From Terriglobus roseus (GTDB lineage Bacteria > Acidobacteriota > Terriglobia > Terriglobales > Acidobacteriaceae), in the NCBI RefSeq assembly GCF_900102185.1, contig NZ_LT629690.1, positions 4,092,001-4,156,000 of the forward strand: a DNA stretch of 64,000 bases, read 5' to 3'. Every line of letters begins with the position of its first letter. Position 1 is the stretch's first letter. Below are positions 1 through 64,000 of this stretch, piece after piece. Under the pieces are notes generated by a model. It was not told where the DNA came from. It ran no database searches and saw nothing but the letters and a program-made list of their open reading frames with translations. A program made the position numbers and the translations under genes.

Positions 1-1
1 G

Positions 2-142
2 GTTGATGGCAAGGTAGCCTGCGAAGCCACCGTAATGTGCCAGCTCGTGCCGCGTCCATCGCAGACTGCTGCTCCGGCAAAGACTGCTGGCGAATCAAAC
101 CCGCAGCAGGACGGCCCGACGCTTCCTGAGGCTGCAGTCTAG
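2..142 (+). CDS. fabZ: 3-hydroxyacyl-ACP dehydratase FabZ, C-terminal end (partial)
   Basis: The window opens inside this gene; only its last 46 codons are visible. The residues start VDGKVACEATVMCQL, which matches the closing strand of hotdog-fold (3R)-hydroxyacyl-ACP dehydratases, and run into a roughly 30-residue Ala/Pro/Gln-rich tail that is longer than normal for the family. FabZ dehydrates beta-hydroxyacyl-ACP during fatty acid elongation in the cytoplasm. The stop is 4 bases before lpxA, and fabZ-lpxA adjacency is a standard lipid A arrangement, which carries much of the call. The catalytic helix lies outside the window, so activity cannot be judged here. Confidence 0.75.
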   Translation, partial: VDGKVACEATVMCQLVPRPSQTAAPAKTAGESNPQQDGPTLPEAAV

Positions 143-146
143 TTCC

Positions 147-932
147 ATGGCAATTCATCCCACCAGCTTCGTTGCGCCGGGTGCGGTCATTCCCGAAAGC
201 TGCGCCGTGGGCCCCTTCTGCACCGTCGGACCCAACGTTGTGCTGGGCGAGCGCTGTGAACTGGTAAGCCACGTTGTGTTGGACGGCCACCTGACCATGG
301 GCGACGACAACCGCGTCTTCCCGTTCTCATCGGTCGGCTGCAGTCCGCAGGACCTGAAGTACAAGGGCGAGCCAACAAAGCTGACCATCGGCAACGGCAA
401 CACCATTCGCGAATGCGTAACCATCAGCCGCGGCACGGTTGGCGGCGGTGGTGAAACCATGATCGGCGACGGTTGCCTGATCATGGCTTACGTCCACATC
501 GGCCACGACTCAAAGATTGGCAACGGCTGCATTCTTCCCAATGGCTCCACACTTGCCGGCCATGTCACGGTGGAGGACTACGCCGTCCTCAGTGCCAACG
601 CGCCTGTACACCAGTTCTGCACCATCGGCGCGTACGCCTACATTGGCGGCGGCACCACCATCACGCAGGACGTGTTGCCGTACAGCCTGACCAGCGTGCG
701 CCGCGAGAACAAGGCCTTCGGCATCAACAAGGTTGGCCTGGAGCGTCGCGGCTTTACCCCGGAAGAGATCAAGCAGCTTCGTCAGGCCTATCGCCTGCTG
801 CAGGCAAGCGGGCTGAACACCACGCAGGCGCTCGAAGCGATCCGCGAAAAGGTAGCCAGCGGCGAGTTCGGCGAGCGTGTCGTTTATCTCGCAGAGTTCA
901 TCGCCAAGAGCGAACGCGGCGTCATCAAGTAA
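147..932 (+). CDS. lpxA: UDP-N-acetylglucosamine acyltransferase LpxA
   Basis: First enzyme of lipid A synthesis: it moves a 3-hydroxyacyl chain from ACP to the 3-OH of UDP-GlcNAc in the cytoplasm. The 261-residue length equals the family norm. Residues 1 to about 185 are hexapeptide repeats of a left-handed beta-helix (IGxG, VGxx steps), followed by a helical C-terminal domain. The active-site stretch HIGHD places His117 and His120 where E. coli LpxA has His122 and catalytic His125, and the VHQFCTIGA segment near residue 155 is also conserved. It directly follows fabZ with a 4-base gap and no strong ribosome site of its own, so it is probably translated from the same message. The call is secure. 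Confidence 0.97.
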   Translation: MAIHPTSFVAPGAVIPESCAVGPFCTVGPNVVLGERCELVSHVVLDGHLTMGDDNRVFPFSSVGCSPQDLKYKGEPTKLTIGNGNTIRECVTISRGTVGGGGETMIGDGCLIMAYVHIGHDSKIGNGCILPNGSTLAGHVTVEDYAVLSANAPVHQFCTIGAYAYIGGGTTITQDVLPYSLTSVRRENKAFGINKVGLERRGFTPEEIKQLRQAYRLLQASGLNTTQALEAIREKVASGEFGERVVYLAEFIAKSERGVIK

Positions 933-978
933 GCGCGCCAACCATTCATCGCAAGGATGAGCGCGGAGAGGATGCACG

Positions 979-1401
979 ATGGGATGGATGTCCTGGGCGT
1001 TATTGTCCGCACTCTTCGCCGCATTGACAGCGATTCTGGCGAAGAAAGGCGTCGCGCACGTCGAGCCAAATCTAGCGACCGCAATCCGAACGACTGTGGT
1101 GGTCGTGTTTGCGTGGGCCATCGCGATTGCATTCGGACGGCCGCATGAGTTGGGTTCGCTTGACCGCAAAACATATGCGCTATTAGCGCTCTCAGGAATA
1201 GCAACAGGCCTATCGTGGATCTGCTACTTCCGGGCGCTGTCACTTGGGCAGGCATCGAAGGTCGCGCCAGTCGACAAGCTGAGCGTCGTCTTCGTACTGC
1301 TGCTTGCGTGGCCTCTCCTCGGTGAACAACTGTCCCTCGGAAAGATTTTGGGCGCAGGACTCATCGCTGCTGGAGCCATTGTGCTAGCGGTTCTGCCTTA
1401 G
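979..1401 (+). CDS. EamA-family (DMT superfamily) membrane protein, single domain
   Basis: A 140-residue membrane protein with about four to five hydrophobic segments (near residues 5-20, 38-53, 65-82, 98-113 and 120-138). The closing pattern, with PVDKLSVVF, LGEQLSLGKILGAGLI and AAGAIVLA, is the hallmark of EamA domains. Typical transporters carry two EamA copies (about 300 residues); this is the half-size form that probably works as a dimer. The substrate cannot be read from sequence. The ATG is preceded by GAGAGG about 8 bases upstream. It lies 46 bases after lpxA on the same strand, so co-transcription is possible, but no functional link to lipid A is evident. Confidence 0.85.
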   Translation: MGWMSWALLSALFAALTAILAKKGVAHVEPNLATAIRTTVVVVFAWAIAIAFGRPHELGSLDRKTYALLALSGIATGLSWICYFRALSLGQASKVAPVDKLSVVFVLLLAWPLLGEQLSLGKILGAGLIAAGAIVLAVLP

Positions 1402-1420
1402 GGCGCTGGCAAGATGCCCT

Positions 1421-2050
1421 CTACTGCGCCACCGTCACAGCCTTCGATTCAATCCGGATACTCGTTCCCTCGCCCACCACGTCTGGCACAAACCGGATGG
1501 GGACATTCAGAGTGCGGTTGCAGGTGCGGACGGTCCATATCTCATTCCACGCGGCGCGTGCAACGGCCGGAACGGGGCCGTCGAGCTTCGTATCCAGCAC
1601 ATCCACCGGACAGGTCTTGCCTTTGACGACGAACTCCGCCGTTGCTTTGATCAGCGGCATCTGCGCGTCGGTTTCCAACTGCGGCGTCGCGATGCTCTCC
1701 CCCGGCAGCAGCGGCGCAACGGCCGCGTGGCCGCCGCGGATGGTTACCAGAACACGATAGCGACGATGTTCGCCACACGCCGTGCCGGGAACACTCTCCA
1801 CCCACGTCGCATTGTTCAGGTTGCCGTCATCGCCCGTGACCGGCTTGCCATAAATCTTGTGCGATGCAGCGTTCCAGTCTGGAGTGACCGTGGGGCAGTG
1901 CGTGCTGAGGCGCGCTTCGTACCCCTGGAAGTTCTTCAATGCCGCATCGCGAAAGCCCGGCGATGTTTCCACTGTGTGCACGGCGGCATCCTGCGCAGCG
2001 GCAGGTACAGCAACGGATAAAACGGCAAGGGCGGCAAACAGGCTTCGCAT
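1421..2050 (-). CDS. Secreted protein of unknown function
   Basis: I do not recognise the family. The 209-residue product starts with a clear Sec signal peptide (MRSLFAALAVLSVAVPAAAQ, cleavage after AAA or AAQ), so it is periplasmic or outer-membrane-facing. The mature part has four Cys residues (in the THCPT, GTACGE, GKTCPV and RTCNRT contexts), which could make two disulfides, and is otherwise beta-rich in composition. An in-frame GTG directly precedes the chosen ATG and would add one residue. The gene converges on the EamA gene with 19 bases between the stops, and its start backs onto lpxI. No operon partner or regulator is suggested by context. Confidence 0.7.
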   Translation of the reverse strand: MRSLFAALAVLSVAVPAAAQDAAVHTVETSPGFRDAALKNFQGYEARLSTHCPTVTPDWNAASHKIYGKPVTGDDGNLNNATWVESVPGTACGEHRRYRVLVTIRGGHAAVAPLLPGESIATPQLETDAQMPLIKATAEFVVKGKTCPVDVLDTKLDGPVPAVARAAWNEIWTVRTCNRTLNVPIRFVPDVVGEGTSIRIESKAVTVAQ

Positions 2051-2131
2051 CACGCTTAAGGGTATCGCGAACGGTCAGACAGCATGCGCGCCATTGGACG
2101 AATCCGCCCCGACATGGCACGATGACGCTTG

Positions 2132-2989
2132 ATGGACAGGCTTGGATTAATCGCTGGTAACGGACGCTTCCCTTTTCTTCTGCTTGAGGCCGCACGCGCA
2201 CGCGGGCTGCATGTTGTGGTTGCCGCAATCAAAGAAGAGACCGATCCGGAGATGGATACACGCGCCGCAAACGACAACGGCATGGAAGTCCACTGGATGA
2301 GCCTGGGCGAACTCTCAAAGCTGATCGACACCTTCCAGAAGGCTGGCGTGCACAACGCCGTGATGGCCGGGCAGGTGCGACACAAGCAGATATTTTCTGG
2401 CATCCGCCCGGATTGGCGGCTGGCGAAACTGCTGATGAGCCTGAGCACACGCAACACCGACATGCTGCTGGGCGCTGTGGCCAAAGTGCTGAGCGATGAA
2501 GGTATTGAACTCATCAGCTCCACGGCGTACCTGGAGCCCATGCTCGCCAAGCAGGGTGTGCTGACACAACGCACGCCAAACGAAACCGAGCGCAACGACA
2601 TTGCCTACGGCCTAACGGTGGCGCGCGGTATCGCGGGGTTCGATCTTGGTCAGACAGTCGTGATTGCCGCAGGCGCATGCGTGGCCGTGGAAGCGATGGA
2701 AGGCACAGACGCCTGCATTGCCCGCGCCGGTGCGCTGATGGGTTCGCTGGACGATGACGCATCCACGCTGGCGCGTTCGCTGACCGTGGTGAAAGTCGCC
2801 AAACCCAAGCAGGATCTTCGTTTTGACGTTCCGGTGGTGGGCGTTCCCACCATTCGTGCGATGCAGGCTGCGGGAGCCACATGCCTGGCGATCGAAGCAG
2901 GTCGCACGCTCCTCTTCGACGAAGAGAACATGCTGCGTGAAGCGAATGCGGCGGGCATCGCCGTGGTGGGTGAGCAGCGCCCCGCCTGA
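2132..2989 (+). CDS. lpxI: UDP-2,3-diacylglucosamine pyrophosphatase LpxI
   Basis: LpxI hydrolyses UDP-2,3-diacylglucosamine to lipid X and UMP, taking the place of LpxH in many bacteria outside the beta/gammaproteobacteria. The 285-residue product begins with the family signature LGLIAGNGRFPFLLLE, then KEETDPE and the AGQVRHKQIF segment near residue 85; the C-terminal half keeps PKQDLRFDVPVVG and the closing GRTLLFDEE element. Length and order match DUF1009/LpxI proteins. A TTG lies immediately before the ATG and is an alternative start. It is on the same strand as lpxA but separated from it by the EamA gene and an opposing gene, so it probably has its own promoter. Confidence 0.93.
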   Translation: MDRLGLIAGNGRFPFLLLEAARARGLHVVVAAIKEETDPEMDTRAANDNGMEVHWMSLGELSKLIDTFQKAGVHNAVMAGQVRHKQIFSGIRPDWRLAKLLMSLSTRNTDMLLGAVAKVLSDEGIELISSTAYLEPMLAKQGVLTQRTPNETERNDIAYGLTVARGIAGFDLGQTVVIAAGACVAVEAMEGTDACIARAGALMGSLDDDASTLARSLTVVKVAKPKQDLRFDVPVVGVPTIRAMQAAGATCLAIEAGRTLLFDEENMLREANAAGIAVVGEQRPA

Positions 2990-3098
2990 TTCGCGTCAGA
3001 ATGGCGCGGCCCTCGATGAAAAAATTACAAATTCACCGTTACCCGGGACCATGCGCCTGAGTCATACTGTCACCGGAAGATTCCCAAGGGAGATATTT

Positions 3099-3659
3099 AT
3101 GCAGCGTGCAGGATTGTGGTCCATGGTGTTGGTAGCCGCATTGGCGGTGGCAGGAACGGCGCGTATGGCAATGGCCGCAGCGGCCGCTGGTTTGTTGGAA
3201 ACGGGCACGGCTGCCCCGAACTTCACTCTTCCCTCGCAGGAAGACAAACAGGTGAGCCTGTCGCAGTACAAGGGCAAGTGGGTAGTTCTCTACTTCTATC
3301 CGAAGGATCAGACACAGGGCTGCACCATTGAAGCGCACAACTTTCAGCGCGACCAGGCCATGTATGACAAGGCCAACGCCGCCGTTCTGGGTGTGAGCCT
3401 GGACACCGCCGACAGCCACAAGGCGTTCTGCACCAAGGAGAACCTGACCTTCAAGCTGCTGGCTGACCCCGAACACAAGGTTGTGGACGAGTACGGCGTG
3501 CCCGTTGTGGCTGCCGGCCCCAACCACTTCGCCAAGCGCGTCACCTTCCTCATCTCGCCCAAGGGCAAGATCGTAAAGGTATGGCCCGATGTGAAGGTGC
3601 AGAACCACAGCGAAGAGGTTCTGGCCGCCATCGACGAAGCGAAGAAGGCAAAGTCCTAA
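3099..3659 (+). CDS. Exported peroxiredoxin, PrxQ/Bcp type
   Basis: Thiol peroxidase of the AhpC/TSA superfamily, 186 residues, with an N-terminal Sec signal peptide (hydrophobic residues 5-30), so it acts in the periplasm rather than the cytoplasm as E. coli Bcp does. The peroxidatic site is present: YPKDQTQGCT with Cys75. The usual Bcp resolving cysteine five residues later is His80, but Cys111 sits in the following helix (HKAFCTKEN), the place used by another resolving-Cys subtype. The chosen ATG follows AAGGGAGA at good spacing, whereas the open frame extends further upstream without a signal peptide. A hairpin terminator follows. The reductant partner is not visible nearby. Confidence 0.88.
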   Translation: MQRAGLWSMVLVAALAVAGTARMAMAAAAAGLLETGTAAPNFTLPSQEDKQVSLSQYKGKWVVLYFYPKDQTQGCTIEAHNFQRDQAMYDKANAAVLGVSLDTADSHKAFCTKENLTFKLLADPEHKVVDEYGVPVVAAGPNHFAKRVTFLISPKGKIVKVWPDVKVQNHSEEVLAAIDEAKKAKS

Positions 3660-3683
3660 ACACTCTTTAAGCGCGACACAGCA

Positions 3684-3716
3684 AGGGCGGGCCTTCATCG
3701 GCCCGCTCTTCGTTTT
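3684..3716 (+). terminator. Rho-independent terminator after the peroxiredoxin gene
   Basis: AGGGCGGGCC and GGCCCGCTCT form a 10-bp stem (one G-U pair) around a 6-base loop, followed by TCGTTTTC. It lies 25 bases past the peroxiredoxin stop. Confidence 0.7.
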
Positions 3717-3736
3717 CTCCCCGAAGGAAGGATCCC

Positions 3737-4201
3737 ATGATCATTCGCCCCGTCGAGGACGACGATATTGTTCCGATGGTCAAGATCCGTGCCGTCGAAT
3801 GGGGTGACGAGGCTTATTGGCTGAACAGGATCACCGCCTACAGGGATGGCAGAGTCTCACCCCAATTCGGCTTACCGGAACGCGCACTCTTCGTCGCCGT
3901 GGAAGACGACAGCATCGTAGGCTTCGTTGCGGGAAATAAAACGACACGACACAACTGTCAGGGCGAACTGGAGTGGCTCAACGTCGCAGCCAACAAACGA
4001 GGCCGAGGCATTGCCGATCAATTGATTGCGCGCATGGGCGCGTGGTTTGTGGAACAGGGCGCCGGTCGCATCTGTGTGAACGCAGCGGTGGACAATGTGG
4101 CGGCACGTCGCGTCTACAGCCGGTGCGGTGCCGAGCCTATGAATGATCACTGGATGATATGGGCCGATGCAAGACGGATAGCTCCGCCGCCATCCATGTA
4201 A
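3737..4201 (+). CDS. GNAT family N-acetyltransferase
   Basis: A 154-residue single-domain GNAT protein. The N-terminus IIRPVEDDDI is the usual first strand and helix; EWLNVAANKRGRGIADQLI (about residues 84-102) is motif A, with the R-G-x-G acetyl-CoA pyrophosphate loop, and the C-terminal NVAARRVYSRCGAEP is the motif B region. Such enzymes acetylate an amine of a small molecule or protein; the acceptor cannot be predicted. AAGGAAGG stands about 6 bases before the ATG. The gene stands alone between two terminators. Confidence 0.88.
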   Translation: MIIRPVEDDDIVPMVKIRAVEWGDEAYWLNRITAYRDGRVSPQFGLPERALFVAVEDDSIVGFVAGNKTTRHNCQGELEWLNVAANKRGRGIADQLIARMGAWFVEQGAGRICVNAAVDNVAARRVYSRCGAEPMNDHWMIWADARRIAPPPSM

Positions 4202-4273
4202 ACAGACTGACGCCATAGCCAAAAATCTTTTCCAAACAGGAATAAGCAGTCCGCCGAACTTATCTCCGGACGC

Positions 4274-4314
4274 AAAAAGGCCCGGAGCCTCACGAAGAGG
4301 AGCCGGGCCTTTTT
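4274..4314. terminator. Bidirectional Rho-independent terminator
   Basis: AAAAAGGCCCGG ... CCGGGCCTTTTT, with additional pairing of GCCTC and GAGG near the loop, gives a long GC stem with A- and T-runs on its two sides. It can end both the GNAT transcript and the oppositely oriented histone-like gene. Confidence 0.85.
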
Positions 4315-4370
4315 GCTTGCCTTAACTACGTGCAGCCGGTTACCCGTCTGCGGTTAGGAGAATGCCAGAA

Positions 4371-5010
4371 CTACTTGGTGGCCTTCTTGGTTGCGGTCTT
4401 CTTGGCGGCCTTCTTAACAGCCTTCTTAACGGCCTTCTTTGCAACAGTCTTCTTCGCTGCTGCCTTCTTTGCCGGAGCCTTCTTCGCAACAGTCTTCTTC
4501 GCTGCGGCCTTCTTCGCCGGAGCCTTCTTCACGGCAGTCTTCTTTGCCGCGGCCTTCTTTGCAGGTGCCTTCTTGGTTGCCAAGGATTTTCCTCGCTGGT
4601 TGGATTTCGCCGCCTTCTTACTGGCGACGTTGCCGCCACGTTTCGTCACAGACGATTTCGTGGCAGACTTCTTAGCTCCCGCTACTTTCTTAGCCACGGT
4701 TTTCTTCGCTGCCGCCTTCTTCGCGGTGGCTTTCTTTGCCGTGGTCTTCTTTGCGGGTGCTGACTTTTTCACCGCCACCTTTTTCGCTGCTTTTTTCGCG
4801 GCCTTCTTTGCTACCTTCTTGGCTGCCTTCTTTGCTGCGGGTGGGGGAGATTTCTTTGCGGCCTTCTTTGCGGCCTTCTTCGCCGCTTTCTTGGCTGCCT
4901 TCTTAGCAGCCTTCTTCGGTGCCGGAGCCGCGGCTTTCTTTGCGACCGCCTTCTTGGCCGGAGCCTTCTTCGCAACAGCCTTCTTTGCGGCAGGCTTCTT
5001 CACAGCCTGC
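4371..5010 (-). repeat. Internal coding repeats (GCCTTCTTCGC-like units)
   Basis: The 3' two-thirds of the histone-like gene consists of degenerate 9-15 base units encoding AKKA and PAKKA. They are frame-preserving and so look selected as protein repeats rather than as a DNA element. Confidence 0.8.
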
Positions 5011-5384
5011 GCTGCTGAGATCAGAGCTGCTCCTACCGAAACTTCGGCTACGTTCTCTTCCGGCTCAACCGATTCGCTATCTGCGGGTGTGTAAGGATCC
5101 GCCTGCGACGAAGGCGATGCCTTCAGCGTGGCCTGTTCCGCGTGGTGCTCGCTGTGAAGCATGCGGTCCGCGCCTTCGGTGTCGTCGTCCGTGTCCGGCT
5201 CGTCGTCGATGTCGTCTTCCTCATCGTCCAGCGTGCGGTCATCATCGTCTGAGGTGGTGGTCACTTCGTCTTCCTCGTCCTCTTCGTCGTCGTCGAAGTC
5301 ATCCTCTTCATCGTCGTCGTCGAGTTCAGGCTCGTAGTCGTCGTGCGCCGCTGCGTAGTACTTCAGATCTTCATCAGACATCAT
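4371..5384 (-). CDS. Histone H1-like Lys/Ala-rich protein with acidic N-terminus
   Basis: Two halves of opposite charge are visible in the 337 residues. Residues about 15-71 are almost wholly Asp/Glu; after a neutral linker, residues about 129-337 are AKKA/PAKK/VAKK repeats of the kind found in histone H1 tails and in bacterial H1-like proteins (AlgP, chlamydial HctB), which bind DNA through Lys side chains. A role in nucleoid compaction is an inference from composition only. The acidic head is unusual and might shield the tail or act as a chaperone-like segment. GGAGG lies 10 bases before the first ATG; a second ATG follows directly. It is divergent from hisS. Repeats of this kind change length readily, so the size may differ between strains. 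Confidence 0.8.
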   Translation of the reverse strand: MMSDEDLKYYAAAHDDYEPELDDDDEEDDFDDDEEDEEDEVTTTSDDDDRTLDDEEDDIDDEPDTDDDTEGADRMLHSEHHAEQATLKASPSSQADPYTPADSESVEPEENVAEVSVGAALISAAQAVKKPAAKKAVAKKAPAKKAVAKKAAAPAPKKAAKKAAKKAAKKAAKKAAKKSPPPAAKKAAKKVAKKAAKKAAKKVAVKKSAPAKKTTAKKATAKKAAAKKTVAKKVAGAKKSATKSSVTKRGGNVASKKAAKSNQRGKSLATKKAPAKKAAAKKTAVKKAPAKKAAAKKTVAKKAPAKKAAAKKTVAKKAVKKAVKKAAKKTATKKATK

Positions 5385-5661
5385 GGTCTACAAACCTCCG
5401 CTACCGATGCTGGGTAGGATGCAACATCTTCTTCATGCGTGTTGCAGGTGGCCAATGAAAACACATCGGATGCGAACACAGCAATATGGTGCACCGTGAT
5501 TAGTGCAATAGCAAGAAGAAGTTTTCATGCATGAGCAGATTTTGATACTGCTATCGCGCCCGTGCTGTCGTCATCATCGACATAACGACAGATATCGGCG
5601 CGCGAAACAGCCCATGTCTTCTGCAAGATCACGCAGCACAAGCTCCGATAAACTGATGTGT

Positions 5662-6999
5662 ATGGCTTCTATTGTGAAAGCAATCCGCGGCACGCGCGAT
5701 CTGCTTCCCCCTGAAACTTCTTTGTGGAACCGCGTGGAGAGCACCGTCCGCGCCGTCTTTGCTCGCTACAACTTTGGTGAAATACGCACACCTGTATTGG
5801 AAGCAACGGAACTGTTTGCACGCGGCGTGGGTGAAGAAACCGACATCGTCAGCAAAGAGATGTACACGTGGGAAGATCGCGCTCGCGCTGCCAGCGAGAA
5901 GGCGCAGTCGTTAACGCTGCGTCCGGAAAACACCGCAGGCGTGGTCCGCGCTTACATCGAACACAAGCTCGGTGACACTGGCCAGCTGCAGAAGCTCTAT
6001 TACATTGGCCCCATGTTTCGCCGCGAGCGTCCGCAAAAGGGACGCTATCGTCAGTTCTTCCAGATTGGCGCGGAAGTCATTGGCCCCGCAACGTCTGGCA
6101 GCGAATCCGCTTTGCGCGATGCGGAAGTGCTGGAGATGCTGGCCACGCTGCTCGACGAACTCGGCATCCCGCGCGCCTCTGCCGCGAATGAATACAAGGG
6201 ATGGAAGCTGCACCTGAACTCGGTCGGCTCATCGACGGATCGTCCGCGCTACATTGCGGCACTGCGTGAAGCTCTGGCGCCCGTGAAAGACAAGATGTGT
6301 CCGGACAATCAGCGCCGCGCAGAGACGAATCCGCTGCGCGTGCTGGACAGCAAGGATGAGGCCGATCAGGAGATCATCAACGCGCTGCCCAAGATCGCCG
6401 ACTACCTCGACGAAGCCTCCACGGAGCACTTCGTGCAGGTGAAGGCCGCGCTGGATGCCTGCGGCGTTCCCTACGAAGTGAATCCACGCCTCGTGCGCGG
6501 ACTGGACTACTACACGCGCACCACGTTTGAGTTCACCGTTGATCTCGGTCTCGGCACGCAGAACGCGCTGCTCGGCGGTGGACGCTATGACGGCTTAAGC
6601 GAAATGCTGGGTGGCCCCAAGGCTCCTGGCATTGGCTTTGCGATTGGTGAAGACCGCTTGATCCTGACGCTGCAGGCACTGGAAGAGTCGCGTGCTGTGG
6701 CCGAAGGCGAACCTGCCGCGACAAAAATCGACGCGTACATCGCACCACTGTCTACATCGCAGAATCCTGCCGCACTGGCACTCGCACGTTCGCTGCGCGC
6801 GGCAGGTCTGGAAGTGGAAGTGGGCGACGGCAACTTCCGTCTGAAGAAGAAGTTCGATAATGCAGACCGCATTGCGCGCAGCATCGTCATCCTGGGTGAA
6901 GACGAAGTTGCCGCAGAGACCGCAACCGTAAAGCACTTTGCTGGCGGCGAACAAAGCAAGGTAGCCTTCGCCGATCTTGTGGCGGCATTGAAGAAATAA
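5662..6999 (+). CDS. hisS: Histidine--tRNA ligase (class II aminoacyl-tRNA synthetase)
   Basis: Charges tRNA-His with histidine in the cytoplasm. The product of about 445 residues starts MASIVKAIRGTRDLLP, the universal HisRS opening. Class II motifs follow: TLRPENTAGVVRAY, motif 2 FRRERPQKGRYRQF, the histidine-specific LVRGLDYYTRTTFE, and motif 3 with GGGRYDGL and GIGFAIGEDR; the C-terminal anticodon-binding domain begins near residue 350. The frame stays open upstream to 5527, but the extra residues are low-complexity and not conserved, so I start at 5662; ATG codons at 5656 and 5614 are alternatives. The 277-base spacer back to the divergent histone-like gene must hold both promoters; I see no clear boxes in it. 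Confidence 0.95.
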   Translation: MASIVKAIRGTRDLLPPETSLWNRVESTVRAVFARYNFGEIRTPVLEATELFARGVGEETDIVSKEMYTWEDRARAASEKAQSLTLRPENTAGVVRAYIEHKLGDTGQLQKLYYIGPMFRRERPQKGRYRQFFQIGAEVIGPATSGSESALRDAEVLEMLATLLDELGIPRASAANEYKGWKLHLNSVGSSTDRPRYIAALREALAPVKDKMCPDNQRRAETNPLRVLDSKDEADQEIINALPKIADYLDEASTEHFVQVKAALDACGVPYEVNPRLVRGLDYYTRTTFEFTVDLGLGTQNALLGGGRYDGLSEMLGGPKAPGIGFAIGEDRLILTLQALEESRAVAEGEPAATKIDAYIAPLSTSQNPAALALARSLRAAGLEVEVGDGNFRLKKKFDNADRIARSIVILGEDEVAAETATVKHFAGGEQSKVAFADLVAALKK

Positions 7000-7014
7000 C
7001 TGCAACAAGCAAAG

Positions 7015-7055
7015 AACGAAAAGGGCACGGATGCCTCCGTGCCCTTTTCGTTTTT
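7015..7055. terminator. Rho-independent terminator after hisS (probably bidirectional)
   Basis: AACGAAAAGGGCACGGA ... TCCGTGCCCTTTTCGTTTTT: a stem of about 15 bp with a tiny loop and a T-run. Its complement also ends in an A/T-rich tail facing the opposing gene. Confidence 0.9.
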
Positions 7056-7059
7056 GTCG

Positions 7060-7905
7060 CTAGTTGTCTGATGGCGGGTCGATGTGATCGACGACGAGGA
7101 TCGGAATCGTCATCTTCGCGGGCTGCAGCTTTAACCCAAGTTGTTCCTGCAGCGCGGTGAAGAGGTCCGGATCATTGCTGTCCGTGTTGCTCGTCGCTCC
7201 AAGATTCGACGATGAGAAGTGCAGATCCATGTCATACGAGCCAGTCAGTCCTGTCTTGTCCACGATCTTTCTGTCTGCCGGCATCTCCAGAATGGACGCG
7301 AAGAACACAATCGGAACCGCCTTGCCATTGATCTTGCCCGACGAGAATGAGAGCGTTCCATGATTCGGGTCGGACTCGGTCGTCTTCACCTTCGCACCAC
7401 CCTTGGCTTCGGTCAGCGTGTACACGTTGCGTTCGCCGGTGGTCCAATGCACCTTCAGGTGAAATCGTTCGATGAGCAGTTGTTGCTCCATCAGCATCTG
7501 TCCGGTGTAGGTGCGTGTCTTGAATGCCGTGATCGTGTCTGCCGTCGACAAGTCAGAGAGCTTCTTGTAAGCGGGCACATCCTCAGGAGCGACGCGGGCC
7601 TCAACGTCGTATCGTGCGGACTTGGCCCAGCCTGGCAGGCCTTCCACCTCGTCGTCACGCATGGGCATGATGCCGAAGTTATAGGCCTGCGAAATCAGTG
7701 AGGCCAACGGCGCACCCTTCTCCGAAAGGCCATTGGCCTGATCGCTTGCTGAAGCATTGTTCTCATGCGCGGGGTCCATCTGGTGGATGGAAACAGCCAT
7801 CCACTGCAGAGGTGCGCCACCGGGCGGCACAGGCTGCGCCGATTGCGCAAACACCGAACAGCTTAAGAATGACAACGCCATCGTAATCGCGGTGCGCAAC
7901 TTCAT
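7060..7905 (-). CDS. TIGR03435 family exported protein
   Basis: A 281-residue protein with a Sec signal peptide (MKLRTAITMALSFLSCSVFAQ, cleavage after VFA). The mature chain carries the marks of the TIGR03435 family: LLIERFHLKVHWTTGERNVY, DKTGLTGSYDMDLHF and the C-terminal block LFTALQEQLGLKLQPAK followed by VVDHI. The family is abundant in Acidobacteria and other soil bacteria and has no established function. GGAGGGAG precedes the ATG at 7905; an upstream in-frame start at 7929 would remove the signal peptide from the N-terminus and is less likely. The gene stands alone between terminators. Confidence 0.88.
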   Translation of the reverse strand: MKLRTAITMALSFLSCSVFAQSAQPVPPGGAPLQWMAVSIHQMDPAHENNASASDQANGLSEKGAPLASLISQAYNFGIMPMRDDEVEGLPGWAKSARYDVEARVAPEDVPAYKKLSDLSTADTITAFKTRTYTGQMLMEQQLLIERFHLKVHWTTGERNVYTLTEAKGGAKVKTTESDPNHGTLSFSSGKINGKAVPIVFFASILEMPADRKIVDKTGLTGSYDMDLHFSSSNLGATSNTDSNDPDLFTALQEQLGLKLQPAKMTIPILVVDHIDPPSDN

Positions 7906-7927
7906 CTTCGCGTCTCCCTCCGAAAGC

Positions 7928-7953
7928 AAAAAGGCTGCGCGATGTGCGCAGCC
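7928..7953 (-). terminator. Rho-independent terminator after efp
   Basis: Read on the minus strand, GGCTGCGC, a short loop, GCGCAGCC and TTTTTGC. It lies 25 bases past the efp stop and just before the next minus-strand gene. Confidence 0.8.
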
Positions 7954-7978
7954 CTCTCGTGTGTCTCTTTTGCCGTGC

Positions 7979-8539
7979 TTACGCGCGGCTCATGTATGCG
8001 CCTTCGGCGGTGTCGATGCGGATCTTCTCGCCTTCGTTGATGAACGGCGGCACCTGCACGATCAGACCGGTCTCGGTCTTCGCAGGCTTGGTCACGGACG
8101 ACGCAGTCGCGGACTTGATGCCCGGCTCCGTCTCAACAACCGTCATCTCGACAACGTTGGGCAGTTCCACGCCCACCGGCTTGCCGTCGATAAAGCTGAT
8201 GTCCACCTTGATGTTCGGCAGCATGTAGTCCACGGCATCGCCCAGAATCTCGCGCGAGAGCGAGGTCTGTTCGTAGTTGCTCATGTCCATGAAGATGTAC
8301 TCATCGCCATCCTGGTACAGGAACTCCATCTGGACATCGTCCACGATCACGCGGTCGATCGCATCGCCGGAGCGGAAGCGGTGCTCAAACATGGCGCCCG
8401 ATTCCAGGTTGCGCAGCTTTGCCTGGATGAAGGCGCGGAGGTTGCCGGGGGTACGGTGCTCAACGGAGAAAACCGAGTGCAGCTTCTCGTTGTGCTTGAT
8501 GACCATGCCGGGGCGCATCTGTGTGGCGGGAATCGCCAT
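7979..8539 (-). CDS. efp: Elongation factor P
   Basis: Relieves ribosome stalling at polyproline runs. The 186 residues fit the three-domain EF-P fold: KOW-like domain I (1-65), OB domain II and OB domain III ending GEKIRIDTAEGAYMSRA. The tip of domain I reads HRTPGNLRAF; aligned to E. coli (KPGKGQAF, modified Lys34), the position of the modified residue is Asn33. The protein would therefore not be a substrate for EpmA/EpmB lysylation or EarP rhamnosylation in the known way, and no epmA, earP or ymfI-like gene is in the window. Starts at ATG 8539 with an upstream GGAG (AGGAGTTTTCACC). Confidence 0.96.
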   Translation of the reverse strand: MAIPATQMRPGMVIKHNEKLHSVFSVEHRTPGNLRAFIQAKLRNLESGAMFEHRFRSGDAIDRVIVDDVQMEFLYQDGDEYIFMDMSNYEQTSLSREILGDAVDYMLPNIKVDISFIDGKPVGVELPNVVEMTVVETEPGIKSATASSVTKPAKTETGLIVQVPPFINEGEKIRIDTAEGAYMSRA

Positions 8540-8660
8540 GGTGAAAACTCCTAACGTCTTACCTTGAACTGGTGGGAATATGCGCGCGAAAGGCTTTCAA
8601 AGTCCCGTCGTTCATTGTATCCCGCCGAGCCGCTGGGCCTGAAGGACCGCCATATCGCGG

Positions 8661-9842
8661 CTACTCCCTGGAAGCGATCATTGCCGCCAGCAATGATGTC
8701 CGTGGCAACAAATGATCCAACAACAGCGACTCATGTGCCGCGTGCGCACCTTCACCCACCGCGCCCATGCCGTCCAGTGTCGGCACGCCAATGCCAGCGG
8801 TGAAGTTGCCGTCTGATCCACCGCCGGTGGCCGCTTCCTTCAACTCCATGCCTAAGCGCGAAGCCAGCGAACGAGCCTGCTCAAACAAACGCACTGTCCC
8901 CTCACCGCGCTCCATCGGTGGACGATTGATGCCTCCGCTAACCTGCAAAGAACAGGCAGGATCATCAACAGCAAGCCCATGAAATAACCGATCGACACGT
9001 TCCGCATCGGCCGCGCGCGCAATGCGAACATCCACCTCAGCCCATGCATGCGCTGCGATTACGTTCGAACGCGTTCCGCCGCCAATCACGCCGGGATTCA
9101 CCGTCAGCCCCGTCTCCAGGTCCGTGAACTGCTCCACCTTCAGCAACAGGCGCGCCAGTTCCAGCACCGCCGAACGCCCGCGCGTGAAGTCCACACCCGA
9201 ATGCGAGGCCACGCCCGTCACATCCAGCCGGTAATGCCCAACGCCCTTTCGCGCCGTTTTGTACGCAGCATCATCCGCGCTACCGGGTAATCCCTGCGCC
9301 GGTTCCATCACAAAAACTGCCTCACACTCCCGCGCAATCCGCTCGGTATGAGGCCGCGAAACCTCCGACCCGGTCTCCTCATCGGGGTTCAACAACAGCA
9401 CAACCGGCTGCAAGAGGCCGCCATTTTGCTGCACCACTTCCACCGCCGCCAGCGCCATCACGACGCCAGCCTTCATATCCAGAACGCCCGGTCCCCACAG
9501 CCGCATACGCCCCTGCGCGTCGCCTTCCCGCCGCCACGGCATCCCAGCAAGAGTCCCCATGGGCCAAACCGTGTCCAAATGCCCCAATAACATCAATGGT
9601 TTACGGCCATCGGCCTGCTCCCCAAACCAAAGCTCGACCACATCGCCATAGCCTGTTTGGGGATGACGCACCACGCGTCCGCCAAGCTCCTCAGCCCATG
9701 CAATCGCCATATCCATAGCGCGGTTCACCGCTGCCGCATCTTCCGTCGGCGATTCGCATTCCACCAACTCCCGTAAGCGGGAGAGCCATCGGTCGCTGGT
9801 TTCAGTCAGGGTGCTTTGTAGCTGATGCAGGTCGGAAGACAT
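8661..9842 (-). CDS. M20 family metallopeptidase, carboxypeptidase G2-like
   Basis: A 393-residue zinc exopeptidase of the glutamate carboxypeptidase/ArgE type. Dinuclear-metal ligands are recognisable in order: GHLDTVWP (His), GPGVLDMKAG (bridging Asp), NPDEETGS (catalytic Glu and ligand), MEPA (ligand) and a C-terminal GAHAAHE (His). The dimerisation domain lies at about residues 195-310, with the TGVASHSG motif. It has no signal peptide, so it is cytoplasmic; it probably removes a C-terminal amino acid, such as Glu, from a peptide or folate-like conjugate. It is divergent from lpxC with 153 bases between the starts. The substrate is a guess. Confidence 0.88.
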   Translation of the reverse strand: MSSDLHQLQSTLTETSDRWLSRLRELVECESPTEDAAAVNRAMDMAIAWAEELGGRVVRHPQTGYGDVVELWFGEQADGRKPLMLLGHLDTVWPMGTLAGMPWRREGDAQGRMRLWGPGVLDMKAGVVMALAAVEVVQQNGGLLQPVVLLLNPDEETGSEVSRPHTERIARECEAVFVMEPAQGLPGSADDAAYKTARKGVGHYRLDVTGVASHSGVDFTRGRSAVLELARLLLKVEQFTDLETGLTVNPGVIGGGTRSNVIAAHAWAEVDVRIARAADAERVDRLFHGLAVDDPACSLQVSGGINRPPMERGEGTVRLFEQARSLASRLGMELKEAATGGGSDGNFTAGIGVPTLDGMGAVGEGAHAAHESLLLDHLLPRTSLLAAMIASRE

Positions 9843-9995
9843 GGCCCGATTCTACGTCCGGTCCTGGCATGTAATCGATAAACTGTGTCCAATCAGACAC
9901 ACTTGCACAATCCCAAATGGGTGTACGCTGTCCTTCGCCGGATTTTGCAGCGCGCCCCACGTTGCATTCTCCAAGTTTCATCAGGAGCGCTGGAT

Positions 9996-10928
9996 TTGGG
10001 TCAATCGCCACACAGGGAATGCACGTTGCAGGAGGCAGTCAGCTTCAGCGGCGTGGGTTTGCATTCTGGCGCACCTGTGACCATGCGACTTGTACCCGCC
10101 GCCCCCGGCTCTGGCATCGTCTTCCGCCGCACCGATCTGGATAACTTTGAAATCCCCGCCAACGGTCGCAATGTGGCCAAGGTTTCGTACGCGACATCGC
10201 TGATGCGCCAGAGCGTTCTGATTTCGACGACAGAACACCTCCTCAGTGCGCTCATCGGCTGCGGCGTGGACAACGTCATCGTCGAAATCGACAATCTGGA
10301 AGTGCCCATCCTGGATGGCTCAGCGCTGCCCTATGTGGAAGCATTCGAGCGTGTGGGAATTCAGCAGCAGCGTCGCCGCCGCGAATATCTCCGCATCCTG
10401 AAGCCAGTGGAAGTCACTGAAAAGAGCAAGGATGGCCTGAAGTTCATCGGCGTATACCCCGGCAAGGGCTACCAGATCGATTACTCCATCGACTTTCCCG
10501 CACCCATCGGCACATCACGCTTTCTGGGCGACCTGCAGACGGGCGCCTATGCCGACCTGATCGCGCCAGCCCGCACCTTTGGCTTCCGCGAAGACGAACC
10601 CATGCTGCGCAACATGGGCCTGATCCGCGGCGCGGACGACACCTGCGCCATCATCATCGGCGATAAGAAAGTCCAGAACGGCCCACTGCGTTTTGCGGAT
10701 GAGTTTGTCCGCCATAAGGTTCTGGATCTCATTGGTGACCTTGCCCTTGCGGGCCGTCGCATCCAAGGCCGAGTGGTGGCCGAACGCGCAGGACACGCCA
10801 TGCATACCGCGCTGGTCAGCACGCTCTTGAAAGATCGTTCCGCGTGGGAACTGGCTCCGGAATTTGATGAAGAACCCGCCATGGAATCCTCTCTGAACGC
10901 CGCGTTTGCTACGCCGGTCCACGCCTGA
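9996..10928 (+). CDS. lpxC: UDP-3-O-acyl-N-acetylglucosamine deacetylase LpxC
   Basis: Zinc deacetylase and committed step of lipid A synthesis. From a TTG start at 9996 the protein has 310 residues and the active-site residues fall two positions after their E. coli numbers: Glu80/His81 (TTEHLLSAL; E. coli 78/79), His240 and Asp244 (VRHKVLDLIGD; 238/242) and His267 (AGHAMH; 265). That register, plus AGGAG 8 bases before the TTG, supports this start; the open frame continues to 9885 but the extra residues resemble no LpxC. The N-terminus around QEAVSFSGVGLHSG is typical. folK follows with only 7 bases between, so the two are likely co-transcribed. Confidence 0.95.
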   Translation: MGQSPHRECTLQEAVSFSGVGLHSGAPVTMRLVPAAPGSGIVFRRTDLDNFEIPANGRNVAKVSYATSLMRQSVLISTTEHLLSALIGCGVDNVIVEIDNLEVPILDGSALPYVEAFERVGIQQQRRRREYLRILKPVEVTEKSKDGLKFIGVYPGKGYQIDYSIDFPAPIGTSRFLGDLQTGAYADLIAPARTFGFREDEPMLRNMGLIRGADDTCAIIIGDKKVQNGPLRFADEFVRHKVLDLIGDLALAGRRIQGRVVAERAGHAMHTALVSTLLKDRSAWELAPEFDEEPAMESSLNAAFATPVHA

Positions 10929-10935
10929 TTTCGCC

Positions 10936-11412
10936 GTGCCTCTCGCCGCCATCGCATTGGGATCGAACCTGGGTGACCGCAAGGCCACTCTCGCAGACGC
11001 TATTCGCTCGTTAGTCTCTGTTGGCAGGGTGGTTGCGGTTTCGCCTTGGATTGAAACGGAACCCGTGGGATACACCGATCAGCCCGAGTTTGTGAACGGT
11101 GCAGCACTCATCGAAACAGAACTGCCACCTGAGCTTCTGCTGCAAAAGCTGCTGCAAATCGAACGTGATCACGGCCGCGACCGCTCGCACGGCATCCAGA
11201 AAGGTCCGCGCACGCTGGACTTGGATTTGCTGCTGTATGCCGATACCGTTCTGGAAACGCCAGAGCTGACACTTCCGCATCCAGAGATGCATCGCCGACG
11301 CTTTGTGCTGGAACCACTTGCAGCGATTGCGCCGGAAATGAGCCACCCCCTGCTGCATCGCACAGTCGGTCAGCTTCTGCAGGAACTCGACGCGCCCGCG
11401 TATACTTCGTGA
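10936..11412 (+). CDS. folK: 2-amino-4-hydroxy-6-hydroxymethyldihydropteridine pyrophosphokinase
   Basis: Transfers pyrophosphate from ATP to hydroxymethyl-dihydropterin in folate synthesis. The 158-residue product has the HPPK signature: ALGSNLGDR at the N-terminus, SPWIETEPVGYTDQPEFVNGA, and the core motif GPRTLDLDLLLYAD followed by LPHPEMHRRRFVLEPL. I chose the GTG at 10936, 7 bases past the lpxC stop, because it puts the first strand (PLAAIALGSNLG) at the normal place; a TTG at 10906 inside lpxC would add 10 unconserved residues. Single-domain form, not fused to FolB or FolP. Confidence 0.95.
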   Translation: MPLAAIALGSNLGDRKATLADAIRSLVSVGRVVAVSPWIETEPVGYTDQPEFVNGAALIETELPPELLLQKLLQIERDHGRDRSHGIQKGPRTLDLDLLLYADTVLETPELTLPHPEMHRRRFVLEPLAAIAPEMSHPLLHRTVGQLLQELDAPAYTS

Positions 11413-11430
11413 ATTGCAGGCGGTTCCCCC

Positions 11431-11751
11431 ATGGCAAAGAAAGACAAGACAGAACGGGAAGAAGCATCCGTACATCACAATGCGGAAGAACGCAGCATGA
11501 TCGCCATTACGCGCGCCCTTGCTGACCCCACACGCCTTTCCGTCTTTCGCCGCATTGCAAATAAGGAAAACTCCACCTGCATGGATCTGCGCGGATGCCT
11601 GGAGATGAATCCGGCGACGCTATCGCATCACATCCGCCAACTGGAATCCGCTGGGCTGATTGAAACGCATCGCGATGGCAAGTTCGTGCGCGCGGAAGTG
11701 CGGCGCAAGGTTTGGAAAAACTACCTTTCTTATCTGAAAGAACTCGCCTGA
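11431..11751 (+). CDS. ArsR-family winged-helix transcriptional regulator
   Basis: A 106-residue winged-helix repressor. ITRALADPTRLSVFRRIA (about residues 27-44) is the ArsR N-terminal helix, and CMDLRGCLEMNPATLSHHIRQLESAGLIETHRDGKFV is the recognition helix and wing. The two Cys residues (Cys50 and Cys55, CMDLRGC) do not form the ELCVCD metal site of classic ArsR proteins, so the effector may be non-metal. The gene lies 18 bases after folK, but ArsR genes of this type usually regulate their neighbour, here the SDR gene 131 bases downstream. That spacer would hold its operator. Confidence 0.88.
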   Translation: MAKKDKTEREEASVHHNAEERSMIAITRALADPTRLSVFRRIANKENSTCMDLRGCLEMNPATLSHHIRQLESAGLIETHRDGKFVRAEVRRKVWKNYLSYLKELA

Positions 11752-11882
11752 TCCGGAACGCCTGTTTTATTACATTTTCACAAGCGTCAAAATGTTTCCT
11801 GAATCCTTTCCCGCTCCAGAGCAATCATTTCGATAGACATTGAAATGTTCGAAGCGAGACGCTTCGGGAGGATCTAAGGATC

Positions 11883-12632
11883 ATGGGTAAGCTCAGCGGG
11901 AAAGTTGCATTGGTAACAGGCGCCTCCAAAGGCATTGGCGCAGCCATCGCAGAAGATTTGGCAGCAAATGGTGCGTCGGTCGTTGTGAACTACGCTTCAT
12001 CAAAAGCGGGCGCGGATGCGGTTGTTGAAAAGATCACCAAAGCCGGCGGCAAGGCGATTGCCGTAGGCGCAAACGTTGCCAACCCGGAAGAGATCGGCAA
12101 GCTGATCGACGAAACTGTGAAGGCATACGGCAAGATTGACGTTCTCGTGAACAACGCGGGCATCTTCGATCCGGCTCCTCTGGAAGCCATTACGCCCGAA
12201 CACTTTCACAACCATTTCAACCTGAATGTACTGGGCCTACTGCTGACCACGCAGGCAGCTGTGCCGCACTTCCCGGCTGAAGGCGGATCTATCGTCAACA
12301 TCAGCTCGGTTGTAGCCACGCTCGCACCTGCTGCACTCTCCGTCTACAACGCCACCAAGGGCGCAGTGGACACCATCACCCTGACGCTCTCAAAGGAACT
12401 GGGACCGAAGAAGATTCGCGTGAACAGCGTCAGCCCCGGCATGGTGGTCACCGAAGGTGCCATCAGCAAGGGTTTCATCGGCAGCCCGTTTGAAGCCAAG
12501 GCAGTGGAAGAGACGCCGCTTGGCCGCGTAGGTCAGCCGGACGATATCGCCGCAGCTACCACCTTCTTCGCCACGGACGATGCGCGCTGGGTGACTGGCC
12601 AGATCGTGAAGGTTTCTGGCGGCGCACGCTAA
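11883..12632 (+). CDS. SDR family oxidoreductase (3-oxoacyl-ACP reductase-like)
   Basis: A classical short-chain dehydrogenase of 249 residues. The Rossmann motif is TGASKGIG (12-19), NNAG is at about 90-93, and the catalytic set is Ser141/142, Tyr155 and Lys159 in the YNATK context; SPGMV follows the usual position. VVNYASSKAGAD after the second strand has no acidic residue at the NAD-selecting place, which favours NADP(H). It closely resembles FabG-like stand-alone dehydrogenases found behind ArsR genes; the true substrate is unknown. GGAGG lies 11 bases upstream of the ATG, and a strong terminator follows. Confidence 0.88.
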   Translation: MGKLSGKVALVTGASKGIGAAIAEDLAANGASVVVNYASSKAGADAVVEKITKAGGKAIAVGANVANPEEIGKLIDETVKAYGKIDVLVNNAGIFDPAPLEAITPEHFHNHFNLNVLGLLLTTQAAVPHFPAEGGSIVNISSVVATLAPAALSVYNATKGAVDTITLTLSKELGPKKIRVNSVSPGMVVTEGAISKGFIGSPFEAKAVEETPLGRVGQPDDIAAATTFFATDDARWVTGQIVKVSGGAR

Positions 12633-12685
12633 AAACAACAGGTTTCTCTGCGCCTAACCCTCCGAGCTGGCGCAGAGATTCAGGT

Positions 12686-12726
12686 GGGCGGCACTGCTAT
12701 CTGCGCGGTGCCGCCCATCGTTTTTT
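12686..12726 (+). terminator. Rho-independent terminator after the SDR gene
   Basis: GGGCGGCAC and GTGCCGCCC form a 9-bp GC stem, followed after ATCG by TTTTTT. It lies between the SDR gene and tgt. Confidence 0.88.
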
Positions 12727-12740
12727 ACAATCAAAGGCAG

Positions 12741-13868
12741 ATGTCTCTTCGTTTTGAAATCCATCGCACGGAAAACTCCATGCGCCGCGCCACGCTGCAC
12801 CTTCCCCACGGCAGCGTGGAAACGCCCGTCTTCATGCCTGTGGGGACGGCAGCATCGGTAAAAGCAGTTCCACAGGACATCCTCGAAACACTGGGCGATG
12901 ACGGTCGTGGTGCCGAAATCATTCTGGCAAACACCTATCACTTGTACCTGCGCCCCGGCCATGAACTGATTCGCCGCGCAGGCGGCGTGCACAAGTTCAT
13001 GAGCTGGAATCGGCCCATGCTGACCGATAGCGGCGGCTTTCAGGTGTTCTCACTCGCCGCATTACGCAAAATCACCGCGGAAGGTGTAGAGTTCCGCTCG
13101 CATCTGGACGGTTCCAAGCATTTCTTCTCGCCGGAACATTCCATTGACGTGCAGATTGCGCTGGGTGCGGACATCATCATGGCCTTCGATGAGTGCACGG
13201 AGCATCCAGCCACCTACGAACGCACGCGCGACAGCATGGCACTGACGCACGCGTGGGCTCAACGTTCGCTGGATCACTTCCACTCGCATTGCCAGGACGT
13301 GCCATGGTTCAACGAACTGGGCCAGCGGCAGAACCTCTACGGCATTGTGCAGGGCGGCATGTACAAAGATCTACGCACGGAGAGCGCGAACCGTCTGCTC
13401 GAGATGCGCGCGCCCAATGGCGAAGGCTTTGACGGTTATGCCATTGGTGGTTTGGCCGTCGGCGAACCGCGTGAAGTCACACGCGAGATCATTGCGCACA
13501 CACTGGAACTGCTGCCCAAAGATAAGCCGCGCTACGTCATGGGCGTAGGCTATCCGGACGAGATCGTGGAATACGCGCAGATGGGTGTGGACCAGATGGA
13601 CTGCGTGCTACCCACACGCGCTGCGCGGCATGCCCTGCTGTTCACCAGCGAAGGCCGCCTGAACATTCGTGGCAAGAAATTCAGTGAAGATCACGGTCAG
13701 GCCGATCCAGAGTGTCACTGCCCCGTTTGCCGACGTTATTCGCGAGCCTATCTCCGTCACCTGTTCCACACCGGCGAGCCGCTGGCCGCAACGCTGGCTT
13801 CAGTACATAACCTGTCGTTTTATTTAGACACAATGAGAAAACTTCGCGGAGAACGGATTGCCGGGTAA
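12741..13868 (+). CDS. tgt: Queuine tRNA-ribosyltransferase
   Basis: Swaps guanine 34 of GUN-anticodon tRNAs for preQ1 in queuosine synthesis. The 375-residue protein has LTDSGGFQVFSL (Asp96, the general base), GGLAVGEPREV, the nucleophile region DQMDCVLPTRAARH and a zinc site formed by PECHCPVC plus a later His near HLFHTGE. These match bacterial Tgt in order and length. The frame is open upstream to 12684, through the preceding terminator, so the ATG at 12741 is the sensible start. No other queuosine genes are in the window. Confidence 0.96.
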   Translation: MSLRFEIHRTENSMRRATLHLPHGSVETPVFMPVGTAASVKAVPQDILETLGDDGRGAEIILANTYHLYLRPGHELIRRAGGVHKFMSWNRPMLTDSGGFQVFSLAALRKITAEGVEFRSHLDGSKHFFSPEHSIDVQIALGADIIMAFDECTEHPATYERTRDSMALTHAWAQRSLDHFHSHCQDVPWFNELGQRQNLYGIVQGGMYKDLRTESANRLLEMRAPNGEGFDGYAIGGLAVGEPREVTREIIAHTLELLPKDKPRYVMGVGYPDEIVEYAQMGVDQMDCVLPTRAARHALLFTSEGRLNIRGKKFSEDHGQADPECHCPVCRRYSRAYLRHLFHTGEPLAATLASVHNLSFYLDTMRKLRGERIAG

Positions 13869-13898
13869 ATTGCGCCGCCAGTTCTTCGTCACAGAGAA

Positions 13899-13929
13899 TT
13901 GCAAAGAGGACACATTCCTGAGGTATGCT
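13899..13929 (+). promoter_or_regulatory. Candidate promoter of the LacI-family gene
   Basis: TTGCAA and TATGCT separated by 19 bases, ending directly at the palindromic operator. The match is weak; it is reported because its position relative to the operator agrees with the better promoters near 15987, 21690 and 21757. Confidence 0.35.
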
Positions 13930-13952
13930 TTTTCGGAAACCTTTCCGAAAAA
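13929..13952. promoter_or_regulatory. LacI-type operator, site 1 (upstream of the lacI-family gene)
   Basis: TTTCGGAAA-CC-TTTCCGAAA, arms of 9 bp extending two more T/A pairs. Centre differs from the other sites (ACCT instead of GCGT or ACGC). It is 119 bases before the regulator start, fitting autoregulation. Confidence 0.6.
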
Positions 13953-14070
13953 TGCTTTCTTCGGGTATTGTTTGTCCGTGGCGCCTCCGGGAAGTTTGCG
14001 CCGACTCAAAAACTAAAGACAGGAACTCGCCGGTTTACGAAGCCCAATCTTCCTCCGGCACACGTGATTG

Positions 14071-15102
14071 ATGGTGAAGAACGGAAACCCGGGAACAGGC
14101 GGTGTGACACTGCAGGCGGTGGCAGAAGCCGCAGGTGTCACCATTGCAACCGCATCGCGATCCCTGAACGATGCCTACGGCGTGCATCCAGAAACCAAGG
14201 CGCGCGTGCAGCGTATTGCGGAAGAACTGCACTACAAGCCCAACCGTTTTGCGCGCGGACTGGTAACGGGCCGATCGGACATGGTGGGCCTCATCGTCAG
14301 CGATATCCGTAACTCATACTTCGCTGAAGTGGCGCGTGGCGTGGAAGATGCCGCACTGGAATCCGGCCGCGACGTAATGCTGTGCAACAGTGATCTGAAC
14401 GCTGAACGCCAGATGAAATCCGTGAACTCGCTGCTGGACAAGCGTGCGGAAGCCATCATCATGAACTCGGTCGCGTCGCTTTCGCGTGAGGATCAGCAGA
14501 AGATTGCCGCAGCGGGCGTGCCCATTGTGCTGCTGAATCGCCCCGGACGCGACACCACCTTCTCCACGGTGAATGCTGATAACGACAAGGGCGGACGGCT
14601 GGCCGCAGAATGTCTTTTGCGTAATGGGCATCGCAAGGTCATCAACCTCACAGGCCCGAAGAAACACGCCAACCTTTCCCGCCGCTCCACCGCATTCATT
14701 AAGACCATGGAAGCGCAGCGTGGCGCGCGCGTGAACACCATCCACACCATCAACACCATGCAGGGTGGCTACGAAGCGGCGATTGAAATCTTCCGCAATC
14801 TCAACGGCGAAACCGCGATTGCGACCGGCAACGACGCGATGGCATTTGGCGTGATGCGTGCTGCCATTGAAGCAGGCGTGCGGATCCCGCGCGATATCTC
14901 ACTCATCGGTTTTGACGACGTTGAGTTGTCCGCCATGACCTTCCCACCGCTCACCACGGTTCGCCAACCGAAATATGAAGTCGGTCGTGCGGCGGTTGAG
15001 ATTGTGCAACAGCTACTTAGCAGTGGCTCGAAGACGCCCATCCATCGAGTGGTGGATGTGGAACTGGTGGAACGCTCATCGGTGGCAAAACTCACCAAGT
15101 AA
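14071..15102 (+). CDS. LacI-family transcriptional regulator
   Basis: A 343-residue repressor. The N-terminal LacI helix-turn-helix is clear: VTLQAVAEAAGVTIATASRSLND, then the hinge helix around LHYKPNRFARGLVTGRSD; residues from about 65 onwards form the periplasmic-binding-protein-like effector domain, with VGLIVSDIRNSYFAEVARGVED and GFDDVELSAM. The ligand is probably a sugar or sugar acid, judged from the neighbours. The ATG is preceded immediately by an in-frame TTG. A palindrome of the type this family binds lies upstream, and six related ones stand in front of the genes of the next 8 kb, which makes this the likely local regulator. Confidence 0.92.
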   Translation: MVKNGNPGTGGVTLQAVAEAAGVTIATASRSLNDAYGVHPETKARVQRIAEELHYKPNRFARGLVTGRSDMVGLIVSDIRNSYFAEVARGVEDAALESGRDVMLCNSDLNAERQMKSVNSLLDKRAEAIIMNSVASLSREDQQKIAAAGVPIVLLNRPGRDTTFSTVNADNDKGGRLAAECLLRNGHRKVINLTGPKKHANLSRRSTAFIKTMEAQRGARVNTIHTINTMQGGYEAAIEIFRNLNGETAIATGNDAMAFGVMRAAIEAGVRIPRDISLIGFDDVELSAMTFPPLTTVRQPKYEVGRAAVEIVQQLLSSGSKTPIHRVVDVELVERSSVAKLTK

Positions 15103-15109
15103 AAGCCAA

Positions 15110-15132
15110 AAGCCCCGGAGAATCCGGGGCTT
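15110..15132. terminator. Bidirectional terminator between the LacI-family and SDR genes
   Basis: AAGCCCCGG-AGAAT-CCGGGGCTT, a 9-bp perfect stem between convergent genes, 8 bases past the regulator stop. The flanking T content is modest. Confidence 0.7.
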
Positions 15133-15151
15133 CTGCTTGGATGAAATCCGA

Positions 15152-15880
15152 TTATGCCTGAGAAGGAACCATTAGTAGCTCCGTAATGGTGACATGCGCG
15201 GGCGTCTTCATCACGTGGACAATCGTCTCCGCAACATCCTTAGGTTGCAGTGCTTTCTCTAGCGTGTCGGCAGAGAGTTTCTCTGGCCGCTTCTCCACCA
15301 GTTCCGTATTCGTCAGGCCGGGCATGAGGCAACAAGTGCGAATGCCGTTCATGCGCTCCTCGAGGCGGATGGCATGCGCCAGCCCCAACACGCCGCGCTT
15401 GGAAGCCTGGTACGCGGCGCCGGAGAGATCGGCAATCGCACCCGCCGTCGACGAAACAAACACTATGTGCCCTGCTCCTGCTGAACGCATACCCGGCAGC
15501 ACGGCATGCGCCAAGTGAAACGCGCCAGTCAGGTTCACCTCCAGCACCTCATTCCACACCGCAGGCGGCATCACCTTCATCGCGCGTTGCGGCGTATTGG
15601 TACCGCTGGCGTAAACCGCAATCGCGATGTTTCCAATGTTCTTCTCTACATCCGCGACCATCGCCTGCATCTCTTCCAACGAAGTGACATCGGCTTTGCG
15701 CACGTGCAGCGTAATTCCCTCGGAAGCAAGCTGCTGCTTCATGGCGATCAGCCTGTCTTCACGACGCGCAACCGCCACCACCACTGCGCCTTCGCGCGCT
15801 GCGAGCTCCGCCGTGGCCTGCCCAATGCCGCTGGAAGCACCCACCACCAGCACCACTTTCCCCTGAAGCGATTCCGACAT
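15152..15880 (-). CDS. SDR family oxidoreductase with altered NNAG motif
   Basis: A 242-residue short-chain dehydrogenase: GASSGIG (14-20) for the nucleotide, catalytic Ser143/144, Tyr157 and Lys161 (YQASK). The usual NNAG after strand four reads YASG (90-93), with the Asn pair lost. AVARR after the second strand suggests NADP(H). GAGGAG lies 6 bases before the ATG at 15880; the upstream start at 15898 would precede this ribosome site. A LacI-type operator lies about 35 bases upstream, and the divergent gene is the quinohemoprotein, so this dehydrogenase is probably part of the same sugar-oxidation set. The substrate is not known. Confidence 0.88.
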   Translation of the reverse strand: MSESLQGKVVLVVGASSGIGQATAELAAREGAVVVAVARREDRLIAMKQQLASEGITLHVRKADVTSLEEMQAMVADVEKNIGNIAIAVYASGTNTPQRAMKVMPPAVWNEVLEVNLTGAFHLAHAVLPGMRSAGAGHIVFVSSTAGAIADLSGAAYQASKRGVLGLAHAIRLEERMNGIRTCCLMPGLTNTELVEKRPEKLSADTLEKALQPKDVAETIVHVMKTPAHVTITELLMVPSQA

Positions 15881-15915
15881 CCCAACTCCTCTTTGCACGT
15901 CTGCAATCTCAATTT

Positions 15916-15931
15916 TCGGAAGCGCTTACAA
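15916..15931. promoter_or_regulatory. LacI-type operator, site 2 (upstream of the SDR gene)
   Basis: TCGGAAGCGCTTACAA: the core GGAAGC-GCTTAC departs from a perfect palindrome at one position. It lies 36 bases before the minus-strand SDR start. Confidence 0.6.
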
Positions 15932-15986
15932 AGCTACCACTCCCGCCCCGCGAAAGGCGAGGGTATCCGATGTCGCAATACGGAGG

Positions 15987-16016
15987 TTGACAGCCGCGCG
16001 ATGCTTGCCTGAAGAT
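15987..16016 (+). promoter_or_regulatory. Candidate promoter of the quinohemoprotein operon
   Basis: A perfect -35 TTGACA at 15987-15992; the -10 is poor (GAAGAT after 18 bases). Operator site 3 starts 27 bases after the -35, the same geometry as two other promoters of this island. Confidence 0.4.
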
Positions 16017-16019
16017 TCC

Positions 16020-16035
16020 TCGGAAGCGTTTCCGA
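16020..16035. promoter_or_regulatory. LacI-type operator, site 3 (upstream of the quinohemoprotein operon)
   Basis: TCGGAAGCGTTTCCGA, inverted repeat of TCGGAA and TTCCGA around GCGT. It lies 91 bases before the quinohemoprotein ATG. Confidence 0.7.
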
Positions 16036-16125
16036 CACACAGGACCGGCACGAAATCCACACAGGAGAACACGGACGCGGACCGGGCCTTTGGAGGGCCA
16101 GTTCCGGGCTGGATCACCGCAGAAC

Positions 16126-18468
16126 ATGAATCGAAAACAAACCAGCTTCGGCCACTCCGCCACCCGCACCTTGGCTGCAGTGTTCTTTTGCGCCGCGACT
16201 GTTCTAACACTGCCCGCTCAAACGCCATCAGCCGCATCCGGCAAAGCCAAGTACAACAACTTCTGTGTTGGCTGCCATGGGACGGACGGCAGCGGAACGG
16301 AACACGCGCCAAAGCTGGCCGATAACCCCGACCTCCGCGGCAAAGACATTGCACGCATCCACAGCATCATCGCCGCCGGATTTCCCGCACAGGGCATGCC
16401 TCCGTTTGGCAGCATGCCATCCGCAGACATTGATGACCTGGCTGCTTACGTCCGCTCGTTGAACGTCACAGCGTCGGAAGGCACCGCCATCGGCAACGCC
16501 GAAGCAGGCAAACAGTTTTTCTGGAACGACGGCAAGTGCAGCACCTGCCACATGGTGCGCGGTGTGGGTTCCGCAACAGGCCCAGACTTGTCTGATGTTG
16601 GATCGCGCATGAGCGCACCGGCCATCCGCGCAGCACTGACCGCGCCGGACCTGCACATCACACCCGGTTACGAACTGGCCACCGCGATCACGAATGGCAA
16701 AACACTCCGCGGCTATCTGCGCAATCGCACCAACTACGACATTCACCTGCAAGACAAAGACGGCGGCACCATCCATCTGCTGCCGCTCTCGCAAGTAACC
16801 AAGCTAACCGTCGACGATCGCGCCGCAATGAAGCCGCTCACGCTGCCTGAAAAGCAGATGGACGATCTCACCGCGTACCTCGGCAGCCTGACCGGCGTGG
16901 ATGGCCCCATGCCGGAGAAGAACACCGTCGTCACGCCCGGCGCCAGCATCATTGAGTTCAATGAAATCCTGCATCCGCGCAAGGGCGAATGGCCTTCGTA
17001 CAACGGCAAGCTCAACGCAAATCGTTACAGCGACCTGACAAGCATCAACCGCACCAACGTCAGCCAGCTTCTCCTGAAATGGATTGCACCGATGCCTCAG
17101 CTTGGCCTGGAGGCCACGCCCATCGTCGTCGGCGACATCATGTACTTCTCTGGCCAGAATCGCGTGAGCGCGCTGGATGCAAAGACGGGCCGCACCATCT
17201 GGACATGGTTCCGCCCGCCCACATCAGGCCTTGTTGGCGATGCGTCGGTCGGCACGAATCGCGGCGCTGCGGTCTTCCGCGACAAGGTGTACATCACCAC
17301 CGACAACGCGCATCTCATCGCCCTGAACCGTGTCACCGGCAAGCCTGTGTGGGAACAGACCATGCCGGAAGAGAAGATGAAGTACGGTTCCACCGTCGCG
17401 CCCATGATCCTGAACGACACCGTCATCGGTGGTGTCTCTGGCGGCGATTGGGGCGTACGAGGCTTCCTCGTCTGCTACGACGCTGAGACCGGCAAGATGC
17501 TGTGGCGCCACTGGACACTGCCCGGCCCCGGCGAACCCGGCATTGAAACATGGGGACCGGAATGGCCCAAGCTCGGCGGTGGATCAACCTGGCTGCACGG
17601 TTCGTACGATCCCGAAACCGACACGCTGTTCTGGCCAACTGGCAATCCGTGGCCTGACTCCGACGACCGCACGCGTCCCGGCGACAACCTGTACACCAAC
17701 AGCATCCTTGCGATGAATCCGCACGATGGCAAAGTGAAGTGGTACTTCCAATTCACACCGCATGACCTTGCCGACCGCGACGCCGTAGAACCACCCGTCC
17801 TCGTCAACACAACATTCCAGGGCCAGCCACGCAAACTGTTGCTGCACGCCGATCGCAACGGTTTCTTCTACGTCTTTGATCGCACCAACGGCAAACTGCT
17901 GCTGTCGAAGCCTTTCCTGAAGCGCATCAACTGGGCAACCGGCATCGACGCGAATGGCCGCCCCATCCTGAACAAGTCGCTGCCCTCCACCATGCCCACC
18001 AAGCAGCGCAACTGCCCGGATAACGGCGCCAACTGGACCTCCACCGCATTCAGCCCAACAACGCATTGGTATTACATGATGACGATTGAGGCATGCGGCG
18101 ATCCGAAAGCTGCCCCCGGAACGCCCGCAGCACAAGGCCTGCAACAGCGCTTCGTTCGCGCCATCGACATCGAAACTGCCGAAACGAAATGGGAGATTGC
18201 ACAACCCGGGGCGCTTGTTCTGAAGACATGGTCCGGCGTGATCGCCACGGCAGGAGGACTTGTCTTCTATGCCGATCCCAACGGCGCATTCTGTGCCGCC
18301 GATGAGAAGACCGGCAAAATTCTTTGGCATTACGACACCAACGTGGGCATGAAAGGTCCGCCGATGACCTACGCCGTAGACGGCAAGCAGTATGTCTCCG
18401 TCACGGCAGGGTCAACGCTGCTGACCTTTGCACTGCCCGCAACCACCACATCGACCGCAAAGAGGTAA
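16126..18468 (+). CDS. PQQ-dependent quinohemoprotein dehydrogenase with two N-terminal cytochrome c domains
   Basis: A periplasmic alcohol/sugar dehydrogenase of 780 residues. After a signal peptide (to about residue 35), heme-binding CVGCH (47-51) and CSTCH (138-142) mark two cytochrome c domains, then a small beta-rich linker, and from about 285 an eight-bladed PQQ propeller with the tryptophan-docking repeats (ALDAKTGRTIW, ALNRVTGKPVW, YDAETGKMLWRHW, MNPHDGKVKW, ADEKTGKILWHYD). Electrons from the oxidised substrate would pass from PQQ to the hemes and the respiratory chain. The usual quinohemoprotein ADH carries one C-terminal heme domain, so this order is different. It heads a three-gene operon (isomerase after 5 bases, then MFS). 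The ATG at 16126 is preferred to a TTG at 16090. Confidence 0.9.
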   Translation: MNRKQTSFGHSATRTLAAVFFCAATVLTLPAQTPSAASGKAKYNNFCVGCHGTDGSGTEHAPKLADNPDLRGKDIARIHSIIAAGFPAQGMPPFGSMPSADIDDLAAYVRSLNVTASEGTAIGNAEAGKQFFWNDGKCSTCHMVRGVGSATGPDLSDVGSRMSAPAIRAALTAPDLHITPGYELATAITNGKTLRGYLRNRTNYDIHLQDKDGGTIHLLPLSQVTKLTVDDRAAMKPLTLPEKQMDDLTAYLGSLTGVDGPMPEKNTVVTPGASIIEFNEILHPRKGEWPSYNGKLNANRYSDLTSINRTNVSQLLLKWIAPMPQLGLEATPIVVGDIMYFSGQNRVSALDAKTGRTIWTWFRPPTSGLVGDASVGTNRGAAVFRDKVYITTDNAHLIALNRVTGKPVWEQTMPEEKMKYGSTVAPMILNDTVIGGVSGGDWGVRGFLVCYDAETGKMLWRHWTLPGPGEPGIETWGPEWPKLGGGSTWLHGSYDPETDTLFWPTGNPWPDSDDRTRPGDNLYTNSILAMNPHDGKVKWYFQFTPHDLADRDAVEPPVLVNTTFQGQPRKLLLHADRNGFFYVFDRTNGKLLLSKPFLKRINWATGIDANGRPILNKSLPSTMPTKQRNCPDNGANWTSTAFSPTTHWYYMMTIEACGDPKAAPGTPAAQGLQQRFVRAIDIETAETKWEIAQPGALVLKTWSGVIATAGGLVFYADPNGAFCAADEKTGKILWHYDTNVGMKGPPMTYAVDGKQYVSVTAGSTLLTFALPATTTSTAKR

Positions 18469-18473
18469 CGCAC

Positions 18474-19514
18474 ATGCAGAACGAAACAGAATGGGGAATG
18501 TCACGCCGATCGCTTCTGCTGGGCGCAGCCATGGCAGGCGCAGCACAGGCTTTTGGAACAACGATGCGTGCTGAATCCACACGCAACATCACACCTACAC
18601 CACCCGCCGGCCCGTTGAAGGTTTCCATCTTCTCCAAGCATCTGCAGTTCATGCCCATTGGAGAAGCTGCGATTGCCGCAAAGGACATGGGTTTTGACGC
18701 AATCGATATGACCGTGCGCGCAGAAGGCCACGTGCTACCGGAGAACGTCACCACCGATCTGCCGAAGGCCGTTGCTGCTGTGCGCAAAGCCGGACTGGAA
18801 GTCTCCATGGTCAGCACGGAGATCACGCCCGCCACCATGCCCATGGCGAAGAAGATTCTGGAAGCAGCCGCCGGCGAAGGCATCCATCACTATCGCTGGG
18901 GCGGCCTTAAGTACGAAACGAACAAGCCCATCGTGGCGCAATTGGATGCGATGCGTCCCGGCGTACGCGCACTCGCAGACCTCAGCCAAAAAACCGGCGT
19001 TGCCGCTATGTATCACACACACTCCGGCCCGGAAGCCATTGGCGCAACCATCTGGGATCTGTGGGAGATGTTCCGCGGAATCGACCCCAAATGGTTTGGC
19101 TTCAACTACGACATAGGCCATGCCACGGTGGAAGGCGGTTACGGCGGATGGATTTGCACCAGCAAACTATCTGCAGACTGGATGCGTGGTATCGCGCTGA
19201 AAGACTTCCTGTGGGCGCGCAATGAAAAGGGTTCAACGCATGCAGATCCCTATGACAAGAGCCTCGGCGCCGCTGGCGCATTTGTGCCGCACTGGTGCCC
19301 CATCAACGAGGGCATGGTGCACTTCGATCAGTTCCTCGGCATCGTAAAGGCGCAGAACTTCAACGGCCCGCTGCAACTGCACTTTGAATATCCGCTCGGC
19401 GGCGCAGAGAACGGCAAGACCACACTCACGCTGCCGCGCGAACAGGTGCTGGCCACTATGAAGAAGGATCTGCAAGCCGTGCGGGCGCACCTCGCAAAGC
19501 AGGGACTCGCATGA
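18474..19514 (+). CDS. Exported sugar phosphate isomerase/epimerase-like TIM barrel protein
   Basis: A 346-residue AP-endonuclease-2-like (xylose isomerase-type) TIM barrel. The N-terminus has a Tat-like signal: SRRSLLLGAAMAGAAQA with twin Arg11-Arg12, so a periplasmic location is likely. Barrel strands are recognisable from LKVSIFSKHLQF onwards; VSMVSTEITPA, HHYRWGGLKYE, AAMYHTHSGP, FGFNYDIGHAT, GIALKDFLW and LQLHFEYPLGG carry the Glu/Asp/His residues that usually hold the divalent metal. Proteins of this fold epimerise or isomerise sugars and keto-sugars, or cleave them; the exact reaction is unknown. The gene sits between the quinohemoprotein and a sugar-acid transporter and overlaps the latter by 4 bases (ATGA), so it is translationally coupled. 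Confidence 0.85.
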   Translation: MQNETEWGMSRRSLLLGAAMAGAAQAFGTTMRAESTRNITPTPPAGPLKVSIFSKHLQFMPIGEAAIAAKDMGFDAIDMTVRAEGHVLPENVTTDLPKAVAAVRKAGLEVSMVSTEITPATMPMAKKILEAAAGEGIHHYRWGGLKYETNKPIVAQLDAMRPGVRALADLSQKTGVAAMYHTHSGPEAIGATIWDLWEMFRGIDPKWFGFNYDIGHATVEGGYGGWICTSKLSADWMRGIALKDFLWARNEKGSTHADPYDKSLGAAGAFVPHWCPINEGMVHFDQFLGIVKAQNFNGPLQLHFEYPLGGAENGKTTLTLPREQVLATMKKDLQAVRAHLAKQGLA

Positions 19515-20773
19515 GCACATCAGCAATCACCAATCCATCCGCAGAAACAACTGCGACATTCACGTTGAGCCGTATGCGATGGGCCATGCTTGCCATGGCC
19601 TTTTTCGCTACGGTGATCAATTACCTGGATCGACAGACGCTCTCCGTTATGGCGCCTGTGCTGTTGGATCAGTTCCACATCTCCGCAGGCACGTACAGCC
19701 AAATCATCTTCGCTTTCATGCTGGCGTACACCATCATGAACGGCATCTCCGGGCCGTTGCTGGATCGTCTCGGCAGCCGCAAAGGATATTCGCTAACCAT
19801 TGCATTCTGGTCTGCCGCAGAGATTCTCACCAGCCTTACCACTGGTGCATTCTCGCTCGGCATCTATCGCTTCCTGCTGGGTATGGGCGAGGCGGGCAAC
19901 TATCCCGCAGGCGTAAAAGTCATCGGCGAATGGTTCCCCGCACGTGAACGTTCGCTTGCTTCGGGCATCTTCAACAGCGGTGCGGCCATCGGAGCCATGC
20001 TCGCACCACCACTGCTCGCGTGGTGTGCCATTAGCTTCGGATGGAAGGCATCGTTCGCCATCGTTGGCGTACTCGGATTCATCTGGATCGCGGTGTGGCT
20101 GCTCATCTATCGCACGCCACCCGTCAATCCTGCAGAGCCAACACTTCCCGCGCCATCCGTCCTCTCGCTCATTCAGGATCGCTTCGTGTGGCAGTTCACA
20201 CTGAGCAAGGTATTCGCGGATCCCGTCTGGTACTTCTACACCTTCTGGTTCCCGCAATACCTGAAGATCGGTCACGGCTACACACTGGCGCAGATTGGAA
20301 AGATTGGTTGGATTCCCTTCGCCACCGCAGGCCTTGGCAACCTCGCTGGAGGCTTTCTAACCGCACTCATCATGAAGCGCGGTATTAACGATCAGACGGC
20401 ACGACGCATCAGCGTTCTGTTCTTCTCCGCATGCATGGTCTGCGCATTTCCGGCGGCCATGGTCAGTAGTGCGGCACTCAGCATCGCACTGATCTCCACG
20501 GCTACCTTCGGCTACAGCGGCGCGCTGGCAAACGTACTCGCCATTCCGCGTGACCTGTATCCCAAGAACGCTGTCGCCTCGATCTGGGGTCTGGCCAGCA
20601 TGGGTTCCGGCTTCGGCGGCATGGTCTTCAGCCTGTGCACCGGATGGCTCGTCGATCACTACTCATTCCGGCCAGTGTTCATGCTGTTTGGAACGCTGCC
20701 CATCATCGCAGCAACGCTCGTCTGGACACTGCCGCGCATTGCGCGCCAGCGTGAAAGTGCTCCGGCCCTCTGA
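19511..20773 (+). CDS. MFS transporter, ACS family (hexuronate-type)
   Basis: A 420-residue inner-membrane carrier with 12 predicted spans. The first helices carry the anion:cation symporter signature ATVINYLDRQTLSVMAP, then LLDRLGSRKGY (the loop 2-3 motif) and YRFLLGMGEAGNYPAGVKVIGEWFP, which are found in ExuT-type hexuronate and related sugar-acid transporters. Import of an aldonate, uronate or keto-acid made by the upstream quinohemoprotein is a reasonable inference. The ATGA overlap with the isomerase gene shows one operon under the site 3 operator. A terminator follows. Confidence 0.88.
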   Translation: MSTSAITNPSAETTATFTLSRMRWAMLAMAFFATVINYLDRQTLSVMAPVLLDQFHISAGTYSQIIFAFMLAYTIMNGISGPLLDRLGSRKGYSLTIAFWSAAEILTSLTTGAFSLGIYRFLLGMGEAGNYPAGVKVIGEWFPARERSLASGIFNSGAAIGAMLAPPLLAWCAISFGWKASFAIVGVLGFIWIAVWLLIYRTPPVNPAEPTLPAPSVLSLIQDRFVWQFTLSKVFADPVWYFYTFWFPQYLKIGHGYTLAQIGKIGWIPFATAGLGNLAGGFLTALIMKRGINDQTARRISVLFFSACMVCAFPAAMVSSAALSIALISTATFGYSGALANVLAIPRDLYPKNAVASIWGLASMGSGFGGMVFSLCTGWLVDHYSFRPVFMLFGTLPIIAATLVWTLPRIARQRESAPAL

Positions 20774-20797
20774 CCTCCGAACGGATGGCCACATTAC

Positions 20798-20829
20798 AAA
20801 GGGCGCCCCACAGGGCGCCCTTCTTCTTT
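20798..20829. terminator. Bidirectional Rho-independent terminator
   Basis: AAAGGGCGCCC-CACA-GGGCGCCCTTCTTCTTT: 8-bp GC stem plus flanking A/T runs, between the MFS gene and the convergent SDR gene. Confidence 0.88.
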
Positions 20830-20845
20830 GTCTTCGTTCGGCAAC

Positions 20846-21613
20846 TTACGCCATGAAGAATCCGCCATTGATCTCAATCACCTGGCCATGGATGAACGTG
20901 GCCTGATCGCTGGACAGAAACACCACCAGATCCGCAATCTCTTCCGCCGTTCCCAGCCTGCCGATCGGCGTTGCAGCACGCACACCATCCAGGCCTTCCT
21001 GCGTAGAGAACGAGCGGTGATAACCCGTATCTACCGTGCCAGGCGAGATGCAGTTCACACGCACACCCTGCGGCGCAAACTCCTTCGTCAGCCCCTTCGT
21101 CATCGTCGAAACCGCAGCCTTCGCCGACGAATAAGCCAGCGCACCCAAGCCGCCGCCGAAGCGTGCAGCCACTGACGACATGTTGATGATCACGCCGCTC
21201 TTGCGTTCGCTCATGCCACGCAGCACCGCCTGCGACAGGAAGAAGGCGCTGGTGAGATTCAGCATCATCACCTTCTCCCAAAGCTCATGCGTGAATTCCA
21301 ACACGCGCGTGCGCTGCACAAGCGATCCAGCGTTGTTCACCAGGATGTCGATCTTCCGCCCCTCGGCATAACGGCAGAGAACCTGCGTTCCCTCCCATGA
21401 GACCAGGTCGGCCTGCACGATCTCGCCATCGGAACCGGCAGCACGGACCTGCTCCAGAACCTTCTGCGCCTCGTCGGCCTGCGTGTTGTAGTGGATCAGG
21501 ACGTGGGCTCCCGCGGCTGCCAACGCCACTGCCGAGGCGGCGCCAATGCCGCTGCTGGCGCCGGTCACCAGCGCAATCTTTCCATTCAGTTGTTGTGTCT
21601 GCAAGCTGCTCAT
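20846..21613 (-). CDS. SDR family oxidoreductase (gluconate/3-oxoacyl reductase-like)
   Basis: A classical SDR of 255 residues: TGASSGIG (17-24), NNAG (93-96), catalytic Ser146/147, Tyr161 and Lys165 (YSSAK), SPGTVDTGYH in the substrate loop, and the C-terminal TFIHGQVIEINGGFFMA typical of FabG-like tetramers. HYNTQAD after strand two points to NADP(H). The start at 21613 gives a normal N-terminus; the frame is open to 21670 through operator site 4. Two LacI-type operators lie upstream and bracket a good promoter. It probably reduces or oxidises a keto-sugar intermediate of the island; the substrate is unknown. Confidence 0.88.
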   Translation of the reverse strand: MSSLQTQQLNGKIALVTGASSGIGAASAVALAAAGAHVLIHYNTQADEAQKVLEQVRAAGSDGEIVQADLVSWEGTQVLCRYAEGRKIDILVNNAGSLVQRTRVLEFTHELWEKVMMLNLTSAFFLSQAVLRGMSERKSGVIINMSSVAARFGGGLGALAYSSAKAAVSTMTKGLTKEFAPQGVRVNCISPGTVDTGYHRSFSTQEGLDGVRAATPIGRLGTAEEIADLVVFLSSDQATFIHGQVIEINGGFFMA

Positions 21614-21647
21614 AGTTTCAGAAACCAGTCTTTCGTAGACGCCAGAG

Positions 21648-21663
21648 TTGGAAGCGTTTCCGA
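21648..21663. promoter_or_regulatory. LacI-type operator, site 4 (downstream of the SDR promoter)
   Basis: TTGGAAGCGTTTCCGA; core GGAAGC-GTTTCC. On the minus strand it starts 2-3 bases past the candidate -10, where bound protein would block transcription start. Confidence 0.7.
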
Positions 21664-21665
21664 CG

Positions 21666-21695
21666 ATCATCCCTGCTGCATGATTCCTTTGTCAA
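21666..21695 (-). promoter_or_regulatory. Candidate promoter of the SDR gene
   Basis: On the minus strand: TTGACA (21695-21690), an 18-base spacer and GATGAT (21671-21666, four of six consensus bases), followed at once by operator site 4. Confidence 0.5.
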
Positions 21696-21701
21696 TCCAC
21701 A

Positions 21702-21717
21702 GCGGAAGCGTTTCCGA
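21702..21717. promoter_or_regulatory. LacI-type operator, site 5 (between divergent promoters)
   Basis: GCGGAAGCGTTTCCGA; core GGAAGC-GTTTCC. It lies just upstream of the minus-strand -35 and about 40 bases upstream of the plus-strand -35, so it could influence both directions. Confidence 0.65.
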
Positions 21718-21756
21718 CAAAATTGTGCCACAGGTGCCTTTCGGGTGACGATTTTA

Positions 21757-21786
21757 TTGACAACACATGTCGACAATGCGTATTTT
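21757..21786 (+). promoter_or_regulatory. Candidate promoter of the TonB receptor gene
   Basis: TTGACA at 21757-21762, an 18-base spacer, TATTTT at 21781-21786. Operator site 6 begins at the last base of the -10. Confidence 0.5.
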
Positions 21787-21801
21787 CGGAAACGCTTCCG
21801 A
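21786..21801. promoter_or_regulatory. LacI-type operator, site 6 (at the TonB receptor promoter)
   Basis: TCGGAAACGCTTCCGA: exact reverse complement of site 3. It covers the expected transcription start of the receptor gene. Confidence 0.7.
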
Positions 21802-21832
21802 TTCTGCCAGATCCGCGCAGCCTTCTGATCGT

Positions 21833-21848
21833 CGAAAACGCTTCCGGA
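21833..21848. promoter_or_regulatory. LacI-type operator, site 7 (degenerate)
   Basis: CGAAAACGCTTCCGGA: right half matches the other sites, left half is degenerate. It lies 47 bases beyond site 6 and about 40 bases before the receptor start. Confidence 0.45.
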
Positions 21849-21888
21849 ATCCCGGCAAAATCAAAACATTCAGACGGAGCAGACTCCT

Positions 21889-24800
21889 ATGACACCGCTG
21901 CGCTTTTCCCGGAAGGCCATCCTCTCTGTATCGCTTGCACTTGCCTGCGTCACCGCGACCCACGCACAGTCCAACACCGGCACCATCCTCGGCACCGTGC
22001 AGGACGACACCGGTGCCGCCATTCCCGGCGCAACCGTAACCATTCGCAACCTGGGCACGGGTGAAACACGCACCGCCACCTCTGACAGCAGCGGCGTTTA
22101 CAACGTTCCCAACCTGCAAATCGGCCATTACTCCATCACCATTGCGCATGACGGTTTCACCTCAGCGCAGATTGCCGATACCGAGCTGCAAGTGGCGCAA
22201 CGCGCCACCATCAACCCTGTACTTCACGTCGGCGCAATCTCTGACAAGGTCGACGTCATCGCGTCGCAAACACCGTTGCTGAATGAAGCGTCTTCCGCTG
22301 TGGGCCAGGTCATTGATACGCAGACGGTGCAGAACGTGCCGTTGAACGGCCGCAATTTCTGGCAACTCACGCAGCTTACGCCGGGCGTCAGCTTCATTCA
22401 GGGTGGACAGAACATTGCCTCAGGCGGAACATCCATCCGCGCCAGCGCAGTCAACGTCAACGTGAACGGCCTGTCGCCGTCGTGGACCGGCTGGTATCTC
22501 GACGGCTCGAACATCACCGAATCGCAGCTTGGCGGCACGCTCATCTCGCCCAACGTCGACGCATTGCAGGAATTCAAGGTGGAATCCAGCAACATGCCCG
22601 CCGACTACGGTCACAGCCCTACCATCGTGAACGCCACGCTGAAGAGCGGCACCAACGCTTACCACGGCACGGCATACGAGTTCCTGCGCAACAACGCCTT
22701 CGACGCGAAGAACTACTTCTACGTTCCGCCCGCAGGTTCCACACGCCGCAACCAGCCGCTGCATCGCAACCAGTTCGGCTTCGCTGTCGGCGGCCCCATC
22801 GTGAAGGATCACACCTTCTTCTTCCTCGACTTGCAATCCACGCTGTACACGCTGGGTCAGAATTTTGACAACATCGTGCCCAGCGCTGCGATGCGAGGCG
22901 GAAACTATCAGGGCACGGGCATCACTCTGAAAGACCCGCTCACGGGACTGGCGTTTGCGAATAACACCATCCCATCCAACCGCATTGTCCCGCAGGCTCA
23001 GTTCTTCCTGAAGTATCTGCCGGCTGCGAACCAGGTTCGCGGCACCGTCTCTCACGCGGTACTGACAAACCGCCTGAAGCAGCAACTGGATCAGGGCGAT
23101 ATCCGCATTGACCAGACCTTGTTCTCAAAAGATCGCCTCATGGGTCGCTACTCCATCACCGACAACCATGAGACAGACCCGAACGCCTTCCCTGCTCTCG
23201 GCGGCTTCCCGCTACGCAGCCGAGGCCAGAATGTGGTGCTTCGAGAGACGCATATCTTCTCGCCGAAGTGGCTGACGGAAGCGCAGTTCTCGTACTACCG
23301 CAGTGTCTTCTTCTTCACCAGCTCACTGCAGGGTCAGAACATCAATCAGCAGGCTGGCATCAAGGGACTGGAAGGCCTCTCGCCCGATCAGTACCAGGGC
23401 ATGCCGCAACTCAGCATCTCCAACTACGCCAGCTTCACCGGCCAAAGCGGCAACTACCCCAAACAAAACAAGATTCGTTCGTGGCAGTACGTTATCCGCT
23501 CCACATACACCAGCGGCAAACATGAAATTCGCTTCGGCTACGAAAACTTCCACGACACCAACACCTATCTCTTCGGTTCAAACTCAGTCGGCACGTTTAC
23601 CTTCAGCAACTCCTACTCAGGCGACAACTTCGCGGACTTCCTGCTCGGCTATCCCGCATCCGCCCTGCGCAGCTACTTCCGCCAGCCCTGGGGCAACTAC
23701 GTCAACTTCCAGACCATGTACGTGCAGGACGACTACAAGGCCACATCCAAACTCACGATCAACGCTGGCCTGCGCTACGAAATCAATCCCTTCTACAACG
23801 GCATCAAGGGCCAAACCTCTGGCTGGAACCCTGCCAATGGCAAGCTAGTCATCCCGTCCGATTTCTCCATGAACGCGCAGCCCGGCACCCCCTATCTGTA
23901 CTCGCTGTTCTCAGACCGCATTCAAGGCAGCAACGACCTTGGTCTGCCAACATCCATTCGTCCCGCAGCCCGCGTCAATATGGGTCCACGCATTGGTCTT
24001 GCTTACAAGGCAGAAGAGAACACTGTTCTACGCGCAGGCTACGGCATCTTCTATCTCTTCCCGGATAACAACGCCATCAACAACACGCAAAACGTCGTTC
24101 CGTTCATCGCATCGCAAACTCTGAACAACAACAACACGCCAAACTCAGCGAATGTACGCGTTCCCAACCTCACCTTCGGCGACTTCTACTCCGGTCAGCC
24201 CATCGTCGCCGCCAACACCAGCAACTCAGTCTGCTCATTTGGATATGTAGCGCTCTCCTGCTCGCAACCCAGCCTCACCACCATGGATCTCCGCGTGAAG
24301 AATACGTACGCGCAGGAATACAACCTGGCCGTGCAGCATCAGTTTGGCCGCAAAATCTCACTGGACGTGGCGTACGTTGGCAATCGCACACAGCACATCG
24401 TGCAGCCCTTCCAGATCAACGATCCGTTCCCCGGCGCGGGCACCATCCAAACGCGTCGTCCCTTCCCGCAGTGGGGCACCATCGGCCTCTCAAAGTACGC
24501 TGGCAACGCCAACTACAACTCACTGCAAACCAAGTTTGAAGCGCGCGCCTTCAACGGAGCCACATTCCTCGCCTCGTACACCTACGGAGCCTGCCTGACC
24601 GACGGCACCTTCAATGGCCAGACACGCGAGCAAAGCAGCAACATCCGTTATTACGGCCCCTGCAATTACGACATCAAACACAACTTCGTCACCAGCGGCC
24701 TGTATGAACTGCCCTTCGGCAAAGGCAAGGCGTTTGCCTCGGGCGCAAGCGGTGTGGTGCAGGGTCTCATTGGCAACTGGAGCCTCTCCGGCGTAGGCAC

Positions 24801-25239
24801 CATGCAATCCGGCCTGCCCTTCACGCTGACCATCAGCACCGACCAGGCAAACACCGGCCTCGGTGGCCAGCGCCCCAACCTCACCGGTCGCCCGCAGATG
24901 GTTCGCAAACCTACCTGCTGGTACTACGACTCGCGCAACGCCTCCTGCCCGGCAGGTGGCACGGATATGTTCACTGTCCCCGCGCAATACACCTACGGCA
25001 ACGGCGGTTCCAACACCATGCGCAACGACGGCTTGGTGCAGTTTGACGTCTCCGTTCTGAAGAAGGTCCCTTTCGGCGACACCCGCTCGCTGGAGTTCCG
25101 CGGATCGTTCTTCAACGTCTTCAACCACACCACCTTCGCCACGCCCGTGACGAATATCGACTCGTCCTCGGCAGGCCAGATTACGTCAACGCTCAATGCC
25201 GCCCGTTCCATCGAACTGGCAGCAAAAATCTACTTCTAA
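21889..25239 (+). CDS. TonB-dependent receptor, Oar-like, with N-terminal carboxypeptidase-regulatory-like domain
   Basis: An outer-membrane protein of 1116 residues. After the signal peptide (to about Gln27) comes a CarboxypepD_reg-like domain (about 28-115, GTVQDDTGAAIPGATVTIRN), then a plug with VPLNGRNFWQLTQLTPGV and a beta-barrel that ends in Phe (AAKIYF), the usual signal for outer-membrane assembly. Such Oar-type receptors are abundant in Acidobacteria and are thought to import large carbohydrates or peptides with TonB-ExbB-ExbD energy. The ligand cannot be read from sequence, but two LacI-type operators in front of the gene tie it to the sugar-oxidation operon. GGAG stands 9 bases before the ATG. 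Confidence 0.93.
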   Translation: MTPLRFSRKAILSVSLALACVTATHAQSNTGTILGTVQDDTGAAIPGATVTIRNLGTGETRTATSDSSGVYNVPNLQIGHYSITIAHDGFTSAQIADTELQVAQRATINPVLHVGAISDKVDVIASQTPLLNEASSAVGQVIDTQTVQNVPLNGRNFWQLTQLTPGVSFIQGGQNIASGGTSIRASAVNVNVNGLSPSWTGWYLDGSNITESQLGGTLISPNVDALQEFKVESSNMPADYGHSPTIVNATLKSGTNAYHGTAYEFLRNNAFDAKNYFYVPPAGSTRRNQPLHRNQFGFAVGGPIVKDHTFFFLDLQSTLYTLGQNFDNIVPSAAMRGGNYQGTGITLKDPLTGLAFANNTIPSNRIVPQAQFFLKYLPAANQVRGTVSHAVLTNRLKQQLDQGDIRIDQTLFSKDRLMGRYSITDNHETDPNAFPALGGFPLRSRGQNVVLRETHIFSPKWLTEAQFSYYRSVFFFTSSLQGQNINQQAGIKGLEGLSPDQYQGMPQLSISNYASFTGQSGNYPKQNKIRSWQYVIRSTYTSGKHEIRFGYENFHDTNTYLFGSNSVGTFTFSNSYSGDNFADFLLGYPASALRSYFRQPWGNYVNFQTMYVQDDYKATSKLTINAGLRYEINPFYNGIKGQTSGWNPANGKLVIPSDFSMNAQPGTPYLYSLFSDRIQGSNDLGLPTSIRPAARVNMGPRIGLAYKAEENTVLRAGYGIFYLFPDNNAINNTQNVVPFIASQTLNNNNTPNSANVRVPNLTFGDFYSGQPIVAANTSNSVCSFGYVALSCSQPSLTTMDLRVKNTYAQEYNLAVQHQFGRKISLDVAYVGNRTQHIVQPFQINDPFPGAGTIQTRRPFPQWGTIGLSKYAGNANYNSLQTKFEARAFNGATFLASYTYGACLTDGTFNGQTREQSSNIRYYGPCNYDIKHNFVTSGLYELPFGKGKAFASGASGVVQGLIGNWSLSGVGTMQSGLPFTLTISTDQANTGLGGQRPNLTGRPQMVRKPTCWYYDSRNASCPAGGTDMFTVPAQYTYGNGGSNTMRNDGLVQFDVSVLKKVPFGDTRSLEFRGSFFNVFNHTTFATPVTNIDSSSAGQITSTLNAARSIELAAKIYF

Positions 25240-25250
25240 AACGCAATGAG

Positions 25251-25289
25251 AAGGCCGCGGCGGAGAATTATTCCGTCGCGGCCTTTTTT
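25251..25289 (+). terminator. Rho-independent terminator after the first TonB receptor
   Basis: AAGGCCGCGGCGGA ... TCCGTCGCGGCCTTTTTT: a long GC stem with one internal mismatch and a six-T run. Confidence 0.9.
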
Positions 25290-25369
25290 GTTTGGAAATG
25301 CGGTAATAACATGGGACTTTCGGGGTGCAATACGCCCCATTCATGGCTTCAGCCAAGTAAAGTTACCTT

Positions 25370-26359
25370 ATGGCGTATTTTCTGGCGATTGATGCGGGCG
25401 GCACAAAAACGGACTTTGTACTGGCCGATGAAACACGCACGCTGGCGCGGCAGCGCACCGGCACCATCAAGCGTCTTCGCACCGATGCAGATACAGCCCT
25501 AAAGAACCTGGAAGAAGGCCTTCGTGGCCTCACCGCGCAGAGTGGCATTGCCATGTCATCCGTGCTGCGCACCTGCGTAGGCACAGCAGGCGAGACCGTT
25601 CCCATGGTCGCCGATTGGCTGCGCGAAACCATCGCAGAACGCGTCAGTGGACAACTATTGCTTCTGGGCGATGTTGAGATCGCGCTCGACGCCGCCTTCC
25701 GTGGCGGCCCTGGCATTCTCGTACTGGCAGGAACTGGCTCCAACGTTGCGGGCCGCACACCTTCAGGCAAGATGGCCAACACCGGTGGATGGGGTCCTGT
25801 GCTCTCCGATCAGGGTTCCGGCCATGCCATTGGCCTGCGCGCCATCCGATCCGTATTCATGGCCATTGACGAAGGCCGCACCACGGCTTTGCAACAGGCC
25901 GTGATGGATTTCTGGAATCTTCCCTCGCTCGATCTGTTAATTGAATACGCGAACCGCACACCCGCACCGGATGTCTCGCGACTCGCGCAGCTTGTGTACA
26001 GCGTGGCGCAGCACGGCGATCCCGTTGCACAGGAAGTATTGAAAGCTGAAGGCGAAGCGCTTGCTCATCTTGTGCGTCTGTTGATTCGCAAGCTGCAAAC
26101 ATTGCAGGGCGATCCGGCTTTCGTTCCGCAGCTTGCATTTGCAGGCAGCATCATGGAACGCGTGGTGCCCGTGCGCGAAGCATTGATTGCATCGTTGCGC
26201 AAAGATTTTCCGTCGCTGCAAACGCGCGATGGCGTGGTTGATCCGATTGAGGGAGCGTTGTGGCGCGCACGCGACCAGCAGGCATTTGAAGCACGCGCAC
26301 ATGCAATCGAACAACGGACCACGGAGTCAGTCGATGCCACCACGGCACAACCTGCTTAG
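25370..26359 (+). CDS. BadF/BadG-type ATPase, probable N-acetylglucosamine kinase
   Basis: A 329-residue protein of the ASKHA (sugar kinase/actin) fold. FLAIDAGGTKTDFVLAD is the phosphate-1 loop; VLAGTGSNVAGR near residue 122 and GGWGPVLSDQGSGHAIGLRAI are the phosphate-2 and substrate segments seen in the BadF/BadG/BcrA/BcrD family that includes eukaryote-like GlcNAc kinase. Phosphorylation of GlcNAc or another amino sugar in the cytoplasm is the best guess; glucosamine is an alternative. Its 3' end overlaps the next gene by 26 bases, so the two are co-transcribed. No ribosome site is obvious before the ATG. Confidence 0.82.
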   Translation: MAYFLAIDAGGTKTDFVLADETRTLARQRTGTIKRLRTDADTALKNLEEGLRGLTAQSGIAMSSVLRTCVGTAGETVPMVADWLRETIAERVSGQLLLLGDVEIALDAAFRGGPGILVLAGTGSNVAGRTPSGKMANTGGWGPVLSDQGSGHAIGLRAIRSVFMAIDEGRTTALQQAVMDFWNLPSLDLLIEYANRTPAPDVSRLAQLVYSVAQHGDPVAQEVLKAEGEALAHLVRLLIRKLQTLQGDPAFVPQLAFAGSIMERVVPVREALIASLRKDFPSLQTRDGVVDPIEGALWRARDQQAFEARAHAIEQRTTESVDATTAQPA

Positions 26360-28502
26360 CTCTCTTGCCTTCACCAGTGTTCTCATCGCAACATCAGCCT
26401 TCGCACAAACAGCCGCAGACCCGCATGCAACATGGCGTGCCTACGGCGGCTCAGAAGACGGCACGCAATACTCATCGCTGAAGCAGATCGACCGAACCAA
26501 CGTCAGCCATCTGCAGGAAGCATGGCGCGTCTCCACTGGCGATGGACGTGGTTACGTCTTCAATCCGCTCATCATCGGCACAACGATGTATGTGCTGGCA
26601 CAGGACAACAGCATTGTTGCGCTGGACGCAGGCACCGGCAAGCAACTGTGGTCGCACCCGTTGCAGGCGAAGACACCACTGGTTCCCACGCGCGGCCTTG
26701 CGTATTGGCAGAGCACAGATGGCAAGGATCAGCGACTCATCTTCGCAGTCGACAATCAGCTCCGCGAAATTAACGCGGCCACCGGCAAATCCATCACCAG
26801 CTTCGGCAAAGAAGGCAACGTCGATCTACGTGAAGGCCTGGGCCGCGACATCAACAAGCTGACGCTGGTGCAGTCTTACAATCCTGGCCGCGTCTTCGGC
26901 GACCTGATCATCCTTGGCTCGGCCACCAACGAAGAATACGATTCCGCACCCGGCGACATCCGTGCCTACAACGTGCTCACCGGCAAGATGACGTGGATTT
27001 TCCACACCATTCCGCATCCCGGCGAATATGGTTACGACACATGGCCGAAGGACGCATGGAAGACCGTGGGCGGAGCGAATGCATGGGGCGGCATGGCGCT
27101 CGATGTAAAGCGCGGAATCCTGTACGTTCCCACCGCCAGCCCCAAGTACAACTTCTACGGTGCCAATCGCACCGGCTCAAACCTCTATGGCGACTCGCTG
27201 ATTGCCATCAACGCAAACACCGGCAAGCGCATATGGCACTTCCAGATGGTGCACCACGACATCTGGGATTACGACAACCCAAACACACCCATGCTGCTCA
27301 CCGTGAAACACAACGGCAAGGATGTGGACGTTGTCGCACAGACCAGCAAGACAGGCTACCTGTGGGTCTTTGATCGTGTAACCGGCAAGTCGTTGTGGCC
27401 CATTGAAGAGAAACCCGTACCGCAGGATGCAATGCCCGGCGAACACGTTTCGCCCACGCAGCCTGTACCTACAAAGTTAGAACCGTTCAGCCGTCAGACG
27501 TTCACCTCGAAAGACCTGAGCCCGTACCTCTCACCCGAAGAACACGCTCTACTCAAGAAGCAGATTGACGCAGCGCGCAACGAAGGCATCTTCACACCGC
27601 CCACAACCAAGGACACGGTAGAGATGCCCGGCAACAACGGCGGTGTGAATTACGGTGGCGCAGCCGTCGATCCAACGCACGGCTATCTTTACGTCGTATC
27701 CAAAGACCTTCCTGCAATGCTGAAACTGCAACTGCCTCCCGCAGTGCCAGTCGGCAATACTCCGGAAGCACGCGGCGCAGGCGTTTATGCCAACACATGC
27801 AGCCTGTGCCACGGCACCAATCGCGAAGGCAAAGCACCCGTCATCCCCACGCTGGTCGACATCAACAAACGACTCACCGAAGAGCAGATTCGTCAGACTG
27901 TTCGCTACGGCAAGAATCAAATGCCATCCTTCGGCAGCCTGCCCACTGCGCAAGTCGACGACCTGATGAAGTTTCTGAAGAATCCGGGTCTGCCCATCAT
28001 TGAGAGCACAAACGCTGTACCCTCGGGCGATCCCGCAACACTGCGTTATCGCAGCGGCTTCGGCTTCATGTTTGCGGAAAGCGGATTGCCAGTCATCGCT
28101 CCGCCGTGGGCCACACTCACTGCATACGATCTGAACACCGGCAATGTCCGTTGGAAGATTCCACTGGGTGAAGTGCCGGAGCTGGCAGCCAAAGGCATCA
28201 CCAACACCGGCGCGCATTTTCCAAAGGTGAACCCTGTCGTCACAGCAGGCGGACTCATCTTCACTGGCACACGCGATCGAAAGATTCGCGCACTCGATGC
28301 GGCCACCGGCAAAGTCCTGTGGGAGCACGAAGTGGACGCCGCACTGGAAGGCATGCCTGCCATCTACGAGATCAACGGCAAGGAATACGTTGTCTTCTGC
28401 GCCGCCGCTCGCGCCACCACATACACACACGCCGTCCCCGGACATCCCGCAGCGCAGGGTCCAATCCCCGGCGCATACATCGCATTTACCCTGCCCAACT
28501 AA
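26334..28502 (+). CDS. PQQ-dependent quinohemoprotein dehydrogenase with an internal cytochrome c domain
   Basis: A periplasmic quinoprotein of 722 residues with a signal peptide (MPPRHNLLSSLAFTSVLIATSAFAQ). Propeller repeats (ALDAGTGKQLW, YNVLTGKMTWIFH, INANTGKRIWHF, VFDRVTGKSLW, DLNTGNVRW, ALDAATGKVLWEHE) are interrupted near residues 480-560 by a cytochrome c domain with CSLCH (489-493) and a Met ligand candidate in NQMPSFGSL. Its layout resembles sugar-oxidising quinoproteins of the mGDH-like group with an inserted heme domain. GGAG precedes the ATG, which lies inside the kinase gene. The end overlaps the convergent sulfatase gene by 17 bases. The substrate is probably a sugar or polyol. 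Confidence 0.9.
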   Translation: MPPRHNLLSSLAFTSVLIATSAFAQTAADPHATWRAYGGSEDGTQYSSLKQIDRTNVSHLQEAWRVSTGDGRGYVFNPLIIGTTMYVLAQDNSIVALDAGTGKQLWSHPLQAKTPLVPTRGLAYWQSTDGKDQRLIFAVDNQLREINAATGKSITSFGKEGNVDLREGLGRDINKLTLVQSYNPGRVFGDLIILGSATNEEYDSAPGDIRAYNVLTGKMTWIFHTIPHPGEYGYDTWPKDAWKTVGGANAWGGMALDVKRGILYVPTASPKYNFYGANRTGSNLYGDSLIAINANTGKRIWHFQMVHHDIWDYDNPNTPMLLTVKHNGKDVDVVAQTSKTGYLWVFDRVTGKSLWPIEEKPVPQDAMPGEHVSPTQPVPTKLEPFSRQTFTSKDLSPYLSPEEHALLKKQIDAARNEGIFTPPTTKDTVEMPGNNGGVNYGGAAVDPTHGYLYVVSKDLPAMLKLQLPPAVPVGNTPEARGAGVYANTCSLCHGTNREGKAPVIPTLVDINKRLTEEQIRQTVRYGKNQMPSFGSLPTAQVDDLMKFLKNPGLPIIESTNAVPSGDPATLRYRSGFGFMFAESGLPVIAPPWATLTAYDLNTGNVRWKIPLGEVPELAAKGITNTGAHFPKVNPVVTAGGLIFTGTRDRKIRALDAATGKVLWEHEVDAALEGMPAIYEINGKEYVVFCAAARATTYTHAVPGHPAAQGPIPGAYIAFTLPN

Positions 28503-30087
28503 GCAGCGGAATCTCTTTGGAATAACCCGGGAAGTTCGGCGAGTAAAGATCGTTACCTTTACGAATCGCCGGCTTCCCGTCCTGCACCCAATGCGGCCCG
28601 CGCACCTCAAGATGCTTCACCATGCGCGCACGCCACATCGCCAATGTCTCCGCATGCGCAGCCTCCGCAGACAGATCATGTAACTCAGCACGATCCTCCG
28701 CCAGATGAAACAACTGCTCCGTGCCGTCATAGCAATGGAAGATGTACTTCCATCTGCCATCGGTCAATGCCGTCCAATGATTGCTGGGGTCATATGTGAT
28801 GGCATGTTCCAAATCAAGATACTCACGCCACTCCGTCTTACCGCGTAGCAATCCAAGCAGACTCTTTCCTTCCACATCTTCAGGAATCGCCACACCAGCC
28901 GCATCCAGAAATGTTGGCAACAGATCACGAATCTCCACCACCTGTGACATGCGCTTCCCTGCAATCTGCAACTGCTGAGACTTTGCAGGCCGCACCAACA
29001 TAGGAATGTGCGCGGATGATTCATACGCATACGACTTGCGCCACATATTGTGATCACCCAACATGTCGCCATGATCGCTGAAGTACACAATCATGGTGTT
29101 GTCCAACATGCCGCGCTGTTCCAGCACGCGGAGGATGCGACCAATCTGCTCATCCACAAAACTCACACCGGCGTAGTATCCCTGCCGTGAGTTATGAATC
29201 TCCGCATCGCTGAACTTGCCATGCCACAGATCATCACGCTCGCTCGCGTGTGGCTCATACTTCTTCGCCCAATCACCCACAGCAGCTTTCGGCAGATCAC
29301 GCTCATACATGCGAAAGAACCGTTCCGGCGGGTCATACGGGCTATGCGGTCGAATGAACGACACCTTCAGAAAGAACGGCTCGTCGCGCTCATACTGCTG
29401 TACAAAACGCACCGCCGTCTCACCTGTCCAGTGCGTGGCGTGCATCTCTTCGGGATAAGCAAACGGCTTGCTGCTGCGATCATTCCATCCCAGTCCCGTT
29501 GCATGCGGGTCTTTGTCCGGCATCTGCGACCAGAACCACGACTCATAATCGCAACGCGGCTCCGCGGACTGCGCATGTTTTCCTTCGCCCTTGTGGAACC
29601 AGTAGCTGCAATGTTCATCACTCACAAGGTGGTGATAGCCATGCGGATTCGTAATGGGATAGTAGTGATTCTTGCCGACGGACGTGGTGTAATACCCCGC
29701 CTTCGCCATGGCGGCGGCCTTCTCCGTCGTGTAAGGATTCGTGGCGATCGTGCCGTAGCCAAGCATTCCATGTCCCCACGGACTGCGCCCTGTCATCAAC
29801 GCGCTGCGTGCGGGCGTGCAGCTCGGCGTGGACGAATACGCGTTTTCGAACACCACGCCTTCAAGCGCAATGCGATCCATGTTGGGCGTACGAATAGCCT
29901 TGTTGCCATACGCACCCATGCAATCCCATCGATGCTGATCCGCCATCAGCATGACGATGTTCACCTTACTCGAAGGTCGATACGGCTTGACCGGCAATGT
30001 CGTCGCGCTCTGCTGCGCTTCACCTTCCGCAAGCGGTCCATGTAGCAGCGTCGCACCACTCAACGACAAAAACGTTCGGCGATCCAT
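28486..30087 (-). CDS. Exported sulfatase (arylsulfatase/choline-sulfatase type)
   Basis: A sulfate-ester hydrolase of 533 residues with a Tat-like start (MDRRTFLSLSG, twin Arg3-Arg4). VMLMADQHRWD holds the first metal-binding Asp; Cys90 in SCTPARSALMTG is the C-x-P-x-R residue that must be oxidised to formylglycine; YFSDHGDMLGDHNMWRK is the second metal and active-site region. The substrate may be a sulfated sugar or a small ester. No formylglycine-generating enzyme or anSME gene is in the window. GGGAGAC lies upstream of the ATG at 30087. It is the last gene of a minus-strand cluster and overlaps the convergent quinohemoprotein gene by 17 bases. Confidence 0.92.
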   Translation of the reverse strand: MDRRTFLSLSGATLLHGPLAEGEAQQSATTLPVKPYRPSSKVNIVMLMADQHRWDCMGAYGNKAIRTPNMDRIALEGVVFENAYSSTPSCTPARSALMTGRSPWGHGMLGYGTIATNPYTTEKAAAMAKAGYYTTSVGKNHYYPITNPHGYHHLVSDEHCSYWFHKGEGKHAQSAEPRCDYESWFWSQMPDKDPHATGLGWNDRSSKPFAYPEEMHATHWTGETAVRFVQQYERDEPFFLKVSFIRPHSPYDPPERFFRMYERDLPKAAVGDWAKKYEPHASERDDLWHGKFSDAEIHNSRQGYYAGVSFVDEQIGRILRVLEQRGMLDNTMIVYFSDHGDMLGDHNMWRKSYAYESSAHIPMLVRPAKSQQLQIAGKRMSQVVEIRDLLPTFLDAAGVAIPEDVEGKSLLGLLRGKTEWREYLDLEHAITYDPSNHWTALTDGRWKYIFHCYDGTEQLFHLAEDRAELHDLSAEAAHAETLAMWRARMVKHLEVRGPHWVQDGKPAIRKGNDLYSPNFPGYSKEIPLLSWAG

Positions 30088-30128
30088 GTCAGTCTCCCGC
30101 AACAGAATTCAACACATCCGCGTAGAAG

Positions 30129-30842
30129 TCACGCGTGATGCATCAACTCCGCCACCAGGCGAATATCCTCAGCCTCAACGCGAGCCTCGCCCTGCTGCCA
30201 CAACACATCACGAACCTCTTCCGTCTTAGGCTTACGGCGAAACGATCCATGCAGATCAAGTCCCGGGACCTGCGCCAGCAGCGCAGCATTCTGCAGAGAC
30301 ACACCACCACCCGCAGCAATGCGAATCCGGTCCTCCGCAATCTCCGTTAACTCAATCAACATCTCAAGGCCTTCCGTCACAGTAGGTTCTCCACCGGATG
30401 TAAGCACACGACTACAACCAAGATCGATGACCACACGCAACGACTCATGCAGGTCACGCGCAAGATCAAACGCACGATGAAACGTGACAGCGCGCCCATT
30501 CGCAATTCGAATCAACTCCGCTGTCTGCGCCACATCGACAGCGCTATCCGCAGTCAATGAGCCAACAACAATCCCTGCAGCGCCAAGCGATAACGCCATC
30601 TCTGCATCCGCACAGGCCATGCGAAACTCCGCGGCGGAATACACAAAATTGCCACTGCGCGGACGCACCAGTGCATGCACTGGAATGCGTGAGGCTGCAA
30701 TGGCCTCACGCAAAAATCCAACACCAGCAGTAACGCCGCCCTCACTGAGGGCGGCGCACAATTCAATGCGATCGGCGCCACCCGCATTTGCTGCTTCACA
30801 TGCCTGCAGTGTCTCCGCACATATTTCCAGTTCTCGTTGCAA
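30129..30842 (-). CDS. cutC: CutC family TIM-barrel protein
   Basis: A 237-residue CutC protein: LEICAETLQACEAANAGGADRIELCAALSEGG at the start, RPRSGNFVYSAAEF, ADSAVDVAQTAEL, TFHRAFDLARD, VLTSGGEPTV and AAGGGVS in order are all family signatures. The old name copper homeostasis protein rests on weak evidence; the true function is unsettled, and the fold is a TIM barrel that often accompanies glycan-degradation genes. The start is TTG at 30842 with GGAGG 5 bases upstream; no ATG is available nearby. It lies 26 bases after the TIM-barrel gene and 41 bases before the sulfatase, in one operon. Confidence 0.92.
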   Translation of the reverse strand: MQRELEICAETLQACEAANAGGADRIELCAALSEGGVTAGVGFLREAIAASRIPVHALVRPRSGNFVYSAAEFRMACADAEMALSLGAAGIVVGSLTADSAVDVAQTAELIRIANGRAVTFHRAFDLARDLHESLRVVIDLGCSRVLTSGGEPTVTEGLEMLIELTEIAEDRIRIAAGGGVSLQNAALLAQVPGLDLHGSFRRKPKTEEVRDVLWQQGEARVEAEDIRLVAELMHHA

Positions 30843-30868
30843 TACTGCCTCCGCGAAACCAGCGCCTG

Positions 30869-32017
30869 TTACAGCGCTGCCTTCACTTGCTCAAACAGAT
30901 ACTTGGCGCCCTCCACACCATCCCAGGGTCCGTCCTCGTACTCCAGCGCAAACACGCCGGTGTAGCCATTGTTCATCATGATGCGCACATTGCGCTGCAC
31001 ATCAATATGCGTGCCCTGACCAAACGCATTGTCCCAACGATCCCAATGCTTCGCATGACACGTGGTGTGTGCATACGGAGCCAGATCATTCAGTGCGTGA
31101 TAGACAAGGTACTTATGTTCCCAGTTGCCAAAGTCCGGCGACGCTTCGCACCAACGGCTGTTCACTTCTTCAATGATGGTGCGGATGTTGATGGGATTCG
31201 CCGTCAGACCCCAGTGATTTTCCAGCGTCACCTTCACGCCAACCTTCGAACCGTGTTCCGCCATTTCCTTGAACGACTGGATGCACTGATCCATGTACTT
31301 CTCCAGCTCCGGGTTCTTCGGATAGCTGGTTTCATTCGGCTGTGGTGACGGCGCAATACGCGGGCCGCCGCTGTTCACACGCATGCTCTTCGCGCCGATG
31401 ATCGCTGCACCGTCCAGCCACTTCTTTGCAACAGCAACGCCAGCCTTGCGCTTCGCTTCATCCAGTTCGCAGATATCGCGCGGCGCATTGTTTGAAATAT
31501 GGTGGCAGAAGACGCCTTCTTCCTTCTGCTTTGCTGCCAGCTTCTCCAACCACTTCACGCCGTTGGGGCTGCCCGGATTGAACTCCGTAATCTGACGTTC
31601 TTTGCCGTTGTATCCCATGACCATCATGGGCTCGTACTGGCTCTCATCGGTAATGTCGCCGAACAAGCTGGACCAGATATCGAACTTCGTCACACCCGGA
31701 AAGAGTTTCTTCGCGTACGCAGGATACTCAAGCGCCGTGATGCTGCCATACTTCGCCTGCATCTTTTGAACGGTCGCCTTATCACCCACATTGTTGCGGT
31801 TCTTGAAGATCCAACGCAGCGGATAGCTATTCGCTGCAATGCGGTCCAGCTTCTCGCTCTCAGTCAAAGGACGGAAGGCACTACCCTTCTCAATGGTTTC
31901 GGGTGTTGCGCTCTTCTGTTGCGCAAATGCCTCGCCTGCCAATATGCTGGCGGCCGCTGCGCCACCCGCGCCCCTCAGAAAATTCCGGCGATCCAGTTGC
32001 ATCTTGCTTGACTCCAT
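30869..32017 (-). CDS. Tat-exported sugar phosphate isomerase/epimerase-like TIM barrel protein
   Basis: A 382-residue xylose-isomerase-like barrel with a textbook Tat signal: DRRNFLRGAGGAAAASILAGEAFAQ, Arg10-Arg11. Later segments GAKSMRVNSGGPRIAPSP, VGVKVTLENHWGL, SPDFGNWEHKY, HTTCHAKHWD and GVFALEYEDGPWDG provide the Glu/Asp/His residues expected for the metal site. It is only distantly similar to the other TIM-barrel genes of this window. AGGAGG stands 8 bases before the ATG. It follows the M81 gene by 42 bases and precedes cutC by 26, so it is an operon member. A role in epimerising or cleaving a sugar in the periplasm is inferred. Confidence 0.85.
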   Translation of the reverse strand: MESSKMQLDRRNFLRGAGGAAAASILAGEAFAQQKSATPETIEKGSAFRPLTESEKLDRIAANSYPLRWIFKNRNNVGDKATVQKMQAKYGSITALEYPAYAKKLFPGVTKFDIWSSLFGDITDESQYEPMMVMGYNGKERQITEFNPGSPNGVKWLEKLAAKQKEEGVFCHHISNNAPRDICELDEAKRKAGVAVAKKWLDGAAIIGAKSMRVNSGGPRIAPSPQPNETSYPKNPELEKYMDQCIQSFKEMAEHGSKVGVKVTLENHWGLTANPINIRTIIEEVNSRWCEASPDFGNWEHKYLVYHALNDLAPYAHTTCHAKHWDRWDNAFGQGTHIDVQRNVRIMMNNGYTGVFALEYEDGPWDGVEGAKYLFEQVKAAL

Positions 32018-32059
32018 TGCCTTCTCTCCTCCTGCTGCATGCTGCGTTTCGACGAGTGT

Positions 32060-33598
32060 TTACGCCTGTTTGGGGCTGCGCGCCGAAATATACACCTTCG
32101 GCGTGTACGTGAGGTCATCCACAAACGGGTAGGTTGGCGGACGATTCTGATTCTTCGGCAAATGCACAATGTCCTGATTGATTGCGCCATCCGTCAGCGC
32201 CATCAGGTTTGCCTTCGCCATCTGCTTGATCTCCGGTTCCAGATAGCCAGACTTCACCACAACGATCTTCGCCGCATGCGGATCAATACCCAGCTTTGTA
32301 AAGTCCTCGATGAGGTGATACGGCCTACGATACGCGCTAAGGATCAGCGTGATCCCTTGGATCTGCACCGCAGCTTCGCGCTTCGCAGGATCAACATTCT
32401 GCAGCAGCGCCTTCACCGTGGCCTGAACCTTCACCGGCTTACTTGCAAGCGGATCAAGCGTTGCGCCAATGGATAGCGGAATCGTCTTGCCAACACCTGC
32501 TGCATAACAAGCGTCTGTTGCAGGCTTATCAGCAATGCCGCCAAAGACAACATCCTTCGCGCCAGCCTTCAACAACGCTTCGAGCACTGTGGCCTGATCG
32601 CCGTTACCACCACCCGTTGGATTGTCACCCGAGTCAGCAAGGACCAGCGGATGAACATCTGACTTCATTGCCTTCGCAATGCACTCATCCAACGGACACA
32701 CCGGATCGCCAAATGCAAATTCTTTGCGCGCATCCCAATATTGCTGCGCAAGGTTCGTTGCAACCTTCTCTTCGTTCGCAGGATTGGTTCCGGTTACAAC
32801 AACAGATGCCGCAGATCGCGACTGATCAGCCCACACATAACCCACCAGCATAGATACATCCATCACACCCGGAGTCTTATTCAACTCCGGCAACTGCGCC
32901 CACAAACGTTGCGCAGGCTGCCAGCTTGTGGAACTGCGCTCGCCCGGCATCAATACAGGAATTGTTGCCCATTCCAACGTGGGACGGATGTTCTCCTTGA
33001 TGCATTTCACCAGCATGTCGCACGCTCGGAACATCGTCTGCTTCTGATCGACGTGTGGCGCAGTGCGATACGCAGACATCATGTCCAACGAATCAATAAT
33101 GCGCTTGCTGATATTGCCGTGCAAATCGTAGCTCGCGGACATCAGGCACTTCGGCCCAACAACATTCCGCGCAGCTTCATACCAGTCAGCTTCAGCATCA
33201 TCCAGACCATCCACGGTCATCGCACCATGCATCGGTAGATAAAGACCATCAAGCGGCAGCAACGCTTTCAAACGATCAAGAAACTCGGCCTTGATCTTGT
33301 CGTAAGCATCACGCGCAACCGGCCCGCCGGGAACGGCCGTGGCAACAATTGTGCCCATGAACGGAACGTCAGGATAACGCTCCTTCAATACGGCGAAGCG
33401 AGGCATCGCATTCAACGCATCGCCACGCGTAATCGTGAATTCGTCATAGCGCGTACGGATGTGACCGTACGTGCTGCATTCAATTGCAATCCCGCCAAAC
33501 GCAATGCGCGGTGCATTCGTTGCTTTGGAAGTTTTACATCCAACAACGGTGGCCAACGCGGCCAGGGAACCGGCCTTGAGAAACGAACGTCGCTGCAT
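32060..33598 (-). CDS. M81 family (MlrC-type, DUF1485) metallopeptidase, exported
   Basis: A 512-residue protein of the microcystinase C family. The N-terminus has twin Arg (Arg3-Arg4, QRRSFLKAG) and a lipobox-like VVGC at Cys21, suggesting a Tat-exported lipoprotein. The DUF1485 N-terminal domain has IAFGGIAIECSTY, LYLPMHGAMTVDG and SASYDLHGNIS (the Asp/His residues conserved for zinc), and the C-terminal MlrC domain has LADSGDNPTGGGNGD. MlrC cleaves linearised microcystin, but most homologues are of unknown substrate, perhaps D- or beta-amino-acid-containing peptides. The ATG at 33598 follows AGGAG. It lies downstream of the TonB receptor, separated by a hairpin. Confidence 0.87.
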   Translation of the reverse strand: MQRRSFLKAGSLAALATVVGCKTSKATNAPRIAFGGIAIECSTYGHIRTRYDEFTITRGDALNAMPRFAVLKERYPDVPFMGTIVATAVPGGPVARDAYDKIKAEFLDRLKALLPLDGLYLPMHGAMTVDGLDDAEADWYEAARNVVGPKCLMSASYDLHGNISKRIIDSLDMMSAYRTAPHVDQKQTMFRACDMLVKCIKENIRPTLEWATIPVLMPGERSSTSWQPAQRLWAQLPELNKTPGVMDVSMLVGYVWADQSRSAASVVVTGTNPANEEKVATNLAQQYWDARKEFAFGDPVCPLDECIAKAMKSDVHPLVLADSGDNPTGGGNGDQATVLEALLKAGAKDVVFGGIADKPATDACYAAGVGKTIPLSIGATLDPLASKPVKVQATVKALLQNVDPAKREAAVQIQGITLILSAYRRPYHLIEDFTKLGIDPHAAKIVVVKSGYLEPEIKQMAKANLMALTDGAINQDIVHLPKNQNRPPTYPFVDDLTYTPKVYISARSPKQA

Positions 33599-33640
33599 CA
33601 ACGCAAATCTCCTGAGATAAGAACAGCAGTGAAAAGAATC

Positions 33641-33664
33641 GGGCGGCTCATGATTGAGCCGCCC
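33641..33664 (-). terminator. Hairpin between the second TonB receptor and the M81 gene
   Basis: GGGCGGCTCA-TGAT-TGAGCCGCCC, a perfect 10-bp stem; on the minus strand it is followed by GATTCTTTTC. It probably ends or attenuates receptor transcription and lowers expression of the downstream enzyme genes. Confidence 0.7.
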
Positions 33665-33677
33665 GACATTGTTTTGG

Positions 33678-36600
33678 TTAGAACTTCACTCGAGCCGCGA
33701 ACTGAATCAGACGCGGGTTGTAGGCATTGCCTGTTGCCGTAATGGCGCCGTATCCAGCCGCTGGCGCGAAGCCAGCAACCGGGAAGCCGTTACAAGCCGT
33801 GGTGCAGGCTGCGTAGTTCAGCGATGCAGACGGATTGACGAACTGTGCCGTGTTTAGGACGTTGAACGCTTCGGTACGGAACTCGAGCTTGAAGCGCTCG
33901 GTCAGATCGAAGTTCTTGAACAGCGACAGATCAACACGCTGGATGCCAGGACCGTACAGCTGGTTACGGCGTTGCGTGCTCGTGGTTCCAAGCGCCTGCC
34001 AAACAAAGGAGTTCGTATCAAACCACTTCGTGATCGTCGGATGACCAACGCGTCCGTTTCCAATCATCAGCGCGCGATCGCTGTTGGTTGCAGTCGGACG
34101 TGTGCCGGAACGGTTCGCTGCATTGGTTACAGAGAACGGAAGACCTGTTCCCCATACAACGATGCCGTTTGCCTGCCATCCCTTCGCAAGGACACCCACA
34201 AAGCCGTGCGTGTTCTGGCCGAAGGGCAGCGCGTAGTTGAAGGTGCCGGTGATACGGCTACGCATGTCCAGGTTGCCGTTGCCGTACTCGATAGAGTTGA
34301 TCAGCTCCGCAGTGGAACCAAAACCGTTGCCACCGTTGTTCGAGATGGATTCAGAGTTGTCCAACAGGCGCGACTGCGTATAAGCCACCTGCAAATCGAG
34401 ACCCTTGCTGAAGCGGCGCTTCAACACAGCCTGCATGCCGTGGTAGCTGCTGGCACCCGTGCTGCGATACAGCGGGATACCAAGCAGAGCGCTGTTGCCA
34501 GGTGTGTTGGCAAAGCGACGCAGGGAGTTATAAGTGGAGGTCGCTACAGGAGCAGCCGTCGTGCTACCCGCATTCGTAAAGGCCTGCGGCGCCTGTGCGA
34601 GCGGGATGGTGTTGAAGTCCGACAGATAGTAAGCGTTGCGACGACCGAGCTCCCCCACATACGAGAGCGTGCCGACGAAACCGGCAAACTCACGTTCGAC
34701 GGTCAGGTTGAACTGCTCGATGTAGGTCGACTTGAAGTTTGGGTCGAGTGCCGCCGTTGCGCTGCCTGTAGGGTTGATGTACGGATTCGCAGTCGGTGTA
34801 GGCATACCGCTTGCAAACTTGGTGAACCCAGCCGGAGCATTTGGCTGCGTGTAGGGTCCAAGCGTTGCAGTGAAGGGCTGGTTCACAAGCGCCGCGCCAG
34901 AGGTTGTATTTTCCGGAGCGAACGTGAGACCGAAGCCGCCACGGATTACAGTCTTCGGCAACGGCGTATAGGCAAAGCCGAAACGCGGAGCGAAGTTGCT
35001 GTAGTCCGTCTTGATTCCACCGTGGCCATCCGCATTGATACCGGCAACAACAAACTTCGCCTGCACAATGTCAAAGTTCGACAGGATGTTGTTGGTTTCG
35101 GTGTAAGGCGTGAACAGGTCATAACGCACACCCAGGTTCAGGGTCAGGTTCTGCGTCGCGTGATAGTCGTCCTGGAAGTACACATGCGGTTCCCAGGTGC
35201 GGTTATGCGGCGTGTACAGAATCTGGTTACGAGCAGCAGTGTTGTAGTCGCCTGAGAGCAGCTTGGCAAAGTTATCGAACACCCAGTTGCCGTTAGCTGT
35301 ATCTGTCTGCGTCGTGGAATCCTGACGACGGATCACACCGCCACCCACCTTGATGATCTGCTTGCCCTTGATGTAGGTGACGTTGCCTTCATACTGATAA
35401 GTGTTCTCGTGATAGATGATCGGCGGACGGTTGCCCAGCGTAGCGCCACCGAGAGTAACGTTGATGGCCGAAAGTTCAGCAGTACGTCCATCCACGTTGA
35501 GGTTCGGCTGACCAAAGGCAGAGTTGATTGCTTTGCCAAAGTTCAGCGGGAACTGCGCGTTGTCGAGGAGGGTATAACCCGCCTTCAGTTCCAACAGAAC
35601 ATTCGGCGTAAACGAGTGCACATAGTTCAGGTGAGCCTGGTGTGCGCGCGTAAGAGCAGGTCCGGGATAAGAACCGAGGTTGCCACCCGGGAAGATGACA
35701 CCAGCAGCAGAGTTGACTGCCGGGAACAGGCTGCCAATGCTCGTGTCCACACGGTTATACGTGTAGCGAATGTAGAACAGATCGCCATTCTTGAAGCGCT
35801 GATCGCCGCGAACATCGCCCACTTTTGAGAACTGCGAATCAGGACGCGCTGCCGTGTAGTTGTTTGCAACCGTGGCTGCGGTACCCGTGTTGGGCAGCGG
35901 GAACAGGTTGAAGTACTGCTGTGCAACCTTGTCGAAGTTCGCAGCGGGAACGATCGTGTTGATACCCGGGTTATCAGTGAAGTTGCCAGGGTTGTTGCGC
36001 TCAAACAGCGTGGGAACCGTCGTGGACGAAGGGTTCTGATTGAAGACCTTGTTCAGTCCCTCGTAGTCCGCGAAGAAGAACGTCTTGTCCTTGAAGATCG
36101 GTCCGCCGATGCTGCCGCCAAACTGGTTCTGGCGATACTTCGGCTTCGGAATCGCTGCGCCAAACTTGAACGGGTTCGCGTTCAGCTTGTCATGGCGGAA
36201 GAACTCATACAGCGTGCCGTGGAACTGGTTGCTACCAGACTTGGTGATAACGTTCACGATGGCGCCAGCCGCACGGCCCACTTCTGCCGTGAACACGTTC
36301 GTCTGCACGCTGACTTCCTGAATCGAATCCACCGACGGACGAACGCCGATCGAACCGATAACACGCTCGTTGTTATCGATACCGTCGATCGTTTGGTTGT
36401 TCATCATGTCGGCCTGGCCGTTCATCGAGATCGACGACGTCTGACGGCGATCATCAGGACGGTTGCCGCTGGCCAGACCGTTGTTCAGGCCCTCTGTGGC
36501 GCCCGGCGTCACCTGCACCAGGTTGATGAAGTTACGTCCATTCAGCGGCAGTTCCTGCGTAGCCTTTTCCGTCACCGTAGTAATGATGGCAGCGGAGTCT

Positions 36601-37052
36601 GTGCGCAACGCGGGCGTGGTCGCTTCCACGTTGACCGTTTCGCCTTCGCTACCGACAGCCAGATGTGCATCTTCACGCGCACGGTCACCGGCTGAGAGAT
36701 TGAACGTGGTGATCTGGAAAGTCTTGAATCCGCTCGCCGTAACTGACAGCGAGTACGTCCCAGGATTCAGCAGCGTGAACGTGTATTCGCCACCAGAACC
36801 TGCCTTGACGGTACGCGTTAAGTGCGTGTTCACGTCGGTCAACGTCACCGTCGCATTCGGCACCACGGCGCCTGATACGTCCGTTGCAGTGCCGACGACG
36901 TCGGCGGTAGTGGTCTGAGCAAAGGCTGGTGAAACCGCCGCGGCAAACATGCCGGCGATGGCCATACTACGCAACGCGCCTTTGGTCACAGTGAAGCGCT
37001 GCGCATCCGCAGTGCCTCGCGACTGGGTACAGATTTTTGATAGGTCCTTCAT
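33678..37052 (-). CDS. TonB-dependent receptor, Oar-like, with N-terminal carboxypeptidase-regulatory-like domain
   Basis: Outer-membrane receptor of 1124 residues. The long signal region ends at AAAVSPAFAQ (about residue 46); residues 47-135 form a CarboxypepD_reg-like domain (VVGTATDVSGAVVPNATVTLTD), then a plug with LPLNGRNFINLVQVTPGATEG and MNGQADMMNNQTIDGIDNNE, and a barrel that ends in Phe (AARVKF). It differs clearly from the first receptor and so probably has another ligand. The ATG at 37052 follows GGGAGAC; the frame is open further upstream but without a signal peptide. It heads the minus-strand cluster M81, TIM barrel, cutC and sulfatase, and is divergent from the ROK regulator. 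Confidence 0.93.
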   Translation of the reverse strand: MKDLSKICTQSRGTADAQRFTVTKGALRSMAIAGMFAAAVSPAFAQTTTADVVGTATDVSGAVVPNATVTLTDVNTHLTRTVKAGSGGEYTFTLLNPGTYSLSVTASGFKTFQITTFNLSAGDRAREDAHLAVGSEGETVNVEATTPALRTDSAAIITTVTEKATQELPLNGRNFINLVQVTPGATEGLNNGLASGNRPDDRRQTSSISMNGQADMMNNQTIDGIDNNERVIGSIGVRPSVDSIQEVSVQTNVFTAEVGRAAGAIVNVITKSGSNQFHGTLYEFFRHDKLNANPFKFGAAIPKPKYRQNQFGGSIGGPIFKDKTFFFADYEGLNKVFNQNPSSTTVPTLFERNNPGNFTDNPGINTIVPAANFDKVAQQYFNLFPLPNTGTAATVANNYTAARPDSQFSKVGDVRGDQRFKNGDLFYIRYTYNRVDTSIGSLFPAVNSAAGVIFPGGNLGSYPGPALTRAHQAHLNYVHSFTPNVLLELKAGYTLLDNAQFPLNFGKAINSAFGQPNLNVDGRTAELSAINVTLGGATLGNRPPIIYHENTYQYEGNVTYIKGKQIIKVGGGVIRRQDSTTQTDTANGNWVFDNFAKLLSGDYNTAARNQILYTPHNRTWEPHVYFQDDYHATQNLTLNLGVRYDLFTPYTETNNILSNFDIVQAKFVVAGINADGHGGIKTDYSNFAPRFGFAYTPLPKTVIRGGFGLTFAPENTTSGAALVNQPFTATLGPYTQPNAPAGFTKFASGMPTPTANPYINPTGSATAALDPNFKSTYIEQFNLTVEREFAGFVGTLSYVGELGRRNAYYLSDFNTIPLAQAPQAFTNAGSTTAAPVATSTYNSLRRFANTPGNSALLGIPLYRSTGASSYHGMQAVLKRRFSKGLDLQVAYTQSRLLDNSESISNNGGNGFGSTAELINSIEYGNGNLDMRSRITGTFNYALPFGQNTHGFVGVLAKGWQANGIVVWGTGLPFSVTNAANRSGTRPTATNSDRALMIGNGRVGHPTITKWFDTNSFVWQALGTTSTQRRNQLYGPGIQRVDLSLFKNFDLTERFKLEFRTEAFNVLNTAQFVNPSASLNYAACTTACNGFPVAGFAPAAGYGAITATGNAYNPRLIQFAARVKF

Positions 37053-37220
37053 GGTCCGGGTCTCCCGAGTGATATTCCGCCTGGTAACGCCCTGTGTCGT
37101 GATTACGCGTGCGCACAGGAATCTTCGTGTGCCGAAAGGGAAATAGAATCCTTCCCCGGCGAAAAAGCGCTTACTCCCCTGCCAGCTGCACTCCATCCGA
37201 TCCGATCGACTCGCCTATAA

Positions 37221-37235
37221 ATTCACTTGGTGAAT
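37221..37235. promoter_or_regulatory. Palindrome ATTCAC-TTG-GTGAAT
   Basis: Perfect 6-bp arms around 3 bases in A/T-rich surroundings, 169 bases before the receptor start. A candidate operator, perhaps for the divergent ROK protein; ROK repressors such as NagC and Mlc use A/T-rich palindromes. Confidence 0.45.
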
Positions 37236-37304
37236 AAATTGGAGTCAATCCTGGTGCGGCTGATGTAGTATTGCGAAGGTAATCAGGTCAACAATGTTTC
37301 GGTA

Positions 37305-37321
37305 GGTGGATCATATCCACC
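37305..37321. promoter_or_regulatory. Palindrome GGTGGAT-CAT-ATCCACC
   Basis: Perfect 7-bp arms around 3 bases, 89 bases before the ROK gene start. It may be an operator or an untranslated-region hairpin. Confidence 0.45.
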
Positions 37322-37409
37322 ACCCCGTGAAGGGTCAAGAAGGATTTACATCCCTGTCACCCTGACGCAACATCCCGGCAACACATCCCGGGGTACGGAG
37401 AGCTTTCTC

Positions 37410-38552
37410 ATGAAGGTGTCCTTCCGGTCTGCAAAGACCGCCGTGATTGCTGCATTGCTCGAAAACGACCAGCTTTCCCGGCTGGAATTGAGCGATCGTG
37501 CGGGTGTAAGCCCGGCCGCCATCACGGAAGTGACCCAACACCTGCTTCAACAAGGACTTCTTCTGGAAACGCCTGCCATGAACGCAGGCAAGCGCCGCGG
37601 ACGCCCCACGGTCCAGCTGTCTCTCCAGGCCTCCCACTCCTGCTTCGTCGGCGTCAGTATTAACGAAGAGAAGATACAACTCGCCATCACCGATTTGCGA
37701 GGCGAAGTTCTCGGACACGAAGAAGTCACGGAGCACAACGACCTTGACGGTCTGCCCGCAGCCATCCAGGCCAGCTTCACCCGCATGCTCCGTAAATCCG
37801 GCGTGGCACGCAGTCGCGTTCGCGGAGTCGGTATCTCCGTCGCTGGCATCGTCGATGCTGAGGCCGGTATCTGCCGTTACTCCGCCGGTCTCGACTGGCG
37901 TGATGTTCCCATTGCAGAAAAGATTGCAGCCGCACTAAAGCTCCCCGCATGGGCAGACAACGACGCCAACGCTATCGCTATGGGAGAAAAGATCTTCGGT
38001 CGCGGCCGCGAGTATGACAACTTTTCCATCGTCATGCTGGGACGCACCATTGGTTCCGCGCATTATATGAACGGGATGCTCTATCGCGGACATGACGGCA
38101 GCGCGGGCGAAATCGGTCACATCACAGTTGACCCCAAAGGCCCGCCTTGCCGCTGCGGACGCAACGGCTGTCTGGATACGCTTGCGGGTGGTTACGCATT
38201 GCGTCAGGCTGCCAAGAAGGCAGGGCTTTCCATTCAAAACATGCGTGATCTGGAAGACCTGGCCATGCGCGGCAATGCCAAAGCCATCAAGCTGTTGCGC
38301 GATGCAGGCGCGGCCCTCGGCAGCGCCATCGCCACACTTGTTCACTTGAACGATCCTGCGGCGGTGCTGTTTACAGATTTGGAGGGCTTTGAAAATGGCC
38401 TATTCCGAACCGCCACACGACAGGCCATTGAGAACGGCATTCTGCCGCGTTTCCTTGCTTCCACACAGATCATTTTTGGCGATGGAGAGCCGGTCTCGCT
38501 GCCACGCAGCGCAGCCTCTATCGCGGCCTTTAACTATCTGATCGCCCTGTAG
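37410..38552 (+). CDS. ROK family transcriptional regulator (NagC/XylR type)
   Basis: A 380-residue regulator. The N-terminal winged helix (KTAVIAALLENDQLSRLELSDRAGVSPAAITEV, about 8-42) is joined to a ROK domain with GISVAGIVD, WADNDANAIAMGEKIFG and the zinc motif GHITVDPKGPPCRCGRNGCLDTLAGG (C-x-C-G-x2-G-C). Such proteins release DNA on binding a sugar or sugar phosphate. It heads the plus-strand carbohydrate operon, 29 bases before the first enzyme gene, so it probably controls it and perhaps the divergent TonB receptor. The usual Glu in the ExGH motif is present (AGEIGH), so sugar binding looks intact. Confidence 0.92.
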   Translation: MKVSFRSAKTAVIAALLENDQLSRLELSDRAGVSPAAITEVTQHLLQQGLLLETPAMNAGKRRGRPTVQLSLQASHSCFVGVSINEEKIQLAITDLRGEVLGHEEVTEHNDLDGLPAAIQASFTRMLRKSGVARSRVRGVGISVAGIVDAEAGICRYSAGLDWRDVPIAEKIAAALKLPAWADNDANAIAMGEKIFGRGREYDNFSIVMLGRTIGSAHYMNGMLYRGHDGSAGEIGHITVDPKGPPCRCGRNGCLDTLAGGYALRQAAKKAGLSIQNMRDLEDLAMRGNAKAIKLLRDAGAALGSAIATLVHLNDPAAVLFTDLEGFENGLFRTATRQAIENGILPRFLASTQIIFGDGEPVSLPRSAASIAAFNYLIAL

Positions 38553-38581
38553 CTATCAGAACCATACGGAGGGGAAAGTAC

Positions 38582-39574
38582 ATGCAGGAGCAGCACACAC
38601 AGCAAGGAGAAGCCGTGGGCCTGACGCGTCGTGGCTTTTTGAAGCACGCGGCCACCGCAGCCGCCCTGGCCACCGTCGCAGGAAAGATTGCACTGCCCAA
38701 CCGCGCTGAAGCGCAGGGCATGAAGCGCACACACGCTCCCATGGCTCTGGGCCTGCTCATCAAGCCCTTCCCAGATGCTGAAGCCCGCATCAAGTTGGTG
38801 CACGATCTCGGCTTCACCACCTGCTTCCTCTCTCTCGATAACTACATCGGCAAGTTCACGCCCGCGCTGGCGAAGCAGTTCAACGAATACTTCGACAAGT
38901 ATCAGGTGGTTCCGACCACAGCCGAAGTGGTGCAGCCACTGCCCCTGAAGTGGAACTTTGTGGAAGGCCCGTCGACCATCGGTGTTGTGCCACCCGCATA
39001 TCGTGCGGCTCGTGTCGATGCACTGAAGCAAACTTCAGATTTCGCCAAGCTCATCGGCGTGGGCCGCGTTCAAACGCACTGCGGCTTCATTCCTGAAGAT
39101 CCGCATGATCCTCTTTACGATGGAACCGTAAAGGCCATTCGCGAACTCACTGAGCATTGCGCGGCCAACGGCCAACAGTTCCTGATGGAGACCGGCCAGG
39201 AAACGCCCACCACCATGCTGCGCATGATTAAGGACGTGAACAATCCCGCACTTGGCGTTGGATTGGATACGGCGAACCTCATCCTCTACGGCAAAGCAAA
39301 TCCGGTGGATGCATTGAAGGTTCTCGGACCGCATGTAAAGGCCATGCACGCAAAGGATGGCAAGTGGCCCACCGATCCTGACAAGCTTGGTCAGGAAGTG
39401 CAGATCGGCAAGGGCGAAGTCGACTTCCCCACCGTGTTGAAGATGCTTAAGCAGCTTAACTACACCGGCGCTGTCAGCATTGAACGGGAAACATCGGGCC
39501 CGCAGCAGGTCCAGGATGTGAAGGAAGAGAAGATCTACCTCGAAAACATCCTCAACAAGCTCAGCCACGCCTAA
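38582..39574 (+). CDS. Tat-exported sugar isomerase/epimerase-like TIM barrel protein
   Basis: A 330-residue AP-endonuclease-2/xylose-isomerase-like barrel with a Tat signal (LTRRGFLKHAATAAALA, Arg16-Arg17). Core segments are THCGFIPEDP, CAANGQQFLMETGQE, GVGLDTANLILYG, VKAMHAKDGKW, GKGEVDFPTVLKML and AVSIERET, with Glu/Asp/His for a divalent metal. The same blocks occur in the last gene of this operon, a paralog with no signal peptide. YcjR-type 3-keto-sugar epimerases and DgpB/C-type C-glycoside enzymes share this fold, so action on a 3-keto sugar is a fair hypothesis. GGAGG lies upstream of the ATG. Confidence 0.86.
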   Translation: MQEQHTQQGEAVGLTRRGFLKHAATAAALATVAGKIALPNRAEAQGMKRTHAPMALGLLIKPFPDAEARIKLVHDLGFTTCFLSLDNYIGKFTPALAKQFNEYFDKYQVVPTTAEVVQPLPLKWNFVEGPSTIGVVPPAYRAARVDALKQTSDFAKLIGVGRVQTHCGFIPEDPHDPLYDGTVKAIRELTEHCAANGQQFLMETGQETPTTMLRMIKDVNNPALGVGLDTANLILYGKANPVDALKVLGPHVKAMHAKDGKWPTDPDKLGQEVQIGKGEVDFPTVLKMLKQLNYTGAVSIERETSGPQQVQDVKEEKIYLENILNKLSHA

Positions 39575-39597
39575 GCGACATCGGAGAGAGAACAAAA

Positions 39598-40860
39598 ATG
39601 GATCGCAGAAAATTTCTCAAAGGAACCGGCGCAGCTTGCGGTCTCCTGATCGTGAAACCTTCCACGGCCTTTGGTTATGCCGCCAACTCCGCAGTGCGTT
39701 ATGGCCTGTTGGGATGCGGCAACCGCGGCACCTCCGTCGCAACATCGTTCGCGAAGAACACCGACGCGCGCATCGTCGCACTCGGCGACATCTTCCCGGA
39801 CCAGCTTGCCAAGGGCAAGCAGCACTTTGATCAGGTGAACGCTGCACTGGGCAAGCCTGCCGTTGACCCAAAGCTGACCTTCCACGGATGGGATGCATAC
39901 AAGGCGATGGCCGCCAACCCCAACATTGACGCGGTACAAATCTCCACGCCTCCAATCTTCCACGTGGAGCACCTCGACATCCTCACCGCAGGCGGCAAGC
40001 ACGTCTACGTCGAAAAGCCTGTGGGCGTTGACATTCCGCAGACACGTCGCGCACTCGACATCGCCAAGCGCATCGACGGCAAAGTAAGCGTCGCTGTTGG
40101 ATTCCAGATCCGCAAGGCGCCGCCGTTCGTTGAAATCGTCAACCGTATCCACAACGGCGACATCGGCAAGATTGCATCGCTCAACGGCTATTACAACTCG
40201 CCTCCGGCTGTCTTCCACGATGTGCCGAACATCTCGCAGGAAGAGTTCCGCCTGCGCAACTGGCTGCGTGACAAGAAGCTCTCCGGCGACATTCTGTTAG
40301 AGCAGAACATCCACGTCATCGACGTCTGCAACTGGATCATGGGCGCGCATCCCATCAAGGCCGACGCACGCGCCAGCCGCAAGGTCGTCACTACCTACGG
40401 CAACACCAACGACAACTACGAAGTCATCTTCACCTATCCCGGCGATGTACAGTTCGTCTTCAATTCCACGCAGTTCAACTTCAAGGGCTTCTTCGATGTT
40501 GCCGAACACATCTTCGGCAGCGAAGGCATCGCAGAAGCGCCATACAAGGGGCCGCTGCGCATCCTTGGACCGAAGGCATGGACATGGAGCGGTGGCCCTG
40601 CAAAGACTGACAGCAAGTTCGCTGCAGACGGCGCCTTCAACGACAACCTAGCCGAAGCCGACAAGATGAAAGATCAGGACTTCATCGGCAGCATCACCGG
40701 CAACAAGTATCAGAACCAGATTGCAACCGGCGTAGAAAGCGCACGCAGCTGCATGCTCGGTCGTATGTCTGCGGAACTGGGCCGCGTTGCCACATGGGAT
40801 GAACTCATGGCCAACAACGAAGCCTACGAACTGGGCCTCGACATCAAGAAGTACCACTAA
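39598..40860 (+). CDS. Tat-exported Gfo/Idh/MocA family oxidoreductase
   Basis: A 420-residue NAD(P)-type sugar oxidoreductase with twin Arg3-Arg4 (MDRRKFLKGTG) ahead of the Rossmann motif YGLLGCGNRGTSVA. The family EKPVG motif is at residues 139-143 (YVEKPVGVDI), followed by VSVAVGFQIR and LSGDILLEQNIHVIDVCNW, where Glu/His are the usual catalytic residues (His in QNIHVID). Export with a bound cofactor is known for Zymomonas glucose-fructose oxidoreductase, so a tightly bound NADP with ping-pong turnover is possible here. 23 bases after the preceding gene; GGAGAGAG precedes the ATG. The substrate is unknown. Confidence 0.88.
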   Translation: MDRRKFLKGTGAACGLLIVKPSTAFGYAANSAVRYGLLGCGNRGTSVATSFAKNTDARIVALGDIFPDQLAKGKQHFDQVNAALGKPAVDPKLTFHGWDAYKAMAANPNIDAVQISTPPIFHVEHLDILTAGGKHVYVEKPVGVDIPQTRRALDIAKRIDGKVSVAVGFQIRKAPPFVEIVNRIHNGDIGKIASLNGYYNSPPAVFHDVPNISQEEFRLRNWLRDKKLSGDILLEQNIHVIDVCNWIMGAHPIKADARASRKVVTTYGNTNDNYEVIFTYPGDVQFVFNSTQFNFKGFFDVAEHIFGSEGIAEAPYKGPLRILGPKAWTWSGGPAKTDSKFAADGAFNDNLAEADKMKDQDFIGSITGNKYQNQIATGVESARSCMLGRMSAELGRVATWDELMANNEAYELGLDIKKYH

Positions 40861-40868
40861 GCCTGACG

Positions 40869-41924
40869 ATGACCATGCAACCTGTTCGCGCTGCCCTCCT
40901 CGGTTTCGGCTATGCCGGCCGCACATTTCATGCGCCTCTGCTTGAGGCCGTGGAGGGCATCGCATTTTCGCTCGTCGGCTCCAGCCGTCCTGACGATGTG
41001 CACGCACTCTATCCAAACGTGCGTGTATCCAGCGCACAGGATGCTGTCGTCGATCCTGAAATTGATCTCGTGGTCATTGCCACACCAAACGATTCACACT
41101 TCCCGCTCGCAGCCGCAGCGTTGCGCGCAGGAAAACATGTTGTCGTCGACAAGCCCTTCACGCTGAACCTGCAGGAAGCAAAAGACCTTCAACAGATCGC
41201 CAACGAACACAACCGCATCCTCAGCGTCTTTCACAATCGTCGTTGGGAAAGCGAAATCAAAGGCGCGCGCGAAGTTTTGCAGTCCGGCGTTCTGGGCCAG
41301 GTGACGCATTACGAACTGCACATGGATCGCTTCCGTCCCAACGTGCGTCAGCGTTGGCGTGAAGATCCCGGCCCCGGTGCAGGTCTGTGGTTCGATCTCG
41401 GCCCACACATGATCGACGCGTCCGTCTATCTCTTCGGTATGCCGCAAGCAATTCAGGGCAGCCTCGCAACACTGCGCCACGGCGGTAAGACCGACGACTG
41501 GGGCCACGCCGTTCTCCACTACCCGCACATGCGCATCGTGTTGAACGCATCCTTGTTAGTAGCAGGCACAGGCCCGCGTTCCACTCTGCATGGCACTGCA
41601 GGAACATGGATGAAATACGGTGCAGACCCGCAGGAGCCGCAACTGCAATCCGGCATGTCACCTAACGATCCTGCATTTGGCATTGACCCCGATGGTGGTG
41701 TCATCATCAATGGAGCAACTGGCGAGATAACCCCTGCGACACCACAACGTGGTTGCCAGCAGAAGTATTACGAAAGCATCCGCGACGCCATCCGCACAGG
41801 CGCAGCGCCCGCCATCAACGCGCAAGACGCAGTGAATGTCATGACCGTGCTGGACGCCTTCTATCTTTCCGCCCGTGAAGGGCGCACCGTGCCTTTACCG
41901 CACGGATCGAATCAACAGGAATAA
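40869..41924 (+). CDS. Gfo/Idh/MocA family oxidoreductase (cytoplasmic, YdgJ-like)
   Basis: A 351-residue NAD(P) oxidoreductase without a signal. AALLGFGYAGRTFHAPLL is the nucleotide-binding start, VVIATPNDSHF and VVVDKPFTLNLQEA (an EKP variant with Asp, DKPF) follow, and the C-terminal half has HNRRWESEIKGAREVL and WFDLGPHMIDASVYLFG with the catalytic His (GPHMID). The DKPF and FHNRRWDxD-like motifs are characteristic of the YdgJ/YvaA group, whose known members oxidise inositols or related polyols. It lies 8 bases after the exported homologue. Alternative ATG at 40875. The substrate is not assigned. Confidence 0.9.
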   Translation: MTMQPVRAALLGFGYAGRTFHAPLLEAVEGIAFSLVGSSRPDDVHALYPNVRVSSAQDAVVDPEIDLVVIATPNDSHFPLAAAALRAGKHVVVDKPFTLNLQEAKDLQQIANEHNRILSVFHNRRWESEIKGAREVLQSGVLGQVTHYELHMDRFRPNVRQRWREDPGPGAGLWFDLGPHMIDASVYLFGMPQAIQGSLATLRHGGKTDDWGHAVLHYPHMRIVLNASLLVAGTGPRSTLHGTAGTWMKYGADPQEPQLQSGMSPNDPAFGIDPDGGVIINGATGEITPATPQRGCQQKYYESIRDAIRTGAAPAINAQDAVNVMTVLDAFYLSAREGRTVPLPHGSNQQE

Positions 41925-41946
41925 CAAGAACAAAGAGGTAAACACT

Positions 41947-43077
41947 GTGAGCGATACACCTGCACCATACCCCCACTGGATGCTCCGCGAAATCCACGAA
42001 CAGCCGGAGACGCTGGCCGCTACCCTCGCCGCCTACGCCACCGCAGAAGGATTCCGCGACGACACCTGCTCCTCCATTCGCCAATGGCTGCGTGAAGCAC
42101 AGCGCGACATCGTCATCGCCGCCAGCGGTTCCAGCCGCCACGCCGGCCTCGTTGCAGAGCTGCTCATTGAAGACAAAGCGGGCATCCACGTCGACGTGGA
42201 ATACGCCAGCGAATACAGCTACCGCTCGGAACACTCACTCAAGAGTGCCGCTGTCATGATCATCTCGCAAAGCGGCGAAACGGTAGACACACTCGCCGCA
42301 CTGCGTAAGGCAAACATCGCCGGCCATCACACACTGGCCATCACCAATGTTCCCGGCTCGTCCATGGCGCGTGAAGCCTCTGTGTCCATGCCGACTTTCG
42401 CAGGCCGCGAACGCGCCGTGCCCGCCACCAAGAGCTTCACCGCACAACTGCTGAACCTCTATCTCCTCTCGCTGCTCGCAGCAGAAGAGCGTGGCGTTCT
42501 GGTCAAGCCGGAACTCGACAAGCTCCTCGCAGAACTCAGCACACTCTCTGACCGTGTACGTCGTCAGTTGCCGCTGTGGGAGAGCCGCGTACGCGAAATC
42601 GCCGCACAGATTGCAAACGCAAAAGCATTCCTCTTCGTAGGCCGCAGCGTCCACTACGCCATCGCACGCGAAGGCGCGCTGAAGCTGAAGGAGTCCGCAT
42701 ACATCAACGCCGAAGGCTATCCCAGCGGCGAACTCAAGCACGGCCCAAACGCACTCGTCAGCAAGGAAACACCGCTGGTCATGATCGCCACCGTCGATCG
42801 CACCGACAGCGAATCCGTCGAGCGCTACGAAAAAGTCGTGCAGCTCATGCAGGACATGCGCACGCAGGGCTCCACCATTCTCGCCATCGGCAACGCGGGC
42901 GACACCGCCGTTGAAAAGCTCGCGGACTTCTTCGTTCCCGTAGAGGAATCCAGTGAAGGCATGCTCACCATTTGCGAAGTGATTCCGCTGCAGATTCTGT
43001 CCTACTGCATGGCTATCCAGAATGGCATCAACGTGGACAGCCCGCGCAACCTCAACAAGGCAGTGCTCGCCGAGTAG
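41947..43077 (+). CDS. Double-SIS sugar isomerase/deaminase (GlmS-like, NagB-II type)
   Basis: A 376-residue protein with two SIS domains (about 30-180 and 205-340) and no N-terminal glutaminase domain. [60 protein letters not shown] and the closing [14 protein letters not shown] align with the isomerase half of GlmS. Glutaminase-free proteins of this kind include NagB-II glucosamine-6-phosphate deaminases and AgaS; glucosamine-6-phosphate deamination is the leading idea but not proven. The start is GTG at 41947 after AGAGGT; the frame is open upstream into the preceding gene. It links the operon to amino-sugar use. Confidence 0.87.
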
Positions 43078-43094
43078 CGACTGCCTCGAAAACA

Positions 43095-43124
43095 CCCCTC
43101 TGTGCATCCAAATGTGCAGAGGGG
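43095..43124 (+). promoter_or_regulatory. Hairpin overlapping the msrA ribosome site
   Basis: CCCCTCTGTGCA pairs with TGTGCAGAGGGG (12 bp, two G-U pairs) around a 6-base loop. GAGGGG, the only candidate Shine-Dalgarno sequence for msrA, is in its 3' arm. No T-run follows, so it is not a typical terminator. Confidence 0.55.
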
Positions 43125-43136
43125 TACCTTCTACTT

Positions 43137-43643
43137 ATGGCTACAGAGACAGCAATTCTGGCAGGCGGATGCTTCTGGGGTGTGCAGGAACTTCTGCGCA
43201 GCTATCCCGGCGTCATCTCCACACGCGTGGGTTACAGCGGCGGCGACGTGCCCAACGCAACCTATCGCAACCACGGCACGCACGCCGAAGCCGTTGAAAT
43301 CGTATTCGATCCAGCAAAGCTCACCTATCGCACACTGCTGGAGTTCTTCTTCCAGCTACACGATCCCAGCACGCTCAATCGCCAGGGCAATGATGTCGGC
43401 ACCAGCTATCGTTCGGCCATTTACTACACGACGCCAGAACAGAAGAAGATCGCCGAAGACACCATCCTCGACGTGAACTCCAGTGGCCTGTGGCCCGGCA
43501 AAGTCGTAACAGAAATCGCACCCGCAGGCCCCTTCTGGGAAGCCGAACCGGAACACCAGGATTACCTGCAACGCATCCCCAACGGCTACACCTGTCACTG
43601 GATTCGTCCGGACTGGAAGCTGCCCAAACGCAACGGCGCTTGA
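43137..43643 (+). CDS. msrA: Peptide methionine-S-sulfoxide reductase MsrA
   Basis: Repairs oxidised methionine. The 168 residues carry the catalytic GGCFWG motif with Cys12, then [27 protein letters not shown] and [27 protein letters not shown], standard MsrA blocks, ending [19 protein letters not shown]. No signal peptide, so cytoplasmic; single domain, not fused to MsrB. It is placed in the middle of the sugar operon, 59 bases after the SIS gene and 20 before the next oxidoreductase gene. A hairpin covers its ribosome site, which suggests separate control of translation. Confidence 0.95.
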
Positions 43644-43663
43644 GGAATAACGAGAAAGACACA

Positions 43664-44632
43664 ATGAACATCGGACTCATCGGATATGGCTTCATGGGCG
43701 GCGCACACGCTGCGGCCATCATGCACATTCCCGGCGCTACTCTTGCAGCCGTCGCCTCCCATAACAAGCCATCCGCAGATGGCCCCACACGCGGCAACCT
43801 CGATCTGAAAACCGAACCACTGCCTGACACCGTTCGCTGGACACCGAACTGGCAGGAAGTCGTCGACGATCCCACCATCGACGCCGTCGATATCTGCCTG
43901 CCCACGCCCATGCACCGCGAAGCCATTGAACGCGCCTTCGCGAATGGCAAACATGTGCTCTGCGAAAAGCCGATGGCGCTAAGCAATCAGGATTGCGAAG
44001 AACTACTCGCGCTCGCAAAAGCCAGCGGCAAGATCTTCATGATCGCGCACGTTCTGCGCTGGATGCAGCCATATCCGTATGCGTTCGACTTCGTGAAGAA
44101 AACAAACAACATCACCACCGCAACACTGCGTCGCAGCACCGGCTATCCACACTGGAGCGGCTGGCTGCGCGACATTAAAGTCAGCGGCGGAGCCATCCCT
44201 GATCTTCTTCTTCACGATCTCGATCAGGCGCTGCAATGGTTCGGCGATCCCGCCACCGTAAGCGCCACTAGCATCGGCGAAGTGGACACCATGCGTGCAA
44301 GCCTTCGCTACGCAGACAAGGAAATCATCGTCGAAGGTGGATGGCTCGCGCCGGAAACACCCTTCGCCGCCTCCTTCTCCATCACTGCCAACGATGCGTC
44401 GCTCACCTTCGCAGACGGCAAACTCACCGAAACCCACGGCAACGAATCGCAGGAAGTTAAGCTTCCCGAACACGACGCTTACTACGACGAGATTGCTTAC
44501 TTCGTCGAATGCTGCCGCACCGGCAGCGCACCCACGCTCTGCACGCCTGAAAGCTCTGCAAAGGCTGTTCGCCTGGCGTTGCTGCTCATGCAATCACGCG
44601 ACAACAACGGAAAGGAACTCTCATGGCAGTAG
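43664..44632 (+). CDS. Gfo/Idh/MocA family oxidoreductase (cytoplasmic)
   Basis: A 322-residue NAD(P) oxidoreductase: NIGLIGYGFMGGAHAAAI at the N-terminus, VDICLPTPMHREAIERAFANGKHVLCEKPMALS with the EKP motif, IAHVLRWMQPY, and GGAIPDLLLHDLDQALQWFG, in which His/Asp occupy the usual catalytic place (LLHDLD). It resembles inositol 2-dehydrogenase and 1,5-anhydrofructose reductase-like members but is not assignable. Cytoplasmic. GAGAAAG lies before the ATG. It overlaps the following TIM-barrel gene by 10 bases; the dehydrogenase/TIM-barrel pair recalls YcjS/YcjR, where C3 oxidation is followed by epimerisation of the keto sugar. Confidence 0.9.
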   Translation: MNIGLIGYGFMGGAHAAAIMHIPGATLAAVASHNKPSADGPTRGNLDLKTEPLPDTVRWTPNWQEVVDDPTIDAVDICLPTPMHREAIERAFANGKHVLCEKPMALSNQDCEELLALAKASGKIFMIAHVLRWMQPYPYAFDFVKKTNNITTATLRRSTGYPHWSGWLRDIKVSGGAIPDLLLHDLDQALQWFGDPATVSATSIGEVDTMRASLRYADKEIIVEGGWLAPETPFAASFSITANDASLTFADGKLTETHGNESQEVKLPEHDAYYDEIAYFVECCRTGSAPTLCTPESSAKAVRLALLLMQSRDNNGKELSWQ

Positions 44633-45465
44633 CAGAACCATTGGAAACAGGCCTCATCTTCTGGACGGAAAAGGATGCCAACACGCATCTTCAACACTTG
44701 AAGAGCTTCGGTCTGCGTGTATGTCAGCTTGGCATCGCGCCCACGCTCGATTGCGCTGCGGCGGTCAACGAATGGAAAGAAGCGATTGCACGTGAAGGCG
44801 TCATCGTCTCCGGCGCTGCCGTTGCGTATCGCGGAGAAGACTACGCCAACCTCGCAAAGGTGCATGAGACCGTAGGATTCACCGCACCGGGCTACGCTGC
44901 GGAACGCATTGCACGCACGAAGGAAGCGTCGAACTTCGCTGCGGCTCTTGGCATCACCTCGCTGTCATGCCACATCGGTTTCATCCCCGAAGAACCCGCA
45001 TCGCCCATCTTCACCGAACTCGTTGGCATTGCACGCGAACTCTGCGATGCATGCGCCGCCAACGGTCAGAGCTTCACTCTGGAAACAGGACAGGAAAGCG
45101 CCTACACGCTGCTGCAATTCCTCGCAGAGGTGAAGAAGCCAAACCTGCGTGTGAACTTCGATCCCGCCAACATCACCCTCTACGGCATCGGCGATCCCAT
45201 CGTTGCGCTCGACTTGCTGCAGAAGCATGTACTCTCAGTGCACTGCAAAGACGGCACATCGCCAAAAGCACTGGGTGAGCTCGGCCATGAAGTCGCGCTG
45301 GGCGAAGGTGAAGTGGACTTCCCCGCTTTCATCGCTCTGCTGAAGAAGATCGGCTTTACCGGCCCGCTCATCATCGAACGCGAAGAACCCAACGCAGAAC
45401 AGCGCGACAAGGACATTAGCCTCGCCATCGAGCGCATCGCGCAGTGGAAGCAGCAACTCGCATAA
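44623..45465 (+). CDS. Cytoplasmic sugar isomerase/epimerase-like TIM barrel protein
   Basis: A 280-residue xylose-isomerase-like barrel, without a signal peptide. CHIGFIPEEP, CAANGQSFTLETGQE, RVNFDPANITLYGIGDP, VLSVHCKDG, GEGEVDFPAFIALLKK and PLIIEREE match, block by block, the Tat-exported barrel that opens this operon; the two are paralogs kept in different compartments. The shared Glu, Asp and His are candidates for the metal site. The start overlaps the upstream oxidoreductase gene by 10 bases (AAGGA before the ATG), implying coupled translation. An epimerase or isomerase acting on the product of that oxidoreductase is the likely role. A strong terminator ends the operon. Confidence 0.87.
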   Translation: MAVAEPLETGLIFWTEKDANTHLQHLKSFGLRVCQLGIAPTLDCAAAVNEWKEAIAREGVIVSGAAVAYRGEDYANLAKVHETVGFTAPGYAAERIARTKEASNFAAALGITSLSCHIGFIPEEPASPIFTELVGIARELCDACAANGQSFTLETGQESAYTLLQFLAEVKKPNLRVNFDPANITLYGIGDPIVALDLLQKHVLSVHCKDGTSPKALGELGHEVALGEGEVDFPAFIALLKKIGFTGPLIIEREEPNAEQRDKDISLAIERIAQWKQQLA

Positions 45466-45480
45466 CTCCGTAGCAAGCAA

Positions 45481-45516
45481 GAAGAAAGGGGATGGCCTAA
45501 GGCCATCCCCTTCTTG
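45481..45516. terminator. Bidirectional Rho-independent terminator
   Basis: GAAGAAAGGGGATGGCC-TAA-GGCCATCCCCTTCTTG: 14-bp stem with A- and T-rich flanks. It ends both the sugar operon and cspA. Confidence 0.9.
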
Positions 45517-45532
45517 TTACTGAAACCTTCGC

Positions 45533-45736
45533 TTACAGAGGGCGAACGTTCTCAGCCTGCAGACCCTTCGGTCCCTTGGTCACTTCGAACTCAACCGTCT
45601 GGCCTTCTGCCAGCGAACGGAAGCCCGAGGACTGCACTGCGGTGTGGTGAACGAATACATCACCACCACCGTTTGCACGGCTGATAAATCCAAAACCCTT
45701 TGCATCGTTGAACCACTTAACTGTGCCCTGTTCCAT
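45533..45736 (-). CDS. cspA: Cold shock domain protein (CspA family)
   Basis: A 67-residue single cold shock domain. [34 protein letters not shown] shows RNP1 (KGFGFI) and RNP2 (VFVHH) with the aromatic residues that stack on single-stranded nucleic acid, and it ends [19 protein letters not shown]. It acts as an RNA chaperone; whether it is cold-induced cannot be seen. AAGGA stands 8 bases before the ATG at 45736. The frame is open upstream but the extra residues are not conserved. About 190 bases of untranslated space precede it, which is typical for this family. Confidence 0.95.
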
Positions 45737-45933
45737 GTTCTGTTCCTTGTAAAGCTGAATGTACCGACGAACGCAATGTGGAGGTAATGCGGTGACGGTG
45801 GAACCAGAAACACGCAAAATGACCAGATCGAATCCTACGATCCTTAATAGGATACCAGCCCGCCACTTTTTGGTTGGCCGGGGCACTCATCTAACTGAAT
45901 TTATTCGCGCGAAGCCCGAACCACGCCGGAGCG

Positions 45934-45956
45934 TCGAGAACCGCACGAAGTACTAG
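45934..45956. repeat. Short dispersed repeat, copy 1 (at dnaB stop)
   Basis: TCGAGAACCGCACGAAGTAC plus TAG; closely related to a stretch at 54750 (differences C/G and C/T plus one inserted base). It includes the dnaB stop codon. Confidence 0.5.
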
Positions 45957-47341
45957 TAATCCCCGCCGCCGCCACCACTCGGTGCAAGATTCTCAAAGCG
46001 CGTGTAATCCGATAGATACGCCATCTTCACCGAACCCGTAGGGCCGTTACGTTGCTTGGCGATGATGATCTCCGCCTGCCCCTTCACATCCTCGTTTTCG
46101 CGGTCGTAGTACTCCTCGCGATGGATGAAGCACACCACGTCCGCGTCCTGCTCGATCGAACCCGATTCACGAAGATCCGAAAGCAGCGGTTTCTTATCGC
46201 CCTGTCGCTGTTCGCTTCCACGTGACAACTGCGACAGCGCAATCACCGGCACATTCATTTCCTTGGCCAGCGCCTTCAAACCACGCGAAATCTGTGACAC
46301 TTCCTGCGTACGGTTTTCCGGCTTGCGTCCGCCAGGGCCACTCGCCGCAATCGTCATCAGCTGCAGGTAGTCGATCAAGATCAGGTCCAGCGAACCCTCC
46401 TGCTGCTTCAAACGACGCACCTTCGCGCGCATCTCCGTCAGCGTAATGCCCGGCGTATCGTCAATGAACATCTTCGAACTCATCAGCCGATCCAGCGCAT
46501 TGATGAGTTTCTGCTTGTCCTCACGCGGCAAAAAGCCTGTCTGAATCTTGCGGCTGTTCACCAGCGCCTCGCTGGCCAACATACGGCGCAGCAACGACTC
46601 CTTCGACATTTCCAGCGAGAAGACCGCAACCACCTTCTGATCGCGCACACTGCAGTTCTGCGCAATGTTGATGGCCCACGCCGTCTTGCCCATGGAAGGA
46701 CGCGCCGCGATGATCATCAGATCGGCCTTCTGCAAGCCGCTCGTCATGCGATCGAACTCGGTGTAATGCGTCTCCAGGCCGGTGATCTCGCGGCCCTGTT
46801 CGTAAAGCTGGTCAATGGAACCAAAGCTCTCCGTAACAATCTGCCCAATATCAGAGAACCCGCGCTTGATGGCGCTTTCGCTGATCTCCATCAGCCGGTT
46901 CTCCACATCGCCCAACACATCCAGCGACACTTCGCTCTGATCGGCGGCGCGATTCAAACCCATCTCGCACACCTGCATCAGCTTGCGCAGGATCGACTTG
47001 TCCTTCACCACCTGCACATAGTTTTCAATCGCCAGGTGGCGCGGCAAATCTTCCGTCAGCGAGATCAGATACGGACGCCCGCCAATCGCCTCCAATTCCT
47101 TGCGACGGATCAACACTTCGGCCACCGTCACAAAGTCGATGGCATGGCCCATGTCTGACAGTTCCTGCATGCAGCCATAAATGCGTTTGTGCGAGTCCAG
47201 CGAAAAGTCGTCCGCAATCAGCTTCGCCGTGGCATCCACAACGGCAACCGGGTCGGACAACATGGCGCCAAGGATCACGCGTTCCGTATGTACGGAAGCG
47301 GGAAGCCCGTCGCGCTCGACGATCTGGAGGAAGGTTGCCAT
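45953..47341 (-). CDS. dnaB: Replicative DNA helicase DnaB
   Basis: Hexameric helicase that unwinds DNA ahead of the replisome. The 462 residues show the N-terminal primase-interaction domain (about 18-120), a linker, and a RecA-like C-terminal domain: Walker A IAARPSMGKTA (about 211-221), FSLEMSKESLLRRML (DnaB H2), Walker B LILIDYLQLM and ALSQLSRGSEQR, ending with an acidic/Gly tail. No intein is present in the Walker regions where DnaB inteins often insert. AGGAG lies 9 bases before the ATG. A cluster of DnaA-box-like sequences lies upstream, in the 321-base spacer. Confidence 0.97.
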   Translation of the reverse strand: MATFLQIVERDGLPASVHTERVILGAMLSDPVAVVDATAKLIADDFSLDSHKRIYGCMQELSDMGHAIDFVTVAEVLIRRKELEAIGGRPYLISLTEDLPRHLAIENYVQVVKDKSILRKLMQVCEMGLNRAADQSEVSLDVLGDVENRLMEISESAIKRGFSDIGQIVTESFGSIDQLYEQGREITGLETHYTEFDRMTSGLQKADLMIIAARPSMGKTAWAINIAQNCSVRDQKVVAVFSLEMSKESLLRRMLASEALVNSRKIQTGFLPREDKQKLINALDRLMSSKMFIDDTPGITLTEMRAKVRRLKQQEGSLDLILIDYLQLMTIAASGPGGRKPENRTQEVSQISRGLKALAKEMNVPVIALSQLSRGSEQRQGDKKPLLSDLRESGSIEQDADVVCFIHREEYYDRENEDVKGQAEIIIAKQRNGPTGSVKMAYLSDYTRFENLAPSGGGGGDY

Positions 47342-47662
47342 GGGTGTGTTCTCCTGCGCTTAACTACCGGCGCTCGTGGAGCGGGTGCAGCATTGCGTCT
47401 TTACAGAATATGCAGTCCGCGCTCCTACGAAACAGGTATTGCCGCGGCTGCCCTGTTCAGAGTACAGCCTCTTCCACAGGCCTGCTTTTGCCCAAACTAT
47501 GCAGCAGTCGCAACTCCGTCGGACTCAATTATTCACAGTCTGTTAGCAAGCCATGTAAGCTCTCAGTTGCCTTTGTAGTTACGTTTGCACCAGTTATCCA
47601 CACACAGCCTGTGGATTGCCTCTTGGAACTGTGGATTACTGTGAATCCTGAGGAAGAAACCC
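47342..47662. promoter_or_regulatory. dnaB upstream spacer with DnaA-box-like cluster
   Basis: A 321-base spacer without a gene. On the plus strand it has TTATCCACA (47594-47602, the consensus DnaA box) and TTATTCACA (47529-47537, a one-base variant); on the minus strand CAATCCACA (47618-47610), TAATCCACA (47638-47630) and GGATTCACA (47648-47640); plus a weaker TCTTCCACA (47470-47478). Five of the six are inside 120 bases. No strong A/T-rich unwinding element is evident. It may be a DnaA-regulated promoter or part of a replication control site. Confidence 0.55.
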
Positions 47663-47959
47663 ATGTCACAGAAAGACTCTTTACCCATTCCCGCCGCGGC
47701 ATCGCGCGATCCCCGTTCGTTGGAGGTCCTGCGTGTATGGATTGCCAATGGCGAACAGCACGTGGCTCTCGCCTTTGGTATGTGGGAAGATCCCTCCGCA
47801 TGGGGACTGCTGCTGGCTGACCTTGCACGCCACATCGCCGAAGCCCACGCCCAGCAGGACGAGCAGGTGGACGCCGAAGACTTCCTGGAACAGATCCGCG
47901 CCGGGTTTGAAGCCGAACTCGACGCACCAACGGACGACGTAAGCGGCAGCGTGCAATAG
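47663..47959 (+). CDS. DUF5076 family protein
   Basis: A 98-residue cytoplasmic protein. SLEVLRVWIANGEQHVALAFGMWEDPSAWGLLLADLARHIAEAH is the core of DUF5076, a small family without known function. The C-terminal 30 residues are acidic. AGGAAG lies at normal spacing before the ATG. The VOC protein gene follows after 15 bases, so the two are probably co-transcribed. Nothing in the sequence indicates a catalytic site. Confidence 0.75.
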   Translation: MSQKDSLPIPAAASRDPRSLEVLRVWIANGEQHVALAFGMWEDPSAWGLLLADLARHIAEAHAQQDEQVDAEDFLEQIRAGFEAELDAPTDDVSGSVQ

Positions 47960-47974
47960 CAACCGGAGGCAGCC

Positions 47975-48349
47975 ATGAATGGAAAGCTGATCGGATTCGC
48001 ACCCATCACCGACGGTGATCGTGCCAAGGCGTTTTACGAAGGCATCCTGGGTCTCACGTTCGTGGGCGATGACGGCTTCGCCGTCGTCTTCCGCAGCGGC
48101 GCAAACATGGTCCGCCTCGCAAAGATGCCAAAGGTGGAACCCGCCCAGTTCACCATCCTGGGCTGGGAAACCACCTCCATTGAAGACGACGTGCAATCGC
48201 TCACAGCGAAGGGTGTCGAGTTCTCCCGATTCGGGTTTCTGGAACACGACGCGCTCGGCATCTGGACAGCTCCCGGCGGCGACAAAGTCGCATGGTTCAA
48301 AGACCCGGACGGCAACACACTCAGCCTGTCGCAACACATCACTGCGTAA
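47975..48349 (+). CDS. VOC superfamily protein (glyoxalase/bleomycin-resistance fold)
   Basis: A 124-residue protein with the paired beta-alpha-beta-beta-beta modules of the vicinal-oxygen-chelate fold. RAKAFYEGILGLTFVGDDGFAVVF is the first module, and GIWTAPGGDKVAWFKDPDGNTLSLSQH near the C-terminus is the conserved closing motif with the DPDGN turn. Expected metal ligands are only partly present, so it may be non-enzymatic or act on a different substrate. GGAGG lies 5 bases upstream of the ATG. It is the second gene of a pair with the DUF5076 gene. Confidence 0.87.
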   Translation: MNGKLIGFAPITDGDRAKAFYEGILGLTFVGDDGFAVVFRSGANMVRLAKMPKVEPAQFTILGWETTSIEDDVQSLTAKGVEFSRFGFLEHDALGIWTAPGGDKVAWFKDPDGNTLSLSQHITA

Positions 48350-48406
48350 CGCGAACAGAACCGTGCTACAAACGGAGCATCCCTATTGCTTCTGAGGTTC
48401 CCACCG

Positions 48407-50161
48407 ATGCGCCTTCTGCCGCTTGCGCTGGCTGTTGCCGTTGTTGCCTCCACCGCTGCCGCTCAGCAGCGAAGCACCTCACCGGAACCCATGTCGCCGC
48501 CGCCGATTCCCATACCGGCGAACCTGCCCGTGCTCCCCGCAGCGCAGCAGGCAAAGATGGATCACGACCTCCTCGAGATCAACATCGATCAACTGCACCA
48601 GCTCTACAAACAGCGCAAATACACGGTGGAACAGGTCACGCGCTGGTACATGGGCCGCATCACGAAATACAACGGCATCTACCGCGCGGTGCAAACGGTC
48701 AACACCGAAGACGCCCTCGCAACAGCGAAGGCGCAGGACACCGCAAAGTTCGACGCAACAAAACCGTTATGGGGCATCCCCGTAGTCATCAAGGCAAACA
48801 CCGCAGTCAAAGGCCTGATCGACAGCGACGGATGGCAAGGCTTCGCACTGCCCGGCCACGAGTTCATCGCACCGAAGGATGCAACCGTCGTAGCCCGCCT
48901 GCGCGCAGCGGGAGCGATCATCCTCGGCATCACCAACATGCCGGACTTCGCCGCCAGCGACACCAACCGCTCCACCGCCTTCGGTCGCACCGGCAACGCG
49001 TATGACGTTCGCTTCTCTCCCGGTGGCTCCAGCGGAGGAACCGTCACCGCCGTCACCAGCAACATGGCCATGCTGGGCACCGGAACCGACACCGCCAACA
49101 GCATCCGCATGCCAGCGGGAACGAGCGCGGTCGTAGGCGTCCTCCCCACACGCGGCCTCGTCAGCATCGCCGGCATCGCGCCGCTCGACTGGCTGCTGGA
49201 CAACACCGGCCCCATCGCTCGCAACGTCACCGACGCCGCGATCGCTCTCAGCGTGATGAACGGCAGCGGACACCCCGCCGATCCGCTCGACTTCCGAACC
49301 GAAGGCTCCGGCCGCACAGAAGGCGCGGACACAGCTCAGCTCGGCCCCTATCTTCCCTACCTGAAGAAGGACGCCCTCAAAGGCAAACGATTCGCCGTCC
49401 CAGCCTTCATGCTCAGCGGCAACACCGGCTTCGGCGTCTCAGTTACACCCCGCCCCACCAACGGCATGCGCCCCGAAACCCGCGCCATGTTGATGAAGAC
49501 CATCGACCAGTTCCGCGCAGCCGGTGCGGAAGTCATCATCGACGACACCTTCATGCCCGACACCTTCGCCCAGGCCGTGCGCAAGGTCAATACACGCGCC
49601 TACCGCCGCGACGGCACCAACCAGTGGCTCGCCGAGTTCGGCCCCGCGGAATACCGCTCCGTCGACGCCTATGAAAAGGCCATCGGCTCACCGCTCCCCG
49701 CAACCGTCACCGGCATCAGTCCAGCGGGAGCACCCGCGAATCCGAACCGTCCGCAGACACCACAGGTTCTCCTCAAAGACGACGCCAAAGCCGACGAATC
49801 CTACTTTGCCCCGCGCAAAGCGGCGCTCGCACTCTTTCTCTCCGAACTCGACCGCCTGCACCTGGACGGCGTGATCTATCCCAGCGCGCAGATGCCGCCA
49901 CCTGACGAAACCATGCCGCAGAACGGCCAGCTTTCCAGCGGCCCGCACTCCTCTACCGGCTGGAACAACAACATAGGCGTTCCCGCTGTGGTCGTCCCGG
50001 CTGGTTTCTATGACAGCGGCCTGCCTTTTGGCCTCGAAATCAGCACCCGCCCTTGGCACGACGGCGACCTCCTCGGCTGGGCCTACGCCTACGAGCAGTC
50101 CACCAAACTACGCAGGCCGCCGGTGCTGGTGGAGACCGGTCTATTACCGAACGCCCGCTAA
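48407..50161 (+). CDS. Exported amidase (amidase signature family)
   Basis: A 584-residue Ser-Ser-Lys amidase with a signal peptide (MRLLPLALAVAVVASTAAAQ). The triad is visible: Lys129 in GIPVVIKAN, the cis-Ser in SPGGSSGG (about 208-209) and nucleophile Ser232 in DTANSIRMP. Family members hydrolyse carboxamides; an exported form may process peptides, amino acid amides or wall fragments. The usual GGS in DTGGSIR is ANS here, a small departure. GAGG lies 9 bases before the ATG at 48407, and a TTG at 48386 is a weaker alternative. Neighbours give no substrate hint. Confidence 0.9.
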   Translation: MRLLPLALAVAVVASTAAAQQRSTSPEPMSPPPIPIPANLPVLPAAQQAKMDHDLLEINIDQLHQLYKQRKYTVEQVTRWYMGRITKYNGIYRAVQTVNTEDALATAKAQDTAKFDATKPLWGIPVVIKANTAVKGLIDSDGWQGFALPGHEFIAPKDATVVARLRAAGAIILGITNMPDFAASDTNRSTAFGRTGNAYDVRFSPGGSSGGTVTAVTSNMAMLGTGTDTANSIRMPAGTSAVVGVLPTRGLVSIAGIAPLDWLLDNTGPIARNVTDAAIALSVMNGSGHPADPLDFRTEGSGRTEGADTAQLGPYLPYLKKDALKGKRFAVPAFMLSGNTGFGVSVTPRPTNGMRPETRAMLMKTIDQFRAAGAEVIIDDTFMPDTFAQAVRKVNTRAYRRDGTNQWLAEFGPAEYRSVDAYEKAIGSPLPATVTGISPAGAPANPNRPQTPQVLLKDDAKADESYFAPRKAALALFLSELDRLHLDGVIYPSAQMPPPDETMPQNGQLSSGPHSSTGWNNNIGVPAVVVPAGFYDSGLPFGLEISTRPWHDGDLLGWAYAYEQSTKLRRPPVLVETGLLPNAR

Positions 50162-50312
50162 CATGGCCACGTAACAGTTCGGGTAACAGCAGGTAGAAAA
50201 GTCCCATCGGCCGCATACAAATCGGCATCCAATACCTGATACCTCATGAGGATGGCGTAGATCGTCGCTGTACGGCGCTGCGCCAATCAATGACACTGGA
50301 CGTTTGGAAACG

Positions 50313-51203
50313 ATGAAGCACGCGCGAAGGAATTCAATACTGCTCCTGGCCCTGTTACCAGCGCTGGGCGGTTGCCTTCGCACGACGCGCTCCGTCATGA
50401 AGACTCATCCGCCCGACCAGGTACTCACGTCGTCGCTCGATCAGGTAGTGAAGTCCACCTCCGACCGCTACAACAGCATTAAGACGCTGAAGGCTTCCGT
50501 GGAAATGCAGGCCTCCACCGGCGGTGGCAAACAGGGCAAGGTGGTCGACTACACATCGTTCAACGGCTACATCCTGATCCGCAAGCCCGGCGACTTCCAC
50601 TTCCTCGGCCTGCTCCCCGCGATTCACACGCGCATGATCGACATGGTCACCAACGGGCAGACCTTCACGCTGGTCATCCCACCCAAGAGCCGCGCCGTCA
50701 CAGGCTCCAACACGATCACAACGCCGTCGAAAAATCCGCTGGAAAACCTGCGACCTGACATGTTCACAGACTCGCTGCTGATCCAGAGCGCCAAGCCAGA
50801 AGAACTGGTCTCCATGACCTCTGACGATCGCATCTACCAGCCCGACCCTACGAAGAAATACATCGTGGACGAGCCAGAATACGAGTTCGGCATCTATCGC
50901 CCGGTACAGAACAGCCAGGAACTGAAGACACAGCGAGTCATCCACATTGGCCGTTCCACCCTGCTGCCCTATCAGCAGGACATTTATGACGAGAAGGGTC
51001 AGTTGGTCACCGTCGCAAACTACAGCGACTACAAAATGTTCGGCGATACCACCTTCGCTTCCAAGATCACTATCCGGCGTCCGCTGGACGAGATCACGCT
51101 GAACATGACCATCACCGAACTCTCCGTGAATCAGCCGCTCGAAGACGACCAGTTCGAAGCTCCCAAGATCCCAGCAAGCTACTCCGTAGAACGCCTTCCG
51201 TAG
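50313..51203 (+). CDS. DUF4292 outer-membrane lipoprotein
   Basis: A 296-residue lipoprotein: signal MKHARRNSILLLALLPALGGC with lipobox LGGC (Cys21). The rest has the pattern of LolA/LolB-like half-barrel proteins: LVKSTSDRYNSIKTLKASVEMQ-type opening, then alternating strands and a C-terminal PLEDDQFEAPKIP segment. DUF4292 members are of unknown function; a part in lipoprotein or lipid handling is inferred from the fold class only. An in-frame TTG at 50304 precedes the ATG. The gene is isolated; a bidirectional terminator follows. Confidence 0.82.
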   Translation: MKHARRNSILLLALLPALGGCLRTTRSVMKTHPPDQVLTSSLDQVVKSTSDRYNSIKTLKASVEMQASTGGGKQGKVVDYTSFNGYILIRKPGDFHFLGLLPAIHTRMIDMVTNGQTFTLVIPPKSRAVTGSNTITTPSKNPLENLRPDMFTDSLLIQSAKPEELVSMTSDDRIYQPDPTKKYIVDEPEYEFGIYRPVQNSQELKTQRVIHIGRSTLLPYQQDIYDEKGQLVTVANYSDYKMFGDTTFASKITIRRPLDEITLNMTITELSVNQPLEDDQFEAPKIPASYSVERLP

Positions 51204-51275
51204 TCGCTCCCGAAGTTAGGTAAGAAACCTAAGTTTCAATGAAAATCATTAGCTCTCGATGACGAACTCAAACGT

Positions 51276-51307
51276 AAAAAGGCGGATGGCGTATGCCATC
51301 CGCCTTT
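51276..51307. terminator. Bidirectional Rho-independent terminator
   Basis: AAAAAGGCGGATGGC-GTAT-GCCATCCGCCTTT: 11-bp stem between the lipoprotein gene and the convergent quinoprotein gene. Confidence 0.88.
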
Positions 51308-51323
51308 CAGTTCTTACAGACAC

Positions 51324-52985
51324 TTACAACAATTCAAACGCATACACCGTATCGCCCGACGCCGCGATGACATACTGATGTCCATCCAGCACAAACGTCT
51401 GCGGTGCATTGGTGATGCTGCCAATGTGCGCGTGCCACAGCGGATTACCATTCGCCGTATCGAACGCCACCAGGTTGCCAGAGCCATCGCCGCTGAACAG
51501 CAGACCACCAGCCGTGGCCAGCAATCCACCGCCGCCCGTGCCCTGTCCATACAACGAGTGACGCCACCGCGCCTTGCCCGTCTTGTAGTCGATACCCGAG
51601 ATGTAGTTCGAGTACGTACCGATGGAAAGCTCGTCCTTACCGCCCAATCCCATCGCACCACGCGGATCAGGATCAGTCAGGAACGCATCGGAGAATCCGT
51701 TGTTCTCATACTGGTACAGCAAGCCCGTCTGCGGCGAGTAAGCCGGAGGCTGCCAGTTCACGGTGCCGCCCGAAGCTGGCGAAATCAGGCTGCCACCAAT
51801 CGAAGCATCCTTCTCCGGATCAGGGTACGGTCCACCACGCGGCGTCAGCTTGTTCGACCAGTTCGTCGTCTCGCCATACTTCGTCGTCAACAGATGCTCA
51901 CCCGTCACGCGATCCACCACAAAGAAGTAGCCGTTACGAGCCGCAGTCACAGCCATCTTCCGCTTGCGTCCGTTGAACACACCGTCCACCAGCACCGGCG
52001 TCTGTGCCGAATCGTAATCGTGCGTGTCATGCGGCGAAGTGGACACGTACCACTTCAGCTTGCCGGTATCCACATCCAGCGCCACCAGCGAGCACGCGTA
52101 CAGATTGTCGCCATCGCCACGGTTGCCGTTCGTCCAGCTCGGTGTGGGATTGCCCGTGCTCATGATGTAGTAGTTCGTTTCGGGATCGTATGCACCCGTC
52201 ACCCAAGTACCGCCACCACCATGACGAGCAGCATCCAGGTTCTTCCACGAATCAAGACCCGGATCGCCAGGGTTCTGCGGCGTCACGTACCACGTCCACT
52301 GCAGCTCGCCCGTCTCCGGATCAAACGACTTCAGGAAGCTCGGCGCATCAATGTCGTTACCCACACCTGCAATCACATGGTTCTTGATCACAATCGGCGC
52401 TGGTGTGGCGAAGTATCCGCCCTCAACATCGGCCAGCTTCTTATGCCAGCGTTCCTTGCCCGTCTTCACTTCCAGCGACACAAGATAGTCATCCGGCGTC
52501 TCGAAGAAGAGATAGTCCTTATACAAAGCAACGCCGCGATTGCCAATGTGCGTACCGCCGCGCGTCTTCCAGTAGTAGTGCCACAGCACTTCACCACTGC
52601 GCGCATCCACGGCATACGTATTGTCCGGCTGCGTTACATAAAGAATGCCGTCGCGCTGCAGAATGGTGCCCTTGATACCACCAGCACCCAGTCCGCCCGC
52701 GCCTTCACCACCCGTGATCAGTGTAGGACGCACCTTGCTGTATCCGGTCAACGGCGCAAGCTGATCCCCCGGCGTCATCTTTGAAGTCCACGCCAGCGTC
52801 AGGTGCTTCACCGTCTGCTTGTTCACAGCGGTCAACGCACTGTAGCGACGCGCGGTGTAATCACCGTTGTACGTCAGCCACTCGTTCTGCAGGGGCTTTG
52901 CGAGATCCGCGTTGGTTACATTCTGCGCAGGCGCCAAAGGAGCCAGTAGCAGGGCAGCAGCAAAAGTTAGAAGTCGTCGCGCCAT
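51324..52985 (-). CDS. PQQ-dependent dehydrogenase (heme-free quinoprotein subunit)
   Basis: A 553-residue periplasmic quinoprotein with signal MARRLLTFAAALLLAPLAPAQ. Propeller repeats include YAVDARSGEVLWHYYW, SLEVKTGKERWHKK, SFDPETGELQWTW, ALDVDTGKLKW, VVDRVTGEHLL, GIDYKTGKARWRHS and AFDTANGNPLWHAH. There is no CxxCH motif, so electrons must leave to a separate cytochrome. That partner is the upstream gene, whose TGA overlaps this ATG by one base. The pair corresponds to the two halves of the fused protein at 16126. A GTG just before the ATG is an alternative start. The substrate is probably an alcohol or sugar. Confidence 0.9.
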   Translation of the reverse strand: MARRLLTFAAALLLAPLAPAQNVTNADLAKPLQNEWLTYNGDYTARRYSALTAVNKQTVKHLTLAWTSKMTPGDQLAPLTGYSKVRPTLITGGEGAGGLGAGGIKGTILQRDGILYVTQPDNTYAVDARSGEVLWHYYWKTRGGTHIGNRGVALYKDYLFFETPDDYLVSLEVKTGKERWHKKLADVEGGYFATPAPIVIKNHVIAGVGNDIDAPSFLKSFDPETGELQWTWYVTPQNPGDPGLDSWKNLDAARHGGGGTWVTGAYDPETNYYIMSTGNPTPSWTNGNRGDGDNLYACSLVALDVDTGKLKWYVSTSPHDTHDYDSAQTPVLVDGVFNGRKRKMAVTAARNGYFFVVDRVTGEHLLTTKYGETTNWSNKLTPRGGPYPDPEKDASIGGSLISPASGGTVNWQPPAYSPQTGLLYQYENNGFSDAFLTDPDPRGAMGLGGKDELSIGTYSNYISGIDYKTGKARWRHSLYGQGTGGGGLLATAGGLLFSGDGSGNLVAFDTANGNPLWHAHIGSITNAPQTFVLDGHQYVIAASGDTVYAFELL

Positions 52986-53836
52986 CACTTCAGGGTCACC
53001 AGGTAAGCCGTTATGTCGTGAATGTCTTTGTCCGTGTACTTGGGCAGCAGGTTGCGGTGCGCATCCAGCGGATCCTTCACCACCACCTTCGGCACCGCGC
53101 CGTTACGCTCAAACGTCTGCTGCGTGCCGTCATCCACCTTCAACGTCACCAGGAAGTCATCAATGTGAATCAGCGTTCCGTTTACCGCAGGCTTGCCGGG
53201 TTCCGTAACAGTCGCTGTCACCACAACCGGCGTCGCTCCCAGATAAGTACCGCGCAGCCACGCAGCCTGCATCAGCTTCGGCGAAGCTACCTTCTTGGCA
53301 AATCCCTTCAGATCGCCTTCCGCGGAGTGGCAGGAACCGCACGTCTTATCAAACGTGGCCTTACCCGTAGTCGCATCGCCCACCACAATGTTGGGCTGCT
53401 TCATCGCGTCATACGGCGCACGACCCTGGCTTCCAATCAGTGCCAGCATGCTGCGCACATAAGCACCCACCGCCAACGCATCTGCATTGGAGATGTCTAC
53501 CTTATGCGATTGCATACCGGTCCACTGGCCCAGCATGATCGGCGTCAGATGATCGTTGCCATGATCGGTCAGCGCGGGCTGCGAACGCAGAATGTTCACG
53601 CCCGTATCCGTGCCGCGCAGATCGGCAGCGTGGCACGATGCGCACTTCTGCGCATAGACCTGCTTGCCGTGCTCCACAGCCTTCGGGTCTTCCGCAGGAC
53701 GCTTGGGCGACTGGTTAAACGTGGACGTTTCGATATGCTGCGCTGCCGCATAAGGCGCGCACGCTGCAACCGTGAGAAGAAATGCACCCGCCACAGAAAG
53801 ACGGTGAACACTTCGATTGAAATTCCATTTCCGCAT
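52985..53836 (-). CDS. Diheme cytochrome c partner of the quinoprotein
   Basis: A 283-residue periplasmic cytochrome with heme motifs CASCH (65-69) and CGSCH (166-170), each in a class I cytochrome domain, then a small beta-rich module (ATPVVVTATVTEPGKPAVNGTLIHIDDFLVTLKVDDG) and a closing helix DIHDITAYLVTLK. The order heme, heme, beta module is the same as in the N-terminal part of the fused quinohemoprotein at 16126. The signal has VAAC at Cys26, which could be a lipobox. AAGGA precedes the ATG. It should accept electrons from the quinoprotein encoded immediately downstream. Confidence 0.9.
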   Translation of the reverse strand: MRKWNFNRSVHRLSVAGAFLLTVAACAPYAAAQHIETSTFNQSPKRPAEDPKAVEHGKQVYAQKCASCHAADLRGTDTGVNILRSQPALTDHGNDHLTPIMLGQWTGMQSHKVDISNADALAVGAYVRSMLALIGSQGRAPYDAMKQPNIVVGDATTGKATFDKTCGSCHSAEGDLKGFAKKVASPKLMQAAWLRGTYLGATPVVVTATVTEPGKPAVNGTLIHIDDFLVTLKVDDGTQQTFERNGAVPKVVVKDPLDAHRNLLPKYTDKDIHDITAYLVTLK

Positions 53837-53885
53837 TCAGAAAATCCTTGGCAAAGAAACAGTGTTGCTCGCGACCCCAGAGCAG

Positions 53886-54593
53886 TTAGCGCTTGGAAAG
53901 ATCGCGAATCCAGATGTCCTTGAACTGCATGTTGCCCGCGCCGCCCGCATGAAGCTGCAGAGCAATCTTGCCATCTGGAGCGCCCGGCTTCGGATCGGTG
54001 AAGTCCACCATAGGGACGCCGTTCAAACGCGAACGATAGCGATTGCCGACCACTTCAACCAGGTAGTCGTTCCACTCGCCCTTGCGCACAACGCCCTCAT
54101 TCTCCGGCGACGGCCAAACCACCCAGCCACGACCGTCCTCGGCATACACGCCAGCCGTGTGGTGCATCATCGTGCAGTCAATCTCAAACTGCATGCCCGT
54201 CTTCGCATCCACGCCGTCGAAGCTCGTGTGGAAGAACACGCCGCTGTTGCCATCGCCCACGCACTTAAAGCGCAGCGACAACTGAAAGTCCTTGTAGTCC
54301 TTATCCGTTTCCAGGTAGCCATAGGCCTTCGTCAGACCCTTGCCGTGCAAAAGGCCATCGCCTTCCACGGTCCAGCTCTCAGCGCCAATCGGAGTCCAAC
54401 CGGTCAGGTCCTTCTCATTAAAGAGCTGGATCCAGTCATTGCCCGGCGTCTTTGGCTTAGGGGCAGCAGCACTCTGCGTCTGCGTAGTCGCTGTCATACC
54501 GGTGCACAACACAAGCGCACCCACACCCGCACAACGCACCGCCGCGCGCCGAACAGAAAAGCGAAGAGCAGAAACCAAGCCCACGGCCCTCAC
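53886..54593 (-). CDS. DUF1080 (3-keto-disaccharide hydrolase type) exported protein
   Basis: A 235-residue secreted protein with one DUF1080 domain, a concanavalin/LamG-like sandwich: WIQLFNEKDLTGWTPIG, GDGLLHGKGLTKAYGYLETDKDYKDFQLSLRFK, NSGVFFHTSFDG, GEWNDYLVEVVGNRY and IALQLHAGG are the family landmarks. Members have been shown to cleave 3-keto-glycosides by elimination. The N-terminus is an unusually long signal region from GTG 54593 (hydrophobic at about 20-32); a GTG at 54584 is possible. It lies 49 bases upstream of the diheme cytochrome gene on the same strand, which joins a C3-oxidised-sugar type hydrolase to a quinoprotein. Confidence 0.87.
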   Translation of the reverse strand: MRAVGLVSALRFSVRRAAVRCAGVGALVLCTGMTATTQTQSAAAPKPKTPGNDWIQLFNEKDLTGWTPIGAESWTVEGDGLLHGKGLTKAYGYLETDKDYKDFQLSLRFKCVGDGNSGVFFHTSFDGVDAKTGMQFEIDCTMMHHTAGVYAEDGRGWVVWPSPENEGVVRKGEWNDYLVEVVGNRYRSRLNGVPMVDFTDPKPGAPDGKIALQLHAGGAGNMQFKDIWIRDLSKR

Positions 54594-54749
54594 CCCAGGA
54601 AAAGGAATTAATTAAACGAGCAAAATAAGCATACATGCACGCTTATACGGCGCAATACCCTCGCCCATAAACTCTGTAAGCACAACGGCTGGCCGCGGCA
54701 ATCTGTTCCGAAATCGAATCTCGCCGGGTACCCCCAGGTACGCGAAGTA

Positions 54750-54773
54750 TCGAGAACGGTACGAAGTACCTAG
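54750..54773. repeat. Short dispersed repeat, copy 2 (at MFS gene stop)
   Basis: TCGAGAACGGTACGAAGTAC plus CTAG, matching the stretch at 45934. It includes the stop codon of the FHS permease gene and is flanked by GGGTACCCCCAGGTAC, which is itself partly palindromic. Confidence 0.5.
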
Positions 54774-56047
54774 ACCCCAACCGGCGGCGCGACCTCCACC
54801 AATCCCTCGCTGCTCTTCCCCGGTTTGTGGCCATTCAGCGCAAAGAACAGCACATACGCATAGCAGACCAGCACCACCAGGAAGCTCGGCTGATAGCCAT
54901 AATGGTCGGCCACCCAGCCCTGAATCTCCGGCACCACCGCGCCGCCCACAATCATCATCACCAGCAGACCCGAGGCCTGGCTCGTGTACTTGCCAAGTCC
55001 TTCAATCGACATGGGGAAGATGCAAGGCCACATCACCGAGTTATAAAGACCGCACGAAACCACCGCCCACATCGCAGGCGACCCATGCCCCAGAATCGCC
55101 AGCGTAATCGCCAGCACGCCAAACGCGCTCACAAACGCCAGCGCATGCGACTGCTTCACATGCCGCAGCGCAACAAACCCGATGAAACGCGCCACCATGG
55201 CGCCGCCCCAATACAGCGACACATACTTCGCCGCCTGCAGATGCGGCATGCTGCCCATCGAAGGCTGTCCCAGGTAGTTGATGATCAGGCTGCCCACCGT
55301 CACTTCGGCGCCGACGTAGAAGAAAATCCCCAGCATCCCAAACCGGAGCTGACGAAAATCCCACGCACTTCCCTGCAGCTTCTCGTGTGCCTCCGCCTGC
55401 GGAATCAGTTCCGGCAGATGCACCAGTCGCACCACCAGCGCCATGGCAAATGCCATCAGCCCCAGCACCACATACGGCATGCGAACACTGCGAGCCAACT
55501 CAGCGGTGGTCGCTCCAGCCGCCACAAAGATGAACATCGCGCCCACATGCGGAGCCAGCGTCCCGCCCAGCGAATTCAATCCACCCGCCAGGTTCAATCG
55601 CGAAGCAGCCTTCGAAGGATCACCCAGCGCACTGATGTACGGATTCACAGCCACCTGCAACAGCGCCAGCCCGCAACCCACCACAAACAGCGCAAACAAA
55701 AACAGCGGATACGTAATCAGCAACGACGCCGGCAGAAACAGCATCAATCCGCAGCCAATCACAGCCATCGCCGCAATCATGCCATTGCGATACCCAATGC
55801 GCCCAACGATCTTGCCCGAAGGAATCGCCAGCAGAAAGTACGCCCCGAAGAAGGCAAACTGCACCAGCAGCGCCTTCACATTCGTAAGCTGAAACAGATC
55901 CTTGAAGTGCGGCACCAGCACGTCATTCATCGCGGTGATGAAACCAATGCCGCCAAACAGCGCAACAATCAGCGCCAATTGAACCGTGTACTTGCCTTCC
56001 GCTGCTGCGGCCGAGGTGCGAACCTCACCGTGACTCGAAATCGCCAA
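54770..56047 (-). CDS. MFS sugar transporter, FHS family (FucP/GluP-like)
   Basis: A 425-residue permease with 12 predicted spans. GGIGFITAMNDVLVPHFKDLFQLTNVKALLVQFAFFGAYF is the family opening (fucose, glucose/galactose:proton symporters), followed by PSGKIVGRIGYRNGM, ALLQVAVNPYISALGDP and LNLAGGLNSLGGTLAP. It should import a neutral sugar with protons. The start is TTG at 56047 with GGAGG directly upstream; no ATG occurs before the second helix. It is on the same strand as the DUF1080/quinoprotein genes, 176 bases upstream of them, so the imported sugar may be their product. Confidence 0.9.
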   Translation of the reverse strand: MAISSHGEVRTSAAAAEGKYTVQLALIVALFGGIGFITAMNDVLVPHFKDLFQLTNVKALLVQFAFFGAYFLLAIPSGKIVGRIGYRNGMIAAMAVIGCGLMLFLPASLLITYPLFLFALFVVGCGLALLQVAVNPYISALGDPSKAASRLNLAGGLNSLGGTLAPHVGAMFIFVAAGATTAELARSVRMPYVVLGLMAFAMALVVRLVHLPELIPQAEAHEKLQGSAWDFRQLRFGMLGIFFYVGAEVTVGSLIINYLGQPSMGSMPHLQAAKYVSLYWGGAMVARFIGFVALRHVKQSHALAFVSAFGVLAITLAILGHGSPAMWAVVSCGLYNSVMWPCIFPMSIEGLGKYTSQASGLLVMMIVGGAVVPEIQGWVADHYGYQPSFLVVLVCYAYVLFFALNGHKPGKSSEGLVEVAPPVGV

Positions 56048-56139
56048 CGCCCCTCCAGGAGAAACCGTGCCTTAACAATGCGTGCTTGGTTCGCAGCTTA
56101 CCTGAACACGCAACAGACACGAAATATCGCGGCGTAACG

Positions 56140-57348
56140 TCAGCGGTTCCCGCTCTTCGGCAAATCGGGAAACACAATAATGAGCTGGTCCAGAGGAAGA
56201 TCCTTTTCGACTCGTCGAGGGTTGGGCAGCACGCGGTGAGAAATCGCAGTCCCCTTCGCCTCGGCTTCGTCAAAAGCCTCCGTGCTCGGTATCTGTCCGG
56301 TAACAGCAAACGAGTCGATCGCATAAGGCAGTCCGTTTGAAGCCAGCGACGACGGCTCGGCCATCAGCTGGAAATGAAGATGAGGCGCGACCGAGTTACC
56401 CGTATTGCCAACGAGCCCAAGAACCTCGCCAGGATGAACCTTCTCGCCTTCGTGGACGCGAATACTACGAGGCTGCATATGCGCGTACATCGCGAAGACA
56501 TGCCCACCAAGCCGCGGATCATCAAGCCGCAGAATCACCGAGTTCCCATCCGCCTTATCCAGCGAGATTCCCTCGGGATACTTGCCAGGAGTCTGTTCCG
56601 GCAGATCATCCACAACAGAAACAACCGTAGCATCGGCAACGGCAAGCGCGGGCTTACCGAAGATCGTATAGCTCTTGAGAGTCTCACGCGGCCCGGAGTA
56701 GATCCTGCCCTGCGAATCCAACTGCTCCCAATCAACGGCGAAGCGCTGCGCCAACCACACATGATTGTTCACTCCCAGCGCAGCGCGCATGTGACGGCTC
56801 GAGTCGCAACACGAATCAGCCGAAACATAATTGCCACCAGCCAGCGGAGGATGAATCACCGCCACCGTTTGCCGAGACGGCACAGTTTCACCTCCGGCCA
56901 TCACAAGGTGTTGAAACGCAGGTGGTGCCGCAGCAATGAACGTCGTAACGCGATGCGTAAGACGACGCGGAACAGCAGCCCCGCTGGGCAGCGTGATGTG
57001 AACAAACAGAAGCGCCTGCGAGCTTTTCGCCAACGTACCCGTTGAGTCGCGCAGCCCCACAGGCTGCAAACGCGTAGCAACCGCCTTGGCGTCCATCGTC
57101 TGAATGACCTTGCCGTCGCCGAGAATATCGACACTCTGCACAGCAATGTCACCGCTGGAGAAGTTCAACATCCATAGCTCGTACACAAGGTGCGTGTTGC
57201 CATCCGATCCAGCAAAGACCACCGGAGCATCCTGCACAGACAGAATGAGAGGTGTGGGCCTCTCAGCTGCATGAGCCGCAGTCAGTGCGAACGAAAGAGT
57301 GAGTGCAACACTCACAATGATCCGGCGAAGCAATGTGCAGAGACACAT
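56140..57348 (-). CDS. M23 family (LytM-type) metallopeptidase, exported
   Basis: A 402-residue exported protein with a signal peptide ending at ALTAAHA. Residues about 30-185 form a beta-rich N-terminal region of unknown role; the C-terminal part has the LytM fold: RFAVDWEQLD (first metal-site region), VFAMYAHMQPRSIRVHEGEKVHPGEVLGLVGNTGNS and APHLHFQL (the HxH motif). Such enzymes cut peptidoglycan cross-bridges or bind as inactive regulators. The first ligand His of HxxxD appears to be replaced (QRFAVD), so activity is uncertain. GGAG precedes the ATG at 57348. The gene is not clearly in an operon. Confidence 0.86.
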   Translation of the reverse strand: MCLCTLLRRIIVSVALTLSFALTAAHAAERPTPLILSVQDAPVVFAGSDGNTHLVYELWMLNFSSGDIAVQSVDILGDGKVIQTMDAKAVATRLQPVGLRDSTGTLAKSSQALLFVHITLPSGAAVPRRLTHRVTTFIAAAPPAFQHLVMAGGETVPSRQTVAVIHPPLAGGNYVSADSCCDSSRHMRAALGVNNHVWLAQRFAVDWEQLDSQGRIYSGPRETLKSYTIFGKPALAVADATVVSVVDDLPEQTPGKYPEGISLDKADGNSVILRLDDPRLGGHVFAMYAHMQPRSIRVHEGEKVHPGEVLGLVGNTGNSVAPHLHFQLMAEPSSLASNGLPYAIDSFAVTGQIPSTEAFDEAEAKGTAISHRVLPNPRRVEKDLPLDQLIIVFPDLPKSGNR

Positions 57349-57427
57349 GCGATAGTTCTCCAGGCAACTCGTTCGCAGCTTACCTGAAAGCCCCTGCACC
57401 GCTTCTAAATTTCAACGCACCGTTGCT

Positions 57428-58879
57428 CTACATTTTTTCCGCATCAGGCAAAACCCAGGCTTTTTCGAACAAAGCCTGCGTAGGACCATACGCGCGGAAC
57501 ATCAGTTCAAACTTCCGGTTCGGATCTGTAGGAATCCAGTTGGAATCTTTACCGTCAGGTGCCTTCGGGCCGACATATAGATCAATCGAACCATCAGCAT
57601 TCTTCTGCAGCTCGGGTATCTGAGAAGAGCGGCTGGCGCGATTCACTCCCTTGATCAGCGTGTGCAACTCGCGGTCATACGCAGTCAGCGACCAGTACTG
57701 CTTGACCGGCGCATTCGGTGGAACGGTCAGCTTATAGGTCTTCGATCCATCGAAAGCATTGCCGTCTTTGTCCTTGATGGAAATCAGATACATCTGTCCG
57801 GCGCCCAGGCGTTTAAGGCCGATGAAGGCGTAACTGTAAGCAACAGCGCGCTCGTCAACCGGGTAAGTATCAGGATCAACGTAAGAGTCCTGCGCCGCTT
57901 TCACGAGCGCGGGATAAGTCGGATACATCCAATGGCTGGTTGCAGAGAAGAAGGGCGGGAAGCCCTGATCGTATTTCGCGTAAAGGAAGTTGTGTGCGTC
58001 CTGCGCGGCAGAGTTGAGAGTTGATTTCAACTGATCCGTTGGCTGATAAGGCTTACCCTTCTCAATGCCGAGCGAGGCAAGAAGACTGATCATCACGCGG
58101 TCGCGATCAAGCCACTGTTCCGACTGAACGATGTTGTTCACGTGATCGAAGAAGCTCGCGTCGTACTTGATGGTCGAGTCGAAGTCGGTGTCCTTGACGT
58201 CTGTGAACACTGTCTCGGGCGGGTGCGCGGCATCTAGAAGCGCATAAACGTTCATACGCTTGCCATAGTCGATTGACGCCTGAACATCAGCGTCGGAGTG
58301 GCTCTTGAAATTTGAGCGCAGAAGTATGTAGCCACCGAGTGTGTCGGACTGCAGAGGGATGTACCCCGCCGGAATCTTCTCTTTGTAGCCGGGAGGAATC
58401 ACGAGGTACTTACCGCCGCTGCCCTTGTCATAGCCCAGTAAGCCAGCGTCTTCCAAAGGCATCTGCCATACGGTGACAATGTTGCCGTTGAATGATCCCT
58501 TGTCGTTACCCGGCGGGAGATCAAGAACAACAGGGCCGTTCTTGGTGTTGAAGAACGCCATAAAGTACAGCGCATCAGGGTTCGGCGTCAGCGTCTGATT
58601 GTGCCAGTCAAGTGGTCGACCCCAATAAATAACCTGCCCCACTTTGCCAGGAGTTTTTGTAAGCATCTCCTGAAGCATCAGGTCATAGTTCACAGCAGGC
58701 ATACTCCAAATCACAGTCTGCACCGCGCGCGCATGAAGTATGGCGGTGTTCACGTCACCGTTCGCACTCTGCGTTGACATCGCCGGCTCCTGATTCTTTT
58801 GTTGTTCGCATGCGATAAGCGAAAACACGATCAACGCCGCTGCTATGGGGAGAGCAATTTTGGTAAGCATCCGGCTCAT
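57428..58879 (-). CDS. DUF1254/DUF1214 lipoprotein, copy 1
   Basis: A 483-residue lipoprotein (LIAC, Cys24, then EQQ) with DUF1254 in the N-terminal part (TLTPNPDALYFMAFFNTKNGPVVLDLPP, then GGKYLVIPPGYKEKIPAGY) and DUF1214 at the C-terminus (KTYKLTVPPNAPVKQYWSLTAYDRELHTLI, PDGKDSNWIPTDPNRKFELMFRAYGP). The two-domain family is widespread and has no established function. GGAGG lies 7 bases before the ATG at 58879. It is the third of three consecutive family members in transcription order, 59 bases downstream of copy 2. Confidence 0.9.
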   Translation of the reverse strand: MSRMLTKIALPIAAALIVFSLIACEQQKNQEPAMSTQSANGDVNTAILHARAVQTVIWSMPAVNYDLMLQEMLTKTPGKVGQVIYWGRPLDWHNQTLTPNPDALYFMAFFNTKNGPVVLDLPPGNDKGSFNGNIVTVWQMPLEDAGLLGYDKGSGGKYLVIPPGYKEKIPAGYIPLQSDTLGGYILLRSNFKSHSDADVQASIDYGKRMNVYALLDAAHPPETVFTDVKDTDFDSTIKYDASFFDHVNNIVQSEQWLDRDRVMISLLASLGIEKGKPYQPTDQLKSTLNSAAQDAHNFLYAKYDQGFPPFFSATSHWMYPTYPALVKAAQDSYVDPDTYPVDERAVAYSYAFIGLKRLGAGQMYLISIKDKDGNAFDGSKTYKLTVPPNAPVKQYWSLTAYDRELHTLIKGVNRASRSSQIPELQKNADGSIDLYVGPKAPDGKDSNWIPTDPNRKFELMFRAYGPTQALFEKAWVLPDAEKM

Positions 58880-58938
58880 GGACTTCCTCCAGCCTTGAGA
58901 GGCAGCTACAAACAACACCGCCTCTCAGTAAAGTTCGC

Positions 58939-60420
58939 TTACTTCACTTCCACAAAATCCGCAGGCTTCCAACTGCCATCAAACGCAGCCTGCTCCGGCC
59001 CATAAATGCGGAAGTAAGTGAACCATCCCTTACCCGGAATCGTCTTGATCCACTCGTTCTCATGACCCGCCGGCGCCGTCGGCCCAAAGTAAAGTTCCGT
59101 CGGCTGCGTCTTGGAAACGTTCTTCAACTCAAACATCGACCGCAGCGCTGCCTTCCCCTGATCCGTCGCCACCTGGCTACGCGTGTCCGTGTCATACACC
59201 GTCACCGACCAGAACAACTTCCCCGGCACCGGTTGCGGCACCACCAGCTTGTAGCTCTTGCCACCATCCAGCGTGTTGCCGTCGCTGTCCCGTTCGCCCA
59301 ACCAATACAACGAACCCGCCGTGGGATCACGCTTGAACATCGCTGGCGACGCACCAATCGCCTGATAGAACCACTTATCCCGCGCTACCAGGTCGTTGTA
59401 AGTCGCTGTATTGAAATCGCCATCTTCATAACGCAGCGCCGCCCACTCCCACTTGCGATCCGGCCACACCACACGATCGGGCCTGCGGTCATTGAACGAC
59501 TCCACCCGCATCTGCCCATTCGCAATCTTCGCCGCCTTCTCCAGAATGGCCGTCATGCGCGCATCCGGTTGGAACGGCTTACCCTTCTCAATCCCCAGCG
59601 CAGCCAATTGGCCATACCAGAAATGAAAGCGCTGATTCGGCACTTCCCCGTTGATCACCTCATACAACTGCTGCCAGTACTGAATGTTGCCTTCCCACGC
59701 CAGCGGCGTGGTGTCCTGCGGCATCGGCGTCAGGTCAAGCCACTGCAATTCAGGCCACCCCGGCGTCGGCTTCAACGGATGCACCTTCACCGTCTTGATC
59801 CGAGCAACCGCGGCAGGAACATCCCCACCCACCGGCAACGAACGAATACCCACCAGCATCAGGTTCGACGGAGAATTCGCCACACGATACCCCGCGGGCG
59901 GAGCCTCCTTATAACCCGGCGGCAGAAACACCACCTTGTCACCTTTGCCTTGCGCCGGTCCCGGCAATCCAAGATCCGCAATCCAAAGTTGATTCACATC
60001 CATGGCAATGCAGATCAGCGGCCCCGGCGGCAGTTCCACAACCATCGGACCAATCGAAAGATCGATCAACAGGGGCGCATACGGTGTATCGGAGTTGAGG
60101 GTGAATCCAACATGCTTTGGTTGTGAATCCAACGTGCCAAATACCTTATTCGGCACAATGCCAATCTTTGAGTTGCCAACAAAGATCGCGTGCCCCGACA
60201 CCGTGGGATAGAAAAACTTGTAAGCCTCCACCGCACGATTCAGATCGTTATCGTCATAAGCCTTCGTCGCCGCATCCTGCGTAGCAAACCCGCGCTCAAA
60301 CGTGTAAGGAGCATTTCCGTTTTGCACTGCCGTGGTCTCCGTCTTCTGCTGTTCGCATCCTGTAAAAGTCAGCGCCATCAAAGCCACTGCCGCCGTTAAG
60401 TAAAGCGCCGATCGTTGCAT
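58939..60420 (-). CDS. DUF1254/DUF1214 lipoprotein, copy 2
   Basis: A 493-residue lipoprotein with a lipobox-like FTGC at Cys22, again followed by EQQ. DUF1254 landmarks are FTLNSDTPYAPLLIDLSIGPMVVELPP and KVVFLPPGYKEAPPAGYRV; DUF1214 landmarks are KSYKLVVPQPVPGKLFWSVTVYDTDTRS and NEWIKTIPGKGWFTYFRIYGPEQAAFDG. It is clearly paralogous to copy 1 (shared GIEKGKP and C-terminal blocks) but diverged over most of its length. AGGAG precedes the ATG at 60420. Function is unknown; a periplasmic-face, lipid-anchored location in the outer membrane is inferred. Confidence 0.9.
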   Translation of the reverse strand: MQRSALYLTAAVALMALTFTGCEQQKTETTAVQNGNAPYTFERGFATQDAATKAYDDNDLNRAVEAYKFFYPTVSGHAIFVGNSKIGIVPNKVFGTLDSQPKHVGFTLNSDTPYAPLLIDLSIGPMVVELPPGPLICIAMDVNQLWIADLGLPGPAQGKGDKVVFLPPGYKEAPPAGYRVANSPSNLMLVGIRSLPVGGDVPAAVARIKTVKVHPLKPTPGWPELQWLDLTPMPQDTTPLAWEGNIQYWQQLYEVINGEVPNQRFHFWYGQLAALGIEKGKPFQPDARMTAILEKAAKIANGQMRVESFNDRRPDRVVWPDRKWEWAALRYEDGDFNTATYNDLVARDKWFYQAIGASPAMFKRDPTAGSLYWLGERDSDGNTLDGGKSYKLVVPQPVPGKLFWSVTVYDTDTRSQVATDQGKAALRSMFELKNVSKTQPTELYFGPTAPAGHENEWIKTIPGKGWFTYFRIYGPEQAAFDGSWKPADFVEVK

Positions 60421-60567
60421 CGTCTTTCTCCTCACAACAGTTCAGAACGTTAACTACGTTGCGAAACGCATATCCATGGCGTGCGTGATCCCTCGTACCG
60501 CCAGCACCGCACCCGCAAAACACACTGCAATGCAAAATCCCGCACGCCTGGCCACAGGTGCGGCACT

Positions 60568-61668
60568 TCATGTCGCAGGCTGGACTTCGGGAAATTTCCA
60601 TTTACCTGAGGTGATCTCCGTACGCGGACGGTACATGCGGATGGTGGCATTCCAGCCGGGAGTAATGGGAACGCAGTTGGGCGCTTTGTTCTCGCAGCCT
60701 CCAAACTGCACGGTGACAGAGTTATCTGCGTTTTTCTGTGCAGTGATGTTGTTTATGGAATAAGCATTCAGCGAGTTCTGCTCGAAGTAGCCCTTAGCGT
60801 TGTAGACGCTGATGGACCAGAAGCCATCCACAGGCACGTCTTTCACGGTGAGTTTGTAGACCTGCTTACCATCGTTGTTTGGCACCTTCATCTGCGCATA
60901 CGTGGCATCCTTGTCAGGGTTGCCACCCCAGCCCGCAGCCGACCCAATGAGATAGTTCACCGGATCAACCTGTTGTTTGGTGCCGAATGCGTTTTTGAAA
61001 TCAGTAATCGTGGAGCCGAGTGCTACGAGAGCTTCACGGATTTTGTCTTGACTGGCCTGATCCCACTTGGGCGCTTCGAAGGTGCCGGGCGCTTTTTGAG
61101 TGATGGTGACAGCGTCCTGAAGCTTGTGGACTTCGTCGAGATCCTGCGTGCTGTTCGGGTCGGCGAGAATTCGCAGGAGAACCGCAGCATAACGGGTACC
61201 AATCTTTTCTTTCGTTAGCGTGTACGCACCTTTGCTGTACACAACCATGGGGGTGTACTCGTCTTCGTTAACGATCTGCATAGAGAGAAAACGCTTGCCT
61301 GGGTCTGGGAGCGTGATGGTGACGGGACCGGCGTCGAGATCGAGGACCGCGGAGGAGTAAAGTGTGTCGCGATTCATGCGAACCACTTTCTGCTTGTCGA
61401 TGGGTGTGGGTGTGCGGTTATTGATGAACTTGCCGAGTGCGCCGTCTTTGACGAAGTTGCCGAAGTAGAGATCGGTTTCAGCTCGCGGAAAGGTTTGCGG
61501 CGTAACCGTTACGCAGTCGCTGCATTTGGGTGGCTCGGGTTTTGCGGCTGCAGTCTGCGCGGCTGGTTCTGATGGTGCAGCTACCGGCTTAGGCTGTTCG
61601 CAGCCAAGAACTGCGAGTGCGACCGGTAGAGCAATGAAGATCAGGCGGAATTTGTTTCGGGCCATCAT
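60568..61668 (-). CDS. DUF1254/DUF1214 lipoprotein, copy 3 (short form)
   Basis: A 366-residue lipoprotein (VLGC, Cys23, then EQP). The N-terminal DUF1254-like part is shortened (VRMNRDTLYSSAVLDLDAGPVTITLPDPGKRFLSMQIVNEDEY) and the C-terminal DUF1214 block is KQVYKLTVKDVPVDGFWSISVYNAKGY, followed by GWNATIRMYRPR. Two Cys residues in PPKCSDC and two near the C-terminus (GGCENKAPNC) are absent from copies 1 and 2 and may pair. Two ATG codons adjoin; AGAGAGGG favours either. It is the first of the three in transcription order, 147 bases upstream of copy 2. Confidence 0.88.
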   Translation of the reverse strand: MMARNKFRLIFIALPVALAVLGCEQPKPVAAPSEPAAQTAAAKPEPPKCSDCVTVTPQTFPRAETDLYFGNFVKDGALGKFINNRTPTPIDKQKVVRMNRDTLYSSAVLDLDAGPVTITLPDPGKRFLSMQIVNEDEYTPMVVYSKGAYTLTKEKIGTRYAAVLLRILADPNSTQDLDEVHKLQDAVTITQKAPGTFEAPKWDQASQDKIREALVALGSTITDFKNAFGTKQQVDPVNYLIGSAAGWGGNPDKDATYAQMKVPNNDGKQVYKLTVKDVPVDGFWSISVYNAKGYFEQNSLNAYSINNITAQKNADNSVTVQFGGCENKAPNCVPITPGWNATIRMYRPRTEITSGKWKFPEVQPAT

Positions 61669-61822
61669 CCCTCTCTAGTTACTGCTGCGGTGCGTCGTCA
61701 TGAATCGAGTTCATGACGGTCATTGATATACCCGCCCATCACACTCCAGAAACTGTGAAATCTAACAGCAGTACAAGGATTTCCCCGCAAGAAGACTCTT
61801 GCATGTACCCTGTAGCGGACAC

Positions 61823-62686
61823 ATGGAAGTCCATCTCATTGACGGCACGTACGAACTCTTTCGCCACTTCTACGCATGGCCCTCTATGCGCGATGCCAAC
61901 GGCAACGAAATCGGCGCAGTGAAGGGTGTACTCGCATCCATCCTCGCCATGGTGAAAGAAGGAGCCACCCACATCGGCGTGGCCACCGATCACGTCATCG
62001 AATCCTTCCGCAACGACCTATGGCCTGGCTACAAAACCGGCGCAGGCATCGACCCCGATCTATGGAGTCAGTTCCCGCTACTCGAAGAAGCTCTGCAGGC
62101 AATGGGCATCGTCACCTGGGCTATGGAGAACGAAGAAGCAGACGACGCACTCGCCTCCGCAGCACACATCGCCGCACAGGACGCGCGTGTCACACGCGTT
62201 CTCATCTGCACGCCGGACAAAGATCTTTCGCAATGCGTGCAGGGCACCCGCGTGGTGCAGATGGATCGTCGCAAACGCGAAATCCGTGACGAAGCAGGAG
62301 TCATCGCAAAGTTCGGCGTTCCACCAGCCTCAATCCCCGACTATCTCGCCCTCGTAGGCGACACAGCAGACGGCTATCCCGGCCTCCGCGGTTGGGGGGC
62401 CAAAGGCACAGCCGCTGTCCTCGCAAAATTCAGCCATCTCGAAGCCATCCCGCAAGAAGCAGCAGATTGGCAACTAGCCATTGCCAACCCAAGAGGCATG
62501 AACGAAACCCTGCGCACCAACTGGGACAACGCCATCCTCTTCCGCACCCTGGCCCGACTCAAAACCGACCTGCCCCTCTTCACCAACGTCGACCAGCTCC
62601 ACTGGACCGGCCCCACCGCAGCCTTCGAAGCCATAGGCACCCGCTTAGACAAAGCCAAGGTCACCAAGTCGCCAAAGCAACGGTAG
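61823..62686 (+). CDS. Stand-alone 5'-3' exonuclease (FEN/Pol I N-domain type)
   Basis: A 287-residue flap-endonuclease-like protein: PIN-type N-terminal domain with LIDGTYELFRHFYA, GVATDHVIESFRNDLWPGYK, NEEADDALASAA and ICTPDKDLSQCV (acidic metal ligands), and a helix-3-turn-helix DNA-binding element YLALVGDTADGYPGLRGWGAKGTAAVL. In Pol I these domains are fused to a polymerase; here they are alone. The usual SDN in the H3TH loop reads ADG. It may process flaps or RNA primers; cellular role unknown. The ATG at 61823 is preferred to a TTG at 61799. It is divergent from the lipoprotein genes. Confidence 0.9.
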   Translation: MEVHLIDGTYELFRHFYAWPSMRDANGNEIGAVKGVLASILAMVKEGATHIGVATDHVIESFRNDLWPGYKTGAGIDPDLWSQFPLLEEALQAMGIVTWAMENEEADDALASAAHIAAQDARVTRVLICTPDKDLSQCVQGTRVVQMDRRKREIRDEAGVIAKFGVPPASIPDYLALVGDTADGYPGLRGWGAKGTAAVLAKFSHLEAIPQEAADWQLAIANPRGMNETLRTNWDNAILFRTLARLKTDLPLFTNVDQLHWTGPTAAFEAIGTRLDKAKVTKSPKQR

Positions 62687-62723
62687 GAAAATCGATTACT
62701 CTAGCCCGCGGTCTGTAGAAGGC

Positions 62724-64000
62724 TCACTCATGACGCAGCGTGCTTTGTGGGTCTGTCGCGGACGCTCGCCGAGCCGGAATCCAACAAGCGACTAACGCCA
62801 CCAACATAAGAAACAGTGGCGTCAATGTGAAAGAGATGGCGTCATAGGCTGTTATTCCACTCTGCAGGCTTGCAGCGACCTTCGAAGCTGCGAGGGCCAA
62901 CGGAAAGCCGATCGCCAACGCGATGACCGTACGCGCTATCCCATAACGAACGATCAAGCTCTGTATCTGGCCCATAGTCGCACCGAGCGCGAGACGAATC
63001 CCCATTTCCTTCGTCCGACGCTCAACGGAATAGCTCATCACACCGTAGAGTCCCACAGTAGCCAGCAACAGACCAGCCAAGCCAAACACTCCGAAGATGG
63101 TCGACTCCGCTCGTGGAATGATCAATGAATCCATCACCTGTTCCGCCATCTCTTTCTGATGGAAGATGGCAAGCGATGGGTCGACGGAGTGCACCTCAGC
63201 CTGGAGCGCATTCGCCATCTGCGCGCCGTTTCCCTGGTAGTGAACCATCAGAGAATAGCCAAGCAGTGGCGCCGCAGTGCCCATATTCTGCTCCAACGCT
63301 TCATACACAATGGGTGGGTTGTCTTCGAAATTCATCATCGTCGACTTGCTGTTTTTCACGACACCGATGATCTCGTAGCTGACGGGCGTTTGTGGGCTCG
63401 CATCCTTCTGTAGCGTCGGCGTCAAATACTGACCCACCGCACGGCGATCCTTGAACATCTGGTGTGCGAATGCTTCATTCACGATCATCTGTTTCGCAGC
63501 ATTCGGCCCTGCACCGTTGAAGTTCCTGCCTTCTAACTGCTGGATGCCCATCGTGGCAAAGTATCCCGGCCCAACATCGTAAACATCTGCTTCAGGGTCA
63601 AGCCCAAGGTCTCCAGGTCGGCCCACGTGATGAAACTTCTTCGACTTCATGCCGATCGAAAGAGGCGTGGAGTCAGTCCATGCAGCCGATGCAACTTGAG
63701 GCATCGCCATCACACCGTCCAACACACGTTTCAAAACCAGCGGCACCTGCTCCGCTTTGTATCCGTTGTGGACTGGATCGATGGAAAGCACCCGCACCCC
63801 ATCCATACGAAGTCCAGTATCGCCATTGGTCAGCTTGAGCAGGCTATGGAGATAAAGCGATGTCGTACACAGCAGAACCATGGTTGCAGCGATCTGCACC
63901 ATCACAAGCACATCGCGCATGGCCCAGCGGCGTCCCGGCTTCTCCAAACTGCTTTCACCTTTCAATGCGTTTGGAACCGATGGTCGTGTAGCCGCAAGTG
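62724..64000 (-). CDS. ABC transporter permease of the ADOP type, C-terminal half (partial)
   Basis: The gene runs off the right edge; about 425 codons are visible and the frame stays open to base 64000, with upstream codons (LAATRPSVPNALKGE) that match the middle linker of two-module FtsX/MacB permeases. The visible part has a transmembrane segment (VLVMVQIAATMVLLCTTSLYL), a MacB-like periplasmic domain (VYDVGPGYFATMGIQQLEGRNF) and three closing helices with ERRTKEMGIRLALGA. This is the acidobacterial duplicated orphan permease (ADOP) pattern, usually about 800 residues and without a linked ATPase gene. Efflux of peptides or lipophilic compounds is possible. Confidence 0.88.
   Translation of the reverse strand, partial: LAATRPSVPNALKGESSLEKPGRRWAMRDVLVMVQIAATMVLLCTTSLYLHSLLKLTNGDTGLRMDGVRVLSIDPVHNGYKAEQVPLVLKRVLDGVMAMPQVASAAWTDSTPLSIGMKSKKFHHVGRPGDLGLDPEADVYDVGPGYFATMGIQQLEGRNFNGAGPNAAKQMIVNEAFAHQMFKDRRAVGQYLTPTLQKDASPQTPVSYEIIGVVKNSKSTMMNFEDNPPIVYEALEQNMGTAAPLLGYSLMVHYQGNGAQMANALQAEVHSVDPSLAIFHQKEMAEQVMDSLIIPRAESTIFGVFGLAGLLLATVGLYGVMSYSVERRTKEMGIRLALGATMGQIQSLIVRYGIARTVIALAIGFPLALAASKVAASLQSGITAYDAISFTLTPLFLMLVALVACWIPARRASATDPQSTLRHE

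Follow-up and report, generated by a model that had tools for sequence, protein, structure and literature searches.

The sux CUT locus of Xanthomonas campestris, as described in PMC1790865, consists of genes for the LacI-family repressor SuxR, the MFS permease SuxC, the TonB receptor SuxA and the amylosucrase SuxB. These genes are repressed by SuxR and induced by sucrose. More generally, the main text of PMC4052901 gives even palindromes with a central CG as the norm for LacI-family operators (1173 of 1303 transcription factors), with 72% of the surveyed members being autoregulated. The survey covers seven phyla, and the term 'acidobacteri' is absent from its main text.

A comparable locus is present in the soil acidobacterium Terriglobus roseus. 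Within the window, the whole 64,000 nucleotide stretch analysed here, seven palindromes lie in and around a gene island that includes a lacI gene. It is very likely, on the comparisons below, that these palindromes are operators of the LacI protein encoded at 14071 and that this protein controls the island. A regulon around the island with this regulator had been proposed in a preliminary description of the region, and the genome scan and the co-occurrence of motif and LacI across genomes both support the proposal.

Genes of the island

Genes and their starts were placed by a codon-usage gene model and domains were assigned to nine proteins by Pfam. The regulator gene (14071 to 15102, forward strand, ATG start) encodes 343 amino acids with an N-terminal LacI helix-turn-helix (PF00356, 4.3e-15) and a periplasmic-binding-protein-like sensor domain (PF13377, 7.1e-32), both over the Pfam cut-offs, as expected of a LacI-family member. 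The LacI-family repressors CcpA, RbsR and PurR share this domain order and are among its best matches, although it falls below the cut-off of each NCBIfam model matched, including all of theirs (for RbsR, 240 bits against 382). Its best solved relative is 1zvv, 'Glucose-resistance amylase regulator', which we take to be CcpA, and other structures near the top of the ranking bear the name catabolite control protein A. Seven other LacI-family proteins are encoded in the genome, eight in total.

The short-chain dehydrogenase SDR1 is encoded on the reverse strand (15152 to 15880; PF00106, 1.3e-47; start from the codon model). On the forward strand, the quinoprotein operon begins with a PQQ-type protein of 780 amino acids (16126 to 18468) in which a PQQ beta-propeller (PF01011, 2.3e-72) is joined to an N-terminal cytochrome c region (PF00034, PF13442), the combination found in PQQ quinohemoproteins. 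The quinoprotein region aligns over 470 to 490 residues with quinohemoprotein and quinoprotein alcohol dehydrogenases and with TIGR04528 'acido-empty-quinoprotein group A', but differs from these in its N-terminal cytochrome c, and the protein is below the NCBIfam cut-offs of TIGR04528 (462.6 of 650) and TIGR03075 (433.5 of 480.05). A vicinal cysteine pair over the PQQ is typical of methanol and ethanol dehydrogenases; in an alignment to 6zcw_A, no such pair was found in the island protein where 6zcw_A has one. Judged by these alignments, the quinoprotein is divergent. Among the genes for PQQ synthesis, a pqqC query had no match, its control query likewise matching nowhere; pqqE matched under the cut-off, as it did in each of 14 controls; and one PqqD-domain ORF is present.

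The operon continues with a xylose-isomerase-like TIM-barrel protein (18474 to 19514, forward strand; PF01261, 2.9e-22; start from the codon model, with a longer ORF from 18324) and an MFS permease (19511 to 20773, forward strand; PF07690). The permease resembles sugar-acid transporters (TIGR00893, 3.7e-69, below cut-off), its best solved relative being the D-galactonate transporter 6e9n (8.2e-41). A second short-chain dehydrogenase, SDR2, follows on the reverse strand (20846 to 21613; PF13561, 8.7e-55; longer ORF to 21670), divergent from the gene for a TonB-dependent outer-membrane receptor of 1116 amino acids (21889 to 25239, forward strand; PF25183, 8.2e-222; PF13620), presumably 'Oar-type'. 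Beyond this are genes for a BadF-type kinase/ATPase and for another PQQ protein, into which a cytochrome c is inserted (25370 to 28502, forward strand). These have no operator of their own, adjoin the TonB gene in the relatives G166 and G031 as well and, sharing its direction, are possibly co-transcribed with it. The gene content originally given for the island is borne out by Pfam. The island probably takes up and processes a carbohydrate; the 'sugar-oxidation' role proposed for it is putative.

Palindromic sites and promoters

All seven of the palindromes in the preliminary description were found. Five begin where it had placed them (15916, 16020, 21648, 21702 and 21786), whereas the core assigned to 13929 is at 13933, 13929 being in an enclosing inverted repeat, and that assigned to 21833 is at 21832. 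The codon-usage gene model agrees that all are intergenic; 21648 is so by virtue of a modelled SDR2 start at 21613 in place of the longest-ORF start of 21670. An eighth match at 15862, with two mismatches, falls inside SDR1 and was rejected as an operator.

Mismatches were counted over 16 bp cores against TCGGAANCGNTTCCGA. Upstream of lacI, the site at 13933 to 13948 (TCGGAAACCTTTCCGA, one mismatch) has CC, not CG, at its centre and is within a larger inverted repeat, TTTTTCGGAAA-CC-TTTCCGAAAAA, located after the TGT gene. The operator-like site at 15916 to 15931 (TCGGAAGCGCTTACAA, two mismatches) is 35 bp upstream of the modelled SDR1 start and 104 bp from the perfect match at 16020 to 16035 (TCGGAAGCGTTTCCGA), which adjoins the -10 of the quinoprotein operon. 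Three putative operators lie between SDR2 and the TonB receptor gene: O1 (21648 to 21663, one mismatch), O2 (21702 to 21717, one mismatch), which is between the two divergent promoters, and O3 (21786 to 21801, no mismatches). A weak operator-like site follows at 21832 to 21847 (TCGAAAACGCTTCCGG, two mismatches). Sites were found before the regulator and before its neighbours, as in a local LacI regulon.

Promoter boxes (-35/-10) were scored to a maximum of 12, with scores of at least 9 at 0.45% of intergenic window positions. At three of the five island promoters, scoring 9 to 10, a TTGACA box is paired with a -10-like hexamer that abuts an operator. The predicted promoter of the quinoprotein operon, TTGACA-N18-GAAGAT (15987 to 16016, forward strand, score 9), ends 3 bp before the 16020 operator and has the same boxes in L016 and G274. 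That predicted for SDR2, TTGACA-N18-GATGAT (minus strand, score 10), has O1 beside its -10, and that predicted for the TonB receptor, TTGACA-N18-TATTTT (score 10), has a -10 that O3 overlaps by 1 bp. The lacI promoter scores 7.5, which 5.6% of intergenic positions reach, and the SDR1 promoter 6, reached by 60%. Over all loci, 19 of the 36 scored rows reach 9, many being orthologues. The abutting boxes at the three island promoters would fit repression.

Frequency in the genome and sites outside the island

The genome scan suggested with the preliminary description was run with sequence patterns, and the strict motif is concentrated in the island. With at most one mismatch, TCGGAARCGYTTCCGA occurs at seven places in the 4.85 Mb genome, five of them inside the 8 kb island, against 0.24 expected genome-wide from base composition and one place for the reversed control. 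This is about 30 times expectation, and the probability of such a cluster anywhere is roughly 1e-10. For the less strict 16 bp core with up to three mismatches allowed, 9 matches fall in the window where 3.54 would be expected, and 1 of 100 shuffles reaches 9. Looser forms are at the control level, with 31 places against 39 for TCGGAANCGNTTCCGA at up to two mismatches and 96 against 105 for GGAARCGYTTCC at up to one, so the weaker sites at 15916 and 21832 mean little alone. The island palindromes are real and far above chance.

The other two strict copies, at 1508410 and 2357282 in genome coordinates, each precede an unlinked TonB gene, and the regulon may therefore not be purely local. The 1508410 site is common to its TonB gene and a divergent FadR-type GntR gene, and the 2357282 site is beside a second, different LacI-type palindrome. 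In five genomes without the LacI, orthologues of the 2357282 TonB gene (69 to 74% identity) have no motif upstream at up to three mismatches, as predicted, but these regions do not align with that of T. roseus, so that the support is weak. It is conceivable, if rather doubtful, that the island LacI stands at the centre of a small regulon dispersed over the genome, these two TonB genes included. A single inducer would then open several gates in the outer membrane along with a quinoprotein oxidation route that is divergent and possibly non-PQQ.

Other places in the genome were set aside. The match at 4366072 (CCGGAAGCGTTTCCGG), beside a paralogous quinoprotein, is in predicted coding sequence and was not counted. 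Five further matches, each intergenic and with two mismatches (4003680, 4174461, 4313659, 3087991 and 4057405), were rejected, as matches of this quality are no more frequent than in the control and the scanned neighbours are mixed; for the first three these are an M61 peptidase and GFO/IDH, DUF3300 and an alpha/beta hydrolase, and M19 and SASA, respectively. A site at 4621647, still a candidate, has three mismatches and an exact 12 bp core, 93 bp upstream of an MFS gene.

Conservation of the island and its sites

The entire island, with operators, is kept in G166, G031, G274 (of another genus, LacI 80% identity) and L016 (an Edaphobacter MAG, LacI 79% identity, where the locus ends within the TonB gene). 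The best conserved operators are 16020, O1 and O3, with counterparts in all four. The spacing of O1 and O3 is 138 bp in the window, G166, G031 and L016, and 134 bp in G274. The 13933 core (16 bp identical), the 15916 site (identical) and O2 are limited to the two close relatives G166 and G031, in which the right half alone of 21832 is conserved. In L016 and G274, no counterpart of 15916 was found, O2 is not conserved, and neither a counterpart of 13933 nor any other site is upstream of lacI at up to two mismatches; autoregulation is therefore not general.

All three of the LacI-bearing genomes in the genus have seven strict sites each. Among the 16 without this LacI, counted as absent by a threshold of E <= 1e-60, 13 have none and three have one, the close relatives among these genomes not being independent samples. 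More distant LacI relatives (50 to 59%) are found in G108 and G298, where the motif again occurs close to TonB, MFS or SDR genes. LacI (50%), MFS and SDR2 genes of G108 form a single run divergent from a TonB gene, and sites lie on both sides. In G298, lacI (58 to 59%) and a TonB gene are divergent and have two weak sites in the region separating them, while an exact site lies downstream, ahead of a different gene. Eight genomes outside the genus bear the LacI, and one of these, G215, has no site. G331, with two LacI copies (58% and 53%), has one doubtful site plus one in coding sequence, and G142, G307 and G338 have one weak site apiece. CG-centred even palindromes of the LacI type are present, conserved and co-occur with the island lacI. 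The sequence itself shows that the operators exist, are conserved and go with this LacI, and that promoter-like boxes adjoin three of them.

A model for regulation

LacI binding, repression, the ligand and the metabolic steps with their order we infer as follows. When ligand is absent, LacI would occupy the operators that immediately follow the -10 of the quinoprotein-TIM-MFS operon, SDR2 and the TonB receptor, and also those near lacI and SDR1, blocking transcription. The ligand, probably a sugar or sugar acid, would enter via the TonB receptor and MFS permease and release LacI. Uptake across the outer membrane, oxidation in the periplasm, transport across the inner membrane and the cytoplasmic SDR and isomerase steps would then be induced jointly.

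With eight LacI proteins encoded in the genome, another might be the true or main binder, the island LacI being a bystander or sharing the sites. L075 and L081 have an arginine matching that of the island LacI at a place in the recognition helix that matters, and strict copies of the motif are found at unlinked TonB genes. Across genera, however, the motif tracks the island LacI, and while the island lacI locus has the motif, it was not found at up to two mismatches in the 3.1 kb loci of the other seven LacI domains, which makes another binder unlikely. Around one further LacI, L165, the scanned part of the surroundings holds no hint of a rival regulon.

The island LacI could also act as an activator or dual regulator in the manner of CcpA or Cra, since its closest solved relative, 1zvv, is of that kind and O2 and the 15916 site are not at a recognisable -10. 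The best conserved operators, however, adjoin a -10, a position for a repressor and not an activator, and simple repression is strongly preferred to this very improbable mode of action. A reading of the sites as terminators, or as palindromes arisen by chance, would suit the long inverted repeat at 13933 and the weak matches that are no commoner than in the control, but not the roughly 30-fold excess, clustering and conservation of the strict matches. A terminator at 13933 was rejected, the repeat having no run of T behind it by eye and its core being identical in G166 and G031. Sites of this nature are extremely improbable, leaving repression by the island LacI as the favoured explanation.

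Comparison with known systems

Soils are rich in Acidobacteria. Each genome of the genus yields 35 to 165 first-look candidate matches to one such TonB receptor and, to our knowledge, the cargo and regulation of most such receptors are poorly known. A LacI for which the operator and promoter geometry are defined, and whose gene set is conserved beyond one genus, would provide a handle on the role of one such receptor and its quinoprotein.

As in the sux locus, the island brings together a LacI regulator, an MFS permease, a TonB receptor and catabolic enzymes. It differs in its receptor (PF25183), in having a quinoprotein that carries cytochrome c, together with a TIM-barrel protein and two SDRs, and in belonging to another phylum. 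Because no amylosucrase is among the nine island-region proteins scanned by Pfam, it is not classed as a sux locus. The regulons described in the main text of PMC4052901 are similar in their even palindromes of 16 to 22 bp with a central CG, in sites upstream of gene starts and in having several sites within divergent intergenic regions. They are also frequently autoregulated and local, as the island regulon may be. The island makes a convincing LacI regulon of well-known architecture, with LacI, MFS and TonB receptor as in sux. Most likely it is one more case of a switch of an ordinary type, the regulatory logic itself being textbook.

Palindromes and predicted promoters of the island

The preliminary description had proposed seven intergenic LacI-type operators as a local sugar-oxidation regulon. 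All seven palindromes are present and all seven lie outside genes in a model with gene starts assigned by a codon-usage script; the 21648 site is outside SDR2 because the start of SDR2 was set at 21613. One core precedes lacI (start 13933, one mismatch to TCGGAANCGNTTCCGA), two are between SDR1 and the quinoprotein operon (15916, two mismatches; 16020, none), and four are between SDR2 and the TonB receptor gene (21648 and 21702, one mismatch each; 21786, none; 21832, two). A count matrix of 31 sites, being the 7 window sites and 24 from six other loci, all chosen at 2 or fewer mismatches and hence biased toward the pattern, gives T-C-G-G-A-A-R-C plus its complement as consensus, in which G, A, and A never vary.

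The window covers positions 4092001-4156000 of a genome that consists of one contig of 4,851,966 bases. When the whole genome was scanned, as the preliminary description had proposed, strict sites (TCGGAARCGYTTCCGA with 1 or fewer mismatches) were found to concentrate in the island, with 5 of the 7 genomic places there and a single match for the reversed-pattern control. Base composition predicts 0.24 strict sites for the whole genome against the 7 observed, and the probability of such clustering is about 1e-10 by a rough binomial. All 7 are centred outside genes, that at 2357282 overlapping the end of the preceding gene by a few bases. Looser patterns are not above control genome-wide, either for TCGGAANCGNTTCCGA with 2 or fewer mismatches (31 places versus 39) or for GGAARCGYTTCC with 1 or fewer (96 versus 105). 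There are 24 places with exactly two mismatches, and those in the island were retained solely on position and conservation.

Predicted promoters were given a simple count-based score for agreement with TTGACA and TATAAT; the end of the -10 could lie anywhere between 2 bp within the operator and 8 bp ahead of it. The scores are 9 for the quinoprotein, 10 for SDR2, 10 for the TonB gene, 7.5 for lacI, and 6 for SDR1; on both strands, 0.45% of intergenic window positions reach 9, 5.6% reach 7.5, and 60% reach 6. Across all loci, 19 of 36 site/gene rows (8/18 and 11/18) score at least 9, including a non-orthologous promoter in G298, many of these rows being orthologues and hence not independent. 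Where an operator follows the -10 directly, it lies over the transcription start, the classical position for a repressor; the island operators next to a -10 would sit where such a repressor acts.

Conservation in relatives

The relatives compared include G166 and G031, of the same genus, and eight genomes from other genera of the family (G108, G142, G215, G274, G298, G307, G331, and G338). An Edaphobacter sp. MAG (L016), of a genus placed in Acidobacteriota, Terriglobales, has the nearest named LacI relative found, at 79% identity; the rest of the 58 loci are at 43% or less. In G274 (80%) and L016 alike, the genes for LacI, SDR1, quinoprotein, TIM, MFS, SDR2, and TonB are retained. Each of the two loci has three sites, and each has a ThuA-type insertion ahead of the quinoprotein gene. 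Counterparts of sites 16020, 21648, and 21786 occur in all of G166, G031, L016, and G274. Those of 13933, 15916, and 21702 are limited to G166 and G031, and 21832 is conserved in one half only. Sites 21648 and 21786 are 138 bp apart in the window, and G166, G031, and L016 keep this spacing exactly; in G274 it is 134 bp.

In G298 (LacI 58-59%), lacI and a TonB gene (65% to that of the island) are divergently oriented, with two weak sites between them and one exact site after lacI. In G108 (50%), a LacI-MFS-SDR2 run is divergent from a TonB gene (31%) and has three sites. G307 and G338 (48%) each have a single two-mismatch site before a TonB gene (29%). There is one weak site at the G142 locus (45%), one doubtful site near SDR2 and another within coding sequence at the G331 locus, and none found at the G215 locus. 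At the G331 locus (C1:1824942-1827975), two LacI relatives (58% and 53%) are about 1 kb apart with MFS, SDR2, GH92, and GH42-like genes; no clear operator of the island type is present there.

Association of the motif with LacI

The island LacI (E <= 1e-60) is found in 3 of 19 genomes of the genus. Strict sites number 7 in each of those three; among the 16 without it, three have a single strict site and 13 have zero, the reversed pattern totalling 13 across those 16. The three genomes are close kin and 5 of the 7 sites are inside the island, so they count as a single association. In the wider family, a LacI relative (E <= 1e-75) is present in 11 of 398 genomes. Among the eight genomes from other genera, strict sites number 5 in G274 (three in the island), one each in G298, G108, and G142, and none in the other four. 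The G142 match and two in G274 fall outside the LacI locus, and the few genes predicted beside them show no relation to island genes. A short TTCGGAA/TTCCGAA-like repeat array, one repeat of which matches the motif, is present away from the island in G274 (C1 near 1010035; L140 around 1470-1580). None of the genome's seven other LacI domains has the motif, at 2 or fewer mismatches, in the 3.1-kb locus around it. On these sequence comparisons, a predicted LacI regulon at the island is well supported, its switch logic being already known.

Remote sites

Two strict sites are remote. That at 1508410, exact in G166 and absent from the strict sites of G031, lies in the intergenic region that a TonB gene shares with a divergently oriented GntR gene of the FadR type, the GntR assignment coming from the translation and not from a family search. 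A second palindrome, CCTATTGTATAGG, adjoins this operator (L082:5380-5430, genome about 1508380-1508430); the pairing suggests control by two regulators. The other, at 2357282, precedes a different TonB gene, whose modelled start is about 320 bp downstream; the site is identical in G166 and G031. Upstream of this receptor gene (L083:7086-7300, genome 2357085-2357299) are three imperfect palindromes in exact 18-bp steps and a separate perfect palindrome, CTGAAACGTTTCAG, conserved in three genomes, which may serve another LacI as its operator. A further strict copy occurs in G031, at C1:1346035. A possible further target is TTGGAAGCGCTTCCAC at genome 4621647 (L122:3148-3163), which matches the motif exactly over its 12-bp core and has an MFS gene 93 bp downstream.

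Possible function and neighbouring genes

The nearest solved structure to the island MFS is a D-galactonate transporter, and SDR2 is nearest to FabG-like, glucose and gluconate dehydrogenase-like enzymes; these relatives would fit a sugar or sugar acid. For the quinoprotein, the best models both score below threshold: TIGR04528 'acido-empty-quinoprotein group A' gives 462.6 bits versus a cut-off of 650, and TIGR03075 gives 433.5 versus 480.05. Aligned with 6zcw_A, it is without a Cys pair at the 6zcw_A Cys-pair position and retains the GDN motif and a W. In the genome there is no match to pqqC, for which the control was uninformative, pqqE has matches solely below cut-off, as in all 14 controls, and there is one PqqD-domain ORF. 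Sugar oxidation is a plausible candidate role of the island. The quinoprotein leader contains GGCTGGATCACC (16107-16118), which resembles the 3' end of 16S rRNA; this likeness is probably chance, because G166 and G031 read GGCTGGATGACC.

A second PQQ protein (26187-28502) has a cytochrome c domain inside its propeller region (PQQ 83-516, cytochrome 528-597, PQQ_2 643-728, numbered from the ORF start at 26187). A second carbohydrate-type locus adjoins it (28486-41924), with a sulfatase, TIM barrels, an M81 protein, another PF25183 TonB gene, GFO/IDH/MocA oxidoreductases, and a ROK protein whose nearest matches, below cut-offs, are Mlc/NagC. The LacI motif is absent from this locus at 3 or fewer mismatches.

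Comparison with known regulons

LacI regulons have been surveyed across seven phyla (PMC4052901); 'acidobacteri' is absent from the main text of that survey. Among the matches listed in the open-licence literature, none has a title or abstract start on such a regulon in Acidobacteria. The predicted island regulon gains its interest from its setting in a little-explored phylum, from clean comparative evidence, and from the two remote TonB genes that it might also control; its logic is that of the textbook, and the sux locus (PMC1790865) has the LacI/MFS/TonB logic in common with it.
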